Positions 1-55,467 of a stretch of 55,467 nucleotides of DNA are shown piece by piece. The stretch is from a virus. The notes beneath the pieces are model-generated. The model made no database searches, was not told the origin of the DNA, and saw only the letters and a list, made by a program, of their open reading frames with translations. A program made the translations under genes and the position numbers. Location of the stretch: positions 1-55,467 of IMG/VR virus record IMGVR_UViG_3300033145_000719; one strand, 5' to 3'. Numbering within the stretch: position 1 is the stretch's first letter; each line of letters starts with the position of its first letter.

Positions 1-49
1 AAACTATTTTTAAAGGAAAAGGGGGAAAAAAAAAAAAAAAAAATGAATA
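1..49. repeat. Left copy of the terminal overlap (circular junction)
   Basis: Bases 1-25 match 55416-55440 at 21 of 25 positions, and both are followed by a poly(A) run and ATGAATA. The A run is 18 long here and 21 at the right end. The scattered mismatches and homopolymer length difference look like noisy read ends at an assembly break. I infer that the two window ends join in a circular or terminally redundant genome. Confidence 0.75.
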
Positions 50-342
50 AAAAAGAGTTAGTATTAGAGAAGCGGAACTGGGGAAAAGCTGAGGAGGATG
101 GAATCACTGTCAGCTTGTACCCCGAGCGTGTGTACAAAACACAGCACGGGTACGAATGGCAGTATAGAGTAATGAAAGAAAAGTGGCAACTGGCCGATAG
201 AAGAGAAGGCTGGTTGCGGCCGACTTACAGGCGTATTGATAACAAGATCGTAATCACTACGCCTGATTATGAAAAGGCCCTACGTGCCGCCAAAATAGAG
301 GCGGAAAAGTTGGGGTTAGAAGAAGTAGAAGAGGAGGTGTAA
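43..342 (+). CDS. Hypothetical protein, 99 aa
   Basis: I do not recognise a family. The product is charged and hydrophilic, with no membrane segment, and ends in an acidic tail (GLEEVEEEV). The ATG sits at the end of the poly(A) run, with the G-rich stretch at 21-25 as the only possible ribosome site, which is poor compared with neighbours. The next gene starts 5 bases after its stop, so it belongs to the same operon. If the window closes into a circle, the truncated zinc-ribbon ORF at 55110 reads in frame into this ATG through a poly-lysine linker, so the start is uncertain. Confidence 0.6.
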   Translation: MNKKELVLEKRNWGKAEEDGITVSLYPERVYKTQHGYEWQYRVMKEKWQLADRREGWLRPTYRRIDNKIVITTPDYEKALRAAKIEAEKLGLEEVEEEV

Positions 343-346
343 GAAA

Positions 347-895
347 GTGAAGAAAATCGGGGGAGGTCTCATGGGAACCATCTACGACGACGGAACTCAT
401 GTAGTGAAAATCATACATAAAAACCCACGTGACCGCTACGGCGATCCCTTCCCACGAGAATATGCGATCGCGAACGAGAGACGGGCGATCGCATACAACC
501 AAAGTTGCCCGGAGGAGTTCCGGCTTTTCCCAGAGACTACCGAAATAGCTCCGGGGAAGTTCCGAAAGGAAAAGCTCTTTCCCGTGGACATAGAAAAAAC
601 TACACGGGAAGAGAAGCTGCGCTTCGGTGCAGCAATAATACACATGCTCCGTTCGGGCTTCGGTCTCGTGGATGGTATTCAGGTTATGGCTAATGAGGAT
701 GGTCGCCTGTTCATCTGCGACGCCGATAGTTTCATAGAGATTTCAGAACTGCCAGTCGAGACCCAGAACCGTATAGCATACGGTGTGAATTTCTTCATAG
801 CACGTAAGCTGGGGATCGGCGTATGGATCACCAGGTACTGTACTATCGAAAAAACCATTGCTGCTTTTGAAAAGGGAAAGGAGGGAGGCAAATGA
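347..895 (+). CDS. Small protein-kinase-like protein, 182 aa
   Basis: The N-terminus GGGLMGTIYDDG followed by HVVKII (Lys21) resembles the glycine loop and VAIK lysine of protein and aminoglycoside kinases. Residues 117-129 (EDGRLFICDADSF) resemble the segment around the DFG metal-binding Asp. A normal HxD catalytic loop is not visible (LVDGIQVMAN lies in its place), so activity is doubtful. The domain is shorter than a usual kinase (~250 aa). GTG at 347 follows GAGGAGGTG; an ATG at 371 behind GGGGGAGG is an alternative start. Its stop overlaps the next start (ATGA). The kinase-like fold is an inference from motifs only. Confidence 0.6.
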   Translation: MKKIGGGLMGTIYDDGTHVVKIIHKNPRDRYGDPFPREYAIANERRAIAYNQSCPEEFRLFPETTEIAPGKFRKEKLFPVDIEKTTREEKLRFGAAIIHMLRSGFGLVDGIQVMANEDGRLFICDADSFIEISELPVETQNRIAYGVNFFIARKLGIGVWITRYCTIEKTIAAFEKGKEGGK

Positions 896-1296
896 AAAGT
901 TGCAAGGAACGTATTAACCAGGAATACGAGGGCAGAATTGAAGACCTGCGTAAGCTGTTTTATGCCTACCAGGAGGGGGAGGAGGACAAATACGCCGATG
1001 AGCTAGGGACCTTCCCAGAGTATGGGTTGGCGTTCGATTATGTGGCACCAAACACGTTTAAAGACCAGCCGGAAGGTTACTTTAGGTACCAACTCAGTTG
1101 GGGCGGACCAAGCGACGAGTTCAGGTTTTATGCCTGCCCCGAAAGTACTTTCCCTAAACGAATCGAGTACTGGTTCCTGGACTGGTTCGACGGGGCTTGT
1201 CTCGAAGTTACAGGAGAAGATTATGACCTGCTATCGGAAATATGGCAGTTTTTTCAAGAGATAGGCACTGTTTTTGCTGAAGAAGAGGTGTTTTAG
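892..1296 (+). CDS. Hypothetical acidic protein, 134 aa
   Basis: No family recognised. The protein is acidic and rich in aromatic residues (Phe, Tyr, Trp), with no signal peptide or membrane segment. It starts 4 bases inside the previous gene (ATGA overlap), with GGAGGCAA just upstream, so the two are translationally coupled. A short GTG-initiated gene follows after 34 bases. Confidence 0.65.
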   Translation: MKSCKERINQEYEGRIEDLRKLFYAYQEGEEDKYADELGTFPEYGLAFDYVAPNTFKDQPEGYFRYQLSWGGPSDEFRFYACPESTFPKRIEYWFLDWFDGACLEVTGEDYDLLSEIWQFFQEIGTVFAEEEVF

Positions 1297-1330
1297 GGTG
1301 GGACTTGATACCTACAAGGAGGTGTAAAAA

Positions 1331-1468
1331 GTGCAAAGTCTTAGGATAAATATTATTGCAAACATACAGAATGACCGCACAACAGAAGAGTTTTTAGAAG
1401 AACTGGAAGAAATGTTAAATGAATACACGGATGGAAATTGGTTTTTTACATATAAAGAGGAAGACTAG
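1331..1468 (+). CDS. Small acidic protein, 45 aa
   Basis: This short gene begins with GTG at 1331, seven bases after AAGGAGGTG, and ends TAG at 1466. The product starts MQSLRINIIANIQND and is rich in Glu (EEFLEELEEML). No family recognised. The stop codon lies at the base of the terminator hairpin that follows directly, so it is the last gene of this transcription unit. Support is the strong ribosome site and tight fit between neighbours. Confidence 0.6.
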   Translation: MQSLRINIIANIQNDRTTEEFLEELEEMLNEYTDGNWFFTYKEED

Positions 1469-1492
1469 CCGGGATTAAGGTTCCCGGCTTTT
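1466..1492 (+). terminator. Rho-independent terminator
   Basis: An AGCCGGGA stem (1467-1474) pairs with TCCCGGCT (1482-1489) around a short loop, followed by TTT and an AT-rich stretch. It ends the 43-1468 operon. Confidence 0.75.
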
Positions 1493-1525
1493 AAATTTTT
1501 AAAAATTACAGGAGGTGCTTTTAAA

Positions 1526-3127
1526 GTGACTACCTTGAGGGAAGCTGCTGAAGAGAGATTTTCCACTGTGAAGGAGGTGCTAGCAGCGGTTATCGACGTC
1601 AGCACATATGACTTGACCAGATTCAAACATCTGGTTGAGGTCTACGCTAAAGCAAAGCAACATTTATTTGACTTATTTGGAGGTAGGTTACGGATGGAAA
1701 CACCCGTAGACATGCACCTAACATCAGATGAAACAAAAGCCTACCTTATCCGTTTCCACAGAGACCTTATTTGTGCAGGAGTACCTGTTGCTGCACGAGA
1801 CAATATCTACAACTTTCTCAGGATTTTACACCCTTTGGATATTGTGGAAAACCGTCTCTGTGCAGAGACGGTTGCTTGGTTTAACGATACTCCTCTCAAA
1901 GTTTTCCCAAAAGAATACCTTCCACAGAAACTGCAGGAAGGCATGAAACCATCCAGGCTTATGTTAAGGTTCGTTGATGACCCTGTTATGAAAAACACCG
2001 TTGGACAGATTTATTCCAGATATATACCGCTTTTCAAAGCCAAAGGAAAAGTGGTTGTTTCCATTGACCCTTTGGATTTACTTTTCATTAGTGAAAATGG
2101 GATAAAGTCATGCCACAGCCTTACCAGCGGATGTTACAGGGCCGGTAATTTAGCATACCTCCTGGACGGTGTGACTGCTGTGGCATATTACTACCGCAGT
2201 ACAACTCCTTGGAATTGTGGCAATGTCACGGTTGAAGAACCTTGGAAAATCTGGAGGCAGTTGGTGTTCATAGATATACTTAACCGCTCAGCTGTCTTCC
2301 AGAAGCACTACCCAGAGCAACATGAACTACCAGCAGCTGCAGCACGGCGGTTGGTGGCTCATGCTCTGGCTCAGTATTATGGTACTGAGCCTAAATGGAC
2401 AATTAAGAGGGACCCAGTAGAAGGTAGCCGTTACTTTATCAAGAAAGGCACCGACGCGTTTTACTTGGACGCGGCGGCAGAAGTTATTCGCCTTAATGAC
2501 AAAGGAGGAGCGCTGGACGTTGATGTAGGCAGAGAGCCGTTCTGCCTACTTTGCGGCAATGAGTTATGCACAACAGAGGATCTCATTTGCTCCTCTTGCA
2601 ATAATTCAGTTACCTGCGCAGCGTGCGGCGAAGCTGTGGACACTGATTATGCGTATTACTACGAGGGCAATCCTTACTGTGAGTATTGTTGGAATGAACA
2701 GTTTGTCTACTGCACTGTGTGTGACATAGTAGTACCAGAAGAGGATGCTCGGTACTATAACAATTGCCCATACTGTGAATGTTGTTTTGACTCACACTTT
2801 ACTGTATGTAGCATCTGCGGAGAGACTATCGCAGTCGATGCTGAAGATACTTACGAGATTGACGGAGACTACTACTGCAGCGACTGTTTTAGTGATAGGT
2901 TCTGCTGTTGTGTTATGTGTAACGCTATTATAGACACTGAAAATGACTCTATAGTTAGGGACGTAGATATGTATCCCTATTGTGAGCACTGTGCTGAGGA
3001 AGTGCTTGTGGAATGCTGCAAATGCGGTAACTATTACCGCAGAGACTATGACACTGGTATGTTTCATGAAATTAACGGACAGATATACTGTGATTCATGT
3101 AAACCTGATGAAACGGAGGTGGCTTAA
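1526..3127 (+). CDS. Multi-zinc-ribbon protein with PcfJ-like centre, 533 aa
   Basis: The start is GTG at 1526, behind CAGGAGGTG. Residues ~1-330 form a globular region containing GIKSCHSLTSGCYRAGNLAYLL, a Cys-rich pattern somewhat like the core of PcfJ-type mobile-element proteins (weak resemblance). Residues ~340-530 hold at least six CxxC knuckles in LIM/treble-clef-like repeats (YCEYC, YCTVC, YCSDC, YCEHC, CCKCG, YCDSC), probably binding several zinc ions. This suggests nucleic-acid or protein binding, but the function is unknown. The peptidase gene starts directly after its stop (GGAGGTGGCTTAA then ATG). The coding DNA carries several perfect hairpins (1850-1873, 2368-2391, 2525-2549). 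Confidence 0.7.
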   Translation: MTTLREAAEERFSTVKEVLAAVIDVSTYDLTRFKHLVEVYAKAKQHLFDLFGGRLRMETPVDMHLTSDETKAYLIRFHRDLICAGVPVAARDNIYNFLRILHPLDIVENRLCAETVAWFNDTPLKVFPKEYLPQKLQEGMKPSRLMLRFVDDPVMKNTVGQIYSRYIPLFKAKGKVVVSIDPLDLLFISENGIKSCHSLTSGCYRAGNLAYLLDGVTAVAYYYRSTTPWNCGNVTVEEPWKIWRQLVFIDILNRSAVFQKHYPEQHELPAAAARRLVAHALAQYYGTEPKWTIKRDPVEGSRYFIKKGTDAFYLDAAAEVIRLNDKGGALDVDVGREPFCLLCGNELCTTEDLICSSCNNSVTCAACGEAVDTDYAYYYEGNPYCEYCWNEQFVYCTVCDIVVPEEDARYYNNCPYCECCFDSHFTVCSICGETIAVDAEDTYEIDGDYYCSDCFSDRFCCCVMCNAIIDTENDSIVRDVDMYPYCEHCAEEVLVECCKCGNYYRRDYDTGMFHEINGQIYCDSCKPDETEVA

Positions 3128-4018
3128 ATGAATATGATTAACATATTTAAAGCAAAAGCTAAAACTCTTTTGGAACGTACCCTGCTGCGTAAATTGGAAA
3201 AGGCAGGGTACATGAAGGCAGGGTACATTGTTGCAACAGGACAAGAATACATCTACGCCGAGGGCGACATTCCTGTCTTACTTGTTGCCCACGTCGATAC
3301 TGTGCACAAGAAGCCCCCGAAAAAGATTTTCCACGACCCTAAACACAATGTCCTTTGGTCTCCAGACGGTCTTGGGGCCGACGACAGGGCAGGTGTTTGG
3401 GCTATCCTGAAGCTTATACAGGATGGCTATCGTCCGCATGTCCTCTTTACAGATGGTGAAGAGAGCGGCGGGACTGGTGCTGTAGAAGTTATCGAAACAC
3501 TCGACCCACCAGATGTGAACATCATCGTAGAGCTTGACAGGAAGGGTAGTAACGACGCAGTTTACTATAACTGCGACTGCTCAGAACTCGAAGAATACAT
3601 CAGCTATTTTGGATTTGAAACAGCACGAGGTATATTTACAGACATCGTCCTGCTGTGTCCGGAATGGGGCATAGCCGGCGTGAACTTGTCAGTCGGTTAC
3701 TACAATGCTCACTCCAACGCAGAGTATTTGTGCCTGAACAAGCTTAGACGTACTATTGAACGAGTTGCTGAGATGCTGGAGAACCCGCCTAAAGAACGTT
3801 TTGAATACAAAGAAAAACCGCACAACATTATCTGTTATAAAAACGACAACCGCAGTTGTCATTTGCTGGAGAAATGTGACAGTTGCGATGACTGGTTTGT
3901 GTTTGACGAACTTTACGAAGATAATTACGGTTTGCTTTTATGCGAGTATTGTTATCAGGCGTTCTACGGCAGGCTTCCAGATAAGGAAGGAGGTGATATA
4001 CGTGAAGCTGCTAACTAA
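3128..4018 (+). CDS. M20/M28/M42-like zinc metallopeptidase with C-terminal zinc ribbon
   Basis: The five metal-binding signatures of co-catalytic zinc peptidases are present in order: LVAHVDTVH, GLGADDRAG, FTDGEESGG, VELDRKG and YNAHSNAEYL. These supply the His, bridging Asp, catalytic Glu, Asp and His expected for M20/M28-type aminopeptidases. The catalytic part covers residues ~40-225. After it comes a two-knuckle zinc ribbon (CDSCDDW...CEYC), like those of the gene upstream. The substrate is unknown; a role in host takeover or peptide turnover is only a guess. ATG 3128 has GGAGGTGG nine bases upstream. A tandem 15-bp duplication at 3200-3228 encodes KAGYM-KAGYI. Confidence 0.8.
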   Translation: MNMINIFKAKAKTLLERTLLRKLEKAGYMKAGYIVATGQEYIYAEGDIPVLLVAHVDTVHKKPPKKIFHDPKHNVLWSPDGLGADDRAGVWAILKLIQDGYRPHVLFTDGEESGGTGAVEVIETLDPPDVNIIVELDRKGSNDAVYYNCDCSELEEYISYFGFETARGIFTDIVLLCPEWGIAGVNLSVGYYNAHSNAEYLCLNKLRRTIERVAEMLENPPKERFEYKEKPHNIICYKNDNRSCHLLEKCDSCDDWFVFDELYEDNYGLLLCEYCYQAFYGRLPDKEGGDIREAAN

Positions 4019-4304
4019 GGAACTCCGCAGAAAAATCCCGTCGCTTTACTCTACCGAGAACGATGCTGACCCTATAGTGCAGGCTAAATTCTTTACACCG
4101 GACTCTAACTGGACGTGGTACATCATAGAATTTGATGGAAAAGATATCTTCTACGGCTACGTTGTCGGTTTTGAAGCAGAATTGGGCTACTTTTCACTTT
4201 CAGAACTCGAAAACGTACGCGGTCCTTTTGGTTTGAAGGTAGAACGGGACTTGCACTTCAAACCAATACCGTTATCAAAAATCACTAGCGGGGAGGTAAC
4301 GTAA
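4002..4304 (+). CDS. DUF2958-family protein, 100 aa
   Basis: The sequence follows the DUF2958 pattern throughout: LLTKELRRKIPSLYSTE, a KFFTPDSNWTWYI core, GYFSLSELE, and GLKVERDLHFKP near the C-terminus. DUF2958 proteins are common on phages and plasmids and have no assigned function. I chose GTG 4002 because AAGGAGGTG lies just upstream and it gives the family's usual N-terminus. It overlaps the end of the peptidase gene by 17 bases and abuts the next ATG. Confidence 0.8.
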   Translation: MKLLTKELRRKIPSLYSTENDADPIVQAKFFTPDSNWTWYIIEFDGKDIFYGYVVGFEAELGYFSLSELENVRGPFGLKVERDLHFKPIPLSKITSGEVT

Positions 4305-4562
4305 ATGAAGTATAGAGTTCGTGATGTGGTTAGCTGGGAAGAGAAAGAAGCCATCACCGACGCAGCTATGGATGCAGTATTAGAACATGATATGATGCAG
4401 CATACACTGACGGTAATCAATATCCTCTTGAGTATACTGGAAGACATGAAAGTACCAGAACCTTTGGCAATTGTCGCATTGGACTTTGTCACAGCAGTAG
4501 TATGCACCTACGCCAAGGAACAAGGAATGGCTGTGCCTGCTACCAAGAATATAAAACATTGA
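4305..4562 (+). CDS. Hypothetical helical protein, 85 aa
   Basis: No family recognised. It starts with ATG directly after the stop of the DUF2958 gene, behind GGGGAGG. The middle (TLTVINILLSILEDM, then PLAIVALDFVTAVVCTY) is amphipathic to hydrophobic and probably helical rather than a true membrane anchor. It is part of the small-gene operon leading to xis and int. Confidence 0.55.
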   Translation: MKYRVRDVVSWEEKEAITDAAMDAVLEHDMMQHTLTVINILLSILEDMKVPEPLAIVALDFVTAVVCTYAKEQGMAVPATKNIKH

Positions 4563-4580
4563 GAAAGGAGGGATAACTAA

Positions 4581-4751
4581 ATGGAAAAATACGACCCTAC
4601 AGCAGGCATGGTGGAAACACCTGCCGGTGTTGGTAGATACTTAAATTTTGACGCAAACACAGGTAAAGTCTTAGTGGAAATGAACTACGAAGACCTGGTA
4701 GAATTTGACGGAAGCGAATGCTATCCGGTTCTAGATAGTAAGGAGGTGTAG
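4581..4751 (+). CDS. Small hypothetical protein, 56 aa
   Basis: ATG 4581 lies behind AGAAAGGAGGG and the frame closes at TAG 4749. The product, starting MEKYDPTAGMVETPAGVGRY, looks like a compact beta-rich domain (VGRYLNFD, GKVLVEMNY). Its last codons contain the AAGGAGGTG ribosome site of the excisionase gene, so translation of the two is probably coupled. Function unknown. Confidence 0.6.
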   Translation: MEKYDPTAGMVETPAGVGRYLNFDANTGKVLVEMNYEDLVEFDGSECYPVLDSKEV

Positions 4752-4754
4752 TTT

Positions 4755-5021
4755 ATGAATAAAAACGAGTTGCCTTTATATATGACTGTCGAGGAAGTTG
4801 CCGAACTTTTGCGTGTAAGCCGTTCTGCGGCATGTGAATATGTGCGCCGAGGAGATATACCGTCAATTAGAGTAGGACGGTTTATCCGTGTGCCAAGAGA
4901 CCGTCTACTGTCAATGAAGCAGGATTTTGAAGACACACTGCAGAATACCTCCTCAAACACAACGAGGGGAGATACAAATAATGGCACGCGGACACATCAA
5001 GAAGTACAAAGGCAAACGTAA
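4755..5021 (+). CDS. xis: Excisionase / MerR-type helix-turn-helix protein
   Basis: Residues 1-55 form an excisionase-family winged helix: LYMTVEEVAELLRVSRSAACEYVRRG followed by IPSIRVGRFIRVPRDRL. Such proteins bend DNA at att sites and steer integrase towards excision. The gene sits directly before and overlaps the integrase, the usual xis-int arrangement. ATG 4755 follows AAGGAGGTG at 4740-4748. The C-terminus (residues ~58-88) is polar and probably disordered. A purely regulatory role cannot be excluded. Confidence 0.8.
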   Translation: MNKNELPLYMTVEEVAELLRVSRSAACEYVRRGDIPSIRVGRFIRVPRDRLLSMKQDFEDTLQNTSSNTTRGDTNNGTRTHQEVQRQT

Positions 5022-6144
5022 AGAGAGTTGGCAGGTTGTCGTCTCTCTCGGTTGGGACCCGGAAACCGGCAGATACCGGCAGAAAAGGGTTACGGTGAAC
5101 GGTACAAAAAAGGACGCTGAACGCGTCTTACGTGAGCTTTTACAGCAGGTAGAGGATGGTACTTTTGTAGACCCAGGAAAAATCACCATAGCTGAATACC
5201 TGCACAAATGGCTGGAAACCCACAAACAGAACCTTGCACCGTCAACCTACCGCAGATATAGGGTTGCTGTAGAACAGCACATAATCCCCTGTTTAGGAAG
5301 CATACCGCTGGGCAAGCTTCAGCCGCTGCAGATACAGGATTTTCTGGCTAAAGAGCTGGAGGAAGGCAGGAAGGACAACAAGAAAAGCACAGGGCGGGGG
5401 TTGACACCCGCAACCGTGCGCTATACCTACACGGTCCTACACAAGGCGTTGAAGGACGCCGTAAAATGGCAGATGCTTTACAGGAACCCCGCAGATTACG
5501 TAACCGCTCCCAAAGCCAAACGTGAAGAGCCGGTCGTGCTGGATGAACAGCATGTTAAAAAGCTGCTGAATGAACTGAAGGGCACTTATCTCTACATGCC
5601 TACATACCTGGCCATCTACACCGGGATGAGAATGGGCGAAATTCTAGGACTGACATGGCAGGACGTTGACCTTGACCGGGGCGTCGTAACCATCAGGCAG
5701 GCAAGCATACAGCGGAACGCAGACAAACCGGAATTCGGGCAGCCGAAAACGGCTAAAAGCCGGAGGCGTGTGGACATTTCACCATCGGTAGTTAGAGAGC
5801 TGAGGGAGCACAGGAAATGCCAGCTTGAATTAAAGCTGAAAGCAGGCCCACAGTGGGAAGATTTTAACCTTGTATGCAGTCATGAGAACGGCAGGCCGGT
5901 AAACCCGCCGACCCTATCCAGCAGGTTCAGCAGGACAGCGTCTAAACTAGGGCTGCCGGTAACATTTCACGGACTGCGCCATACCCACGCCAGCCTGCTT
6001 ATAAAGGCGGGAGTACCGGCAAAGGTCATTTCCGAACGCCTAGGACACAGCAGCATAAGGACCACGATGGACACTTACGGACACCTAATGGACGGCATGC
6101 AGAAGGAAGCTGCCCGCAAACTGGAAAAGCTGTTAGATGAATGA
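4981..6144 (+). CDS. int: Tyrosine-type site-specific integrase
   Basis: Phage integrase of 387 aa. It has an N-terminal AP2-like arm-binding domain (RGHIKKYKGKRKESW, ~1-55), a SAM-like core-binding domain (~60-165) and the catalytic domain (~175-385). Catalytic residues visible are Arg in TGMRMGEILGL, HGLRHTHASLL (His-x-x-Arg-His), a later His in LGHSSIRTTMDTYGH, and the nucleophile Tyr in that segment. It recombines attP with a tRNA gene in the host. I chose ATG 4981, behind GAGGGGAG, which gives the normal N-terminus; it overlaps xis by 41 bases. attP lies 100 bases downstream. Confidence 0.93.
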   Translation: MARGHIKKYKGKRKESWQVVVSLGWDPETGRYRQKRVTVNGTKKDAERVLRELLQQVEDGTFVDPGKITIAEYLHKWLETHKQNLAPSTYRRYRVAVEQHIIPCLGSIPLGKLQPLQIQDFLAKELEEGRKDNKKSTGRGLTPATVRYTYTVLHKALKDAVKWQMLYRNPADYVTAPKAKREEPVVLDEQHVKKLLNELKGTYLYMPTYLAIYTGMRMGEILGLTWQDVDLDRGVVTIRQASIQRNADKPEFGQPKTAKSRRRVDISPSVVRELREHRKCQLELKLKAGPQWEDFNLVCSHENGRPVNPPTLSSRFSRTASKLGLPVTFHGLRHTHASLLIKAGVPAKVISERLGHSSIRTTMDTYGHLMDGMQKEAARKLEKLLDE

Positions 6145-6160
6145 ATAGAAAAATTTTATG

Positions 6161-6182
6161 TTTGCAAAATGTTTGCAAAATG
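6161..6182 (+). repeat. Tandem 11-bp repeats, candidate integrase arm sites (P side)
   Basis: TTTGCAAAATG occurs twice head to tail at 6161-6171 and 6172-6182, between int and the tRNA-like core. A second pair of 11-bp direct repeats flanks the other side. Placement and size fit arm-type integrase sites. Confidence 0.5.
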
Positions 6183-6194
6183 ACCTCTTAAATG

Positions 6195-6245
6195 AAAATG
6201 GCAGGTATTTCCAACCCCGGAAACCCTGCCATTTCTAGCTTTTTT
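6195..6245 (+). terminator. Rho-independent terminator after int
   Basis: AAATGGCAGG (6196-6205) pairs with CCTGCCATTT (6225-6234), with an inner TTTCC/GGAAA stem, followed by CTAGCTTTTTT. It should end the xis-int transcript. Confidence 0.8.
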
Positions 6246-6294
6246 GGAGCTGATGGGGGGATTTGAACCCCCGACCTGCGCATTACGAGTGCAC
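6245..6294 (-). other. attP: attP core: 3' half of tRNA-Thr(CGT)
   Basis: Read on the minus strand, this stretch is the 3' part of a tRNA: an anticodon stem-loop with loop CTCGTAA (anticodon CGT, Thr), the variable region AGGTC, a GGGGG-TTCAAAT-CCCCC T arm, the 3' acceptor strand CATCAGC, then T and CCA. No 5' half is present, so it is not a functional tRNA gene here. On integration it would restore the 3' end of the host tRNA-Thr(CGT) gene. It lies next to int, as expected for a phage attachment site. The exact crossover limits cannot be seen without the host site. Confidence 0.85.
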
Positions 6295-6319
6295 TGAATA
6301 GACAAACAGCACCAATACT

Positions 6320-6342
6320 TGTGGGCGAAAGCCCACATTTTA
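6320..6342 (+). terminator. GNRA-capped hairpin followed by T-rich run
   Basis: TGTGGGC, loop GAAA, GCCCACA, then TTTTATT. On the plus strand this resembles an intrinsic terminator backing up the one after int. On the minus strand, downstream of the repressor, the following bases are not T-rich. Confidence 0.5.
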
Positions 6343-6395
6343 TTATGTCTTTAGTCCATCACCGTCTTATTAGATACATGTTTTTCAGCCCAGTC

Positions 6396-6417
6396 TATGA
6401 CAAAGTTATGACAAAGT
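6396..6417 (+). repeat. Tandem 11-bp repeats, candidate integrase arm sites (P' side)
   Basis: TATGACAAAGT occurs twice head to tail at 6396-6406 and 6407-6417, on the far side of the tRNA-like core and overlapping the repressor stop. With the pair at 6161-6182 this frames attP over about 257 bp. Confidence 0.45.
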
Positions 6418-7218
6418 TTTGTGTGGAGGAGGTGGAACTTTCTTCTCTATACTGACTACTACACCTATGACCTGGTCCACTTCAGGATTGACTTCTATGT
6501 CCTTGTAATTGTTGTTTGCTGCTCGCAAAAAGCACTTATCATTTTCTACCACAAAATATTTTACAGTAGCTTCACCATCATTACCTACCACAGCTATTAC
6601 AAGGTCCCCATGTTCAGCAGCAGTTGTTTTCTTAATTAACAGCCTGTCCCCCGGCTCGATGCCGACATCTATAAGGCTATCTCCCTCTACAAGAAGCACG
6701 TAATCAATGTTCAGATCAGCACGAACCGGCACGTACTCCAAAATATCTTCCGTAGCAAGTTTAGGTAAGCCTGCTCTCACCTGCCCTACAACTGGTTTTA
6801 ATGTAGATACTACAGGAACTAATTTTGATGGTCGTCGCGGTTTGTTATATCGTGATATTTCGGTCTCTAATCCTAGTATTTTCTTAGTTACTGTAGACAA
6901 TTCATCTACAAGTTTTAGGTTGGTTGGACTACTTGAAACTTTACTAAGAAGCCTTTTACGCTTTTCAGTTAATCTATCTAGCTCTGTTCTAAGTTCATCT
7001 ACAGATACATTATCACTAACACTTTCTACTATAGTGTTTACATCAGTCAAATAAAGGTCTGCTATCCTCTGTACTATATCAAGCGAAGGCATCCTGCGTC
7101 CCTGCTCATACATTCCAAGAGTACTTCTACTAACTCCTAGTGAACGAGCTGCGTCATCTAAAGATAATCTGGCACGATTACGCAACTGACGTAATTTTCT
7201 ACCAAGTTCTTTACGCAT
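6406..7218 (-). CDS. LexA/CI-type self-cleaving lysogeny repressor
   Basis: 270 aa. Residues 1-60 are a Cro/CI helix-turn-helix (LSLDDAARSLGVSRSTLGMYEQG). A charged helical linker (~75-125) follows, then an S24 peptidase domain (~140-262). The Ala-Gly cleavage site is visible in VGQVRAGLP, the nucleophile Ser in EGDSLIDVGIEPGD and the general-base Lys in GEATVKYF. The protein should dimerise, hold the prophage silent and be inactivated by RecA-stimulated self-cleavage during SOS. It is transcribed away from the Cro-like gene, with GGAGTGTG upstream of the ATG. The intergenic region holds the operator-like palindrome at 7270-7280. Confidence 0.92.
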   Translation of the reverse strand: MRKELGRKLRQLRNRARLSLDDAARSLGVSRSTLGMYEQGRRMPSLDIVQRIADLYLTDVNTIVESVSDNVSVDELRTELDRLTEKRKRLLSKVSSSPTNLKLVDELSTVTKKILGLETEISRYNKPRRPSKLVPVVSTLKPVVGQVRAGLPKLATEDILEYVPVRADLNIDYVLLVEGDSLIDVGIEPGDRLLIKKTTAAEHGDLVIAVVGNDGEATVKYFVVENDKCFLRAANNNYKDIEVNPEVDQVIGVVVSIEKKVPPPPHKTLS

Positions 7219-7256
7219 AATAAATACACACTCCTATACATTATTTTATTTTAGTA

Positions 7257-7285
7257 TTGACGTAAAGGCACACATTGTGTATAAT
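7257..7285 (+). promoter_or_regulatory. Consensus sigma-A promoter with embedded operator-like palindrome (PR-like)
   Basis: TTGACG at 7257-7262 and TATAAT at 7280-7285 are separated by exactly 17 bp. The odd-length palindrome ACACA-T-TGTGT (7270-7280) fills the spacer and overlaps the -10 box, a natural repressor or Cro site. Transcription would start about 7292 and serve the Cro-like gene and the replication operon. Confidence 0.8.
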
Positions 7286-7309
7286 TGCTTTTGTGAGGTG
7301 ATGATTGTT

Positions 7310-7498
7310 ATGCAATACATTCGTGAACGTCGCACTCAACTAGGATTGTCTGCTGAAAAGGCTGCTCGTAAAGCTTGTATTTCCACGTCCATGTGGGTTA
7401 AAATCGAACGTGGAGAAAGAACCCCTTCACTGCGTGTCGCACAAAAAGTCGCGTGTGTCCTACAAACAACTGTCGATGAACTGTTTACCACCTCCTAA
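7310..7498 (+). CDS. Cro-like helix-turn-helix regulator, 62 aa
   Basis: A single XRE-type domain: YIRERRTQLGLSAEKAARKA, then ISTSMWVKIERGERTPSLR and a final helix ending TVDELF. It is first in the rightward early operon and divergent from the repressor, the position of Cro. I chose ATG 7310, nine bases after GAGGTG; ATG 7301 lies too close to the ribosome site. It probably binds the same operators as the repressor and favours the lytic state. Confidence 0.75.
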   Translation: MQYIRERRTQLGLSAEKAARKACISTSMWVKIERGERTPSLRVAQKVACVLQTTVDELFTTS

Positions 7499-7567
7499 TA
7501 TGTATTGTTATTAATATTATACACTAATTCCCTATGTGTGTATACCCCTTATGTAAAATTATGATAA

Positions 7568-7584
7568 GGAGGTGTGGCACCTCC
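7568..7584 (+). promoter_or_regulatory. Hairpin that buries the Shine-Dalgarno of the helicase gene
   Basis: GGAGGTG (7568-7574) is followed after TGG by its exact complement CACCTCC (7578-7584), directly before ATG 7588. The ribosome site forms the 5' arm of a 7-bp stem, so translation of the helicase could be repressed unless the stem opens. Confidence 0.55.
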
Positions 7585-7587
7585 AAG

Positions 7588-9189
7588 ATGGCTACACTCA
7601 TGTTAAATACTGCCAAAAACGGCAGTGTGAAAGGTTTTATTCTCAAAACAACTTATGAAGAAAGGCATATAGCAAAATCCGCTGGTGGAAGATGGGATGC
7701 TTCATTACAGTGCTGGAAACTTCCGCTTGATGTTGAGATAGATACTCTGGTGCGGAACACATATCTGTACGTGTCAGATGACGCTAGGGAATTTTTGGCT
7801 AAACAGCAGAAAACTACAGAGCACCTGGTAAAACTGCACTCAGCTAAGGACGCTATCGTCAAGTACCCACAAAGGCTAGACCCCTATCAGCGAGTTGGTG
7901 TGCGCTTCTTGGCAGATGCCGGAAGCGCTATTTTAGCCGATGAAATGGGTCTGGGCAAAACACCACAGGCTATAAGGGCTTGCAAGGAACTTGGAGCTGA
8001 GAAGGTTCTGGTTGTAACCAAAAAGAGTCTTATACACAACTGGGTTGCTGAAATACAGCGGTGGGCACGCAAGAGCAGGACTGCGGTGCTAACTACCGCA
8101 GATTCCAAGATACCGAATACGAGGTTCATAGTAACTAACTATGAGGTTGCGGTTAAACACAAAGATAAACTGCTAAAGTGTAAGTTTGACGCTCTTGTTG
8201 TTGACGAGGCTACAGCTATAAAAAACCGTAAAGCCAAGCGTACCAAAGCCTTACACAAACTTGCCAAGAACATTCCACACAAATTTCTGCTTACTGGCAC
8301 GCCTGTTCACAACCGTCCAGATGAACTGTGGTCACTGTTGCACTGTGTAAACCCTGCTAAATACACCAGCTACTGGCGCTTTGTTGGCAGGTACTGTCTT
8401 ACGGTTGAGAACTACTGGGGCGGTTTGGACATCTTGGGAGTTAAGGATCAAGGTGCTCTTGCTGCAGAATTAGCTCCGGTTATGCTCCGACGTACTAAAG
8501 AGCTCCTAAGACTACCACCTAAGAGTTTTGAGACTATCTATGTTGGTCTGACTGATACTCAGCGGCAGATATACAATGATTTGCGCACGCGTTTGTTCGT
8601 AGAACTTGAAGGAAAAACCGTAACAGCACCGTCCGTTTTGGTACAGCTTACAAGACTGCGACAGGTAGTATGCTCTCCAGCACTTATAGGCGGTCCTGAC
8701 GAAAGTGCAAAAACGGATGCACTTTTAGACATTTTGGACGACACAGCTGGTGGACATAAAATCATCATATTTACTACCTTCGCAGAATACGTGAAACTGC
8801 TTATGCTCCGCCTGGAGCCGTGGGGCACAGTCCGAATAACCGGAGATATGACTGACAAAGCCAGGTGGAATTCAGTTGAAAAGTTCCAAAACGATCCTTC
8901 TTGTAGAGTGTTGGTCGGTACAATAGGCGCTATGGGTGAAGGACTGAACCTTACTGCCGCAGACGTAGTCATATTCCTCAACCGTGAATGGGTTCCTGCA
9001 CTAAATGCTCAGGCAGAAGACAGAGCCTACCGTCGAGGACAGTCAAAGCCGGTCCACGTTATTAACTTAGTAGCTACCCAAACAGTAGACCAGCACGTAG
9101 AGAAACTCTTATCCAAAAAACGTGACGTCGTATCACAGGTAGAGGCCCTTGAAGCTATTATCACAGGACTGCGTAATGATAGTAAATAA
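7588..9189 (+). CDS. SNF2-type DEAD/DEAH-box helicase (superfamily 2)
   Basis: About 533 aa from ATG 7588. An N-terminal ~90-residue domain (AKSAGGRWDASLQCWKLP) precedes the helicase core. Motifs seen are ADEMGLGKTPQAI (Walker A), VVDEATAIKN (a DEAH-like DEAT), LLTGTPVHNRPDELW (III), GEGLNLTAADVVIFLN (V) and QAEDRAYRRGQSKP (VI). SNF2-type phage helicases translocate on duplex DNA and are thought to help replication or recombination. It is the first large gene of the early operon. Upstream in-frame ATGs at 7534 and 7561 are possible starts. Its stop codon lies inside the first unit of the 36-nt repeat array. Confidence 0.85.
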   Translation: MATLMLNTAKNGSVKGFILKTTYEERHIAKSAGGRWDASLQCWKLPLDVEIDTLVRNTYLYVSDDAREFLAKQQKTTEHLVKLHSAKDAIVKYPQRLDPYQRVGVRFLADAGSAILADEMGLGKTPQAIRACKELGAEKVLVVTKKSLIHNWVAEIQRWARKSRTAVLTTADSKIPNTRFIVTNYEVAVKHKDKLLKCKFDALVVDEATAIKNRKAKRTKALHKLAKNIPHKFLLTGTPVHNRPDELWSLLHCVNPAKYTSYWRFVGRYCLTVENYWGGLDILGVKDQGALAAELAPVMLRRTKELLRLPPKSFETIYVGLTDTQRQIYNDLRTRLFVELEGKTVTAPSVLVQLTRLRQVVCSPALIGGPDESAKTDALLDILDDTAGGHKIIIFTTFAEYVKLLMLRLEPWGTVRITGDMTDKARWNSVEKFQNDPSCRVLVGTIGAMGEGLNLTAADVVIFLNREWVPALNAQAEDRAYRRGQSKPVHVINLVATQTVDQHVEKLLSKKRDVVSQVEALEAIITGLRNDSK

Positions 9190-9430
9190 GCCTTTGTGCA
9201 TGAGCTACCCGTAGATAATGAGCGAGCCAAAGCATTAGAGACACCTGTGAAGTAAAAGCGAGCCAAGCTGGTCAAGCCACCCATATGGGGAGAGCAAACC
9301 ACAGACCACAAGACACCCAACAACCTGTGAGTGAGCCATGCGGTGCGAGACATCCGGGCGTGGCAAGCGAGCCGTGGCATGTGAGACACCTGTAAGGTGA
9401 AAGCGAGCCATGACTAATAAGACAACCAAT
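9186..9430 (+). repeat. Array A: seven 36-nt bipartite repeat units
   Basis: Units start at 9186, 9222, 9258, 9294, 9331, 9367 and 9403. Each has block 1 (consensus GCGAGCCA) and, exactly 16 nt later, block 2 (consensus GAGACACC). Block 2 starts at 9202, 9238, 9274, 9310, 9347, 9383 and 9419. The bases between blocks vary. The helicase stop TAA occupies positions 2-4 of the first unit. Decayed units may continue to about 9490. No open reading frame spans the array. Function unknown. Confidence 0.75.
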
Positions 9431-9485
9431 ATAGAAAAGCGTGCTTCAGTTATAAAAGACTTTAGGGCGGTGGCGGAAGAGAGAC

Positions 9486-9588
9486 GCATGCTAGGTGGCT
9501 ACGTCGGCAGAGTACAGGCATGCCCACCTGAAGAATAAGTGATATCGGGCTGTAAGTCCTGCTTGAGTACCTAGCGCCAAAGTAGCCA
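9486..9588 (+). ncRNA. Candidate structured RNA segment with competing helices
   Basis: GCTAGGT (9490-9496) is complementary to ACCTAGC (9569-9575). AGGTGG (9493-9498) is complementary to CCACCT (9524-9529), and the two self-complementary GCATGC copies (9486-9491, 9518-9523) can pair with each other. These pairings overlap or cross, so they are alternatives or a pseudoknot. No gene lies here. This is a candidate only. Confidence 0.3.
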
Positions 9589-9615
9589 TGCAGGGGAGAG
9601 TGGCCCCTGCCCGCC
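9589..9615 (+). repeat. 27-nt hairpin element, copy 1
   Basis: The stem GCAGGGG / CCCCTGC with loop AGAGTGG is preceded by T and followed by CCGCC. All 27 bases recur identically at 19442-19468. In both places the element follows a 36-nt repeat unit and precedes a ribosome site. Confidence 0.75.
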
Positions 9616-9626
9616 TTGCAAAAATT

Positions 9627-9684
9627 ATAGCATTTTATAAGTTAAAGGAGGTGCAACCAATAGCAAAAATTTATAAAATGCTGT
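9627..9684 (+). promoter_or_regulatory. Long hairpin presenting the ribosome site in its loop
   Basis: AGCATTTTATAA (9629-9640) pairs perfectly with TTATAAAATGCT (9671-9682), extendable by a few pairs on each side. AAAGGAGGTG lies in the loop, and the 3' arm covers the first codons of the gene. It is probably a translation-control structure. Confidence 0.55.
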
Positions 9685-9956
9685 CACAGCGGATGAGTAT
9701 TGACCCCAGTAGCTGTATGGATGTTGACCTTGTACTGAATCTTGGCGAGAACCCCGTTGTACACGCAACAGTTAATGCAGCTGTAAAAAGTGATGAACTA
9801 CGCGACGAAGCATTTAAAGCAACAATGGAATTACTAAAACACGTAAGCCAGCAAGAGTATCGAGTTGGGACAGTAATATTGGCATGTATGTATGTACTAA
9901 ACACTTTAACAGCAAATCTGTTGGAAAAAGTTAAAGAAAACGAAAGTGAGGTGTAA
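9660..9956 (+). CDS. Hypothetical protein, ~98 aa, start codon unclear
   Basis: The only strong ribosome site (AAAGGAGGTG, 9644-9653) points to an ATA codon at 9660, giving an N-terminus AKIYKMLSQRMS. The next in-frame ATG, at 9678, is 25 bases from the ribosome site and inside a hairpin arm. The same leader (AAAGGAGTTGCAACC) precedes a true ATG at 49110, which suggests an ATG-to-ATA change or non-standard initiation here. The product is acidic and helical (DEAFKATMELLKHV) with a fairly hydrophobic segment VGTVILACMYVLNTL. No family recognised. The nuclease gene follows after 4 bases. Confidence 0.5.
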   Translation: MAKIYKMLSQRMSIDPSSCMDVDLVLNLGENPVVHATVNAAVKSDELRDEAFKATMELLKHVSQQEYRVGTVILACMYVLNTLTANLLEKVKENESEV

Positions 9957-9960
9957 CAAA

Positions 9961-10839
9961 ATGCCTATCAGAGAAGTTCATGTTTCAGAAATTACTACTT
10001 ATAAAACTTGTCCACGTATGTATCGCTATGCCTATGTAGAAAAAATAGTTCCAAAAACCCCTAGCGACAAGCTGTTTATTGGAACTGGGGTACACGCAGG
10101 ATTAGCTGCTTACTATAGCGGTAAGGACCCTATAGCAATTTATAATAAATGGCTTAATACTGAACTGGCAAGGCTATCACAAAACGCTTGGCCAGACCAA
10201 CTAAAAGAACTGGAAGAAAAAGGTGCTCTTGGTGCCAAACTCCTTGAAGCCTATGCTAAATGGGCACAAGCGAATGACTCCTTCAAGGTAATAGCGGTAG
10301 AGCAACCTTTCGCAGTGCCCATATGGACGCCAAAAGGTAGAAAATCACCTGGAGTTAGGTATGTTGGTACATTTGACGGTATTGTAGGAGATGTATATGG
10401 AAACATATGGTTAATGGAACACAAAACCTACTCACAGTTTCCAAACGAGACATTACTAAGACTTGATGAACAGGCAGGATATTATCTCGTAGCTGCTAAT
10501 CAATTGTTTCCTGATAAAAACATCGTTGGCGTTGTTTACAACGTAATTCGTAAGGTAGACCCAGCAAGAGCTAGAGGAGACATTATCAAACGCTACACAG
10601 TTTTGCGTAATCAGCATGAATTATATGAATTAAAGAAGCGTTTGTATTATGCATACAGAACTATTACCGCGGATAAAGTGTATGCTCCTTCTCCAGGACA
10701 TCACTGCACATGGAGATGTGGTTACACAACACTCTGCATGGCTGAAGATGATGGTAGTGATATGCAAGAACTTGTCAATGCATTATACAAAGAAGCAGAA
10801 GATAGAAGTGTTTTACAGGACACTGTATCTACAAATTAA
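9961..10839 (+). CDS. PD-(D/E)XK nuclease, RecB/Cas4-like
   Basis: 292 aa. It starts VSEITTYKTCPRMYRYAYVEK, the usual RecB-family opening with a first cysteine. The catalytic core has GTFDGIVGD and then LMEHKTY (an Asp...Glu-x-Lys variant of D...D/E-x-K), followed by LRLDEQAGYYLVA (motif IV Q-x-x-x-Y). The C-terminal CTWRCGYTTLC plus the early Cys could hold a 4Fe-4S cluster, as in Cas4 and AddB. It lies next to a Sak4-like ATPase and an ssDNA-binding protein, so a role in recombination-dependent replication is likely. No cas genes are present. ATG 9961 follows GAGGTGTAACAAA. Confidence 0.82.
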   Translation: MPIREVHVSEITTYKTCPRMYRYAYVEKIVPKTPSDKLFIGTGVHAGLAAYYSGKDPIAIYNKWLNTELARLSQNAWPDQLKELEEKGALGAKLLEAYAKWAQANDSFKVIAVEQPFAVPIWTPKGRKSPGVRYVGTFDGIVGDVYGNIWLMEHKTYSQFPNETLLRLDEQAGYYLVAANQLFPDKNIVGVVYNVIRKVDPARARGDIIKRYTVLRNQHELYELKKRLYYAYRTITADKVYAPSPGHHCTWRCGYTTLCMAEDDGSDMQELVNALYKEAEDRSVLQDTVSTN

Positions 10840-10862
10840 CCGAGAGGAGGTTTTATCGTAAG

Positions 10863-11666
10863 ATGACACGGCCACGCGTTTTAACACCACCGACTAAACC
10901 TAATATTGGAAGGTTGTCAGCAATAACGAGACAAACTGTAAAAACTATTATCTTTGGAGATAGCGGTGTTGGAAAAACCAGTCTGCTTGTAACAGCACCA
11001 AGACCACTACTTGTAGTAAATGTTGATAATAGTATAGCATCTCTACCTACTGATGTTGATGGTATTGATGTATACCCCAACCCAGAACTGGGAAGACCTG
11101 TAGAAACTTGGGAGGAGTTTACGGAGTTTATTGAATGGCTTATGCGTACAGGTGCTAAAGAGTATGAAACTGTTGCAATAGACACTGCAACAGAAGCAGG
11201 CGAAAAGCTGTTAAAAACGCACATATTAAGCAACAAAGGACCTACAGGAAGAGTGCACCCACTAGTAATGAGCCAAGCTGATTATGGTTTATATGCAGAA
11301 CTGTTCCTTGAGCAGCTACGCAGACTTCGTGACCTTCCATGCAACGTAGTAATAAATTGCCAAACACAAGATTTGGTAATTGATGACCCTAGTGGTGCAA
11401 CAGAATTGTACCGATTTGCTGCATTTGGTGGTAAAAAGACTCCAGAAACAGCACCAGCTTTGTTTGATATTGTGGGATATTTGGGTGTTGTAGAAGATGA
11501 AGATACAGAAGAACTGGTAAGAAGACTTTTGTTACAGCCTGTGAATAATCGCAGAGCTAAAATACGCACAAAACACGGCGTTAAGGCCCCACTTGTAGTT
11601 AATTCACCAAACCTTACTGAATTGTTTAAGCTTGTAACAGGCACAGGCACAAATAATAAAAATTAA
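10863..11666 (+). CDS. Sak4-like RecA-fold ATPase (ssDNA annealing/recombination)
   Basis: 267 aa. Walker A is IIFGDSGVGKTSLL (~residues 29-42) and a Walker B-like segment is ETVAIDTATEAG (~102-113). Phage proteins of this AAA_24 type, related to Sak4, load on ssDNA and work with a partner SSB in strand annealing. The partner fits: the next gene is DUF669-like, a known neighbour. The nuclease gene upstream completes a recombination trio. The ATG lies 13 bases after GAGGAGG. Confidence 0.8.
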   Translation: MTRPRVLTPPTKPNIGRLSAITRQTVKTIIFGDSGVGKTSLLVTAPRPLLVVNVDNSIASLPTDVDGIDVYPNPELGRPVETWEEFTEFIEWLMRTGAKEYETVAIDTATEAGEKLLKTHILSNKGPTGRVHPLVMSQADYGLYAELFLEQLRRLRDLPCNVVINCQTQDLVIDDPSGATELYRFAAFGGKKTPETAPALFDIVGYLGVVEDEDTEELVRRLLLQPVNNRRAKIRTKHGVKAPLVVNSPNLTELFKLVTGTGTNNKN

Positions 11667-11684
11667 TATAAGGAGGAATGAAAC

Positions 11685-12122
11685 ATGAAACTAGTGCTTA
11701 ATTTCGATGGTGTGGACATTGAAGGACCGGAGCCGGTTCCAGCAGGAGTGTACAATGCGAGGGTGGATTCATCACAATGTGAAGTGAAAAAATCACAGAA
11801 TGGCAATGAGTACTTTACTCTAACATATGTCATCGAAAACCACTCAGAATTTGCTGGAAGAAAAGTTTATGAATACTACACGCTAACTAAGAATAGCATG
11901 TGGAAGATTTGGCGCGTACTTAAGGCCCTCGGCGTAGTCAGCAACAATACCAGTCATGAAAAACAGAATCACAAACAGGTCGTAGTAGACTTTCGTGAAA
12001 TTCATAACAAACCATGCCGTATCAAAGTCAGCCAAGAGGAGTACCAGGGAAGGATACGCAACCGTGTAGATGAAGTTGTGTCTGCTGAAAACACTCCTGC
12101 CCAGAAGAAAATAGCATTTTAA
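11685..12122 (+). CDS. DUF669-type phage single-stranded DNA-binding protein
   Basis: 145 aa. It has the DUF669 layout: an N-terminal strand (LVLNFDGVDIEG), EPVPAGVYNARVDSSQCEV, a GNEYFTLTYVIEN core, FAGRKVYEYYTLT, and late strands with PCRIKVSQEEYQGRIRNRVDEV. It ends QKKIAF rather than in a classic acidic SSB tail. DUF669 proteins act as SSB-like partners of Sak4-type recombinases, matching the upstream gene. AAGGAGGAATGAAAC precedes the ATG. Confidence 0.78.
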   Translation: MKLVLNFDGVDIEGPEPVPAGVYNARVDSSQCEVKKSQNGNEYFTLTYVIENHSEFAGRKVYEYYTLTKNSMWKIWRVLKALGVVSNNTSHEKQNHKQVVVDFREIHNKPCRIKVSQEEYQGRIRNRVDEVVSAENTPAQKKIAF

Positions 12123-12128
12123 ACAAAG

Positions 12129-12157
12129 ACCGCCCCAACCAACACGGTTGGGGCGGT
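12129..12157 (+). terminator. Strong intercistronic hairpin without U-tract
   Basis: ACCGCCCCAACC and GGTTGGGGCGGT form a perfect 12-bp stem with loop AACAC, just after the DUF669 gene. On the plus strand no T run follows, so it may stabilise or process the mRNA, or pause polymerase, rather than terminate. Confidence 0.6.
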
Positions 12158-12197
12158 AACACCCACAAACAAATATAAGCGTAAGGAGGTTTTTGTA

Positions 12198-12896
12198 GTG
12201 GCTGTCCCACGTGAAAAATTTCAAGCAACTCCGGAACCTACCTTGAGGTGGTTGACGGACGTTTACATGCAGGTACAGAAACTCAGAGTTGCAGTTGGCA
12301 ACCGCCTCGAAGCAGCATTACGCCAGCAAGATACTACCCAACCTGTAACATACATCAAAACACTGCATAACAGACTTTACACATTAGAAAAAAGCCTATC
12401 GAGTGAAATGACCAATGCAGTTGTCAGCCATCCAACATGGCCTTGGCTGTCAAAGGTTAAAGGCGTAGGTCCGACATTGGCTACAAAGCTACTGGGTCTA
12501 ATAAGTGACATATCAAAAGCACCTACTGTAAGTTCACTGTGGCGCTACGCCGGATACAGTGTTATAGATGGTAAAGCTGAAAGACCTGTTAAAGGAGAAA
12601 AACTTCACTACAACAAACGTCTTAAAACAACATTATACCTTATTGGCGATAGCTTTATCAAGCACAGAAGCCCATTCCGCAGAATCTATGATAATGCAAA
12701 GAGATACTACAAGGCCAACCGCCCCGACTGGACTGCAGGTCACATTCACAACGCTGCACGTAGAAAAATGATAAAAACGTTTCTTGCGTGTCTATGGATT
12801 GTCTGGAGAGAGGAAGTAGGCTTATCTACAAGACCGCTCTATGTAGAAGAAAAACTAGGACACACATCAATCTACAGACCCGAAGACTTCATCTAA
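12198..12896 (+). CDS. Stand-alone IS110-type transposase C-terminal domain (Tnp_20-like) protein
   Basis: 232 aa, GTG start behind AAGGAGG. Residues ~80-115 (LSKVKGVGPTLATKLLGLI, then SSLWRYAGYSV) are a helix-hairpin-helix plus core typical of the Tnp_20 domain of IS110/IS116/IS902 transposases. The continuation LKTTLYLIGDSFIKHRSPFRRIYDNAK matches that domain's helical end. The N-terminal RuvC-like DEDD domain is absent, and where IS110 enzymes carry the catalytic Ser (YS-SG type motif) this protein reads IDGKAERPVKG. It is therefore probably not an active transposase but a co-opted DNA/RNA-binding protein in the replication operon. No IS ends flank it. Its stop lies inside repeat array B. 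Confidence 0.72.
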   Translation: MAVPREKFQATPEPTLRWLTDVYMQVQKLRVAVGNRLEAALRQQDTTQPVTYIKTLHNRLYTLEKSLSSEMTNAVVSHPTWPWLSKVKGVGPTLATKLLGLISDISKAPTVSSLWRYAGYSVIDGKAERPVKGEKLHYNKRLKTTLYLIGDSFIKHRSPFRRIYDNAKRYYKANRPDWTAGHIHNAARRKMIKTFLACLWIVWREEVGLSTRPLYVEEKLGHTSIYRPEDFI

Positions 12897-13025
12897 GCCA
12901 TAAGACCTAGTACGCACAATAGTGATGTGCGAGCCAACTGTGCCGAGATATCCTAAAGCACTGAGCGAACCGTTGTGCAAGAGACATCCAATAAACATGA
13001 GTGAGCCATATGCAAAAAGACAACT
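12893..13025 (+). repeat. Array B: 36-nt bipartite repeat units
   Basis: Block 1 (GCGAGCCA type) starts at 12893 (CTAAGCCA), 12929, 12965 and 13001, exactly 36 nt apart. Block 2 (GAGAYATCC or AAGACAAC) starts at 12945, 12981 and 13017, always 16 nt after block 1. The stop TAA of the upstream gene occupies positions 2-4 of the first unit, as in array A. Weaker traces continue to about 13090. The 235-base stretch 12897-13131 has no gene. Confidence 0.72.
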
Positions 13026-13131
13026 GTTTTGTATAAAGTGAACAACACGTACACAAAGCGATACACTTGCAAATATACAAGCCATAGCATTTACATCATA
13101 GTCTTAATAAGCCACCTGGGAGGTGATGTTC

Positions 13132-15594
13132 TTGTATACAGCAGTGTTTGATAGATACGTCAAAATAGCACGCAATGAACCAAATTGCGCCGATGAGGTT
13201 CGTGCGTACTGTCCCTTTCATGATGACAAAGAACCATCTTTTTCCTTCAACACAAAAACCGGTTTGTGGTTCTGTTTTTCTTGTCTCATAGGCGGTACTG
13301 CCACCGATCTTATCACGCGCATAAAAGGTGTCTCACGAGAAGAAGCCGAGCTAGAATTGAAAAACATTACAGCTCCAGCAACAAAAGAAGATATTGACAT
13401 GTGGTGTAGTCGTTTATTGGAATCTCCTAGCGCTTTAGGTTATTTGGCAGGTCGTTGCCTTCTCGATAAACATGTTCTCAGCAAATATCATATAGGCTAT
13501 GACGGAAACAGGATAACCATACCAGTATGCGACTTGGACAGCAACATCATTAACGTTCGCAGGCTTGCAATCACAAAACAAAAGAGGAAAGTGATCAACA
13601 CTCCAGGAGCTGAACCGTATTTATGGCCCGTACAGAACGTCGTTGACAGTAGTGGTCCTATTTACATTTGCGAGGGGGAGACAGACTGTCTTACCGCCCT
13701 CGTACAGGGACTACGGGCAATTACCGGTACTGGAGGCGCAGGAACGTGGAGGCAGGAATGGTCTGAGCTGTTTAAAGGACAGGACATAATAATTGCATAC
13801 GATAACGATAAAGCAGGACGTAACGGCGTCAGCAGAATCCTTCAGTCACTCAAACAACATGTTGCGTCCATAGCGGTCTTAGAAGTGCCTGAAAATGAAG
13901 ATCTGAACTCTTTACACCAAAAAGGTGTTAAAATCAGCGACCTCAGTACAAGGCAACCAACCGAAGCAGAAACAGATGAAGTTGAAGCCATTATAGAACA
14001 AATAAAGAACCTGCCACAAGAGGCAAGCACCGAAGAAAAGCTTTCCTTACTGCAGGAACTTGCGAAGCGGCTGGCTAAAAAACCGACAATTCAACGTGAA
14101 TACTACTTAGAAGTTGCACGCAAAGCCCTTGGGGTTACTAAGGAAGTACTTCGCAAAGCTGTTAAGTCTGTAGCGGAAAATGCAGTTTCCGGAACGCCTA
14201 CACCACTGTCCGAACCTAGAAGAACGGAGCTCTGTCTTCCGCAGTACTATCATAAAGGCGTCTTTTGGTACGGTATTTGGTTACCTACAGACAGCACTGG
14301 TGCTGGAGACTTCGTTTTTCGACATGTAACATCGGAACGAAGGCTTTTGGAAGCACCGGGCGACACAATTCCTCCGCAGGACGAAATAACTGCGAGATGG
14401 TCTGTAGACAGTGCGACTCCGTACAACGTTTTTGCGTGGCTACGAGGTGAAACTGAACGAATTGACCCGAAACAGTTGTTTTACGACATTAGAAGCGTGT
14501 TTCAGCGCTTCATGTGGTATCCAGACGACCGAATTTACAGCGTATCGGCATTCTGGGTTATGATGACATACGTTTTTATGGTTTTTGACACTACGGCATA
14601 CCTGACCCTTACAGGCACCAAACGTGCTGGAAAATCACGTACTCTTGAACTTATAGAAGCGCTGGCCTTTAATGCTGTCAAAGCCGGAACAATATCTGCC
14701 TCGCAGATTTTTCGTGCGGTAGAGCTTAACCGCCATACTCTGCTGTTCGATGAAAGCGATGCACTTTCTGCATCGGCTGCGGCCACTCAAGGCGGAGTCG
14801 ATGAGCGTCTATCTATCGTGCTTGAAGGCTACAAGAGGGCAGGTAAAGCAGGACGTATTGAAGGAGAACGACTAACTCCAAAATGGTATCACACCTACAG
14901 CCCGAAAGCCTTTGCAAGCATGAACAACCTGCCGGACGCCGTAGTTGACAGGTCAATAGCTATAAAAATCCTGCGGAAGGCATCGAACAAAGAAATTGAA
15001 AACCTCATCTTTACTGAAGAAGCTGAACGATTCCAAATACTACGCAACAAGCTATACTGTTTCGGTTTGGAAAATGCTACAAGACTCGCTGGAATGCGTA
15101 AGGATGTAACAAAATTGCTAGAAGAACACGGCATCAGGGACCGAGAACTGGAAATATGGCACAGCCTTGTAGCTATAGCAATTCTTGCTGATGCTGACTA
15201 CGAAGAGCTTATAGAGTATGCACGAGCAAGCATGGAAGAAAAGAGTGCTAATGAGCAGGAATCTTCTTTCACAGCAACCGTGATACAAGCGTGTTACCAA
15301 CTGCTTGAGGAAGGCGAGCCTGATGACACAGACGATGGTTTGTGGTTCTTGCGAAGCAGTATTAAAGATAAGGTCGCAGACATTATGGACTACGACCCTG
15401 ACAGAATAACACCGCAGCGTATACGAAACGAGCTTGTGAAGACCGGTATTATAGAAGCTTCATCAAGATTTTCAAGGCAGTTAGGGCGGGGCAGTAACAG
15501 AGGAAAACGGGTTTATCGCCTGGATTCCAACCGTGTAATGGATGCTGTCAGCCGTTATGGTGTAGCTGTAGGTCCTGGATCTGAATTGCTGTAA
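13132..15594 (+). CDS. Primase-helicase (CHC2 zinc finger, Toprim, D5-like ATPase)
   Basis: About 820 aa. A zinc finger comes first (CPFHDDKEPSF...CFSC, ~25-50), then a Toprim domain (YICEGETDCLTAL with the catalytic Glu; IIAYDNDKAGRNG with DxD, ~175-230). After a linker comes a C-terminal P-loop ATPase with LTGTKRAGKSRT (Walker A) and LLFDESDAL (Walker B). It should prime and unwind at the phage fork. GGGAGG at 13118-13123 best fits TTG 13132; ATG 13126 and GTG 13123 are very close to the ribosome site. The stop overlaps the first TGTAACA box. Confidence 0.88.
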   Translation: MYTAVFDRYVKIARNEPNCADEVRAYCPFHDDKEPSFSFNTKTGLWFCFSCLIGGTATDLITRIKGVSREEAELELKNITAPATKEDIDMWCSRLLESPSALGYLAGRCLLDKHVLSKYHIGYDGNRITIPVCDLDSNIINVRRLAITKQKRKVINTPGAEPYLWPVQNVVDSSGPIYICEGETDCLTALVQGLRAITGTGGAGTWRQEWSELFKGQDIIIAYDNDKAGRNGVSRILQSLKQHVASIAVLEVPENEDLNSLHQKGVKISDLSTRQPTEAETDEVEAIIEQIKNLPQEASTEEKLSLLQELAKRLAKKPTIQREYYLEVARKALGVTKEVLRKAVKSVAENAVSGTPTPLSEPRRTELCLPQYYHKGVFWYGIWLPTDSTGAGDFVFRHVTSERRLLEAPGDTIPPQDEITARWSVDSATPYNVFAWLRGETERIDPKQLFYDIRSVFQRFMWYPDDRIYSVSAFWVMMTYVFMVFDTTAYLTLTGTKRAGKSRTLELIEALAFNAVKAGTISASQIFRAVELNRHTLLFDESDALSASAAATQGGVDERLSIVLEGYKRAGKAGRIEGERLTPKWYHTYSPKAFASMNNLPDAVVDRSIAIKILRKASNKEIENLIFTEEAERFQILRNKLYCFGLENATRLAGMRKDVTKLLEEHGIRDRELEIWHSLVAIAILADADYEELIEYARASMEEKSANEQESSFTATVIQACYQLLEEGEPDDTDDGLWFLRSSIKDKVADIMDYDPDRITPQRIRNELVKTGIIEASSRFSRQLGRGSNRGKRVYRLDSNRVMDAVSRYGVAVGPGSELL

Positions 15595-15678
15595 CACATG
15601 TAACAGATACGTCCTAAGTCTGTTACATCTAAAACCTGCTAATATCAAGTGTTGTAACAACTTGTAACAAATGTAACA
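15590..15678 (+). promoter_or_regulatory. Cluster of six TGTWACA boxes upstream of dut
   Basis: TGTAACA at 15590, 15599, 15653, 15663 and 15672, and TGTTACA at 15621. Several are spaced 9-10 bp, i.e. on one face of the helix. A possible binding region for a regulator of the nucleotide genes. Confidence 0.65.
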
Positions 15679-15701
15679 ACTATTTTATAAGGAGGTATTA
15701 T

Positions 15702-16121
15702 ATGAAGATTAAACTATTAGACAAAAACTGTATGCCCTACAAGAAGTACTACGGTGATGCTGGTTGGGATTTAAAAGCTAAACTTGATAAGCCAGTAGAA
15801 CTTTCTCCGTTTACACCGCAGACAATACCAACAGGAATAGCTGTAGAAATTCCCTACGGTTATGTCGGTGATATTCGTCCGAGAAGTAGTTTAGCTAGAA
15901 AAGGCGTAGTCGCACAGTATGGGACAGTTGACTCAACTTATCGAGGGGAAGTGAAAGTAACACTTATCAACCTCATCAGTCTTCCTGCAATAATCGAGCC
16001 TTACGAACGTATAGCTCAACTGGTCGTAGTTCCTGTTTTAACTGGCGAACTCAAAGAGGTAAATGTGCTTAGTAAAACAGAACGGGGTTCTTGCGGGTTT
16101 GGTAGTACAGGGAGATTTTAA
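15702..16121 (+). CDS. dut: Trimeric dUTPase
   Basis: 139 aa, standard length. All five motifs are visible: GDAGWDL (I), RPRSSLA (II), GTVDSTYRGEVKV (III, with the catalytic Asp), YERIAQLVV (IV) and RGSCGFGSTGRF (V). It hydrolyses dUTP to dUMP, keeping uracil out of DNA and feeding thyX. This fits the uracil-DNA-glycosylase fused to the phage polymerase. ATAAGGAGG precedes the ATG. TGTWACA box clusters flank the gene on both sides. Confidence 0.95.
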   Translation: MKIKLLDKNCMPYKKYYGDAGWDLKAKLDKPVELSPFTPQTIPTGIAVEIPYGYVGDIRPRSSLARKGVVAQYGTVDSTYRGEVKVTLINLISLPAIIEPYERIAQLVVVPVLTGELKEVNVLSKTERGSCGFGSTGRF

Positions 16122-16136
16122 ATGCTTTTACAGGTT

Positions 16137-16223
16137 TGTTACACTGTTACATCTGTTACAACCCTTGATACACAAGTGTTTTGTCTTGTAACAAACTTGT
16201 AACAGACTTTGTACTTTGTTACA
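16137..16223 (+). promoter_or_regulatory. Cluster of six TGTWACA boxes upstream of nrdD
   Basis: TGTTACA at 16137, 16145, 16154 and 16217; TGTAACA at 16187 and 16198. All lie within the 127-base gap between dut and nrdD. Confidence 0.65.
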
Positions 16224-16248
16224 AAATTAACGGAAAGGGGATGTTTCT

Positions 16249-18381
16249 ATGTCCGATGCAGTAAAACAACTATCAGTCGTAAAACGTGACGGTAGTATAG
16301 TACCATTTGATGCTTCTCGTATTAAGGAGGCGATACACCGAGCTTTTAAAGCCACTAACGAGGTAGATTACATTGACCTTGCAACTGGCATGGTGACAAG
16401 TACAGTAACGTCAAAAATCGTAGCTGATAGCCTGTCCGGTACAAACAAAGTGACAATAGAACAAATACAAGATATGGTGGAAGATGCGCTTATGTCATCA
16501 GGATTTAGCACAACTGCTAAAGCCTACATTCTTTACCGAGACCAAAGACGTCAAATAAGAGATATGAAATCTCTCGTTTCTCAAAATTTAATTGACGCCT
16601 ACCTGGACGAAGCTGATTGGCGTATAAAGGAAAACGCCAATGCAGGCTTTTCCCTTCAGGGAATGAATAACTATCTGGTCGGAGCACTTGCTGCAGAATA
16701 CTGGCTTGAAAAAATCTACTTGCCTGAAGTTAGAGATGCACATAAGAACGGAGACCTACACCTACATGACCTCGGAATAACTGCGCCGTACTGTATGGGT
16801 TGGGACCTTCACCAATTAATAGCAGAAGGTTTTAACGGAGTTCCTGGATACACGGAAGCAGCGCCTCCAAAACATTTCCGTTCTGCTCTTGGTCAGGTTT
16901 ATAATTTCCTATACACACTTCAAGGCGAGGCTGCTGGAGCACAGGCTTTTTCAAATTTTGACACCTACCTTGCTCCATTTATTAGGGCAGACAATTTAAA
17001 CTACGAGCAGGTAAAACAAGCCTTGCAGGAGACAGTGTTCAACTTGAATACCTCAACGAGAGTCGGGGGACAGTGTCCTTTTACCAACGTAACTCTTGAC
17101 CTAAAAGTACCGGAATTCATGGCTTCTGAACCAGTTATTATCGGCGGTAAGGCTATGCCGTATTCCTATGAAGATTGTCAGGAAGAAATGTCTATGTTCA
17201 ACAAAGCCTTTGCAGAAGTTCTGTACGAGGGTGATGCTGGTGGTCGTGGATTTACCTTCCCAATACCGACTTACAACGTAGGTCATGACTTCCCGTGGGG
17301 AACACCTGAAGTTACTGCGATATTCCGTACCACAGCCAAATACGGAAGTCCTTACTTCGCTAACTTCATGAACTCAGACATGCGTCCGGAAGACGTTCGC
17401 AGTATGTGCTGCAGGCTCAGGTTAGACACCTCACAACTTCTACGTCGCGGCGGCGGTCTTTTCGGCGCTAATCCTAAAACTGGGTCTGTCGGAGTTGTTA
17501 CGCTGAACCTCTCCCGTATTGGTTATCTAGCTAAAGATGAAGATGATTTCTTCGACAGGTTGGCTAAGGTCGCTGGATTGGCTGTTACAGCTTTAGAAGT
17601 TAAACGTAAAACTGTTGAGCGTTTTGCAGGTGCTGGATTATACCCGTTCACTTCACGTTACTTACGTGATGTGAAAAGACGTTTTGGTAAGTTATTTGCA
17701 AACCACTTTTCAACCATTGGCGTTGTAGGTGGTAATGAAATGTGCTTAAACCTCTTGGGAGTGAGTGTAACACATCCTGATGGTCAGAAATTTACTGGTA
17801 AAGTGCTGGACTTTTTACAAGAGTTTTGTTGCAATGCTCAAAAACGTACAGGAAGTCTTTATAACCTCGAAGCTACACCCGCTGAAGGGTGTTCCTACCG
17901 GCTTGCCAAAATTGATAAAGAAAGGTTCCCGAACATAATTGTTGCTAATGAAAAAGCATGGAAAGAGGGTGCTACCCCATACTATACGAATTCTACATTA
18001 CCTCCTGTAGATATGTCGGATGACATCTTTGAAGTATTACACAATCAAGATAAGCTTCAAGTTAAGTACACAGGTGGGACAGTAGTACATGTTTGGGTAG
18101 GAGAGACATCACCAGACCCTATAGCAAGTGCTGTACTTGTGAAACACATTTTCGAGAACTATGAATTACCTTACTTATCATTAACCCCAACATACTCCGT
18201 ATGTCCAACTCACGGTTATGTTTCTGGAAAACATGATACTTGTCCAAATTGCGGTGCTGAATGTGAAGTATACTCCAGAGTCGTTGGATACTATCGCCCT
18301 ATTAAACGCTGGAATGCCGGAAAGCAGGCAGAGTTTAGGGATAGGAAAACGTTTGACAAGTCGGTCCTGCGAGGTGATTAA
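16249..18381 (+). CDS. nrdD: Anaerobic (class III) ribonucleoside-triphosphate reductase
   Basis: 710 aa. The N-terminal ATP-cone (VVKRDGSIVPFDASRIKEAI) binds the allosteric effector. The central barrel has CRLRLDTSQLLRRGGGLFGA and TGSVGVVTLNLSRIGY. A zinc site (CPTHGYVSGKHDTCPNCG) precedes the glycyl-radical loop RVVGYYRPIKRWNAGKQ. It reduces NTPs to dNTPs using a radical installed by NrdG. It works only without oxygen, so the host grows anaerobically. ATG 16249 follows AAAGGGG. nrdG starts one base after the stop. Confidence 0.95.
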   Translation: MSDAVKQLSVVKRDGSIVPFDASRIKEAIHRAFKATNEVDYIDLATGMVTSTVTSKIVADSLSGTNKVTIEQIQDMVEDALMSSGFSTTAKAYILYRDQRRQIRDMKSLVSQNLIDAYLDEADWRIKENANAGFSLQGMNNYLVGALAAEYWLEKIYLPEVRDAHKNGDLHLHDLGITAPYCMGWDLHQLIAEGFNGVPGYTEAAPPKHFRSALGQVYNFLYTLQGEAAGAQAFSNFDTYLAPFIRADNLNYEQVKQALQETVFNLNTSTRVGGQCPFTNVTLDLKVPEFMASEPVIIGGKAMPYSYEDCQEEMSMFNKAFAEVLYEGDAGGRGFTFPIPTYNVGHDFPWGTPEVTAIFRTTAKYGSPYFANFMNSDMRPEDVRSMCCRLRLDTSQLLRRGGGLFGANPKTGSVGVVTLNLSRIGYLAKDEDDFFDRLAKVAGLAVTALEVKRKTVERFAGAGLYPFTSRYLRDVKRRFGKLFANHFSTIGVVGGNEMCLNLLGVSVTHPDGQKFTGKVLDFLQEFCCNAQKRTGSLYNLEATPAEGCSYRLAKIDKERFPNIIVANEKAWKEGATPYYTNSTLPPVDMSDDIFEVLHNQDKLQVKYTGGTVVHVWVGETSPDPIASAVLVKHIFENYELPYLSLTPTYSVCPTHGYVSGKHDTCPNCGAECEVYSRVVGYYRPIKRWNAGKQAEFRDRKTFDKSVLRGD

Positions 18382-18382
18382 A

Positions 18383-18976
18383 ATGCGTATTGGAGGATTT
18401 CTGAAACTATCTCTATGTGATTGGCCCGGGCACCCGGCAGCGGTAGTATTCACCCAGGGATGTAACTACCGCTGTCCGTGGTGTCACAACCCCTCTCTAG
18501 TTTATCCGGAGTGTTTCGGCTCACAAATACCGCAGGGCGATGTTCTGAAGTGGATTTCCGAAAATAAAGACATGTTGGATGGCGTAGTTGTTACAGGCGG
18601 TGAGCCGACTGTTCAGGAAGACCTGCCCGACTTTCTGAAAGAGCTAAAACGTATTGGTATGCCAGTGAAACTAGACACAAACGGTTCCAACCCGGAAATA
18701 GTTAGAGAAGCGCTGGAGACTGGTTTGGTGGAATGGGTAGCTGTTGACTATAAACTACCGTTTCGTCAATACGACATCGTTACATCCGAAGGTTCTGAAG
18801 CGGGTCTTACAGTCTTGAAAACTGCCCGCATGGTTTTGGACTTTGAGAAGGGTGTTGTGAGAACTACCATTGTACCTGATATACACACAGGCGAAATGCT
18901 CGCAGAGATGCAAGAGGATGTTGGCGCAACTATAGTAACACAACCATATGTAGCACCTAAATCAAATTTGAATTAG
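18383..18976 (+). CDS. nrdG: Anaerobic ribonucleotide reductase activase, radical SAM
   Basis: 197 aa from ATG 18383, behind GCGAGGTG. The radical-SAM cluster motif CNYRCPWC is visible near residue 28, followed by VVVTGGEPTVQEDL, the SAM-binding GGE motif. It generates the glycyl radical on NrdD using a 4Fe-4S cluster and S-adenosylmethionine. Family members that work on NrdD alone are of about this size. It is adjacent to and co-transcribed with nrdD. Confidence 0.92.
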   Translation: MRIGGFLKLSLCDWPGHPAAVVFTQGCNYRCPWCHNPSLVYPECFGSQIPQGDVLKWISENKDMLDGVVVTGGEPTVQEDLPDFLKELKRIGMPVKLDTNGSNPEIVREALETGLVEWVAVDYKLPFRQYDIVTSEGSEAGLTVLKTARMVLDFEKGVVRTTIVPDIHTGEMLAEMQEDVGATIVTQPYVAPKSNLN

Positions 18977-19042
18977 ATTAAAGACTTGCTAGAAGCAGTG
19001 TAGGAGGGAAGATGTGATGTTGTCCATAAAGGAGGTTTGTTT

Positions 19043-19345
19043 ATGAGTAAACTGAGATTTCAGTTGACTGAACAGCAAAAACAGTATCTGCCTGTAGTGG
19101 AGTGGTTGTTAGATTTCTATACCAATAGAGCAACAGGACGGAGTTACTTGATGGCCGTCGCGTTTATTAGGATGGCCTTGCGGCATCTAGGGACGCCAGT
19201 TCGTGTGTTTGACCATCGCCCGACATTAAGAGCAAGCCGACATATTCTGCAGATAATCAAGGATATCCTAGCGCAAGATAAGGAGCTTTTTAAGAGATGC
19301 GAATTCTGGACAGACGGGTTTATAATTCATGAGCAAAGAAGGTGA
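19043..19345 (+). CDS. Hypothetical protein, 100 aa
   Basis: No family recognised. It is basic and mostly helical (QQKQYLPVVEWLLDFY; ASRHILQIIKDILAQDKEL). ATG 19043 lies behind ATAAAGGAGG. It sits between nrdG and a very short gene in the early operon. Confidence 0.55.
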   Translation: MSKLRFQLTEQQKQYLPVVEWLLDFYTNRATGRSYLMAVAFIRMALRHLGTPVRVFDHRPTLRASRHILQIIKDILAQDKELFKRCEFWTDGFIIHEQRR

Positions 19346-19349
19346 AAGT

Positions 19350-19415
19350 ATGAGTGCAAAAGCCGACCTTAACCAGGTGGCAAAGGCTAGTAAAGAGTTG
19401 CTGGAAGGGGGGTAG
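19350..19415 (+). CDS. Possible 21-aa peptide gene ending in a repeat unit
   Basis: ATG 19350 follows GAAGGTG, and the frame MSAKADLNQVAKASKELLEGG ends at TAG 19413. That TAG occupies positions 2-4 of a 36-nt-type repeat unit, as do the stops of the helicase and Tnp_20-like genes, which supports real translation here. Function unknown. Confidence 0.35.
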   Translation: MSAKADLNQVAKASKELLEGG

Positions 19416-19436
19416 ACGCCTAAGACAGAGAACACC
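19412..19436 (+). repeat. Single 36-nt-type repeat unit (locus C)
   Basis: Block 1 reads GTAGACGCC at 19412 and block 2 reads GAGAACACC at 19428, again 16 nt apart. It is followed directly by the second copy of the 27-nt hairpin. Confidence 0.5.
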
Positions 19437-19441
19437 TGTCG

Positions 19442-19468
19442 TGCAGGGGAGAGTGGCCCCTGCCCGCC
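19442..19468 (+). repeat. 27-nt hairpin element, copy 2
   Basis: Identical over 27 bases to 9589-9615: stem GCAGGGG / CCCCTGC, loop AGAGTGG, then CCGCC. It precedes AGGGAGG and the start of the gene at 19497. Confidence 0.75.
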
Positions 19469-19496
19469 ATGCATTATAAAAGGGAGGTAATAAAGG

Positions 19497-19988
19497 ATGG
19501 ATAACCGCAACTGGCAGAAGGACTGGGAGTTGTGTCAGAAAGCTACTCCTGGGCCGTGGCTTGAGAGCGAACTAGGTGAAATGGGAATGCTTATTTGGGA
19601 TGCTAAATTTACTGCTGCGGCCCGTGAAGCCCTCCCATACTGGCTTAAACGGGTACAAGAGTTGGAAGCGCAGGTAGAATGGTGCAAGTGGGCAGAAGAA
19701 TGTCCTAAGAGCAAACATGGATTACTTCAGCGGGTACAGATGCTGGAATCACAGGTAGCAGTACTGCGAGAGGCGTTGGAACACTGCAAGGAAGCATTTG
19801 ATTGGACGTATTTTCAAGAAGAACTTGAAGCAATAAACAAAGCCCTCTCCACCACCGCAGGCCAAAGCTTTCTGGAACGAGTTGAAAAACTTGAAGCGGT
19901 GGCAAAGGCGGCGCGTAAATTTTTCTACAACAACCAATACGGAGATGCAGATATAGAGTTAGAAAAAGCTCTGGCCGCTTTGGAATGA
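19497..19988 (+). CDS. Coiled-coil hypothetical protein, 163 aa
   Basis: No family recognised. The N-terminus is Trp-rich (NRNWQKDWELCQKATPGPW), somewhat like small phage proteins of the 'ATPGPW' type. The rest is heptad-like coiled coil (RVQELEAQVEWCK, RVQMLESQVAVLREAL, RVEKLEAVAKAARK). Upstream lie the 27-nt hairpin and AGGGAGG. Confidence 0.6.
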   Translation: MDNRNWQKDWELCQKATPGPWLESELGEMGMLIWDAKFTAAAREALPYWLKRVQELEAQVEWCKWAEECPKSKHGLLQRVQMLESQVAVLREALEHCKEAFDWTYFQEELEAINKALSTTAGQSFLERVEKLEAVAKAARKFFYNNQYGDADIELEKALAALE

Positions 19989-20007
19989 AGTTAGGAGTGA
20001 ATGAGAA

Positions 20008-20250
20008 ATGTCAAGAATTTCAGTTTATGGCGTTTTGATGTTAACGTATAAAGGTTGGAAATTTATCAGACCTGGGAATGCAAGAGGAATAACTTATGAT
20101 TTGTTTATTGCACCAGATAATGAGGAGGGGTTATTGGAGGTCTTGAATCAGTTAGCAGAAATGGGATGGGAAGTAGTAACAGTAGTCGGCAATGGTACCG
20201 AACCGAAGTATCATATGGTTTATTTGAAACAGGAGGGTAGGCAAACATGA
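20008..20250 (+). CDS. DUF4177-like small protein, 80 aa
   Basis: The pattern EGLLEVLNQLAEMGWEVVTVVG resembles the DUF4177 signature (LN-x-x-G-x-x-GWELV). Such proteins are frequent in phages and have no known role. The stop overlaps the start of the next gene by 4 bases. Confidence 0.55.
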   Translation: MSRISVYGVLMLTYKGWKFIRPGNARGITYDLFIAPDNEEGLLEVLNQLAEMGWEVVTVVGNGTEPKYHMVYLKQEGRQT

Positions 20251-20444
20251 TTGACTACGACGTCACGAGACATTTTCTGTATGTCTTGCGCTGGGCAGTG
20301 TTGGCGGTACCTGGAGCAATGCTACTTGATATGACTCTGAAGCGGTTCCCGAAGGGAAATATCTATTTAATTATGGTGTTAACTCAAGTATTGTTGGGAG
20401 CACTGATCTTTTTCATTGATAGTTTGATTTTCTCACTAAGGTAG
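20247..20444 (+). CDS. Small two-helix membrane protein, 65 aa
   Basis: Two hydrophobic segments are visible: LRWAVLAVPGAMLLDMTL and IYLIMVLTQVLLGALIFFI, joined by a basic loop (KRFPKGN). It is translationally coupled to the DUF4177-like gene (ATGA overlap). The role is unknown. It is far from the lysis genes, so there is no reason to call it a holin. Confidence 0.6.
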   Translation: MIDYDVTRHFLYVLRWAVLAVPGAMLLDMTLKRFPKGNIYLIMVLTQVLLGALIFFIDSLIFSLR

Positions 20445-20464
20445 TTAGGTGGTGGGGAATTTTT

Positions 20465-20587
20465 ATGACAGAATTTGTGTGTAAAGTCAATAAACACAGG
20501 AGGCCGTTAAGCTATGATAATTATGAACATTGGCCTAGATGGTGTTTAAATGAGGAAGTGATACAAAATGGTACCATTCCCTGGTAA
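20465..20587 (+). CDS. Short hypothetical protein, 40 aa
   Basis: ATG 20465 opens a 40-codon frame beginning MTEFVCKVNKHRRPLS and ending at TAA 20585. It lies behind GGTGGGG and overlaps the first 20 bases of the methyltransferase gene, suggesting coupling. Rich in Trp and Arg. No family recognised. Confidence 0.4.
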   Translation: MTEFVCKVNKHRRPLSYDNYEHWPRWCLNEEVIQNGTIPW

Positions 20588-21122
20588 GAAGTATAATATT
20601 ATCTATGCTGACCCTCCTTGGCGATTTGAAACTTGGTCTGATAAAGGTAAGGGAAGGTCTGCTGAAAAACATTATCTTTGTATGTCACTGAAAGATATTA
20701 AGAAATTACCCATTAAAGATATAGCTGCTGATAATTGCACGCTATTTTTATGGGTCATCTTCCCATTGCTCAAAGAAGGGCTTGATGTAATGGAAGCGTG
20801 GGGGTTTAAATATAAAACCTGCGGCTTCGTTTGGATAAAAAAGAATAGAAAATCTAACGGCTTTTTCACCGGCCTTGGATACTACACAAGAGCAAATGCA
20901 GAACTCTGTTTATTAGGAACAAAAGGCAAACCGTTAAAACGACAATCAAAAGCAATTAGACAGTTGGTAGTCAGTCCAGTCAGAGAACATAGTAGAAAAC
21001 CTAATGAAGTCAGAGAAAGGATTGTAAAATTGTTTGGAGACTTACCTCGGATAGAATTATTTGCTAGGGAAACACCAGAAGGATGGAACGTGTGGGGAAA
21101 TGAGGTAATATGCAACCAATAA
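20568..21122 (+). CDS. MT-A70-family N6-adenine DNA methyltransferase
   Basis: 184 aa. Catalytic motif IV DPPW is visible in IIYADPPWRFETW; later motifs include TLFLWVIFPLLKEG, YTRANAELCLLGTKG and REHSRKPNEV. This family transfers methyl groups from SAM to adenine N6. In phages it is often a solitary protector against host restriction. No restriction endonuclease gene is nearby. ATG 20568 lies within the end of the preceding short gene. Confidence 0.88.
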   Translation: MVPFPGKKYNIIYADPPWRFETWSDKGKGRSAEKHYLCMSLKDIKKLPIKDIAADNCTLFLWVIFPLLKEGLDVMEAWGFKYKTCGFVWIKKNRKSNGFFTGLGYYTRANAELCLLGTKGKPLKRQSKAIRQLVVSPVREHSRKPNEVRERIVKLFGDLPRIELFARETPEGWNVWGNEVICNQ

Positions 21123-21164
21123 ATACAAAAGTAATGGTTGAGAAGTATAGGAGGTTGTTAAGCT

Positions 21165-21611
21165 ATGGTAATTATGAGCATTGACCCAGGAGGTACTACT
21201 GGATGGTGCGTTGTACAGTTGCCAGGGTTTGTAGCTACGGCGGGGCAGTGCCGGTCTGCAGTTGAGCTTATAGACGTTCTTGACCAACACAAGCCACAGG
21301 TAGTTGTATCCGAAGCCTTCCGCCTCTACCCCTGGCGTGCGAGAAACCTCTCATGGAACAGTATGCCTGCTGCTGAAATTATTGGTGCAGTGAAAACATG
21401 GTGTGACAAAAACAGCATAGAATACTGCGAGCAGCCAGCATCTTCCCGACAGATGGTAAGCAAAGAATGGTTACAGTCCTCTGGTCTATGGACACTCACT
21501 AAAGGAAAACCGCACGCCAGAGACGCCGCTCGCCACTTGCTTTATTACTGTGTTTCAAAAGGGCATGTAAATCCTAGCAACTTAGGTAGGAGGTCCGACA
21601 ATGCATCGTGA
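21165..21611 (+). CDS. RuvC-like Holliday-junction resolvase (RNase H fold)
   Basis: 148 aa. The acidic triad positions of the RuvC/RNase H fold are visible: MSIDPGGTTGWC (Asp), VVSEAFRLY (Glu) and KPHARDAARHLLYY (Asp). Phage RuvC-like enzymes cut branched DNA before packaging. AGGAGGTTGTTAAGC precedes the ATG. The end overlaps the next gene by 11 bases, and it lies beside the DNA polymerase. Confidence 0.8.
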   Translation: MVIMSIDPGGTTGWCVVQLPGFVATAGQCRSAVELIDVLDQHKPQVVVSEAFRLYPWRARNLSWNSMPAAEIIGAVKTWCDKNSIEYCEQPASSRQMVSKEWLQSSGLWTLTKGKPHARDAARHLLYYCVSKGHVNPSNLGRRSDNAS

Positions 21612-21891
21612 TTATTGCCATCTTGCACAGCAGCTAGAAAAGCTTGTTGAGAAGAAACAGGAAAAATACGGTGACAGTGTAACCCGTTCGGAGCAGATTC
21701 TTAAAATCCTTTACCCTAACGGTATACAGCCTGAGCAATACGGCGATGTGCTGCTGGTTGCACGCATACTGGATAAGTTAAGCCGTATAGCTACAGATAA
21801 ACATGCGTTTGGAGAAAGTCCTTATAAGGACTTGGCTGGCTACGGTTTGTTGGGATGGGCTAAGGATGAAAAACGTATTGAGGAGGTGTAG
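21601..21891 (+). CDS. DUF1599 (Nmad1)-like protein, 96 aa
   Basis: The sequence EKYGDSVTRSEQILKIL...LLVARILDKLSRIATDKHAF...SPYKDLAGYGLLG follows the DUF1599 pattern (YGDSF..., RLxDKLxR, DxxxDLAGYxLL). The family is predicted to be associated with nucleotide modification. The gene lies between the resolvase and DNA polymerase, consistent with a DNA-precursor role, but no modification pathway is otherwise obvious. Confidence 0.62.
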   Translation: MHRDYCHLAQQLEKLVEKKQEKYGDSVTRSEQILKILYPNGIQPEQYGDVLLVARILDKLSRIATDKHAFGESPYKDLAGYGLLGWAKDEKRIEEV

Positions 21892-21896
21892 TTTCA

Positions 21897-24209
21897 ATGC
21901 CGCTAACCGCTATAACTTTGTGTAGAGGTATAGACATGCGTCCTGAAGGTGCAGATTGTGAGAACTGCGGGTTGTCTGAATGTCCGTTCGTCCCTGGGGA
22001 CGGACCGGACACCGCAAGGATTGTAATCTGCGGCGAGGCTCCTGGTGACACAGAGGTGGCAAAGGGTATTCCTTTTGTAGGTAGAGCTGGACAGCTACTG
22101 GATGCTGTACTACAGGAGGTGGGGATTGACCGGAACAAGGAATGCTACATTACAAACGCTTGCCTTTGTAGACCTATACCGCATAGAACGCCTAAAGCTA
22201 AAGAGATAAGCGCTTGCAGACAGAGGCTTATTGCAGAGATTAAAAGTCGGGCACCGGAGCTGGTACTTGTGCTTGGTGCCGTAGCTCTACGTGCGGTGTT
22301 GAAGAAAGCGAGTATTGCTGCTGAGCGAGGTTTTATAGTTTGGTCGAGTGAGCTTGAAGCGTGGGTAGCTTCTACCTACCACCCTGCAGCAGTCCTGCGC
22401 AAGCCTGGGCTTTATATAGACCTCGTGAAAGACATCCGAAGGGCAGTGCAGGTGCTGGAAAAGCCTCCTGCTACACCATATTCCGTAGATGACCTACAGT
22501 ATGTCCTCATAGAAACACGTAACGATGTAGACATGCTTGTGGAAAGGTTAGCACAGGTTGGTGATATTGCACTTGACACAGAAGTGGCATCAGACGGTAG
22601 CATATTATGTAGCGGAATTTCATGGCGTTCAGGAACAGCAGTAGTTGTTACGGAAAAAGCTCTTAAAGACTCTTATACAAGAGAGCAACTAGGGCAGGCA
22701 ATACAGAAAAAGACTATCATTGGACACAACCTTAAGTACGACTTACAGGTCCTATGGCGTTATGGTATACGTGGTGTCAAAACAGGATTTGACACTATGC
22801 TTGCGCATTACACTATTGATGAGCGCAGAGGAACGCACAGTCTCAAGAAGCTGGCTAGGGAGTATTTCAACGCTCCTGACTACGCTAAAGATATTAAGAT
22901 GTATATTGACTCGATGGAAAATTGTCCTAAAGATATTATGTATCGTTATAACGCAGCAGATGTAAGCTACACATACGCTTTAGCTGAGGTTTTGCAGCAG
23001 AAATTAGATTCAAACGGCAGAAAGGTTCTTACGGAATTACTACATCCAGCAAGTGATGTTTTAGCTGAAATGGAGTACCTTGGCGTTATGGTTGATGTAA
23101 ACTACTTAGCTAAATTAGATAAAGAGTTATCCAAAGAAATAACGGATTTAGAAAAACAGTTATATGAGACTGCTGGTAGAGAATTTAACCCAAATTCGCC
23201 AAAACAGTTGGTGGAGCTTTTATATCACGAGTTAGAGCTACCTGTACCTGGTAGACTTTCTACCGATGTGGATGCTTTGAAAGCTATAGCACAGTACCAT
23301 CCGCTACCAGGTTTGTTGTTAAAGTATCGTGACAGGAAGAAGTTCCACTCAACATATGTAACAAGTCTCCGAGAAGCTGCGGACAATGATAACCGAGTGC
23401 ATACAACATTTAACCTGCACGGAACAGTTACAGGAAGATTGTCCTCATCTAATCCAATAAACCTCCAGAATATTCCACGTGAATCAGATGCAAGAAACAT
23501 TTTCGTAGCAACACCGGGATATACTCTTGTTCAGGGCGACTTATCGCAGGCTGAAGTAAGGGTGTTGGCATGGTTCTGTAAGGACAAAGGACTTATAGAG
23601 GCACTCTCTGCAGGAGGCGACATGCACATACGTACAGCGTGTTTAATGTTCAAGAAGAAGCCGGAGGAAGTTACAGATAAACTGCGAACTGCGGCAAAGA
23701 GGTTGACCTTTGGTATTATATATCAAATGAGTGTTCATTCGCTTGCTGACGAACTAAGTATTACAGCAACTGAAGCTGAAGAGCTTATTGAAAAGTTCTT
23801 TTCGGCCTTCCCAAAAGCACGAGACTGGATCAAATTAGTGCAAGACGAAGTTATGCGGACTGGTAAGATAACTACGCCGTTCGGCAGGACGAGGCGCTTC
23901 GACTTTGTAACCAGAGAGAACCGAAACAGTGTACTGCGGCAGGCTGCAAACACACCGATACAAAGCGTAGCTTCCGACATAACTCTTAAAGCCTTAATTC
24001 GATTGGGACGCAAATTGAAAGGTTCTGACGACACAAGGATGCTGTTGACGGTGCACGATTCTATAGTTTTGGAAACGAAGGAGGACGTACAGGAAGTAAG
24101 CAAAATGCTTCACGCAGAGCTTTGCCGTCCTGTATTGGATAATGTTCCTCTCAAAGCAGATATAAAGGTAGGACAAAGATGGGGGTCGCTGAAGGATATT
24201 GAATTTTAA
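21897..24209 (+). CDS. Uracil-DNA glycosylase (family 4) - DNA polymerase I fusion
   Basis: 770 aa. Residues 1-185 are a family-4 uracil-DNA glycosylase: Cys21/Cys24 and later cysteines for a 4Fe-4S cluster, GEAPGDTEVAKGIPFVGRAG, ITNACLCRPIPHRTP and STYHPAAVLR. Residues ~200-370 are a proofreading exonuclease with all motifs (ALDTEVAS; IIGHNLKYDL; RYNAADVSYTY). The rest is a family A polymerase: QGDLSQAEVRVLAW (motif A), RTAAKRLTFGIIYQ (B) and LLTVHDSIVLE (C). The 5'-3' nuclease domain of cellular Pol I is absent. This should be the replicative polymerase, coupled to uracil detection. ATG 21897 follows GAGGAGGTG. Confidence 0.93.
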   Translation: MPLTAITLCRGIDMRPEGADCENCGLSECPFVPGDGPDTARIVICGEAPGDTEVAKGIPFVGRAGQLLDAVLQEVGIDRNKECYITNACLCRPIPHRTPKAKEISACRQRLIAEIKSRAPELVLVLGAVALRAVLKKASIAAERGFIVWSSELEAWVASTYHPAAVLRKPGLYIDLVKDIRRAVQVLEKPPATPYSVDDLQYVLIETRNDVDMLVERLAQVGDIALDTEVASDGSILCSGISWRSGTAVVVTEKALKDSYTREQLGQAIQKKTIIGHNLKYDLQVLWRYGIRGVKTGFDTMLAHYTIDERRGTHSLKKLAREYFNAPDYAKDIKMYIDSMENCPKDIMYRYNAADVSYTYALAEVLQQKLDSNGRKVLTELLHPASDVLAEMEYLGVMVDVNYLAKLDKELSKEITDLEKQLYETAGREFNPNSPKQLVELLYHELELPVPGRLSTDVDALKAIAQYHPLPGLLLKYRDRKKFHSTYVTSLREAADNDNRVHTTFNLHGTVTGRLSSSNPINLQNIPRESDARNIFVATPGYTLVQGDLSQAEVRVLAWFCKDKGLIEALSAGGDMHIRTACLMFKKKPEEVTDKLRTAAKRLTFGIIYQMSVHSLADELSITATEAEELIEKFFSAFPKARDWIKLVQDEVMRTGKITTPFGRTRRFDFVTRENRNSVLRQAANTPIQSVASDITLKALIRLGRKLKGSDDTRMLLTVHDSIVLETKEDVQEVSKMLHAELCRPVLDNVPLKADIKVGQRWGSLKDIEF

Positions 24210-24225
24210 AAAGGTAGAAAAATAG

Positions 24226-24262
24226 AAAAAGCTCCCTAAGTTAAATGACTTAGGGAGCTTCC
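24226..24262. terminator. Bidirectional terminator between early and lysis operons
   Basis: AAGCTCCCTAAGT (24229-24241) and ACTTAGGGAGCTT (24248-24260) form a perfect 13-bp stem. On the minus side the run TTTTTCTATTTTTC follows; on the plus side CCTTTGTTT. It separates converging transcripts. Confidence 0.88.
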
Positions 24263-24272
24263 TTTGTTTATG

Positions 24273-24584
24273 TTACTTGTTACCATTTGTCCTTACAATC
24301 TGTCCCACAATACTTTTAGCAAATTCTGTTAGTCCACCTGCTCCGCCGGACACTGCAACGCCTGTCAAAACATAATCTACATACTCACCGTATTGAATTT
24401 GTACCTCCAGTCCCAGCATGTTCAAGATGCCTGCTTTGTAGACTACGCACAAGACAACACCGATGACTAAAGCGACAAGTCCTGTGTACCGGTCACTGAT
24501 AAATACCTTGAATCTTCCAGTTAGTAACTGGATAAATAAAGCCAAAATAAATGCTGTTAAGAGAACACCAAATTCACTGTCCAT
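24273..24584 (-). CDS. Phage holin
   Basis: 103 aa with hydrophobic segments LLTAFILALFIQLL, YTGLVALVIGVVLCVVY and YVLTGVAVSGGAGGLTEFA. The tail is short and polar. Size, topology and position as the last gene after the lysin support a holin that opens the membrane for the endolysin. AGGAGAGG lies before the ATG. It overlaps the upstream gene by 11 bases. Confidence 0.75.
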   Translation of the reverse strand: MDSEFGVLLTAFILALFIQLLTGRFKVFISDRYTGLVALVIGVVLCVVYKAGILNMLGLEVQIQYGEYVDYVLTGVAVSGGAGGLTEFAKSIVGQIVRTNGNK

Positions 24585-24867
24585 TATAACACCTCTCCTT
24601 TACTAATTCATAAGTTTTCTCAAAAATATCTGGTTTGCAGGGATAAAATTCACCACGAATCCCTTTAATGACGTAATCACCAGGGCATACAACGTGATAA
24701 CCCTCAAGCGTGGGGCATTTGCCGTGTTCATGTGCTCGATGCCCACATTCCTTACAAATCCAATCTTCATCAGAATCCATCATAGTTATTTTAGCTTCAT
24801 CTGGCACATCTTCGTAAGGCCACTGCCATGCATCAATTACCACAGGTTTCTTCCGGTACTTAGCCAT
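24574..24867 (-). CDS. Conserved phage protein with GxxYPCKPDIFEKTY motif, 97 aa
   Basis: The N-terminus KYRKKPVVIDAWQW and the C-terminal VCPGDYVIKGIRGEFYPC followed by KPDIFEKTYELV are typical of a very common phage protein family of unknown function. A CxxC...H-rich middle (WICKECGHRAHEHGKCP) may bind zinc. It lies between lysin and holin, overlapping both. Confidence 0.65.
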   Translation of the reverse strand: MAKYRKKPVVIDAWQWPYEDVPDEAKITMMDSDEDWICKECGHRAHEHGKCPTLEGYHVVCPGDYVIKGIRGEFYPCKPDIFEKTYELVKERCYNGQ

Positions 24868-26203
24868 CTAACAATCCCTCCCGTATCAATATAGCCGTGG
24901 CAATATTCCTGCCGTGTCTTACAGTCTTACTGTTCCATCTCATCTGGCTTGAGCTACCTCCGTCTAGGTTCATAGCTTGGACACATCTCAGCTTTCTTAC
25001 CAACTCACGTAGTTTTTCTAATGACATTGCGTCTGTAGTAATTAGCTTCACTTCTCCTTGTTCTGTAATTCCTACGGCAGACCGAGGACGTACCGAGTTC
25101 ATGATGTCATCCTCAAAGCCTTCCCCATAATTTATTGAAGGTAACAGCAAAGGCCCTGCTCCTAGTGCATAAAGTACATTATGGAAACCCAGATTTTCTG
25201 CTGCAGCAATACCAGGTAGAATATCTGCTCTGATTTTTCCTGTGTCATTCCAGATACAGAACACGGAACGTGGTGGCCGCCAAGGTACTCTATCGGCTAT
25301 GACTTTGCCGTTAATGACCACTATTCCCAATGGATTTAGATTTTCATCCAAATACCCTCCATTTATGCCAGAACGGTCTATTGGGAACGGTCCTTTTACC
25401 GTAGCTACCTCCAAATGTTCTGGTAGAGCAGTAATTACGTCACAATTGGAAAAATGCTTAAAAGTTGGAAGATTACGCTTTTTACTTGTAGGCAGATGGT
25501 TGTTTGATTTGTTAATAGGAGTATCCACATATACTTTACCATTACGCCAATCTACTTGATGCCCAAGAGCCTCTAGTATTGGACGGATATGAGTTAGAGT
25601 CATACCGCCTACCAATGTTGAAGGAACATTAACTTGTTTGCCTTTTAGTATAATTGGCACACTGTTTATGGTTATTTTAGACTCCTTAAACGGTACGTTG
25701 AAGTACTTGCATATAGCTCTTGCTATAGCTGCAGCAATTTCATTGGTGTGGTTAATTATCCATACAGCATCTTGTACATTGTCATGAAAAGCTACTTCAA
25801 TGATTACAGCAGGTGCTTTTGTCTTGCGTAACTCATATAATTTAGTTGATGTTTTAATTCCTCTGTCTGGTGAAGGACTTAATGGTGCTACTTCGTTGTA
25901 GAGTACTTGCGCCAACTTCTTTCCCTTTACACTTCCTTCGTAATACCATACTTCTGTTCCTTGACCACCACCTGCATTAGAATGAATTGCTACATGAATA
26001 TCTACAGCCAAATTATTACTTTCTTTAGCAATTTCCTGCAGCGACATTTCAGGTTTATTACGAAATACAGTAAAACCGCTGTTTTTTAGCAAAGTCTCAA
26101 CTCGTTCGCCGATAGCTTGCATACGCTGTTCTTCTGTACCGTAGTTACCCACACCAACGTTCCAGTCTTGTACTGATGGACTGATATAAACTCGATAAGC
26201 CAT
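24860..26203 (-). CDS. Three-domain lysin: amidase_3, copper-amine-oxidase-like, NAGPA glycosidase
   Basis: 447 aa. Residues 1-172 are an N-acetylmuramoyl-L-alanine amidase_3 domain (VDIHVAIHSNAGGGQGTEVW with zinc His; PAVIIEVAFHDN with catalytic Glu). Residues ~175-245 resemble the copper-amine-oxidase N-terminal domain (INSVPIILKGKQVNVPS; ILEALGHQVDWRNGKV). Residues ~255-447 are a phosphodiester glycosidase (NAGPA) domain (SGINGGYLDENL; MNLDGGSSSQM). It would cleave peptidoglycan; the NAGPA part may act on wall glycopolymers or modified sugars. The combination is rare for an endolysin. It sits between XhlA-like and holin genes. Confidence 0.82.
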   Translation of the reverse strand: MAYRVYISPSVQDWNVGVGNYGTEEQRMQAIGERVETLLKNSGFTVFRNKPEMSLQEIAKESNNLAVDIHVAIHSNAGGGQGTEVWYYEGSVKGKKLAQVLYNEVAPLSPSPDRGIKTSTKLYELRKTKAPAVIIEVAFHDNVQDAVWIINHTNEIAAAIARAICKYFNVPFKESKITINSVPIILKGKQVNVPSTLVGGMTLTHIRPILEALGHQVDWRNGKVYVDTPINKSNNHLPTSKKRNLPTFKHFSNCDVITALPEHLEVATVKGPFPIDRSGINGGYLDENLNPLGIVVINGKVIADRVPWRPPRSVFCIWNDTGKIRADILPGIAAAENLGFHNVLYALGAGPLLLPSINYGEGFEDDIMNSVRPRSAVGITEQGEVKLITTDAMSLEKLRELVRKLRCVQAMNLDGGSSSQMRWNSKTVRHGRNIATAILIREGLLDG

Positions 26204-26214
26204 TTAAACGTACC

Positions 26215-26421
26215 TCACTTTCTAAGAATCAATATGTTGGCTATCAGTAGTACTAAAGAAGTAATCATTCCGCCCATTAAACCTATAAGCCAAAAATAAA
26301 ACCTGTTGAGTTTTTCATCAATAACCTGCAGTGAACCGTTTTGTTTTTTCTGCCACTTTTTCAAGCTGCTAATTTGTTCATCGTGACGTGTAACAGTAAT
26401 AACAATATCTTCCATTTTCAT
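26215..26421 (-). CDS. XhlA/BhlA-like lysis membrane protein, 68 aa
   Basis: An N-terminal amphipathic helix (VTRHDEQISSLKKWQKKQNGSLQ) is followed by one transmembrane segment (FYFWLIGLMGGMITSLVLLIANILIL). This is the hemolysin XhlA layout. In phages such proteins sit on the membrane and assist holin and lysin. Start behind GAGGGG. It lies just after the late terminator and before the lysin. Confidence 0.72.
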   Translation of the reverse strand: MKMEDIVITVTRHDEQISSLKKWQKKQNGSLQVIDEKLNRFYFWLIGLMGGMITSLVLLIANILILRK

Positions 26422-26476
26422 TTCTCAGCCCCTCTCGACACACGTTTTTGCAAATTAGGCTCATTTTGAAATGAGG

Positions 26477-26512
26477 AAAGGCTCCCTAGCTAGAGCTCTG
26501 GGGAGCCTTTTA
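26477..26512 (-). terminator. Rho-independent terminator after the structural operon
   Basis: AAAGGCTCCC (26477-26486) and GGGAGCCTTT (26501-26510) form a perfect 10-bp stem. It lies directly after the stop of the ejection protein and may limit read-through into the lysis genes. Confidence 0.72.
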
Positions 26513-29500
26513 TTAATAGCCTTTGAATGCCTTCCAGTTACCTATATTTTTGATATTGTCGGGATGACCATACCTGTCCTTAATATAACGTATAGCTGCT
26601 ACCATGTTGTGTACCGGGTCGTAGATGTTGTTCATTCCTTCGACTTGGTACGTTTTAAACGTGGACGGTAACATCTGAAGCAGTCCTGTTGCGTGTTCTC
26701 CGTTAACTGCCGTGGGGTTAACTGCACGTGGGTTGTAGTTAGACTCCCTAGCAGCAAGCCAGTAAAGCCCAGGCACCCAACTGGAATCAATACCCGCAAT
26801 ACGCGCCGCTTGGGAAACTACGTCAGCGAATGTCATACCAGTACCTTTTATAGGTACGTCCATACCCCTTTCTCTCAACAGGCTAACGCCACGCGAAACT
26901 ACTTGTGGCGGTTCAACTTTAACAATTCCTAACTGTCCAGGAGGTTGTTTGCCAGTTTCTCGTGCTGCCTCCGCCAAGTCTTGGTACATTTCTACCGTAC
27001 GTTCTAGCCTCCGCATTTCAGGCGTAGTGCCTTCGGTTATTCTGCCTTCTTCAATAGCTCCACGATGTTCTAAGAAGCTGTACAGCGATGGTCTACGGCC
27101 ATAATATTGTTGCAGATTGGTATAATTTTCATCAGTGAACAGCTTGTTAAGTTTTTCTCTGACTTCTTTATCGCTACCGGTGAATAAATCACCATGAGGA
27201 ACAAGTATATTTTCGTATATCCACGCATTTTGTTCCTCTGGGGATAGTTTGCTAAACCCTTTAACACTATCGGCTATGCTGTAAATAATATTGCGCTTAA
27301 AAGTATTTTTCGGTAGTTCATTTGCCACCTCCATAGCAGTTTCTTTAGCCTTAATCCTTTTGGTAGCTTCGGCTATTGGCTGCGACCCTGGAGATACCTT
27401 TCCTTCCTCTCGCTGCTTGCTTTGGTAAGCATCGATAACATTTTCCAGACGCCCCATAGCAAACGCCTCACTGAGAGGTTTATCGTATACGCTTACTGGT
27501 GATGTTAGTATCCCCAGAAGTCCTTGCAGTTTCGTAGACACAAGTTTTGGACGTTCTAGCATCTTTGGAAAAGCTTTTTCAATCTCCCAAGCCGGAGTAA
27601 GTTGTTTCAGTGAAGCGACGGTACGATCTGCAATTTTCTGCTTCCAGTCAGCAAGCTCGTCCTCTGTAATAGGTTTTCCTGTTGTAGGGTCCCTGCCAAA
27701 GACTCCGATAAAGGGAAGGCTGAGCAGAGGTGAAAGCGACCGCCCAAACTCCCTACCAGCTCCGAGGACGGGTCCTTCCTCGCCGCCGAAATATGCAATA
27801 GCAGTCTCCCAAGGAGGTTGAGGATTAATGTATACTATCTTACCTTCATCATCAGTATCTAAGATTAAAGCAGTTTGCAGCCAGTTAGGAAGTTGTGAGA
27901 CATCAACATCGTTCAAATCAGATAACATGTCTTGAAACCTAAAGTAGCTTGTGTAAGCCCCTGGAGCTTCTGCCAACGCAAGAATACTTCTTGGTATAGC
28001 AAACCTTACCCAACTGTAGAAAGGTATTAGATATTGTCTAACGCCCCTTTCAGCTCTTGTTAACTGTGAGTAGTCAAACAAATAACGTTTGACAAGATTA
28101 GCAGCTTCTTCAGCAGGCATTCCCTGTTCTAAAAAGTGTCTGAAAGCAGCCATTCTTGAAAGAGAGTCAACGAATTCACCGACAGCTCTACCGGCATAAA
28201 CTCCAGGTATACGTTCAGCTATTGTCGCACCACGTGGACCTATAAGAACTGTTTTGATTTTGCTTATAGCTCCCCCTGTAGCTTTCTCCAGGTACTTTTC
28301 CATTTCCCTAGCTACACTCTTCGGAGCTTGTACAACATCGAAAAACTGTCCTTGACCTTCAAGACCATACCGTTTGAACAAATCCAGTATTTCTTTGTCA
28401 CGAGACGTTTTTGCAAGAAGTGTTTCTACTGCTTCCTTATAAAGCTTCGGCTGTTTGCTGTAAGGGATACCAGCCATACGCATGAGTATCATGTTACCTG
28501 TGGTGTTAATGAAGTGGAAGGCTGGCCGTAAAGATGTAACAAGCCCCTTGAAAATTGTAGTAACTTCATTTACAGCCTTACCAAGTAATTTAAATGTCTC
28601 GTCATCCATTTCAAGTACAGGTTTTACGGAATTAAATGCTCTAGCGACTTCTGGGTGTATCATAGTTCCTTTTAGCCACGGGAACAGCTTTCCGCCATCT
28701 TCCCAATCTCGCAGCACCATTTCTTTGGCTTCTTTTGCAGGTTTTATTAAACCTTTAGCAGCCAAATCATCAGTAATTCTTTTCAGCCCTAAAAGTTTTT
28801 CAGCCTGCGCTCTGTAAGTAGCGTTGATCAATGCAATGTCTTCGTAAGGCTCAAATCCCAATTGCTTTAAATCTTCTATGGTTGGTACAGCACGTCTGTA
28901 CATGAAAGACGGCTTCGCACCTGGAACTCTTTCTTTAGCTACCTTTTCAGCCCATGCCTTCAGTATTTTGTCTGCATTTTCAGGCTTCTTCTTCAAAATG
29001 TGCGGTACATAGTGTTCTATTAAAGTTTCTGCGAAATCATCTCCGAAAGCTTCTACAAGACGCCCCGTAATCTCGTCCATAGATTCACTGTATATACGCT
29101 CAGCCTTTAACAACTGGTCTACTATGTTAGGATCAGCGTTTTTAGCAAAAAACTGTTGTTTTGCAGTAACTGGAAGTTCTTTAAAGTTAGCGTAAGCTTT
29201 TCTTATGTTTTCTGGTATATTCTCTTTGGCCCATGTTTCTACAGTTTTCCCACCAGCCTCTGTGCTCATTCTAGAAGCTTCTTTTGCTTGTGTATAAAGT
29301 CTGCGGATGTTCTCTGCGAGCTCTGCATGTTCTGCGGAAGTCATACCCTCCTTATATAGCGGTGTTAGCGGTCTAAATCCCTTAACTCCAGCATTAACTA
29401 TACGTCTCAGTTCCGGGTTTTCTATAACTGCCCTAGCCCATGCCTTGCCTGCCGCCTTGCGCAGCGGTTCCAGATTAGCCAGCGGTATGCCTCTTCCAGC

Positions 29501-30901
29501 CCAGCCAAACTGCAAATACCACCCAGGCTTGGAAGCTCCTCGCAGAGCACGTTCCTCACTGCGCAGACGTTTCACTAGGTCCTGTGCTTGTTCTAGTGAC
29601 GTTTTCGCAGCATCCAACCTAAGCTTAGCGTTCTCAGCAACTCTCATCTTGCTCTGTAACTCTTCTATTTGTCTTGCAATGTCATTACGCTCAGCAACCT
29701 TCTTAGAGATACTGTCTAACCGTTGTTTAAGCTTCTTCTTAGAAAGTCCTGTAACTTTAGTAAATTTTCCTGAACTGAACGCTGCACCTGGTACTCCAGG
29801 TTTCACCTGACGGCTTTGCATAGCCTGCTGTAGCTTTTCCGCTAACGGTTTTCCAGCTTTTGCTATATCTTCTTCAGCTCTTGCTAGGCGTTTTTCAAGG
29901 TTCGGAAGGGCTTTGTGGGCCTTCTCGCCTTCCTTAATAGTCTTCTCAATTTCCGCAGCAAGCTTCTGCGCATTTTCTGCACGCTTACTGACAAGCCTTT
30001 CCGCTCTTGCTATACCATGTTCCAAACTACGCAATCTTCTGGTAGTTTGGAGGGCCTTTTCTACTGCTTTAGTACCTTTCAGGGTTTTACCGGCAACGTT
30101 AATTCCTTTTGCTACTGGACCTATTCCTACATACATTGTAGGGTCTGTTGCTATACCAGTAGCAAAATCCAGCACTTCTGCAGTTATCTCCTTACCTCTA
30201 GGAGAAAGGTTTCGCAAACCTGGAATAACATCCATTACTTCGGGAGCAATAATATGTTTTGGTGCTTCTTCTGGATGAGCAAAAGCACGTAATGCAGCAA
30301 CTACAGCTCCAGGCTGTCGTTTAATTTGTGCTTCTAAAAAACCTGTACCACTTTCTTTGCGCAGTTCTTGAGGCATATACGTCCAGTAAGTTTTGTAAGC
30401 TGCATGAGGTCTTTCAAGCTGACGCATTGTCCAATTAAGGGCTTCAACATACCACGGAGCACCTTTCCTACCACTAACGGCTTGCTCTGCCGCCTCGATG
30501 ACTTTCTTAGGCGCTCCCCCCTGCTTCAAAAGTTCAGGGATATTTTCTGGCTCACGGTAGCCCAGTTTAGCAGCTTCACGGGAGAGTGTGTTTACCCACT
30601 CTTCTTTTTGTTCTTCCGTAGCCGCTTCCGGGAGAGGAGGTATACTTTCAGCTAATGCGGCAGCTGCTGATTTTTGCAAGGCGCGTTCGCGTACACGCGG
30701 GTATTCTTTTAACTTCTCACTCCGGTACTTGGCAGCTTCAGAAGATAACCGCGCGTCATCAACAGGCTGTCTCTGGCTTTGAACCACCAGGCGCCGTAGA
30801 TTTTTTAACTGTTCTTTTAACGCCCTTCTTCGCTCTAACTGTTCTTTTAACGCTCTGCTTCGCTTTAACTGACTTATTCGATTTAACAGACTTATAGGCA
30901 T
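26513..30901 (-). CDS. Large internal virion/ejection protein with lytic transglycosylase domain
   Basis: 1462 aa. The N-terminus holds short charged repeats (RALKEQLERRRALKEQLKN). Residues ~280-470 are coiled coil. A middle segment has KRYLFDYSQLTRAERGVRQY and LIPFYSWVRFAIPRSI, a sequence seen in very large phage virion proteins. The C-terminal ~110 residues are an SLT domain: VPGLYWLAARESNYNPRAVN (catalytic Glu), HATGLLQMLPSTFKTY and AAIRYIKDRYG. It probably travels in the capsid and is ejected, the SLT part opening the cell wall for DNA entry. It is the last gene of the structural operon. Confidence 0.8.
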   Translation of the reverse strand: MPISLLNRISQLKRSRALKEQLERRRALKEQLKNLRRLVVQSQRQPVDDARLSSEAAKYRSEKLKEYPRVRERALQKSAAAALAESIPPLPEAATEEQKEEWVNTLSREAAKLGYREPENIPELLKQGGAPKKVIEAAEQAVSGRKGAPWYVEALNWTMRQLERPHAAYKTYWTYMPQELRKESGTGFLEAQIKRQPGAVVAALRAFAHPEEAPKHIIAPEVMDVIPGLRNLSPRGKEITAEVLDFATGIATDPTMYVGIGPVAKGINVAGKTLKGTKAVEKALQTTRRLRSLEHGIARAERLVSKRAENAQKLAAEIEKTIKEGEKAHKALPNLEKRLARAEEDIAKAGKPLAEKLQQAMQSRQVKPGVPGAAFSSGKFTKVTGLSKKKLKQRLDSISKKVAERNDIARQIEELQSKMRVAENAKLRLDAAKTSLEQAQDLVKRLRSEERALRGASKPGWYLQFGWAGRGIPLANLEPLRKAAGKAWARAVIENPELRRIVNAGVKGFRPLTPLYKEGMTSAEHAELAENIRRLYTQAKEASRMSTEAGGKTVETWAKENIPENIRKAYANFKELPVTAKQQFFAKNADPNIVDQLLKAERIYSESMDEITGRLVEAFGDDFAETLIEHYVPHILKKKPENADKILKAWAEKVAKERVPGAKPSFMYRRAVPTIEDLKQLGFEPYEDIALINATYRAQAEKLLGLKRITDDLAAKGLIKPAKEAKEMVLRDWEDGGKLFPWLKGTMIHPEVARAFNSVKPVLEMDDETFKLLGKAVNEVTTIFKGLVTSLRPAFHFINTTGNMILMRMAGIPYSKQPKLYKEAVETLLAKTSRDKEILDLFKRYGLEGQGQFFDVVQAPKSVAREMEKYLEKATGGAISKIKTVLIGPRGATIAERIPGVYAGRAVGEFVDSLSRMAAFRHFLEQGMPAEEAANLVKRYLFDYSQLTRAERGVRQYLIPFYSWVRFAIPRSILALAEAPGAYTSYFRFQDMLSDLNDVDVSQLPNWLQTALILDTDDEGKIVYINPQPPWETAIAYFGGEEGPVLGAGREFGRSLSPLLSLPFIGVFGRDPTTGKPITEDELADWKQKIADRTVASLKQLTPAWEIEKAFPKMLERPKLVSTKLQGLLGILTSPVSVYDKPLSEAFAMGRLENVIDAYQSKQREEGKVSPGSQPIAEATKRIKAKETAMEVANELPKNTFKRNIIYSIADSVKGFSKLSPEEQNAWIYENILVPHGDLFTGSDKEVREKLNKLFTDENYTNLQQYYGRRPSLYSFLEHRGAIEEGRITEGTTPEMRRLERTVEMYQDLAEAARETGKQPPGQLGIVKVEPPQVVSRGVSLLRERGMDVPIKGTGMTFADVVSQAARIAGIDSSWVPGLYWLAARESNYNPRAVNPTAVNGEHATGLLQMLPSTFKTYQVEGMNNIYDPVHNMVAAIRYIKDRYGHPDNIKNIGNWKAFKGY

Positions 30902-30917
30902 TTACAATACCCCCAAG

Positions 30918-31337
30918 TCAAGAACCGGCTGAAAGCGGACCTTTGTAAAACTGCTTCCAATAATTCCAATTCTTCATTATTTCATTTATGCGTTTATTTC
31001 CGCTGTCTGTCGCACTACCGTTTACGTCCTTCATTCTGTCCTTTAACCGATTATAAGCTTCGTCAAACTTAGGCCCTGTAGATTGGCCAGTCCCCACTGG
31101 CGTCATACTTCCTGACCCCATACTTAAGCGCTGCTGTATATTTTCTAAAGCTTTGTTGTGGCGTTCCATTTCTTCCTGCTCCCTTTCCCACTGCCTTTGT
31201 GTCGCAGTCTTGGTCCCCGGCGTGAAAGGCATATAAACAGGATTAGCTGCACGATAAGTGTTTATTGCTTTTAGCAGTTCAGTTAGCCTGTCTAACGGGC
31301 TTATTACCGGTTCTGCACCATACTTTACATTAGCCAA
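30918..31337 (-). CDS. Virion-associated hypothetical protein, ~139 aa
   Basis: No family recognised. Polar, with a Met/Gln/Glu-rich helical part (RQWEREQEEMERHNKALENIQQ) and a flexible Gly/Ser region. I chose TTG 31337, eight bases after GGAGGTGG and directly after the upstream stop, rather than the upstream ATG at 31385. Its place among ejection-protein genes suggests an internal virion role. Confidence 0.55.
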   Translation of the reverse strand: MANVKYGAEPVISPLDRLTELLKAINTYRAANPVYMPFTPGTKTATQRQWEREQEEMERHNKALENIQQRLSMGSGSMTPVGTGQSTGPKFDEAYNRLKDRMKDVNGSATDSGNKRINEIMKNWNYWKQFYKGPLSAGS

Positions 31338-31338
31338 C

Positions 31339-32802
31339 TTAAACACCACCTCCAAGTAAGTGGTCAATAAATTCTTTCGGAACATAAGCTACTCCATCTC
31401 TGATGTAACCACCGGAATCTTCAGGCTTAAAACGCTGACCATTTACAATAACTTCTTTAGTTAATGGGTCGTAACTGACTATTGCACCGCGGCTTTCTGC
31501 ATAACTGCGTAATGGCACTAAATTTCCGTTAGCAGAAGCTGTTAGTGATGGCACTGTACTGGCAGTTGAAGGAGAAGTGTCCGGTACCTGTCCAAAAATT
31601 TTTGCAATTGCAGTAGGAAGTTCTTGTCTGTACTGTTCAGAGTAAGCGAAATATGGTAGTAGGCTTAAAGCAGTTGTATAAGCATTTTGTTGCGCTCCAG
31701 TAGCCGTTTGTGCCAATTGTTGTGTCGCGTTATATAAGCGTTCCCAGTCGCCTGTTGCCCTTGCATAAGCCATGTCACGTAAATTCTCTAGTTGTTGCTG
31801 TGTTAACTGTCCACGTGTTTCAGCAAGTGACTGCAACTGGTCGCTAATTTCCTGTTTATTTTGCTGCAGCCACTGCTGTATGTTAGCTAACTTAGCGGCT
31901 TTCTCAGCCTCGGACTGAGCAAGCTGTCGCTGCCTTTCTTCTTCTATCTGAGCTGACAACCAATCAACGACACCACTTCGTCCAGCACCTCTAGCAATTG
32001 CGCTTTCCAAAGCTTTTGCACGTGCCTCTTCAGTAGCAGCCGACAGCGCTTCAGGCACACCTTCATATGCTGCACTAATAGCTCTACTTTGCTCTTCAGC
32101 TTGAGTCTCTAGCCGCTGTAGTGCTCGTTCTAATGCTTGTTGCCTCGGTGTTATCTGCAAATCTGCATATTGTTTTGCTCTCCGCAAAAGCTCTTCTTCA
32201 TTCGGCATTTTATAGCGAGGCACCTGTGCTAGCAAGTCTCGTAAAGCCTGTTCATAAGGAATGGAGTATTTATCCAAATGCTCATTGAATTTCTCTAATA
32301 AATCTTCCAACGAGTACTTCCCTTCGCTAACACCACCAGTTAACTGCTGTTGATTGCCAGGTGTATAAGTGTACTTTCCAGAAGCTATAGTACTTTCAAT
32401 TTTATTAGCTATATCTGGTGAAATTGTACTTACGCCAGCGTTTTCTGTGTACGCCCCTTTCATTATCATGGAAGAGTGCCCAGTTTTGGGGTCATATACC
32501 CTAATATTACCACTTTCTGGGAGATATTCTACAGTGTATCCTTTATTTTCAAAATACTGCCGCGTTTGTACATTACTACTAGATTGGGAGCTTTTACCGC
32601 TGGAGCTGCTAGAACTAGTTTTACCAGAACTGCTAGTTCCTGTCGTTGAAGATGGTTTTGAAAGGCTGTATCCTACCCTAGCTGCATCTGCTTCTAATCT
32701 CTTTTGTAAATCCTTGTCGCCACTTTTCACAGCCTGCTCATAGCGTTTCTGTTGACCTGCAGCATAAGACTCTTTACCACCCCATTTGTCCCAGTAGCCC
32801 AT
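31339..32802 (-). CDS. Internal virion / ejection-type coiled-coil protein, 487 aa
   Basis: A Ser/Gly/Lys-rich linker (STTGTSSSGKTSSSSSSGK) at ~55-75 joins a short N-terminal part to a long Ala/Gln/Glu helical region (~190-390). Motifs include REALEKQ-like repeats and RALQRLETQAEEQSRAI. The C-terminus has a compact domain (AESRGAIVSYDPLTKEVIVNG). Composition and location resemble podovirus ejection proteins; no specific family is recognised. Confidence 0.6.
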   Translation of the reverse strand: MGYWDKWGGKESYAAGQQKRYEQAVKSGDKDLQKRLEADAARVGYSLSKPSSTTGTSSSGKTSSSSSSGKSSQSSSNVQTRQYFENKGYTVEYLPESGNIRVYDPKTGHSSMIMKGAYTENAGVSTISPDIANKIESTIASGKYTYTPGNQQQLTGGVSEGKYSLEDLLEKFNEHLDKYSIPYEQALRDLLAQVPRYKMPNEEELLRRAKQYADLQITPRQQALERALQRLETQAEEQSRAISAAYEGVPEALSAATEEARAKALESAIARGAGRSGVVDWLSAQIEEERQRQLAQSEAEKAAKLANIQQWLQQNKQEISDQLQSLAETRGQLTQQQLENLRDMAYARATGDWERLYNATQQLAQTATGAQQNAYTTALSLLPYFAYSEQYRQELPTAIAKIFGQVPDTSPSTASTVPSLTASANGNLVPLRSYAESRGAIVSYDPLTKEVIVNGQRFKPEDSGGYIRDGVAYVPKEFIDHLLGGGV

Positions 32803-32803
32803 T

Positions 32804-33235
32804 TTAACTCACCTCCTGTTTTGATAGTCTTGCTTCAGCAGTAGCCAATCGGCTTTTGACGTTACTTAACTCCTTCTTAGCGTCAGCCAACTCAGCTTCC
32901 GCCTTTTCCAACCGTTTTAATAAATTTATCAACCGCAGGTTCTCCGGCTCTTTGTCGTGCAACAGGTGCTCTATGGCCTCCGTCCTGCTGGCATATTTAA
33001 TCCCCTGCGCCTTAGCTATTAGAGCTGGATCAGGGGATAAGGTTTCAACGGTATGCGGGATATTTAGCTCTTTCAGCTTAGATACTGCTAAATCAGCTTC
33101 TTCTTGTGAGTAACAGACAATGCCGTCTTTTTCTATTTGATGGGCATGGAAATTTCCGCGTTGCCCACTCGTTAACGTGACGTGGATAAAATGCGTGGCG
33201 AACACTACAAAGCCGTCAACTGTTTTAAGAAACAT
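32804..33235 (-). CDS. Hypothetical virion protein with C-terminal coiled coil, 143 aa
   Basis: The N-terminal half is globular (ATHFIHVTLTSGQRGNFHA). The C-terminal half is a clear heptad coiled coil (LINLLKRLEKAEAELADAKKE, NVKSRLATAEARL). I chose ATG 33235, six bases after GAGGTG. It follows the tailspike gene and may be a tail or fibre-associated protein or chaperone. Confidence 0.55.
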   Translation of the reverse strand: MFLKTVDGFVVFATHFIHVTLTSGQRGNFHAHQIEKDGIVCYSQEEADLAVSKLKELNIPHTVETLSPDPALIAKAQGIKYASRTEAIEHLLHDKEPENLRLINLLKRLEKAEAELADAKKELSNVKSRLATAEARLSKQEVS

Positions 33236-33247
33236 TGAAAACACCTC

Positions 33248-36200
33248 TTATAACCTATTACCAGCGGTTGTTACTGTGCCAGTGCCTGCGTCAGAAAAAC
33301 TCCCTGAAACACCTGAATTATACAAATCATTATTAGTAACTATATTACCGTCTGCATCCGTAGAATTAATACTTATTCCGTATCGAGGCTTATTTACCAA
33401 AGAACCTTGTCTACATGTATTTTTCTGGATATTATTATAATTAGAATCACCAAGCACACTAATATTATCGTAAGTAGCATCTACTTCCTGACTATTACTT
33501 TTACAATTATTATTACTTATATTATTACCGTCAGAAGGAGCACCAGAAAATTCTGAAATACATATTCCATCATGATAATTTTCTATACAAACATTTCCAC
33601 TAATATTATTGCCAGAAGAACGAATAACAAAAATTCCTGAACCCCAATGATTAAGAGTTGCATTGCTACCATTACCTTTGCATGTATTTCCAACTATTGT
33701 ATTATTTAAAGAATTATCTATAAATACCCCTGACCATTTATTATTACTACATGTATTACCTGTAATTGTATTATTATTTGAACGAGTTAAATAAGTCCCA
33801 CTGGCATTACCATTATTATTACATGTGTTACCCGTAATTGTATTACCATCTGAATAATATAACTTAATTCCTAAAGAATCATTATTTTCACAAATATTAT
33901 TGTTTATATTATTGTTTATAGAAGACTCTAAACAAATACCAGTATTTCTGAAATCACTTACAGTTGTACTTATTTTACATGAAGTCACACTTTTAAAATA
34001 AATACCATTTTGAACGCCTGAACTATTATTACTTTTATTACCATAAATAGTACCACCATTTATTTGAATATTAGAATTTCCATTTACTTTATCAGTATTT
34101 GTAATAACGTCAATATCTGAATCTAAATTGTCTTTTACCTTGATAACTGTTCCTGGGGACATATTTATTCCAACATTGGAAGGTACAACGATACTATTAT
34201 CAACATCATAAGTACCTTCCAGCAGAACAACCTTGCCCCCACTGGCAGGCAGAGAATTTATCGCTGCATTTATCGTTTCCTGCGCCGAAGTCGAACCTGC
34301 TGGCACCGCAAAGTCAGCACGTTTAGTATCTTGCGTAGTTGAACCATCAGCTACCACAACCGTAGCAGGGGTTTTACCTAATTTATTAGCATACTGTCCT
34401 GCTACAATCACATCCGCTTCTATTTTCCCATCATAAACAATAAGGCCATACTTTCCGGACTCATACTGCCCTAAATGGCATCGTAAATCATTAGACGAAT
34501 CATACACCTTAAAACCATCAGACTGCATTTTGCAGTAACTAGGAAGATTGTGAGGGGATTCTTGGGCGTCATGATTAGCAACCTGGGTATTTGTGTAGCT
34601 ATTAGCGTTCTGTTCAGCAGTATCCGCCTTGCTCTGTGCACCACTTTGTGTCTCTAAAGACGAAGCAGCATTACCTGCAATAACTACATCAGATTCTATA
34701 GTTCCAGCAGTAATAGTTCCCAAATTACCCGAAATTGCTGAAAGCTCATTAACATTTATTTTGTCCGATGTTACTGCCCCTGTAGCAATTTTTTCTGCAA
34801 CAACAGCACCTGCAGCTATCTTTTCAGCTCCAACAGCGTTAGCAGCAAGCTTATCAGTGCTAATTGAACCAGCCGCGATTTTAACACCAGTAACCGAATT
34901 TGCGGCTAAAGCATCGGCTAAAATGCTCTCCGAAACAATGAGACCGCCGTCAACTACGGTGGATTTTGGTACTGTCAGGTGCGTGCCATTCTTGTTGAAA
35001 AAGACCAGGCAATCATCATCTGCAAGGGTAGGTAAAGTATCCGAAGCCTGTAGTACATAGGGATAGTCATAATCCCACCAAATATATTTTGCATTAGAAT
35101 ATCCATCTGCTATGTCGTAGGTCATGCCTTTATACTTTATACCTAAATCATACCAAGCAATATAACCATAGTCTGGTGTGTTATCATAAACTTTAAATTC
35201 ATCAGTTTTATCACGCAAAGTCAAATCAAAAGTAAGTTTGCAGGTAGTATACTGGTCTTTCGGCAACGGTTGTCCACTCGCATACGCTGCTGCAATTTCC
35301 TCGTCCGTCCTGGCTATGTTGGAGATGCGGAGATCGTCGATGAGGCCGTTAAGAAATCGGAAATTACTACGTGGTTTATTAAGAACTAACTCATTACCTA
35401 ACTGCGAATAATCTAATAATTCGCCGACTGCCTCTGCGATTTTCACTCCATTTGCATAAAGTCTATAAACACCATTATCATACACAAAAGCTAAGCAAGC
35501 CCAATCCGTTGTGTCCACTATAAAATTACTTGTTGCGGAAGTTGATGGAGTATAAAAACCCAACTTACCAGAAGTATCCCGAAATAAGTGAGCTTCATAC
35601 TGATCACCAAAACCATCACCAGACTCACCCATATACCAAAAAACATTATAAGAAAGAGTTCCACTAGAGTAATAAGAAAGCGAATTAAACCTAACCCAAC
35701 CTTCGATTGTCCATGCTGGTAAGCCTTTTAGCACACCCTCCGTAGGAATGGTCAAGGTTTCAGCGGAGCGGGTGCCGTCAATGAAGGAGGTGGCGTAGGG
35801 TTTTTTCTCCGCTTGGGCCATTCGAGCAAAAAAGTATGAAGCTCCATCACCAACGAAAACACCACTATCTGAATTGGAGTCATAATGATAGATATTCCAC
35901 ATAGAATCAAATGGATCTATACCTGCTTTTGTTTTCCCTACTATCCATATAACATACGTGTCAACATCAATTCGTTCTATTCCCGCATCAATAGCATCGG
36001 TACGGATTATTGTTCCAGAACTCAAATCAAATACGGTTTCATTCCCATTATTACCTTCCCAGTTTGTATAGCCCGATGTCATTACAATGATTTTATCCCA
36101 AGTGCCACGTTTCACTCTAAATTGGCACCCATAATAAGTGTTCTCTACTACCGAGAAGTACTGCTTTACCCCGTGTAAGTCATCACTTGTATCTTGTACA

Positions 36201-36424
36201 AGTTTGAAAAATCCATCTGATTCGCTCGAAACAGAAATACCAACCTTTTTCCAAGTTGATACAGTAAAATCATCAGGGTCAGATAAAATGTTTGCCGTCC
36301 CCTCCTCTACCCTCACTGCCTGACTGAATTTACCAGGCTCGAAGCGTGGGACGCCTGAGCGAATTTCTGTGCCATCGCTGAGGTATGCTTTAGAATCACG
36401 GGAAAAGCTAGCAGTTACAGACAT
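33248..36424 (-). CDS. Tailspike/tail fibre with LamG-like and right-handed beta-helix domains
   Basis: 1058 aa. Residues ~1-190 form a beta-rich N-terminal domain. At ~200-385 lies a concanavalin/LamG-like domain (GLPAWTIEGWVRFNSLSYY; NGLIDDLRISNIARTDEEI). Residues ~480-600 hold the collagen-free fibre repeats (AANAVGAEKIAAGAVVAEKI). From ~700 to the end runs a pectate-lyase-like beta helix with Asn-rich rungs (NTITGNTCNNNG, NTIVGNTCKGNG). It probably binds and may cleave surface polysaccharide. The beta-helix coding part (33.3-34.1 kb) is clearly more AT-rich than its neighbours, suggesting module exchange. Confidence 0.82.
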   Translation of the reverse strand: MSVTASFSRDSKAYLSDGTEIRSGVPRFEPGKFSQAVRVEEGTANILSDPDDFTVSTWKKVGISVSSESDGFFKLVQDTSDDLHGVKQYFSVVENTYYGCQFRVKRGTWDKIIVMTSGYTNWEGNNGNETVFDLSSGTIIRTDAIDAGIERIDVDTYVIWIVGKTKAGIDPFDSMWNIYHYDSNSDSGVFVGDGASYFFARMAQAEKKPYATSFIDGTRSAETLTIPTEGVLKGLPAWTIEGWVRFNSLSYYSSGTLSYNVFWYMGESGDGFGDQYEAHLFRDTSGKLGFYTPSTSATSNFIVDTTDWACLAFVYDNGVYRLYANGVKIAEAVGELLDYSQLGNELVLNKPRSNFRFLNGLIDDLRISNIARTDEEIAAAYASGQPLPKDQYTTCKLTFDLTLRDKTDEFKVYDNTPDYGYIAWYDLGIKYKGMTYDIADGYSNAKYIWWDYDYPYVLQASDTLPTLADDDCLVFFNKNGTHLTVPKSTVVDGGLIVSESILADALAANSVTGVKIAAGSISTDKLAANAVGAEKIAAGAVVAEKIATGAVTSDKINVNELSAISGNLGTITAGTIESDVVIAGNAASSLETQSGAQSKADTAEQNANSYTNTQVANHDAQESPHNLPSYCKMQSDGFKVYDSSNDLRCHLGQYESGKYGLIVYDGKIEADVIVAGQYANKLGKTPATVVVADGSTTQDTKRADFAVPAGSTSAQETINAAINSLPASGGKVVLLEGTYDVDNSIVVPSNVGINMSPGTVIKVKDNLDSDIDVITNTDKVNGNSNIQINGGTIYGNKSNNSSGVQNGIYFKSVTSCKISTTVSDFRNTGICLESSINNNINNNICENNDSLGIKLYYSDGNTITGNTCNNNGNASGTYLTRSNNNTITGNTCSNNKWSGVFIDNSLNNTIVGNTCKGNGSNATLNHWGSGIFVIRSSGNNISGNVCIENYHDGICISEFSGAPSDGNNISNNNCKSNSQEVDATYDNISVLGDSNYNNIQKNTCRQGSLVNKPRYGISINSTDADGNIVTNNDLYNSGVSGSFSDAGTGTVTTAGNRL

Positions 36425-36437
36425 TTACGACAGCCTC

Positions 36438-37418
36438 CTAATACAATAAGTGGCTTGCCAAATTCAACTTTGCTGTAGCAACTGCTCCAGCACCAATTTT
36501 CGGCCCTGTTATTTGATTATCACCGATTTTACCAGTTGTAACTGCACCGTCTGCTAAAGCTGTAGAATCAACCACACCAGCAGCAAACCTGCTGGATGTG
36601 TCAATTGCTCCGTCCGCCAACTTACCTGCAGTTACAGCACCAGTACCTAATTTTGCACTAGACACAGACCCATCGCCTAACTTTGCGTTAGTTACAGCAC
36701 CACTAGCAATCTTACCTTCAATAACAGCTAAAGCAGCAAGCTTATCACTATTCACAGCACCGTCCACAATTTCTGATGTCCCAACACTACCGTCAATCAA
36801 AGCTCCGCCATGAACCATCTTACCTGGGGTCATCATCAAACGTGCTACACCGTTATCATTTATAGCTACTAAAACATCATCTGTAGTAAGAGCAGGCTTA
36901 GTATCTGAAGTTTGAAACACAGTGTTATCCGTAGCGTCAAAATCCCACCAGACATACTTTTGTGAAGTATTACCATCCTGAATGGTATAATTCACACCTT
37001 TATACACAATATGACAATCAGTCCAAGCTATCGAGCCTGCTGATGGAGAGTCATTAGTAAACACAAAACCGTCTAATAGGTGGTGAGCCAGTTTTAAGTC
37101 GCGTGTTCCCACCTTACCAGTATCTACACCGGCGGTTCTGGCTGCCACGTCATAAAGGACGTTTATCCTGTAGTCAATATCGTGCAGAATACTTTTAAAT
37201 TTAGTATCTAACAGACGTGTAACAACCTCTTCAATTTCCTTTGATGGCTTAGCAGACTCTTCATCATCATACAAAGCCTCTCCATTAGAATTAGTCATAC
37301 TACCAACAACTTCCTCACTCATACGACCTATTAGGCTAACCACATTGTTAAGCATCTTTTCGCGCTCTTTAAGTATTAAAGTTTTTGTAGAATTCGGTAA
37401 GAAGAAGTTTTTGTTCAT
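36438..37418 (-). CDS. Tail fibre protein with AKLxxGAV repeats, ~326 aa
   Basis: The C-terminal half is built of short repeats (VIEGKIASGAVTNAKLGDGS, VSSAKLGTGAVTAGKLADGA) typical of trimeric tail-fibre shafts and shared with the neighbouring fibre and tailspike. The middle (YTIQDGNTSQKYVWWDFDA) resembles the tailspike segment FNNYDYPYVLQASDTLPTL by position and style. It ends ASHLLY. Start: two adjacent ATGs behind GGGAGGA; I chose 37418 for better spacing. Confidence 0.68.
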   Translation of the reverse strand: MNKNFFLPNSTKTLILKEREKMLNNVVSLIGRMSEEVVGSMTNSNGEALYDDEESAKPSKEIEEVVTRLLDTKFKSILHDIDYRINVLYDVAARTAGVDTGKVGTRDLKLAHHLLDGFVFTNDSPSAGSIAWTDCHIVYKGVNYTIQDGNTSQKYVWWDFDATDNTVFQTSDTKPALTTDDVLVAINDNGVARLMMTPGKMVHGGALIDGSVGTSEIVDGAVNSDKLAALAVIEGKIASGAVTNAKLGDGSVSSAKLGTGAVTAGKLADGAIDTSSRFAAGVVDSTALADGAVTTGKIGDNQITGPKIGAGAVATAKLNLASHLLY

Positions 37419-37450
37419 CATAAATCCTCCCAACTCAACTCAAATAAACT

Positions 37451-37870
37451 CTAATAAAGAATATGAGTTTGCCAATTAGTCTTGGCTTCTGTAACAGCAC
37501 CAGCGGCAAGCTTCATATCTGTAACAGCGTCATCATCTAAGTGAGGCGTCTTGATTGCTCCTACAGCAATTTTAGCTTCAGTAACTGCTTCATCAGCAAG
37601 CTGTAATTCATGTTCTAAACCAACCAAAGTATCAGTTAAATTTTCTACAGGAAACGTCCCATCAGAATTTATATTATCAGCCCTATCCCAGACACTGGCT
37701 TTTGTCGGCAAATTTTTTACTGCTCCGCCAGTGGACTGTTTAACGTATCCTTGTAATAAGGACAACATCCGTTCAATCTCTGCAAAATTGCGGTTGAGCA
37801 GTGGAATTATGTCTTCGTTAAAGTCTGTTAGTCTAAAAGGTAACTTTACAACGTCCTGTTCACGAGCCAT
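37451..37870 (-). CDS. Short tail fibre-like protein, 139 aa
   Basis: N-terminal helical part (LPFRLTDFNEDIIPLLNRN) and C-terminal fibre-type repeats (EAKIAVGAIKTPHLDDDAVT, DMKLAAGAVTEAK) ending QTHILY, like the ASHLLY end of the next fibre gene. It is probably a fibre adaptor or shaft piece. GAGGTG precedes the ATG. Confidence 0.62.
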   Translation of the reverse strand: MAREQDVVKLPFRLTDFNEDIIPLLNRNFAEIERMLSLLQGYVKQSTGGAVKNLPTKASVWDRADNINSDGTFPVENLTDTLVGLEHELQLADEAVTEAKIAVGAIKTPHLDDDAVTDMKLAAGAVTEAKTNWQTHILY

Positions 37871-37881
37871 AATAAATCACC

Positions 37882-39282
37882 TCACCCTGCTCTACCTAAT
37901 CTATACTGCAACACAAAACCCCTTACTTCAAAATTCTGATCAACAGTATCATGATAAAACCTAGGTTTCATATACCTCCATTTAGAACTAATAGGTCTCT
38001 TAAAACGCCTAACTAGCTCTTCCGTCCTGTCAACAGTCAAGCTAGTCCAAGCACCATAATCAAACGACAACTGAACAGCAACATCATTAGCTCCTGGACT
38101 GTCTACAATGAACGCCCTTCCAGCTTTCTTACGCTTCTCAACAGCATCTATATCAAACGCCTTACCATCCCAGTAAGATACAATAGCATTACCGGCATCA
38201 GAATAACCTACATCTTGTTGTAAGATATAACCGTCAACTGAGCTTCCAGCATATAATAAAAGCTGTTTCCCGTCATTAAACTCTTGCAAACAGGAGATGT
38301 TTATTCCACTCCAAGGCCACCATGCTGACGTTTTCGGATTGTACACTAATACAAGATTATTATAAGTACTTCCATCTACAGGTACTGCAAACCACAACAA
38401 CCCATCCCAACGTCCAGCTACAGCCTTGTGTAAATGTTCGTTATTGACCCTAGACCACAAACAGGGAATTTTGTTACGTGTTAAATTTTCAGTTTTAGCG
38501 CCATTGTAAACATATATACCATCATCCGCTACAAAATACAAATACATACCCTCAAATACTACTGCTCTAGGTCCTACAGCACCAATATTAGGTTCTATTA
38601 AATCCAATCGAAAGTCATCTAAACTAGTACCACGCAAAGAGTATATAGAATACCGCTTAAAAATAGTAAGCTCTCCAAGGTAAGGTACAAGCACTGTTAT
38701 AATGTCACCATCGCCTTTTTCTATATCCCAATAATTAACTTCAGGCCATGATTCAGGCTGAAAACTGTCACTCCATTTCAAAGTAGACGGATCACTTTTT
38801 GGAACAGTGAACAACTTTTCTTTGTGAAGCACACAAAATTGACCGTCGGCAGGCGCGTTGGCAAGCACGCTAGCAGTTGTGCCATCCCACTTCCACGGCT
38901 TATTTACGCCATTGAAAGCCACCATATAATTGACTAAAGTTTCAAAGTAAACAGAAGCCGTAACATCAAGCCCATCTGGGTAATCCTCACTAGGTAGCGT
39001 TATCTGTTGAAATGCTGACCCATCCCAGTAATAAGGAACGCCATTGGATGTTGTGACCAGTTTTCTGTCTACACCATAGTAATAAGCATGAAGCCCTTGA
39101 ATCGGACCTCCCAAGTCGTCGGTATTCAGCTTCGCTTGTCCCTTACGTTTTGTTAGCGAACCTATATGCGTAGCAACAACATTTTGGCAGTCACTGGCCT
39201 CGTTGTCAGCAATGAGATTGTCATCCACTTTATCATTAAGACCACCTGAAAAGTCACGTATTTTCCACTCCAAAAAAGCCAT
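37882..39282 (-). CDS. Tail hub / stabilisation protein, P22 gp10-like
   Basis: 466 aa, all-beta. The opening WKIRDFSGGLNDKVDDNLI and the repeated blade-like strands (YYWDGSAFQQITLP, KPWKWDGTTASVL, YNNLVLVYNPKTSAWWPWSG) match the beta-propeller proteins that plug podovirus tails. The gene order (gp4-like then gp10-like then fibres) supports the call. A role in sealing the portal is inferred from P22. Confidence 0.68.
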   Translation of the reverse strand: MAFLEWKIRDFSGGLNDKVDDNLIADNEASDCQNVVATHIGSLTKRKGQAKLNTDDLGGPIQGLHAYYYGVDRKLVTTSNGVPYYWDGSAFQQITLPSEDYPDGLDVTASVYFETLVNYMVAFNGVNKPWKWDGTTASVLANAPADGQFCVLHKEKLFTVPKSDPSTLKWSDSFQPESWPEVNYWDIEKGDGDIITVLVPYLGELTIFKRYSIYSLRGTSLDDFRLDLIEPNIGAVGPRAVVFEGMYLYFVADDGIYVYNGAKTENLTRNKIPCLWSRVNNEHLHKAVAGRWDGLLWFAVPVDGSTYNNLVLVYNPKTSAWWPWSGINISCLQEFNDGKQLLLYAGSSVDGYILQQDVGYSDAGNAIVSYWDGKAFDIDAVEKRKKAGRAFIVDSPGANDVAVQLSFDYGAWTSLTVDRTEELVRRFKRPISSKWRYMKPRFYHDTVDQNFEVRGFVLQYRLGRAG

Positions 39283-39296
39283 CGTCGTTTCACCGC

Positions 39297-39878
39297 CTAT
39301 TCATGACCGACTGTAGATGACATAGGATTAGCCATAGCATTTAGTATGCTCCACTCGTATTTCTTTTGATCATATATATCTTTAAATTGATTTACACGCG
39401 GGTCACTCTCGTCCATTAACGCAAGCATCCATGCAGCATATGCTATAAGTACACCGTCAGCATCTTTTATGCTTGGAGTATCATTATCATCAACCATATC
39501 AACAGGTCTTGCAATGCCCAGAATTTTCAATGTACCGCTTTGCGATGGTATTGGGTAAAAATAAATGTCGTCTCCTATAACGTAAACACAATCAGGCAAT
39601 CCAGTAACACCCTGCTCAGGTGGGATTCCGTAGTAGATGTCTAATTCATACCGCTGATTACCGTAGTCGAAAAACATGTTTTTTGGTATAAGAACGTCAT
39701 CAGGCTTGCTAACGTATTCATCGCCTGAACTTACAGAAACAGACCACAGCGTTCGCGTACTCGACATTTTGCTAAGCTCACGCTGAGCATCGTTGAGATG
39801 CGGTGTTATCAAATCTGCTGATAAGTTGGGGTCGTCAAGCATATTCCTAACTGCGGTAATCAATTGTATTAGCGTCAT
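39297..39878 (-). CDS. Head-tail adaptor, P22 gp4-like
   Basis: 193 aa from ATG 39878 (behind AAGGTGG). It opens MTLIQLITAVRNMLDDPNLS with HLNDAQRELSK, then strands PDDVLIPKNMFFDYGN and DDIYFYPIPSQSGTLKILG, and a helical end. This mix is seen in tail accessory factor gp4-type adaptors and in many phage head-tail proteins. It sits between the capsid and gp10-like genes. Without comparison I cannot exclude another connector family. Confidence 0.6.
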   Translation of the reverse strand: MTLIQLITAVRNMLDDPNLSADLITPHLNDAQRELSKMSSTRTLWSVSVSSGDEYVSKPDDVLIPKNMFFDYGNQRYELDIYYGIPPEQGVTGLPDCVYVIGDDIYFYPIPSQSGTLKILGIARPVDMVDDNDTPSIKDADGVLIAYAAWMLALMDESDPRVNQFKDIYDQKKYEWSILNAMANPMSSTVGHE

Positions 39879-39879
39879 A

Positions 39880-40266
39880 TCAAACCACCTTCTCATTATC
39901 AATAGAGAAGCCAGGATATAAAGTGGTACCGAAGTATTTAAAAGCATCCGCCGCGTCAGCTTCCAACTCGCGCAGATACTGGTCGCTTTCCTCGCCAAGC
40001 TCTGTGTTATGTGCTCGTATCCTAGCCAAAAACTCCTGCCAAGGTCGTACCTTATTGCACATTAGCCAAATACCCTTGCGCACTTCAGCCACAACCCGGC
40101 AGTCGAGCACGCTAAACTCCCCTAGGCAGTATTCTTCACGTGCCTCGTCCAAACCCCAAATCTCGTACTTTTGCGTATCCGAATTAAAGAAAACCCGGAG
40201 CGTCGGGTCTAGCTCCCGCAAACGCTCCGGGATGTCAAACACATGGCTAGTCAATTCAACCATCAT
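39880..40266 (-). CDS. Hypothetical head-tail region protein, 128 aa
   Basis: No family recognised. It contains LRELDPTLRVFFNSDTQKYEIW, a pattern seen in small phage proteins that precede tail genes. The start (ATGATG) overlaps the upstream stop by 4 bases, and the next ATG begins 2 bases after its stop. Probably a minor structural or assembly protein. Confidence 0.55.
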   Translation of the reverse strand: MMVELTSHVFDIPERLRELDPTLRVFFNSDTQKYEIWGLDEAREEYCLGEFSVLDCRVVAEVRKGIWLMCNKVRPWQEFLARIRAHNTELGEESDQYLRELEADAADAFKYFGTTLYPGFSIDNEKVV

Positions 40267-40478
40267 ACCAGCTTCTCCACCTGCTCTGCTGTCAGCGGAT
40301 CGGCGGTATTAGTGCTATCGGTCACACTCGCAGCTCCATCATAGTGCAGCCCGTCAGCTGCCAAATGCGCATTGTATTTGGTACGTAAAGCGCTGAGGTC
40401 AGCCTGCAGTTTATTCACCTGCTGCCGGAGCTTCTCTACTATATCAGAAGGAGTGTCCGGTTTAGCTTTCACTACCAC
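40263..40478 (-). CDS. Small hypothetical protein with coiled coil, ~71 aa
   Basis: The short coiled coil VEKLRQQVNKLQADLSALRTK is followed by a flexible Thr/Ala-rich end (DSTNTADPLTAEQVEKLV). GGAGGTGTTTTTC points to the GTG at 40478 rather than the ATG at 40493, which lies inside the ribosome site. It lies directly downstream of the capsid gene. Confidence 0.5.
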   Translation of the reverse strand: MVVKAKPDTPSDIVEKLRQQVNKLQADLSALRTKYNAHLAADGLHYDGAASVTDSTNTADPLTAEQVEKLV

Positions 40479-40533
40479 GAAAAACACCTCCAATATAAAG
40501 CTAAAGCACCAGGCATTAGCCTAACGCTTGTCC

Positions 40534-41745
40534 TTACGCCTCCGTAATGTTCGTGACCTTGGCGCTCATATTACGGTGAAGCGTTATCAGGTTGGCGTCC
40601 CAGACCCACAGGGCTTTGTAAGTCCTGTCGCCAGCCCACTTCAATATACCTTCACCCAAGTTGACGAACCCCGGCTCACTGAGCTGTCCGAAAACAAGCG
40701 CTTTCTCATCCGTTTCCTCACCCAGCTCCAGGGCCAGGAAGTAGGCCGTACCGGAGGGGCAGTCAACGTCTTCCGTCAGCGCCACACCGTTCCAGGAGAT
40801 AGCCTCATAACCGCCAGGCAGCTTGATTTTATCACTGCTTACTGGAATGCGCTTGAAGCTCTCCAGATAAGCGGCGGCAGCGCTAACAACGCCAGGAGTG
40901 GTTATAATCAAGTCAACCTTACCACCGCTCTGCGTCCTAATCTCCCGCATAGGCTTGTCGAACAGGCTAAAGGACACGTCCCCGCCGGTTGTATCCACAT
41001 AAGCAGCAGCCCACTCTTCGTAACCGGCAGTAGCAGGGTCAACACCGCCTACAGCGCCAGTCTCGGAGACGATCTTCTCCAGGCCATCGAACTCCTTATT
41101 ATAAGTACCATAACGGGTTACGAAGTCACCGTTTACAATCCCCAAAGACGTCCCGGAAATTGTAAACGTCGAGCTAGTCTTATCTACAGAGATAATCTGT
41201 TTTTTGCTCAGCCTATCCGAACCATCATTCTGCTTAACGTCAATATACATGTTCTTTCTGAGGTACTTAACACTGTCAACAGTCACGACGGTATTACCGC
41301 CAGACTCCGAGGTGCTGGAAACAGTAGCCAGCTTACCGCTGCCATTCCCAAATAGCTGGCGGTTGATGTCCTTACGCAGGTTGCGAGTAAGACTCTCAAA
41401 CTTGAAACTCTTCAAGTCCTCAAACACTGCTTCCTTACCTCTGCCACTGTTGAGTGCCCTCAAGGACAGCTGAGCCACTCCGGTCTGCTGAGTGCTGTAG
41501 TATTTAGCACCCTCGGTGATCTCGTTTGTCGGCTCTGGTAGAGGATCATACTCCCCACCAGCACCAATACCTTCGTTCAATCCAAGCTCTAGCGGGACGT
41601 AGAAGTAACGTCCACTCATATCTACATAATCAAGAGTTTTCTCCAACTCCTGCAACAGCACGGTCTTGACAAAGACCTGGCTGGCGATAGCAGGAGCGTA
41701 CTTTTCTTTCAGTATAGCCTCATAATATTGAATGTTTGTAGCCAA
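40534..41745 (-). CDS. Major capsid protein (HK97 fold, podovirus type)
   Basis: About 403 aa. Features: YVDMSGRYFYVPLELG, a region with GVAQLSLRALNSGRG and NLRKDINRQLFGNGSG, and later QSGGKVDLIITTPGVVSAAA and EAISWNGVALTEDVDCP, typical of phage capsid proteins with an E-loop-like arm followed by P and A domains. It follows scaffold and portal genes as expected. The start is probably TTG 41745 (MATNIQYYEA), eight bases after GGAGG; the GTG at 41754 lies within the ribosome site. Confidence 0.8.
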   Translation of the reverse strand: MATNIQYYEAILKEKYAPAIASQVFVKTVLLQELEKTLDYVDMSGRYFYVPLELGLNEGIGAGGEYDPLPEPTNEITEGAKYYSTQQTGVAQLSLRALNSGRGKEAVFEDLKSFKFESLTRNLRKDINRQLFGNGSGKLATVSSTSESGGNTVVTVDSVKYLRKNMYIDVKQNDGSDRLSKKQIISVDKTSSTFTISGTSLGIVNGDFVTRYGTYNKEFDGLEKIVSETGAVGGVDPATAGYEEWAAAYVDTTGGDVSFSLFDKPMREIRTQSGGKVDLIITTPGVVSAAAAYLESFKRIPVSSDKIKLPGGYEAISWNGVALTEDVDCPSGTAYFLALELGEETDEKALVFGQLSEPGFVNLGEGILKWAGDRTYKALWVWDANLITLHRNMSAKVTNITEA

Positions 41746-41765
41746 TTTCGTCACCTCCAGTAAAA

Positions 41766-42596
41766 TTAGGCTCCTGTAACACCTCTGTCTATCGCATCTA
41801 ACAACTCCCTAATCCCTCTTCTAGCCTGCCTGAAGTTCCTCGGAGGCGGAGCCTCGCCGCTAGGGGCAGAACCTCCTCTGCCTTCAGGAGCAGGCGGCTG
41901 TTCACTCTGCTGTTTTTCCATCATGGCAGCCATAATCCGCTCAGCCGGTGTACCGCCCTCACCGTCACGCATCTTGTCTACTGCCCACACGTTAACCGCC
42001 TTATCCAACGGCAGCCCAGGATACTGTGTGGCAATCCGCAGGAGTTCCTGCTCATTAAGCTCTGGCAGGATCGGGAACTCCTCCGTCAACTGGTTGTAAA
42101 GCTGCTTGGCGTTATTCATCTCCTTTTCCAAAGCGACTTCAGCCTGTCCTCGCTCTAAGCGGGAAAGCCTTTCCATAATTTCAGGTGGCACACTCGCCTC
42201 TTGGCTCGCTGCCTCAGTCGTAGTCTCCTCACTACCACCGGACCCAGCAACCTGCTGTGTTTGTTCCGATTGAACTGTTTGCATACCGGCACCTCCTTGC
42301 AAGTACCGTTCTATCGCATCCGCCACAGCGTTAGCCAAGCCGGGGTCGCTGGAAAGCAGGTTGTACAGATTAGCAACCGTTTCCATACCAGAGTCCGTAG
42401 CAAATTGTTGCTGGGCAGCCTGTGTTTGTCCCTTCTCGCCCTTCCCTTGCTTGCTACCGGGCATCAGATTATCTACCTCCTTACTGCCTTCCGGCTTAGA
42501 ATCATCTCCCTGCGTATCACCTCTTTCTTTTGTATTCTCGCCACTTTCTTCTGCAAACAATTGCAAGTCAAATTTCGTCTCCAGTTCCTCAAAACT
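41766..42596 (-). CDS. Capsid scaffolding protein
   Basis: About 276 aa, very acidic and Gln/Glu-rich. The helical C-terminal half carries RLERGQAEVALEKEMNNAKQ, EEFPILPELNEQELLRIA and a basic end (RNFRQARRGIRELLDAI) suited to capsid binding. The N-terminus contains FDLQLFAEESGE, common in phage scaffolds. GTG 42596, behind AGGAGGTG, is the best start; the portal gene overlaps it by 8 bases. Located directly before the capsid gene. Confidence 0.78.
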   Translation of the reverse strand, partial: SFEELETKFDLQLFAEESGENTKERGDTQGDDSKPEGSKEVDNLMPGSKQGKGEKGQTQAAQQQFATDSGMETVANLYNLLSSDPGLANAVADAIERYLQGGAGMQTVQSEQTQQVAGSGGSEETTTEAASQEASVPPEIMERLSRLERGQAEVALEKEMNNAKQLYNQLTEEFPILPELNEQELLRIATQYPGLPLDKAVNVWAVDKMRDGEGGTPAERIMAAMMEKQQSEQPPAPEGRGGSAPSGEAPPPRNFRQARRGIRELLDAIDRGVTGA

Positions 42597-44400
42597 CACC
42601 TGTAACACCTCCTGATTGCTGTAACGGCCTTCTGTAGGCCGCCTGTTGCTGTTGTAACATACTTCTATGTGCCGCATCGTGTGCCCTAAACAACTCCTTG
42701 CGTTCTTCATCCAAATCCTCATACTGTGCTGTCTTTCTGAAGCGGTTGTGCTCGACTATATGGACAGCATGGTTGTGGTAATCTTCAACCTCTGCGTATT
42801 CACCTCCTAACATCCTTTGAATTTCACGTTGTGCCTGGCTCTTATCCAGCTCAATATCCTGGTAAATTTCCTGATTAGTGCCATAATCGCTAAGCCGCAG
42901 AAGCAGGCTTGGGTCTTGCAGTATCCCTCTATCCCAAAGCTCGTAAAGCTCCTGCTGCTGCTGTATCCGAGACTTCGGTAGGGTCGAGAAAGGTTTTACC
43001 CTGACATCCGCATCCGCCGGAATATCCCGCGCTTTGAAAAGCTCTGTCTGCCAAGTCCTATCCTCACCCACGATACGGATAATGCGAGGCACTGTGTAGT
43101 ATTTTCTAGCCAACTTCAAAGCTGCACTCATCGCATGGCCAACCATACTCTCAAATGCCCTGGCTGTAACCGCTAAGCGGGTCTCATCCTGCTCCAATAG
43201 ATAAGCCACCTGCGCCGCAGAACGCACCCCTCTGGGAACAACTCCCCGCGAAACCTCACTAATGCCGGAAATATCGTCCCGTTCCTGCCAGAGCCGCATC
43301 AATATATTCATGGTAGCCTGGTTAAATGGCTCAATCTTAACCTGATCTATCTCACCACTGACCAACGGGTTATAGTACATTACCTCCCCCGGCTCAAACT
43401 TTGGTGGCTCCAAGAAGGCGTTCACCGGGGCCTTTAGCGGAGGGCTAGACAGCTTCGAGGTATTCTCCACAACATCGCTTCGTATCTTGTTGTACATCAC
43501 ATTAACTTGTCTCAGATAGCTGACCACGCTCTCGCCGTATAGACTATCAACTACCGGGATATGCTGCATAGCGTAGTACGGAATAGGGCAAATGTCGTAA
43601 TAAGGATTGTCACCCGCGTAAAGCTCCTTTTTTCCTGCTATGACCGCATACCTGCCGTTCGGGTATTTGACACTCGGTTTCTCCCAATACTCCTTGACTA
43701 AAACGGAGGGTAGACTATTTCCAGCCCCGTAGTGGTCGCTCCTTCCGTCAAACAACGTATCCTCGCCAACTACACCCCTTGTTGTAACAGCGTCAGAAGA
43801 AACGCGCTCGCCATACTTCTGCTTCACGTAATCCGGCGACCGCAGGCGAGCCTGAATTATCCAGGATGCCTCTTCCAAAGACCTGGCAAAGGGATCAATA
43901 AACAGCTCGAAAGGCGAGCAGTAGTCTATCAGGACCTCTCCCAGAGGGTAACGCTTCCCACTGACATTTGTTACAGGTCCAGCAGTAGGGTCGTAATACA
44001 CCTTGACAAAGCCAGTCCCACACACCAGACACCACAACAGCGCCCTCTTAAACGACTCGTCATAATGCTTCGTATCCCAGAGATAGTCCAAGAACATTTT
44101 ACCTATCTTGGACTTTGCTACGTCGTCCCTGTCAGTAGTAGTCGCTTTCACCCAATACGTTGGGCGGCTGCGGGTGAGCTTGGCGTACTCAATCCTCACC
44201 ACAGGCATAATTATATTCGCTGTCAAACGCGGCTTACGGTCATTAGGAACCCAATCAACCACGCGCCTGGCGTACTTGTCGTACACTACCCACTGCCTGT
44301 TACGATAAAAAGAGAGGTCGAGCTTCCATGACCTCTCACATCCACTCCGCCGCTGCTTCACCTGCTTAAACTTTTTATTTATATCATTGACAAGACCCAT
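42589..44400 (-). CDS. Portal protein, P22-like
   Basis: 603 aa. It begins with a charged helix, then SFYRNRQWVVYDKYARRVVD, LTANIIMPVVRIEYAKLTRSR and a core with WCLVCGTGFVKVYYDPTAG. Further marks are SLYGESVVSYLRQVNVMYNK and DDISGISEVSRGVVPRGVRS, typical of podovirus portals. The basic/Gln-rich C-terminus (SMLQQQQAAYRRPLQQ) fits the long P22 barrel end. Twelve copies would form the DNA channel. It lies downstream of terminase and upstream of scaffold. Confidence 0.85.
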   Translation of the reverse strand: MGLVNDINKKFKQVKQRRSGCERSWKLDLSFYRNRQWVVYDKYARRVVDWVPNDRKPRLTANIIMPVVRIEYAKLTRSRPTYWVKATTTDRDDVAKSKIGKMFLDYLWDTKHYDESFKRALLWCLVCGTGFVKVYYDPTAGPVTNVSGKRYPLGEVLIDYCSPFELFIDPFARSLEEASWIIQARLRSPDYVKQKYGERVSSDAVTTRGVVGEDTLFDGRSDHYGAGNSLPSVLVKEYWEKPSVKYPNGRYAVIAGKKELYAGDNPYYDICPIPYYAMQHIPVVDSLYGESVVSYLRQVNVMYNKIRSDVVENTSKLSSPPLKAPVNAFLEPPKFEPGEVMYYNPLVSGEIDQVKIEPFNQATMNILMRLWQERDDISGISEVSRGVVPRGVRSAAQVAYLLEQDETRLAVTARAFESMVGHAMSAALKLARKYYTVPRIIRIVGEDRTWQTELFKARDIPADADVRVKPFSTLPKSRIQQQQELYELWDRGILQDPSLLLRLSDYGTNQEIYQDIELDKSQAQREIQRMLGGEYAEVEDYHNHAVHIVEHNRFRKTAQYEDLDEERKELFRAHDAAHRSMLQQQQAAYRRPLQQSGGVTGEF

Positions 44401-44418
44401 CTAAGGCCCCCCAATCAT

Positions 44419-44682
44419 TTACACACCTACATCCGATATTCCAAACTCTTCTTCAGACCGCACTTCTCCCTGTTGAGGTTGCTTCAGCTGCTTTTCTATA
44501 ACATCGGCCTGCTTAAACTCTGTAAAGTCTCGTGCCATCAACCTGTCCAAGAGGCTGTCACGTTCCTCCTTAAACTCCAATATCAGCACCTTCACCCTGT
44601 TCCAATGAGCACGATCATGTAAAAACAGAAAAGCCATCGTTACCAGCCAACAAAAAATAACCGCGTACATTGCTGCGGTCAC
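44419..44682 (-). CDS. Small membrane-anchored protein, 87 aa
   Basis: One N-terminal transmembrane segment (MYAVIFCWLVTMAFLFL) is followed by a soluble helical part (EERDSLLDRLMARDFTEFKQ). GTG start; its first bases overlap the upstream stop. Function unknown; it may be a phage membrane accessory protein placed between terminase and portal. Confidence 0.55.
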   Translation of the reverse strand: MTAAMYAVIFCWLVTMAFLFLHDRAHWNRVKVLILEFKEERDSLLDRLMARDFTEFKQADVIEKQLKQPQQGEVRSEEEFGISDVGV

Positions 44683-44984
44683 TTCTTCTCACCTTCTTTC
44701 CCACACTTCTTGACGTGCGCAAGGAACTTACCTATGTTGGCAAATTCCTCACCGCACTTTTTACATACACGCACGACTTCCCCTTCCTTATCTACCTCTA
44801 AATCCTCTTCTTCCTCCCCAATTTCCTCAGTAGTCTCCTCTAGGTAAGGCTTCACGACTTCCACTACATCACGCACGCAGTCAAAGCATAGCCCATCGAA
44901 ACCTATCATTACAGCTTTGCCACGTATAAATTCCCTGCATAACAAACAAGCCCCGAAATACTCAGCCACCTCTGCTTTAGGCAT
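44679..44984 (-). CDS. Zinc-finger protein, 101 aa
   Basis: An N-terminal pair CLLCREF and CFDCVRDV, and a C-terminal C2HC finger (CKKCGEEFANIGKFLAHVKKC) separated by an acidic stretch (EEEEDLEVDKEGE). It probably binds nucleic acid or protein through zinc. Start ATG behind AGGAAAGG. Role unknown. Confidence 0.6.
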   Translation of the reverse strand: MPKAEVAEYFGACLLCREFIRGKAVMIGFDGLCFDCVRDVVEVVKPYLEETTEEIGEEEEDLEVDKEGEVVRVCKKCGEEFANIGKFLAHVKKCGKEGEKK

Positions 44985-45175
44985 TAACCTTTCCTCCCTT
45001 TACTAAGCCTACGCAAAATAGCCGCCCGACGGTGCGGGTCGTCAATCCTCCTAGCCCCCTCACGTGCCTTATCATATGCAATAGCTGTAGCCTGCTTAGC
45101 ATCATAACCAGCTCCAATAAGCTCCCGTATGTTCTGTGAAATTGTTTTTTGTGAGTACCCACTCTTTAGTGGCAT
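44984..45175 (-). CDS. Small conserved phage protein ([15 protein letters not shown] type), 63 aa
   Basis: The sequence [20 protein letters not shown] and [15 protein letters not shown] belongs to a widespread group of short phage proteins found near portal and terminase genes, of unknown function. The C-terminus is basic. GGAGGTTTTGTT precedes the ATG. Its stop overlaps the next start. Confidence 0.62.
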
Positions 45176-45220
45176 AACAAAACCTCCTAAAGAAAAGCTG
45201 TTTAACTAACGCCACCCTTG

Positions 45221-45421
45221 TTAGTTCAAATAAGGTAATAAATCATTAAATGAAAATGCAGTATAAGAAACACCATTAACATTGAGCCATTCTCTTACTT
45301 TATCAACTAAAAGGTGAGGAGTTTCTTTTGTAACTGCAATTGGATTATTAGGGTCATCTTCCACAGTCACAGTTTGTTGTAAAGCCCACTCAATCGCTTG
45401 CAAGGTTTCTTCCGGCATCAC
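45221..45421 (-). CDS. Small hypothetical protein, ~66 aa
   Basis: No family recognised. It begins with VMPEETLQAIEWALQQTVT and ends FSFNDLLPYLN. GGAGGTGTTTATT favours GTG 45421 (or ATG 45418) over the upstream ATG 45436, which is inside the ribosome site. Confidence 0.5.
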   Translation of the reverse strand: MMPEETLQAIEWALQQTVTVEDDPNNPIAVTKETPHLLVDKVREWLNVNGVSYTAFSFNDLLPYLN

Positions 45422-45437
45422 AATAAACACCTCCAAA

Positions 45438-46196
45438 CTATCTGTTCATGTATTCTTCTACAATTGATATACTTCCACTCGTAGGTGCTACACTAGCTTG
45501 AATTCTGTATTGTATTTGAGAAACATATCTTAAAACTGGGAAATCTTCTGGCGTAATCACAACCAATTTATTTGAATCAGCAGGAATCGTTACCTCATAA
45601 ATCGTTGTGCCATCCGATTTAACAAAAGTATTATACATACTCGAAATTATACGGGCAGAATCTTTAAAAGTTATGGTTACATCTTGGTCAAGAGTGCTAT
45701 AAATATAAACGGCAATAAATTTAGAATCTACTTTCAGGCTGTCTGCATATGTGTACACACTGGTATCAGTAATTGCTAGTGCATCAACAACAGTTTCTAG
45801 CGTTTTACTGCCCGTTAGTTGAATATTGCCTGGATTCCCTGAAGTAAACAGCTCTGTTCCAGAAGAGTCTATCAGCATCGTATCTAAGCGGTCGCTTACA
45901 ACGCCCTCAACTGTAATCTCCCCTCGTTTGTAATTACCTACCTTGGGACGCAAATGCGTAATGCCTAAAACGTCAAACCGCACAATATTCGGAGCCCGAA
46001 CCACGCTGTCATAAACCTGAGCACCACCGACCTTACCAATATATGGTAAGTAAGTGCTCCCACCGTCAATACTAGCCTCAAAATAAACCCCTGCGTCAAA
46101 ATCCCCACTAACAGACACTACAGCAGTAACCTTGCCTCGACAGTCCAAAGCAGTACCTGACCCGTTTGAAGTTACTGAATTCAACAACGTTGGCAT
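45438..46196 (-). CDS. Beta-rich virion protein (possible decoration protein), 252 aa
   Basis: All-beta composition with AVVSVSGDFDAGVYFEASID and DGGSTYLPYIGK, a pattern seen in phage structural proteins. It lies between terminase and portal. A capsid decoration or stabilising role is possible but not shown. ATG lies behind GGAGGCG. Confidence 0.5.
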   Translation of the reverse strand: MPTLLNSVTSNGSGTALDCRGKVTAVVSVSGDFDAGVYFEASIDGGSTYLPYIGKVGGAQVYDSVVRAPNIVRFDVLGITHLRPKVGNYKRGEITVEGVVSDRLDTMLIDSSGTELFTSGNPGNIQLTGSKTLETVVDALAITDTSVYTYADSLKVDSKFIAVYIYSTLDQDVTITFKDSARIISSMYNTFVKSDGTTIYEVTIPADSNKLVVITPEDFPVLRYVSQIQYRIQASVAPTSGSISIVEEYMNR

Positions 46197-46211
46197 TGAC
46201 TTCTCGCCTCC

Positions 46212-47945
46212 TTAACTGTAAGCTCCCAAACCTTCAACTAACCTCTCTTCTCTTACAGACTTCCGCCGTTTAATCAAAGGCGTTACCGCCTGCCTATCAC
46301 CATCACCTTGCGCAAGCTGTTGCACCTGCCCTCCAGCTCTAGGCATGTAAACTGCTGCCTCCCGCCTAACTTGAGCAGCTATCGCCATACTGATAACCCT
46401 ATCGTCCTTAGCACCCGCTACAGCCTCCAACTTATCTGAAGCAGTTTTTATAAAAGTAAGCATTTCATCTAGAGTATTCTTGTGCATGACTTTAATATCA
46501 TTGTTACGGAGGTCAGCTCTCAGGTTGTCAATAATCATCTTCTTCGTGCGTTTTGTAGTATCAAACCCAATTTTATTAACATCTTGCTTCTTAACCTTGT
46601 CATATACCTTACGCTGGTAAATCATTGTGTACCCTTTATCCCTTAGAGCCGTAGCAGCTGATAACCCGTGTCCTCCGGTAACCTCTATCGCTATTAGAGC
46701 ATTGTTATACCACATTCCTAGAAGATACAGGTCGTCAGCGAAGCTTGCAGGTTCTACCAGATAGTGTAAATGTGCAGCCTGCATTCCAGTTACTACGTCA
46801 AGGACATCTGCACTAGAATAATCACCTTCGCGATTAATAACTACACCAGAACCGACATCAGCACCTATAACATAAAAGCGCCCAGGTACAGGACGCTCAA
46901 AAACAAGCAGTTTATCAGTTTTCTGTGGCACAAAAACTACAGGTGCCAAGTCATTTTCTTGTCTCAAGAAACCTTTTGCAGGTTTGATGTCTTCTATCTT
47001 GCGTTTCTTCTGGTATATCATGTGCGGGTTAAATACCACAGACGCTTCTCGGATAAACGCTTCCTCTTCGGTTGCCGGGTATTCCTGTGCAAAAGCATCT
47101 TCGTCCCCGTTGTAGTCGTTCTCAATCACCCACTGCCGCCAGTATAACTGCTCGTCGTCGATTTCGCCTTTTTCGTACAGTTCCCGTAAGCTTTCCGGAC
47201 ATTCAACCTCAACACCTTCAGGAACTTCCATTCTGTAGTTATCGTCCCAATACCAAGGAAAAAACAGCGGAATATATTCATTTTTACCCTGCTTAGCCCT
47301 CGTGTAAGTGTCATAGAAATATCCTGCCGGCCCATTACCAGTAGACTCAAGAAAAACAGCTGTTTTATTGCTTTTAGGCACAGCGGCAAACAGTGACTTC
47401 AAGAGCCTATCCGTATCGGGATAAAACGCGACCTCGGACAAATGCAGCAAATGTATAGTCTGTGAACGTCCAGCTTCTTTGGAGTCTGCAGAGCTAATAG
47501 ACAATGACGAATAGTTGTGTTCAAACGTAATTTCAGTTTTTGTAAAGTATTTTTCCTGCACTCCTAGAACAGCCCTAAACCACTGCGGTAAGTGTTCTAC
47601 AGCATACCTAGTTATATCTAGGATATGTCTCGCAGCGTCTCCCTTCTCATGGGCCAATTCAAGCGCACTTAGGTAGCCTTCACGAAGAAGTCTCCATAAA
47701 ATATAAGCCTCAATCACTGTAGATATACCAAGCTGCCTGGCCTTCAAAATAATAATCCTTACTGGTTTTCCGGAACGCTGTTGTTGTTCAATACACTCTA
47801 CAAGTTTGCTTTGTGCTCTGTTCAAAACTAACGGCGCTGTAACACCATCTTTAGTAACTATATAAAAACAACGCCTAGCAAAATATTCAAAATTGCTAAG
47901 AGCTTTTTTAGATGCTTTAACAATAAGCTTAGTATCATTCATCAT
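46212..47945 (-). CDS. terL: Terminase large subunit
   Basis: 577 aa. The ATPase domain has RIIILKARQLGISTVIEAYI (variant Walker A), TIHLLHLSEVAFYPD (Walker B with Glu) and AVFLESTGNG (coupling motif). The nuclease domain has YVIGADVGSGV, IAIEVTGGHG and AGAKDDRVISMAIAA, supplying the acidic residues. It pumps DNA into the prohead. The first gene pair upstream is the putative small subunit region. The ATG overlaps the end of the upstream gene by 11 bases. Confidence 0.9.
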   Translation of the reverse strand: MMNDTKLIVKASKKALSNFEYFARRCFYIVTKDGVTAPLVLNRAQSKLVECIEQQQRSGKPVRIIILKARQLGISTVIEAYILWRLLREGYLSALELAHEKGDAARHILDITRYAVEHLPQWFRAVLGVQEKYFTKTEITFEHNYSSLSISSADSKEAGRSQTIHLLHLSEVAFYPDTDRLLKSLFAAVPKSNKTAVFLESTGNGPAGYFYDTYTRAKQGKNEYIPLFFPWYWDDNYRMEVPEGVEVECPESLRELYEKGEIDDEQLYWRQWVIENDYNGDEDAFAQEYPATEEEAFIREASVVFNPHMIYQKKRKIEDIKPAKGFLRQENDLAPVVFVPQKTDKLLVFERPVPGRFYVIGADVGSGVVINREGDYSSADVLDVVTGMQAAHLHYLVEPASFADDLYLLGMWYNNALIAIEVTGGHGLSAATALRDKGYTMIYQRKVYDKVKKQDVNKIGFDTTKRTKKMIIDNLRADLRNNDIKVMHKNTLDEMLTFIKTASDKLEAVAGAKDDRVISMAIAAQVRREAAVYMPRAGGQVQQLAQGDGDRQAVTPLIKRRKSVREERLVEGLGAYS

Positions 47946-48330
47946 TAGAATGCCCCTCAGTATCTATAGCATCATCAAAATCTCCTCGCAATTCTTGAAG
48001 TTCTTGTGATGACAAATTAACTTGTGTAGCGACGTTAACTACAGGCCCAGTTCGTTTCGCAGTATCCGTTATATCAAGGAGTATTCTAGCCGCATCAAGG
48101 CTTCCTTTCTTTGCCTTCTCTGTAACCTTGTCAATAACTTCAGGCAAATCCCTTGTAACTTTCACTGCTAATTTTGTTCGCATCAGCCTCAGATATTCTT
48201 CAGCTTCAGCAGCAGCCATAAAACAGTCCTGCAGTGAAACTTCCTTTGGCTCTGTAAAAAGCTTTTCGACAAACGCCTCAATGCTTTCAAAGTTCTTCAG
48301 CTGTGTATTCTGCTCCAACACTGGTTTCAT
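47935..48330 (-). CDS. Hypothetical terminase-region protein, 131 aa
   Basis: Helical, with EAFVEKLFTEPKEVSLQDCF and EAEEYLRLMRTKLAVKVTRD. It overlaps both its neighbours. It could be the small terminase subunit or an accessory factor; no helix-turn-helix is obvious. ATG 48330 lies behind GGCGGTG. Confidence 0.5.
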   Translation of the reverse strand: MKPVLEQNTQLKNFESIEAFVEKLFTEPKEVSLQDCFMAAAEAEEYLRLMRTKLAVKVTRDLPEVIDKVTEKAKKGSLDAARILLDITDTAKRTGPVVNVATQVNLSSQELQELRGDFDDAIDTEGHSNDE

Positions 48331-49045
48331 CGCTAACACCGCCTTTCAACCTATCCCGTAAAGCTAAGAGCTTCTCAAATTCCTGTTCGATATACCGGTT
48401 ATCTTCACATTGAAGCAGTTTCGCTACTCCTGCGAGAATTGCCAGGTCTTCCTCCGATAATGTCGTAACTAAACTGTATATCTGCCCAAACACTGAAGAC
48501 GATGTAACGTTTTTAAAAGGTCTAAACAGCGCTGCTATCGGTAAACCAACTATTTCGCAAATCCTGTGCAGCGCTCTAACTCTAACATAACACTTTTCCA
48601 TCGTAATACGGCATTTAAACAGCGGTACCATCCAGTCTTTCTTTTTAAATTGTGTTGCTTCAATAATATCTGCGGGGGACATTCCTTTCTTGTACCCTCG
48701 ACACACTATCTTGTACAGTGCCAGTCCGTCTGTTTTCTTAAAATAGTATTCCTCGTCAATCAACACTTCAGGTTCCACGTCCAACGCGTCAGCTACTCTT
48801 CCGATACGGTCCCACCGCATCCTTTCAGGGTACCTTGCTGGGCAAATCGATTTATCACCAAAATTCTTGTAAAAGAACGTGTTCACCGTGTTGTAACCCC
48901 GTGACAGAACTATTGCACGAATAGCGTTCCAGTCCAATTTGTACCGTGTCGTATTAGCCTTGTCCTGCCCTTTCCACCAACTGTGCTGCTCCCTAAACAG
49001 TTTTACTATCTCAGGTGTTATAGGCTTACCGTCAGTTCTAGCCAT
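48287..49045 (-). CDS. DNA-binding protein of the terminase region, possible small subunit, 252 aa
   Basis: First gene of the late operon. It contains MRWDRIGRVADALDVEPEVLI and YVRVRALHRICEIVGLPIAA, two helical segments that read like Cro/CI-type helix-turn-helix ends. That suggests two DNA-binding domains. Position directly upstream of the terminase suits a small terminase subunit, though a late regulator is an alternative. The ATG follows GGTGGTGATAGA and lies just after an intrinsic terminator. Confidence 0.5.
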   Translation of the reverse strand: MARTDGKPITPEIVKLFREQHSWWKGQDKANTTRYKLDWNAIRAIVLSRGYNTVNTFFYKNFGDKSICPARYPERMRWDRIGRVADALDVEPEVLIDEEYYFKKTDGLALYKIVCRGYKKGMSPADIIEATQFKKKDWMVPLFKCRITMEKCYVRVRALHRICEIVGLPIAALFRPFKNVTSSSVFGQIYSLVTTLSEEDLAILAGVAKLLQCEDNRYIEQEFEKLLALRDRLKGGVSDETSVGAEYTAEEL

Positions 49046-49062
49046 TCTATCACCACCAAAAG

Positions 49063-49085
49063 AAAAAGGCGCTTTAACAAGCGCC
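49063..49085 (-). terminator. Intrinsic terminator between late promoter and terminase operon
   Basis: On the minus strand GGCGCTT, loop GTTA, AAGCGCC is followed by TTTTTC. It lies only 18 bases before the first late gene and ~260 bases after a consensus promoter, so late transcription must pass or override it. Confidence 0.82.
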
Positions 49086-49109
49086 GTCTATAAGAAAGGA
49101 GTTGCAACC

Positions 49110-49304
49110 ATGAATCCAAACTTAAAAAGGAAGTTGTTCACTATGTTAGCTCAAACATACTAAGAAGCCCGACAGTGGAAAATCCCTTACCTCCACCGTC
49201 TAGGCAAGACAGTTGAATTCGACCTCTGGCACGCAGGCTTTGACCTCTCTCCTGTAGCCCTGCGTGCTGTGGAGGATATGTTTGAAGCGCACTGCAAACT
49301 GTGA
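49110..49304 (+). pseudogene. Small plus-strand ORF interrupted by one TAA
   Basis: AAAGGAGTTGCAACC precedes ATG 49110, which encodes MNPNLKRKLFTMLAQTY and then TAA at 49161. The same frame continues 46 codons (EARQWKIPYLHRLGKTVEFD, then LWHAGFDLSPVALRAVEDMF) to TGA 49302. The sequence after the TAA looks like a normal protein, so this is either a 64-codon gene broken by a nonsense change or read through. It runs against the late leader transcript. No family recognised. Confidence 0.45.
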
Positions 49305-49352
49305 TTTTACATAGCGTGTATACTGTGTGCGCACGTATGCAATTCTACTGTC

Positions 49353-49381
49353 ATTATACACACGTTTTGCAGTCTTGTCAA
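49353..49381 (-). promoter_or_regulatory. Perfect consensus sigma-A promoter for late genes (pR'-like)
   Basis: On the minus strand TTGACA (49381-49376) and TATAAT (49358-49353) are separated by exactly 17 bp. It lies at the 3' end of thyX and would start transcripts near 49346, heading into the leader/terminator and the terminase operon. Confidence 0.85.
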
Positions 49382-50049
49382 CTATTTTTTCGTGCATATC
49401 CGCAAGAAAATTCACCTTCCCGACATACACCTTCCGTCTCACACGATGGTCCAGCAATAGCAAACAGAATTGGAGCTACTTTACGCACTTCCTCCCTCAT
49501 CTTTACGGCCAGCTCTCTAATTTCCCACTGAGCACGATTGCAACATCGCAAGCGAAAGAAATTGTAGAGCGCACGAGCGTTCATAGAACAAACAATTTTA
49601 GTTTTAGTAGCATTAGGAAGAATGTAACGAGCATCTTCTTTAGGTATTCCAAGCTTTCCTAACTGCTCATAAGCATCCATAATTTTGTTAATTGCTTCTA
49701 CATATATCAATGACGCCTGTTCGTTCTCTATAATGCTTTTAGGAGTTACATAACTAAAGTCTGTTTCATTTACATAGCGCTGCGACCTTTGAGAGTAAGA
49801 AGCAATCCTATGCCTTACTAATTGATGGCTACACGCTCTGCTTATACCTTCAATAGAGAAAGTAAAATTGGCGTGCTCAAAAGGCGAAAGATGACCCAGT
49901 GAAATGAGTTTCTTTATAAGTTTTTCAACTTCAGCTTCAGTAAGTGTTTCTTTTAAATCAAGTGCTCCTGCCCCAGAATAACATAAACGTGCTGCCGATG
50001 CTACAACGCGTTCAGGTTCAGGCGTATGTGCAATTAGTTTTACTTTCAC
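49378..50049 (-). CDS. thyX: Flavin-dependent thymidylate synthase
   Basis: 223 aa from GTG 50049 (behind GGAGGTG). The ThyX motif is seen in LVRHRIASYSQRSQRY (RHR-x7-S). HLSPFEHANFTFSIEG and the C-terminal NARALYNFFRLRCCNRAQWE are also typical. It methylates dUMP to dTMP using FAD and methylenetetrahydrofolate, completing the pathway from dUTPase. It lies behind a strong promoter and next to the TGTWACA box region. The last codons overlap the late promoter. Confidence 0.95.
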   Translation of the reverse strand: MKVKLIAHTPEPERVVASAARLCYSGAGALDLKETLTEAEVEKLIKKLISLGHLSPFEHANFTFSIEGISRACSHQLVRHRIASYSQRSQRYVNETDFSYVTPKSIIENEQASLIYVEAINKIMDAYEQLGKLGIPKEDARYILPNATKTKIVCSMNARALYNFFRLRCCNRAQWEIRELAVKMREEVRKVAPILFAIAGPSCETEGVCREGEFSCGYARKNS

Positions 50050-50051
50050 AA

Positions 50052-50246
50052 CTACACCTCCATATACATCTTCACCCAACGGGAAGACCTGCGGATGTCA
50101 GGTCTGTGGGCTTTTCTGTTGTTACTGCGCCCACCTTTCCTACCACCAGACAAAACAACTACGGACGTTGAGCGAAATCTTGGAAGGACTTCCTCCAAGC
50201 CTTCAAATTTGTAATTTTGAAGTTTTGACGTATCAGTCTTTTTCAC
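50052..50246 (-). CDS. Small basic hypothetical protein, 64 aa
   Basis: Strongly basic (GGRKGGRSNNRKAHRPDIRR), which suggests nucleic-acid binding. GTG start behind GGGGGAAACG. Its stop is 2 bases before the thyX start, so the two are coupled. No family recognised. Confidence 0.5.
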   Translation of the reverse strand: MKKTDTSKLQNYKFEGLEEVLPRFRSTSVVVLSGGRKGGRSNNRKAHRPDIRRSSRWVKMYMEV

Positions 50247-50260
50247 TCAACGTTTCCCCC

Positions 50261-50485
50261 TTATTTTTCACGTTCCAATACCCACTCCACTGCTTTAGCA
50301 GCGGTATCTTCAGAGGTATCTGCCCAAAAATCTTCTCGTATCCCTGCTACTCCTTTTCCTTTTTCAAGCAAAATAAACTTGCAGTCACACCTCGAAGTTC
50401 TTGTTAGAACCCATGTGAACCCCCGCTCTTCCAACCACTCCAGCAGGTCAGGGAGGGTAGGGAGCCAAAGGCATTTTTCCGCCAC
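50261..50485 (-). CDS. Hypothetical protein, 74 aa
   Basis: Small globular protein (LPTLPDLLEWLEERGFTWVL, ending AAKAVEWVLEREK), with no family recognised. It resembles short phage proteins with a single alpha/beta domain. GTG start 50485 with GGTGGTGGG upstream. It is the first gene behind the thyX-operon promoter. Confidence 0.55.
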   Translation of the reverse strand: MAEKCLWLPTLPDLLEWLEERGFTWVLTRTSRCDCKFILLEKGKGVAGIREDFWADTSEDTAAKAVEWVLEREK

Positions 50486-50535
50486 TTCATAAGTGTACCC
50501 ACCACCATGATTAATTGGAGTTTGTTTCTACTTAT

Positions 50536-50564
50536 ATTGTATATACATATCGTGATTATGTCAA
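50536..50564 (-). promoter_or_regulatory. Sigma-A promoter of the thyX operon
   Basis: On the minus strand TTGACA (50564-50559), 17 bp, TACAAT (50541-50536). Start site near 50529, just upstream of the 74-aa gene. The TGTWACA boxes begin 38 bp upstream of the -35. Confidence 0.8.
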
Positions 50565-50601
50565 CTGTGTTAATTGGTGTGTGTGTGTCACCAGTTAGGT
50601 T

Positions 50602-51119
50602 TGTTACAGCCGAAACCCTTGTGCTGTAAGGGATGTAACAAATGTAACAGACCGGTTTTTGGGTCTGTTACATTTTCAGCCCTTATGTATCAATGGATGT
50701 AACAAATGTAACAAATGTAACAGACCCTATTATATTTTCTTAAATAAAAAATATATATATAAGTACTCATTAGGGTTTGTTACAGTACTAGCAGTGTAAG
50801 TTACATAGTTACATTGTGTCTGTCAGTGGTGGATATTTTTGTTCAATGTAACAAACCCCCCTTAAATAAGTCTGTTACATTTTTGAGTTTGTTACATCCC
50901 TTGTGCCGCAAGGGTTTGAGCGTGTAACAAACCTAAAACGGGTTTGTTACATTTGTTACACTAAAATTTGGAAATCCGTGAAAGCCTTGTGTATCAATGC
51001 TTAAGAGATTTGTTAATTTCTGTAAAGTTTTTTGAAAATGTAACAGACTTGTGAAATGTAACAGACCTGAGCGTTTTTGTAAACGTGTGCGGTTTGTTAC
51101 ATTTGTTACATCTGTTACA
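50602..51119. repeat. Nineteen TGTWACA boxes
   Basis: TGTAACA or TGTTACA starts at 50602, 50634, 50643, 50666, 50698, 50707, 50716, 50778, 50847, 50873, 50890, 50923, 50945, 50954, 51039, 51057, 51095, 51104 and 51113. Runs such as 50698/50707/50716 and 51095/51104/51113 are spaced exactly 9 bp. Confidence 0.8.
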
Positions 51120-51259
51120 TTAAAGTGTTAAAGTGTCCACCGGGGAAGGTCATTTTGTTAGGAAATTCTGGAATTATGTTGGAAAAGTTTCGGATATGTG
51201 TTGGGAGGTGTATTGCCCACCCGCCATTCGCCCCACCCGCAGACCGGGGTACCCGTCCA

Positions 51260-51423
51260 CATGCCAAATTTTCCCATGTCAAAGTTTACCAATCCAAATT
51301 TTCCCATGTCAAATTTTTACTTGAAATTATTTCCATGTCAAACATTACCAAGGTAAAATTCTCCATGTTAAATATTGCTAAGCCAAATACTACCATGTAA
51401 AACATTACCATGTAAAATATTAC
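51260..51423 (+). repeat. Eleven 15-bp direct repeats (iterons)
   Basis: Near-tandem units with consensus CATGTCAAATATTAC, e.g. at 51260, 51275, 51290, 51305, 51334, 51349, 51364, 51379, 51394 and 51409; one unit near 51320 is shortened. They run directly into the palindromes at 51425. Confidence 0.75.
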
Positions 51424-51424
51424 C

Positions 51425-51487
51425 GCAACCGGCCGGTTGCTATGGGTTGCTAGCTATAGCCCATAGCCCATAGTCTATGGGCTATAG
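51425..51487. repeat. Palindromes next to the iterons
   Basis: GCAACCGG-CCGGTTGC (51425-51440) is a perfect 16-bp palindrome. CTATAGCCCATAG (51454-51466) and CTATGGGCTATAG (51475-51487) form a perfect 13-bp inverted repeat with an 8-nt loop; CTATGGG at 51440-51446 can compete for pairing. Confidence 0.75.
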
Positions 51488-51689
51488 AAGGAAAAAATCC
51501 TAAAAAATCTACAAAAGTATGAAATAGTGCGAAATAGTGTGAATAATTGTGATTAAGTGCGTTTCAGCGAGCTATCCGTACATAATCACTCTAAGCAGGT
51601 GTATATCCACATTGCGTGTATGCCCATATAGGGTATATACTATACTTGACAATTGAATATTGAATATTACACTAGGAGGGAGGAATTCA

Positions 51690-51887
51690 ATGAAAATTGA
51701 CAGTTATATCCAGGTCCAGCGTTTACCTGGTAGCAAATACGCTGCCAAGGTAAAACCTGGACGTAGAGCCAAACCGCTATATACACACGAATACACTAGC
51801 TATAAAGAAGCACTCAATGCTGCCCGCGCGTTGGTGCTATCCACAATACCGACGTGCAATCTTAGCAAGGTACGATTGTTCACATAG
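51690..51887 (+). CDS. Small basic hypothetical protein, 65 aa
   Basis: ATG 51690 follows AGGAGGGAGG. The product (IDSYIQVQRLPGSKYAAKVK, HEYTSYKEALNAARALVL) resembles a small AP2- or DRBD-like fold by its short strands plus helix, but no family is certain. It is the first gene of the rightward small-gene operon beside the candidate origin, and could be a regulator. Confidence 0.55.
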   Translation: MKIDSYIQVQRLPGSKYAAKVKPGRRAKPLYTHEYTSYKEALNAARALVLSTIPTCNLSKVRLFT

Positions 51888-52438
51888 TACACAGAACCGT
51901 TCTTTGACAACAAGCCTACTGCTGAAAAGGCTTGCAGGAAATATTACCAGTATTTACCTGCCGCTACTGGTGATGTTCCTGCCATAACATGCTGAGAATT
52001 GGTATCTAGTGGCAATTACTACCAGGAGTAATTGCACGCGTCACACTCGATACGCGCAAACCTGGTACATACTCTCAGAAACGTATTTCCAGAAACTGTC
52101 CAAACCGTGGGAAAGTCTGGAAAAGTCTGGAAATACTTGCCGGTGCTGGCATACCCGTCACTAGGCACACATATGCCTACGTGTGCCTTCAGCAAGCACA
52201 TGTGCCGTGGCAAACGTATTCCCACGTTCGCCTCGGTAGTGACCACACCAGGACTGGTGAAGACTTAGACGGCGCATACTCACGACAATTAGACATAGCA
52301 CTGTCTACTCCGTCGTGGCAGAACGGAGCAGCAAACATTTTCAAACATATCACGAAAGACTGCTAGAGTCTTTCGTCCTTCTCCTGTCTATCTGCTATGT
52401 GATAGGCAGGAGAAGGCTGAAAGGCTTAACACAAATAA
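51888..52438 (+). other. 550-bp gene-free stretch rich in hairpins
   Basis: No credible coding frame. It holds many perfect inverted repeats: CAAGCCT/AGGCTTG near 51911, GCAATTACT/AGTAATTGC (52012-52035), GTATTTCCAGA/TCTGGAAATAC (52083-52136), GGCACAC/GTGTGCC near 52164, then two strong hairpins at 52352-52416. It is probably transcribed as a structured leader for the genes that follow. Confidence 0.5.
52352..52416 (+). terminator. Two adjacent strong hairpins
   Basis: ACGAAAGACT / AGTCTTTCGT (10 bp, loop GCTAG, 52352-52376) is followed at once by a 16-bp stem with one G-U pair (52377-52392 with 52401-52416). There is no long T run, so they may be processing or attenuation structures rather than a simple terminator. 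Confidence 0.5.
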
Positions 52439-52615
52439 ATGAATTGTAAAGAAAGAATTAAGGAAGAGATACGAAGACTCAAGTCAGAAATACAGCAGGG
52501 ATATATCCCTGCTGACGACTGGGGGGAGAAATACATTCTCTCCCCCCAAGACAAAGAAATAAGAAAACGTGAATTAGTATTTCTAAAAGCCGTATTAGAA
52601 GGGAGGTTTGAATAG
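52439..52615 (+). CDS. Small hypothetical protein, 58 aa
   Basis: ATG 52439 to TAG 52613. The product has a charged helix (MNCKERIKEEIRRLKSEIQQ), a short loop with GYIPADDWGEKYILSPQDKE, and a second helix (RKRELVFLKAVLEGRFE). No family recognised. The ribosome site is weak. The coding DNA contains a perfect 22-bp palindrome (52493-52514) and a 9-bp GGGGGGAGA/TCTCCCCCC hairpin. The next gene starts 2 bases later. Confidence 0.55.
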   Translation: MNCKERIKEEIRRLKSEIQQGYIPADDWGEKYILSPQDKEIRKRELVFLKAVLEGRFE

Positions 52616-52617
52616 CT

Positions 52618-52863
52618 ATGTATAACGACGTTGTAAGGACATTGCTGCAAGAAATTAAGCAAAAGAAAACTTTTGCTTCTGGTGCTAGACATACCAGAAG
52701 CAGACGTCAAAAAGGCAGTGTAATCCTACCGTCGAGTAGGATTGATCGCAGAAAGAACCGTTCATATAAGAGCGGTCCTGTTACTACATACAACCTTAGG
52801 GACTTGACAGAGACCCAAGCAAAAGACTTGGGTCTTTTAAATTATTGGAGGGAGGTCGTTTAG
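52618..52863 (+). CDS. Small basic hypothetical protein, 81 aa
   Basis: ATG 52618 follows GGGAGG. The middle is very basic (ARHTRSRRQKGSVILPSSRI, DRRKNRSYKSG), suggesting nucleic-acid binding. No family recognised. Four perfect hairpins lie inside the gene (52658-52677, 52676-52700, 52722-52743, 52811-52835); the last is followed by TTT like a terminator. Confidence 0.55.
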   Translation: MYNDVVRTLLQEIKQKKTFASGARHTRSRRQKGSVILPSSRIDRRKNRSYKSGPVTTYNLRDLTETQAKDLGLLNYWREVV

Positions 52864-52864
52864 A

Positions 52865-53038
52865 GTGAAAAACTGTAATACAGGATATACTGTTGAGTAC
52901 CTTCTCAACGAGAAGGTACTTTCTAAGGACTTCGGAAGTGAAAAAGAGGCGCTTATATTTGAAGCGAAGCTTATTGATAGAATCCTAGCAGGAGAAAACA
53001 TTTCCCTGCTGGGGATTACGCCGTATATAACATTATAA
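52865..53038 (+). CDS. Small hypothetical protein, 57 aa
   Basis: GTG 52865 follows GGAGGGAGG, and the frame closes at TAA 53036. The product (GYTVEYLLNEKVLSKDFGSE, KEALIFEAKLIDRILAGENI) is a small alpha/beta domain of unknown family. A perfect 11-bp hairpin (52896-52920) lies inside the coding sequence. Confidence 0.55.
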   Translation: MKNCNTGYTVEYLLNEKVLSKDFGSEKEALIFEAKLIDRILAGENISLLGITPYITL

Positions 53039-53055
53039 ATAAGGAGGTCTTATAA

Positions 53056-53412
53056 ATGTTAACCAAGAAGTTTGCCGTCTACGTTCCCTCTACGGTGAAC
53101 GTAGACAAACCACTAGATAAAGACCAGCTAAGGAAGGCTGTTGACAGTGTTTTGGCTGATATGAGCAGGATTTTTGGAGGCGCCACAGCGTGGGAGGCTG
53201 AAGGCGCTTGGCTGTCCGGAGAAACCGGACAGCTAATCAAAGAACGTATAACAATTGTATATGCGTATTCCGCTGAGGACGCTGCTAAAAAGGCCACGTC
53301 CTCAGTGTATGAGATAGCACGACGGCTTGCCGCAGAACTCCGGCAGGAGGCTGTCACTGTTGAAACACCGGCCGGCATGGACTTTGTCCAGCCGGCAGCA
53401 AAGACAGCTTAA
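53056..53412 (+). CDS. Hypothetical protein, 118 aa
   Basis: ATG 53056 follows AAGGAGG. Alternating strands and helices (KFAVYVPSTVNVDKPLDKDQ, ITIVYAYSAEDAAKK) suggest a ferredoxin-like alpha/beta fold. The same style occurs in short phage proteins of unknown role. Perfect hairpins at 53077-53106, 53211-53233 and 53273-53305 lie inside the gene. Confidence 0.6.
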   Translation: MLTKKFAVYVPSTVNVDKPLDKDQLRKAVDSVLADMSRIFGGATAWEAEGAWLSGETGQLIKERITIVYAYSAEDAAKKATSSVYEIARRLAAELRQEAVTVETPAGMDFVQPAAKTA

Positions 53413-53425
53413 AGGAGGCCATAAA

Positions 53426-53869
53426 ATGCATTTTAAACATTTCAAATTAACTATCTGTTTTGTAGACAAAGACGGTTTCAGTGTAGAGATTGGGCGTTAC
53501 TTGTTCGCACCCAATGTCAATGAGGAAGCCTCTTTGAAGAAGATTCGCCACGACGGATACCCAGTTATCACCAAGGCATTCCTGAAGAAAGTCAGGAATG
53601 TTCTTAGAAGCGGTGGCAATCATGGTATTGGGATTGACGTTGAAGAGCTGGACTCCTCGTATCGTGTTACAGGAGGAGTCCGGTTTATCAGGAATACGAA
53701 TGACGACTGGGACATACGTGAATACTGTCCCAGCACGAATTGTTTTGAATTGGCACGCGAAAGCGTGCCAAAAGAAGAAACATTAAAACACCTGAAACAG
53801 CGTCTTGACGTTGCTGTAAAGCAGTGTCAAGAGTACTGTTTTGAGGGTAGTTTAAAGGAAGAGAAGTAA
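53426..53869 (+). CDS. Hypothetical protein, 147 aa
   Basis: ATG 53426 follows AAAGGAGG. The N-terminus MHFKHFKLTICFVDKDGFSV starts an alpha/beta domain, with a helical C-terminus (KHLKQRLDVAVKQCQEYCFE). No family recognised. Hairpins at 53577-53600, 53650-53681, 53707-53733, 53750-53771 (GAAA loop) and 53803-53832 occur inside the gene. The stop overlaps the next start by one base. Confidence 0.6.
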   Translation: MHFKHFKLTICFVDKDGFSVEIGRYLFAPNVNEEASLKKIRHDGYPVITKAFLKKVRNVLRSGGNHGIGIDVEELDSSYRVTGGVRFIRNTNDDWDIREYCPSTNCFELARESVPKEETLKHLKQRLDVAVKQCQEYCFEGSLKEEK

Positions 53870-54372
53870 TGGAGGTCGTGAGATATTCTTTTTCGGGCTG
53901 GACTCGCCGTCCAGTCCCAGCAGCTCTCAATGCCGTTCGTCCATACGGCGGAGAGGTTCTGTATTATACCCTGCCGCCTGAAGAGGGTGGAGAGTCTATT
54001 CCTGCCCCCGTGATAGAGCAGGTGTCGCTATGTGAACTGCTCGAACGTGGTGACGTTTGGGCAGCAGATGCCTGGTTAGCTGACGAAGCTACACTAGGCT
54101 TAGATGCGGCGGTGAAGGATTACGCTGCTTCATTAGTACGACTGACCTCTCCAGAAGAGTGCCCTCGTTATACCCACACCAGAATTACCTATTGTTGGTG
54201 CGGGTGTGGCAAAATAGAGGAAGAGAAAGAAATTGTCACGACTGAGATTCTCCTCCGGCCTTTTCCACCAAGGGGTTGGGAAGAACGTCCTTGGTGCAAC
54301 TACAGAGACCCCAGAGCCGGGGATTTCTGTATGGAATGCTACGGGTTGAAAAAATGCCCGTGGCGAAAGTAA
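53869..54372 (+). CDS. Hypothetical protein with C-terminal cysteine cluster, 167 aa
   Basis: ATG 53869 behind AAGGAAGAG. The N-terminal half (RYSFSGWTRRPVPAALNAVR) resembles a compact beta domain similar in style to phage STIV/B116-like proteins (ALNAVRPYGGEVLYYT), though this is tentative. The C-terminal half has cysteine pairs (YCWCGCGKIEEE; PWCNYRDPR; FCMECYGLKKCPW) that could bind zinc. Function unknown. Confidence 0.58.
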   Translation: MEVVRYSFSGWTRRPVPAALNAVRPYGGEVLYYTLPPEEGGESIPAPVIEQVSLCELLERGDVWAADAWLADEATLGLDAAVKDYAASLVRLTSPEECPRYTHTRITYCWCGCGKIEEEKEIVTTEILLRPFPPRGWEERPWCNYRDPRAGDFCMECYGLKKCPWRK

Positions 54373-54424
54373 CACTACTTCGGGAGCTATCAAAAATAAA
54401 ACTAAAAAAAGAGGAGGAATTAAA

Positions 54425-54820
54425 ATGTATGAGTTTAGATATATTCCTCCCGAAGAGCACCGTATTCTCAACGAAGCAAAGCAAGTTCTTCGGGAAAAAG
54501 GGAAATCTACTACCTGGATTTCTCATATGTTATGTTGTGGTAAACCAGATTTGCATGGAATGCTTCGGTGTTGTCTCACCAATGTCGAAGCAGAAAGGGC
54601 AAGAGAGAAATTTTTTCTCTTGTCAGAAGATTGGAGAGAAGGCATAGAAAAATGTAAAAAACTTGTCAGGTCGGCGCAGTATAAAAAGAAAAGACTGTGC
54701 CAAAAAGAAGATGAAATAAGGCTCCTCGAGAAAATAGTAGAGGAGTCAAGAACTCCCATCCACCGCAAAATAAATGAGCGGTGGTTAGAAAAAGAGAAAG
54801 AGAAGGTGAAAAAATGTTAG
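54425..54820 (+). CDS. Hypothetical charged helical protein, 131 aa
   Basis: ATG 54425 follows AGAGGAGG. Lys/Glu-rich helices (EDWREGIEKCKKLVRSAQYK, EDEIRLLEKIVEESR) with several cysteines (LCCGKPDLHGMLRCCL). No family recognised. The end overlaps the next start by 7 bases. Several inverted repeats lie inside, e.g. CCCGAAGA/TCTTCGGG. Confidence 0.55.
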   Translation: MYEFRYIPPEEHRILNEAKQVLREKGKSTTWISHMLCCGKPDLHGMLRCCLTNVEAERAREKFFLLSEDWREGIEKCKKLVRSAQYKKKRLCQKEDEIRLLEKIVEESRTPIHRKINERWLEKEKEKVKKC

Positions 54821-55107
54821 TATTTAAAGTTAATGCCTGCTGCGGGGCAGGTGATTTTATCTCTATCAAAAATGGTCGTATAATTGCTTGCGGAGGCGAT
54901 TTATATGACACCAAAAGGGAGGAATATATACTGCAATATTGTGGTGATAATATTCCTCCCAAAAACTTTATTCCAGTCCCAATGGAAGATGGTGATTGGA
55001 TTTTGGAAGATAATACATTTATAAAAACGAATGACGTTTGGTGGCGTGATGGAGAGTATGTTATTTTTGGTAGTGTTCCCACTAGTATTATTACAAAGGA
55101 GGAATAA
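54814..55107 (+). CDS. Hypothetical protein, 97 aa
   Basis: ATG 54814 behind AGAAGGTG. A beta-rich small protein (GDFISIKNGRIIACGGDLYD, DGDWILEDNTFIKTND) of no recognised family. A perfect 11-bp inverted repeat GGGAGGAATAT/ATATTCCTCCC (54917-54960) lies inside. The next gene starts 2 bases after the stop. Confidence 0.55.
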   Translation: MLVFKVNACCGAGDFISIKNGRIIACGGDLYDTKREEYILQYCGDNIPPKNFIPVPMEDGDWILEDNTFIKTNDVWWRDGEYVIFGSVPTSIITKEE

Positions 55108-55109
55108 AA

Positions 55110-55467
55110 ATGGCATGCTGTGCTTTTTGCGGAGAGAAGATCGATACATTCCTAGAAGCAGTGGTAGAAGCTGTAGAATGGTGGTGTCCATCTGGTTGCG
55201 ACACAACAGCTTCTATTACCGCCTACTGCCCAGCTTGTGGTCGAGCGTTCTGGAAAAAGAACGTCGTAATGGAATATCAAGCTGGGTACTTAAAAAAGCT
55301 TTTCCCAAAAGCTACTGACAATCCAGTCCAGATAGATCGACCTGAAGTATTTTGGCCGGATGACGTGGAGATTACCTTTGAGGAAAAAGGGTTCCTTCTC
55401 CGCGATAAGAAAAAGAAAATATTATTACAGGTAAAGGGGGAAAAAAAAAAAAAAAAAAAAATGAATA
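55110..55467 (+). CDS. Zinc-ribbon protein, runs off the window end (>119 aa)
   Basis: ATG 55110 follows AAAGGAGGAATAAA. The product opens MACCAFCGEKIDTFLEA and has CPSGC, then CPACGRAFWKK, giving at least two zinc-ribbon knuckles; the rest is charged (KNVVMEYQAGYLKKLFPKAT). No stop occurs before the end. The frame passes through GGGGG-poly(A) and, on the circular map, would join in frame to the gene at 43. A one-base error would instead place TAA just before the G run, separating the two genes. Confidence 0.6.
   Translation, partial: MACCAFCGEKIDTFLEAVVEAVEWWCPSGCDTTASITAYCPACGRAFWKKNVVMEYQAGYLKKLFPKATDNPVQIDRPEVFWPDDVEITFEEKGFLLRDKKKKILLQVKGEKKKKKKMN
55416..55467. repeat. Right copy of the terminal overlap (circular junction)
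   Basis: Matches bases 1-49 with four mismatches before the G run and three extra As. See the left copy; together they indicate a circular or permuted genome. Confidence 0.75.

Follow-up and report, generated by a model that had tools for sequence, protein, structure and literature searches.

What are the two sets of evenly spaced short repeats, each starting at the stop codon of a gene, that are found in a virus record of 55,467 bases? The whole of this stretch was analyzed and is called the window here. It comes from a temperate tailed phage: an integrase and an S24/HTH repressor are followed by a replication and recombination block (SNF2-like helicase, PD-(D/E)XK exonuclease, AAA_24, DUF669, primase/helicase and UDG-PolA), and the opposite strand carries the structural block with the major capsid, terminase, portal and tape measure genes. 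The two repeat arrays, A and B, occupy noncoding stretches 3' of the SNF2 gene and of a gene with a weak Pfam match to the Transposase_20 domain, here named tasA; both arrays and tasA lie on one strand. The features discussed below are the following.

4927-6144, integrase
6406-7218, S24/HTH repressor
7534-9189, plus strand, SNF2-like helicase ORF, upstream of array A
9185..9441, plus strand, TIGR array A, seven units, one of 37 nt and the rest of 36 nt
9187..9189, plus strand, TAA of ORF 7534-9189, within the truncated first edge of array A
9221..9256, plus strand, example of a complete unit: edge AGCGAGCCA, spacer A AAGCATTAG, loop AGACACCTG, spacer B TGAAGTAAA
12198-12896, plus strand, tasA (the "Tnp_20" gene), 232 aa, GTG start, solo Nop-domain Tas protein
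12892..13041, plus strand, TIGR array B, four units
12894..12896, plus strand, TAA of tasA, within the truncated first edge of array B

The units of array A start at 9185 (truncated), 9221, 9257, 9293, 9330, 9366 and 9402, with one 37-nt interval, and those of array B at 12892 (truncated), 12928, 12964 and 13000. Each 36-nt unit consists of an edge repeat, a spacer A, a loop repeat and a spacer B of nine nucleotides each. The window consensus is AGYGAGCCR for the edge and AGACAYCCR for the loop; these blocks are evenly spaced in both arrays and the bases between them are variable. An earlier sequence-only reading of this DNA had described seven and four units with fixed block spacing and variable intervening bases, all of which was confirmed, although its block boundaries were slightly off, the relatives described below showing a 9/9/9/9 layout. 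Each array opens with half an edge (..TAAGCC) and closes with the other half. In array A the truncated first edge (AATAAGCCT) includes the TAA of the helicase gene and the 3'-truncated last edge is AGCG at 9438-9441; in array B the truncated first edge (TCTAAGCCA) overlaps the tasA stop codon and the 3'-truncated last edge is AGTGA at 13037-13041. Array B therefore adjoins the tas gene, and array A lies about 2.8 kb and four genes upstream of it. The RNA of array A showed no unusual structure (fold z -0.45), and an Rfam search gave no match at the gathering score in the window and, at relaxed E, one chance match in the array A region.

Arrays A and B are real and exceed chance. Edge and loop weight matrices were built only from the units of other phages, with the window excluded, and both strands were scanned; the ten best sites in the window were all nine full units of A and B plus a lone site at 26753. 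The longest chain of sites at 35-37-nt spacing comprised 6-7 sites in the window as against one in every shuffle, and a simple pattern search gave 10 matches for 2.8 expected. The lone site at 26753 was discarded, since its score falls within the resampling range (4 of 60 resamples reach 19). The sequence-only reading had counted a single unit at 19412 as a third locus. This site (19411..19446, plus strand) is one nucleotide short, has a poor edge and was rejected as a TIGR unit: with the matrix from other phages it was outscored by 2,124 plus-strand sites, and when taken as a partial unit it was equalled or beaten by 1,873 sites on both strands. The repeat is thus present at two loci instead of three.

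Concerning the protein encoded before array B, its product scored 219 bits with the NCBIfam model TIGR_Tas (NF052498), for which the cut-off is 100. Comparison with PDB sequences matched it to TasR (9mty, E=1e-33) and TasH (6e-24), in an alignment that spans residues 12-230 and covers the Nop region only (from TasR residue 110). An AlphaFold model built from 16 homologues (pLDDT 86) retrieved with Foldseek the TasR-tigRNA-DNA and TasH complexes, then IS621/ISCro4 and then Nop5. No RuvC or HNH match was found in the protein with Pfam, and a Tas protein without a nuclease domain is a TasA by the published nomenclature. These results also bear on the idea that the locus is the remnant of an IS110-type transposase with a bridge-RNA-like element, to which the Transposase_20 match, the kinship between Nop and IS110 RNA-binding domains and the presence of IS621 among the fold matches might point. 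However, the DEDD/RuvC domain is absent, the IS110 family model gave 23 bits against a cut-off of 140, and tandem 36-nt dual-repeat arrays differ from a bridge RNA; this explanation is already largely refuted and hardly credible.

The sequence-only reading knew of no family that would fit, but the locus corresponds to the TIGR-Tas system, and specifically to dual-repeat TIGR-TasA (Faure et al. 2025, PMC12045711; FpTIGR). That system is likewise phage-borne, has a solo Nop protein and, next to tas, an array in which short edge and loop repeats alternate, separated by 9-nt spacers in a 36-nt unit, and shows truncated outer edges and a box C/D common to edge and loop; the 9-nt edge and loop repeats of the window arrays fall within the 8-12 nt of the dual-repeat type. 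The guess that a multimeric phage protein binds the repeats as an RNA element, with the Tnp_20-like protein as partner, would accordingly be right by analogy with this system, the partner being a Tas Nop-domain protein. The array anatomy, the family and fold of the protein and the conservation of both in relatives are direct observations, and we are nearly certain that the system is a dual-repeat TIGR-TasA. Very probably, then, the window is a temperate phage carrying such a system, made up of one solo-Nop TasA and two dual-repeat arrays. It is a real addition to a family that is already known, though little understood, and no new type of element. It differs from the published system in that here there are two arrays, one of them remote from tas, both begin inside a stop codon, no terminator is evident and the loop repeat is more degenerate; otherwise it is an ordinary member. 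No rho-independent terminator was found on the plus strand directly 3' of array A or B, a feature that is typical of the family and does not define it.

Other systems share part of this design. TIGR-TasR and TIGR-TasH (PDB 9mty, 21kl, 9vzx) have in common with it the Nop fold, the coiled-coil dimer region and the array logic, but the window protein lacks their RuvC or HNH nuclease and is predicted to be a binder and not a cutter. Stem-loop TIGR arrays, such as those of Fromanvirus mycobacteriophages, also have a Tas homologue, dual-spacer units, box C/D motifs and hypervariable 9-nt spacers; their units are held by palindromic stems, whereas the window array is unstructured. IS110/IS621 bridge-RNA transposases have a related RNA-binding domain according to the fold match, but the window shows neither their N-terminal DEDD domain nor a bridge RNA and has a tandem array instead. 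Two further candidates were rejected. A CRISPR array needs a single repeat of about 25-36 nt in alternation with spacers of similar size, and here two different 9-nt repeats alternate; a type III toxin-antitoxin system with ToxI-like 36-nt repeats would have the gene of a ToxN-family RNase directly behind the array, and Pfam gave no such match in the ORF that follows array A or in the primase that follows array B.

About 38 relatives were collected; the scans recovered 36 viral loci, one contig each from Ornatilinea apprima and from Cloacimonadota, and the Microcystis phage Mvi-JY20. A search of genome contigs with a single TasA protein as query gave no match, and with an alignment it recovered Ornatilinea apprima and the Cloacimonadota MAG. 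When all periods of 30-45 were tested without any motif, most of the 15 closest loci scored highest at 36 nt, by a wide margin over shuffled sequence. In L004 and L015 the top-scoring repeat lies elsewhere in the locus and in L006 a different period scores higher; the 36-nt array is still seen beside tas in all of them. Chaining on AGCGAGCCA placed a tas-adjacent array in most loci, so that a profile search of other genomes, as suggested earlier, did find the phased unit. A total of 353 units was parsed, and units of 35-38 nt are common in the relatives. Edge and loop change together in box D, with AG/AG in 19 loci and TG/TG in 7, and covariation of this kind has been published as the hallmark of a protein dimer that is symmetric. 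About 93% of units have A or G as the final base of each spacer, so in this clade box D may be RWG and the freely variable part of the spacer 8 nt. We also asked whether tas is linked in a conserved manner to the genes for the exonuclease and AAA_24, and found no such linkage.

The position of the stop codons remained to be explained. In the window both TAAs occupy the third to fifth nucleotides of the 9-nt first edge, in agreement with the earlier claim of a stop codon within the first unit of A and B; the claim failed for the third locus. From this position it had been proposed that the element is read right after translation termination, so that the position of the stop codon matters. Among the 23 arrays with a recognizable truncated first edge, eight have a stop (ORF of at least 50 aa) inside it, as compared with 2% of random positions, a real enrichment that speaks for that proposal. 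Against it, the stop in relatives may precede the array start by as much as 46 nt or follow it by as much as 38 nt, and certain arrays begin 14-20 nt within the coding sequence, before the stop. Because this offset is variable, the stop codon is no fixed part of the array. Moreover, (T)AGCC or (T)AAGCC is sufficient for a half edge, and TAA or TAG followed by GCC supplies it unaided. It is therefore very improbable that the element is read right after termination, and in our view the overlap arises where arrays lie tight against the ends of genes and start with a truncated edge, and is no translation signal. The arrangement suggests that the guides derive from mRNA 3' ends.

Part of the system may be decaying, since the loop repeat is more degenerate in the window than in the relatives and the first loop of array B (GTACGCACA) is broken. 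In its full form this explanation holds that the arrays are decaying remnants and that TasA is perhaps still made while the guides no longer work. The 37-nt unit of array A, the diverged loops (AGACAYC[CT]R) and the missing terminator would agree with it as well. On the other hand, tasA is intact and keeps the clade-invariant motif KGEKLHYN, a model made from outside the window still recognizes all nine full units as TIGR units, and unit lengths other than 36 nt are frequent in the clade, as noted above. General decay is thus improbable.

How would an intact system operate? According to the published work (PMC12045711), tigRNAs are 36 nt long, have their ends in edge repeats and are cut from arrays whose first edge is 5'-truncated and whose last edge is 3'-truncated; Tas is required for this processing and is not itself the cutter; 36-nt RNAs are bound by TasA too; and the two spacers pair with opposite strands over about 18 bp, with no PAM. 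By analogy with published work on TasA, TasR and TasH, arrays A and B would be transcribed as the 3' ends of the mRNAs of their upstream genes, and cuts within the edge repeats would release 36-nt tigRNAs by processing that depends on Tas and probably on a host RNase. A TasA dimer would bind each tigRNA through box D (AG) and box C (CC[AG]) of edge and loop. The two spacers would then pair with a site of about 18 bp, spacer A on one DNA strand and spacer B on the opposite one. As TasA has no nuclease, it is expected to bind and bend the DNA without cutting it, and most likely it would open, bend and occupy the site.

We looked for the targets of these guides with paired spacers in two geometries, allowing gaps of 0-2 (also -1 in the window), and compared the results with mismatched pairs. 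In one geometry, derived from the reported 8-nt 3' overhangs, spacer A would be followed on one strand by the reverse complement of spacer B; the opposite geometry was searched too. In the phage's own genome paired spacers matched no more often than mismatched pairs did, and the same was true of 319 units, nearly all from relatives, in their own contigs; no clear excess appeared in 1.42 Mb of sibling contigs. In IMG/VR, searched with guides A6 and A3 only, there were 13 and 7 scattered matches at 8+8 nt and none at 9+9, and no plausible shared target among them. The stem-loop guides of mycobacteriophages gave nothing above control in eight sibling genomes and no target match in a short BLAST whose sensitivity was not gauged.

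The spacers themselves change rapidly. Sister phages with about 92% (G006/G007) and 85% (G027/G028) identity have unchanged repeats but differ by the replacement, gain or loss of units and of single spacers. Near-identical spacers with different partners recur more often within than between arrays (A spacers 0.7% vs 0.27%, B spacers 1.6% vs 0.33%), a comparison that is partly confounded by base composition. This turnover and the recurrence with new partners favour, as far as sequences can tell, guides that follow changing, foreign targets, and the replacement of spacers with retention of repeats across the about 38 relatives is what would be expected if they do.

These data also weigh on the possibility that the same TIGR-TasA machinery regulates the phage's own or host genes, or assists integration, and is not aimed at rival elements. 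The phage is temperate, with an integrase and an S24-type repressor, a TasA without nuclease would be harmless when bound to its own DNA, and help to the integrase or regulation was proposed in the Science paper (PMC12045711). Yet the lack of enrichment in the own genome and in the relatives' own contigs narrows the possibilities, and rapid spacer turnover in near relatives is unlike fixed regulatory sites; we consider such a function unlikely, although it keeps some weight. Blocking the transcription or replication of other mobile elements is a role of TasA to which we give slightly less than an even chance. More tentatively, we suggest that a temperate phage may silence competing mobile elements with a nuclease-free, RNA-programmed binder whose fast-changing guides are carried in the 3' ends of operon mRNAs, a proposal that is possible and still short of probable. 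If true, silencing of rivals would be a weapon of phages resembling CRISPR interference. To TIGR-Tas, described in 2025, this phage adds a compact case with two arrays, about ten guides and one partner gene.

Two minor observations concern the guides of other phages. A synonymous-looking pattern between the guides of Euphoria and SarFire was dismissed, as it consists of three differences and other similar pairs show no codon phasing by eye. At a single locus (G021) the spacers are promoter-like in look.

In about 74 mycobacteriophage records, a Tas homologue is adjoined by a noncoding gap of ~330 nt that is conserved; in the Fromanvirus mycobacteriophages of loci L141 and L144-L152 the gap lies upstream of a 'transposase' gene. 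In the eight sequences that were aligned, the gap turned out to be a TIGR array of the stem-loop type; its five units have conserved stems, and their 9-nt spacers are hypervariable. Because the host is known, these arrays are a good place to search for natural targets.

Spacer patterns were also observed in the arrays of other relatives. Three loci contained unit pairs in which both spacers resembled diverged copies of a single guide pair, as in GACGCGGAG/CGATGCTGA vs GACACGGAG/CGATGTGTA, and in these pairs the repeats were nearly identical:

L011, 4725-5530, diverged guide pairs
L003, 1984-2530, diverged guide pairs
L008, 3861-4570, diverged guide pairs

At a further locus (L023, 2080-2260), four of the five spacer A sequences were variants of TATTGTACA. 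Here, spacer B joined to the reverse complement of spacer A resembles promoter -10 regions, a reading that concerns this single locus.

The following features were located in the window:

9442-9588, noncoding stretch after array A
9589-9620, first hairpin copy
13042-13122, noncoding stretch after array B
15702-16121, dUTPase
16249-18976, anaerobic ribonucleotide reductase NrdD and radical-SAM activase-like protein
19442-19473, second hairpin copy
20568-21122, DNA adenine methyltransferase, MT-A70 type
21897-24209, family-4 uracil-DNA glycosylase domain at the N-terminus of DNA polymerase I

Rfam returned nothing at gathering score in either noncoding stretch, and predicted stability was not unusual after array A (9430-9640, z -0.36) or array B (13020-13125, z 0.41). 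The two 32-nt hairpins are near-identical (TGCAGGGGAGAGTGGCCCCTGCCCGCC[TA]TGCA, 7-bp stem), the chance expectation is 0, and each copy is followed shortly downstream by a ribosome-binding site. They could represent a shared 5' regulatory element. Their 21-nt core had no match in IMG/VR. The NrdD and activase-like proteins point to an anaerobic host, and the dUTPase is encoded by the same phage as the glycosylase-polymerase fusion.
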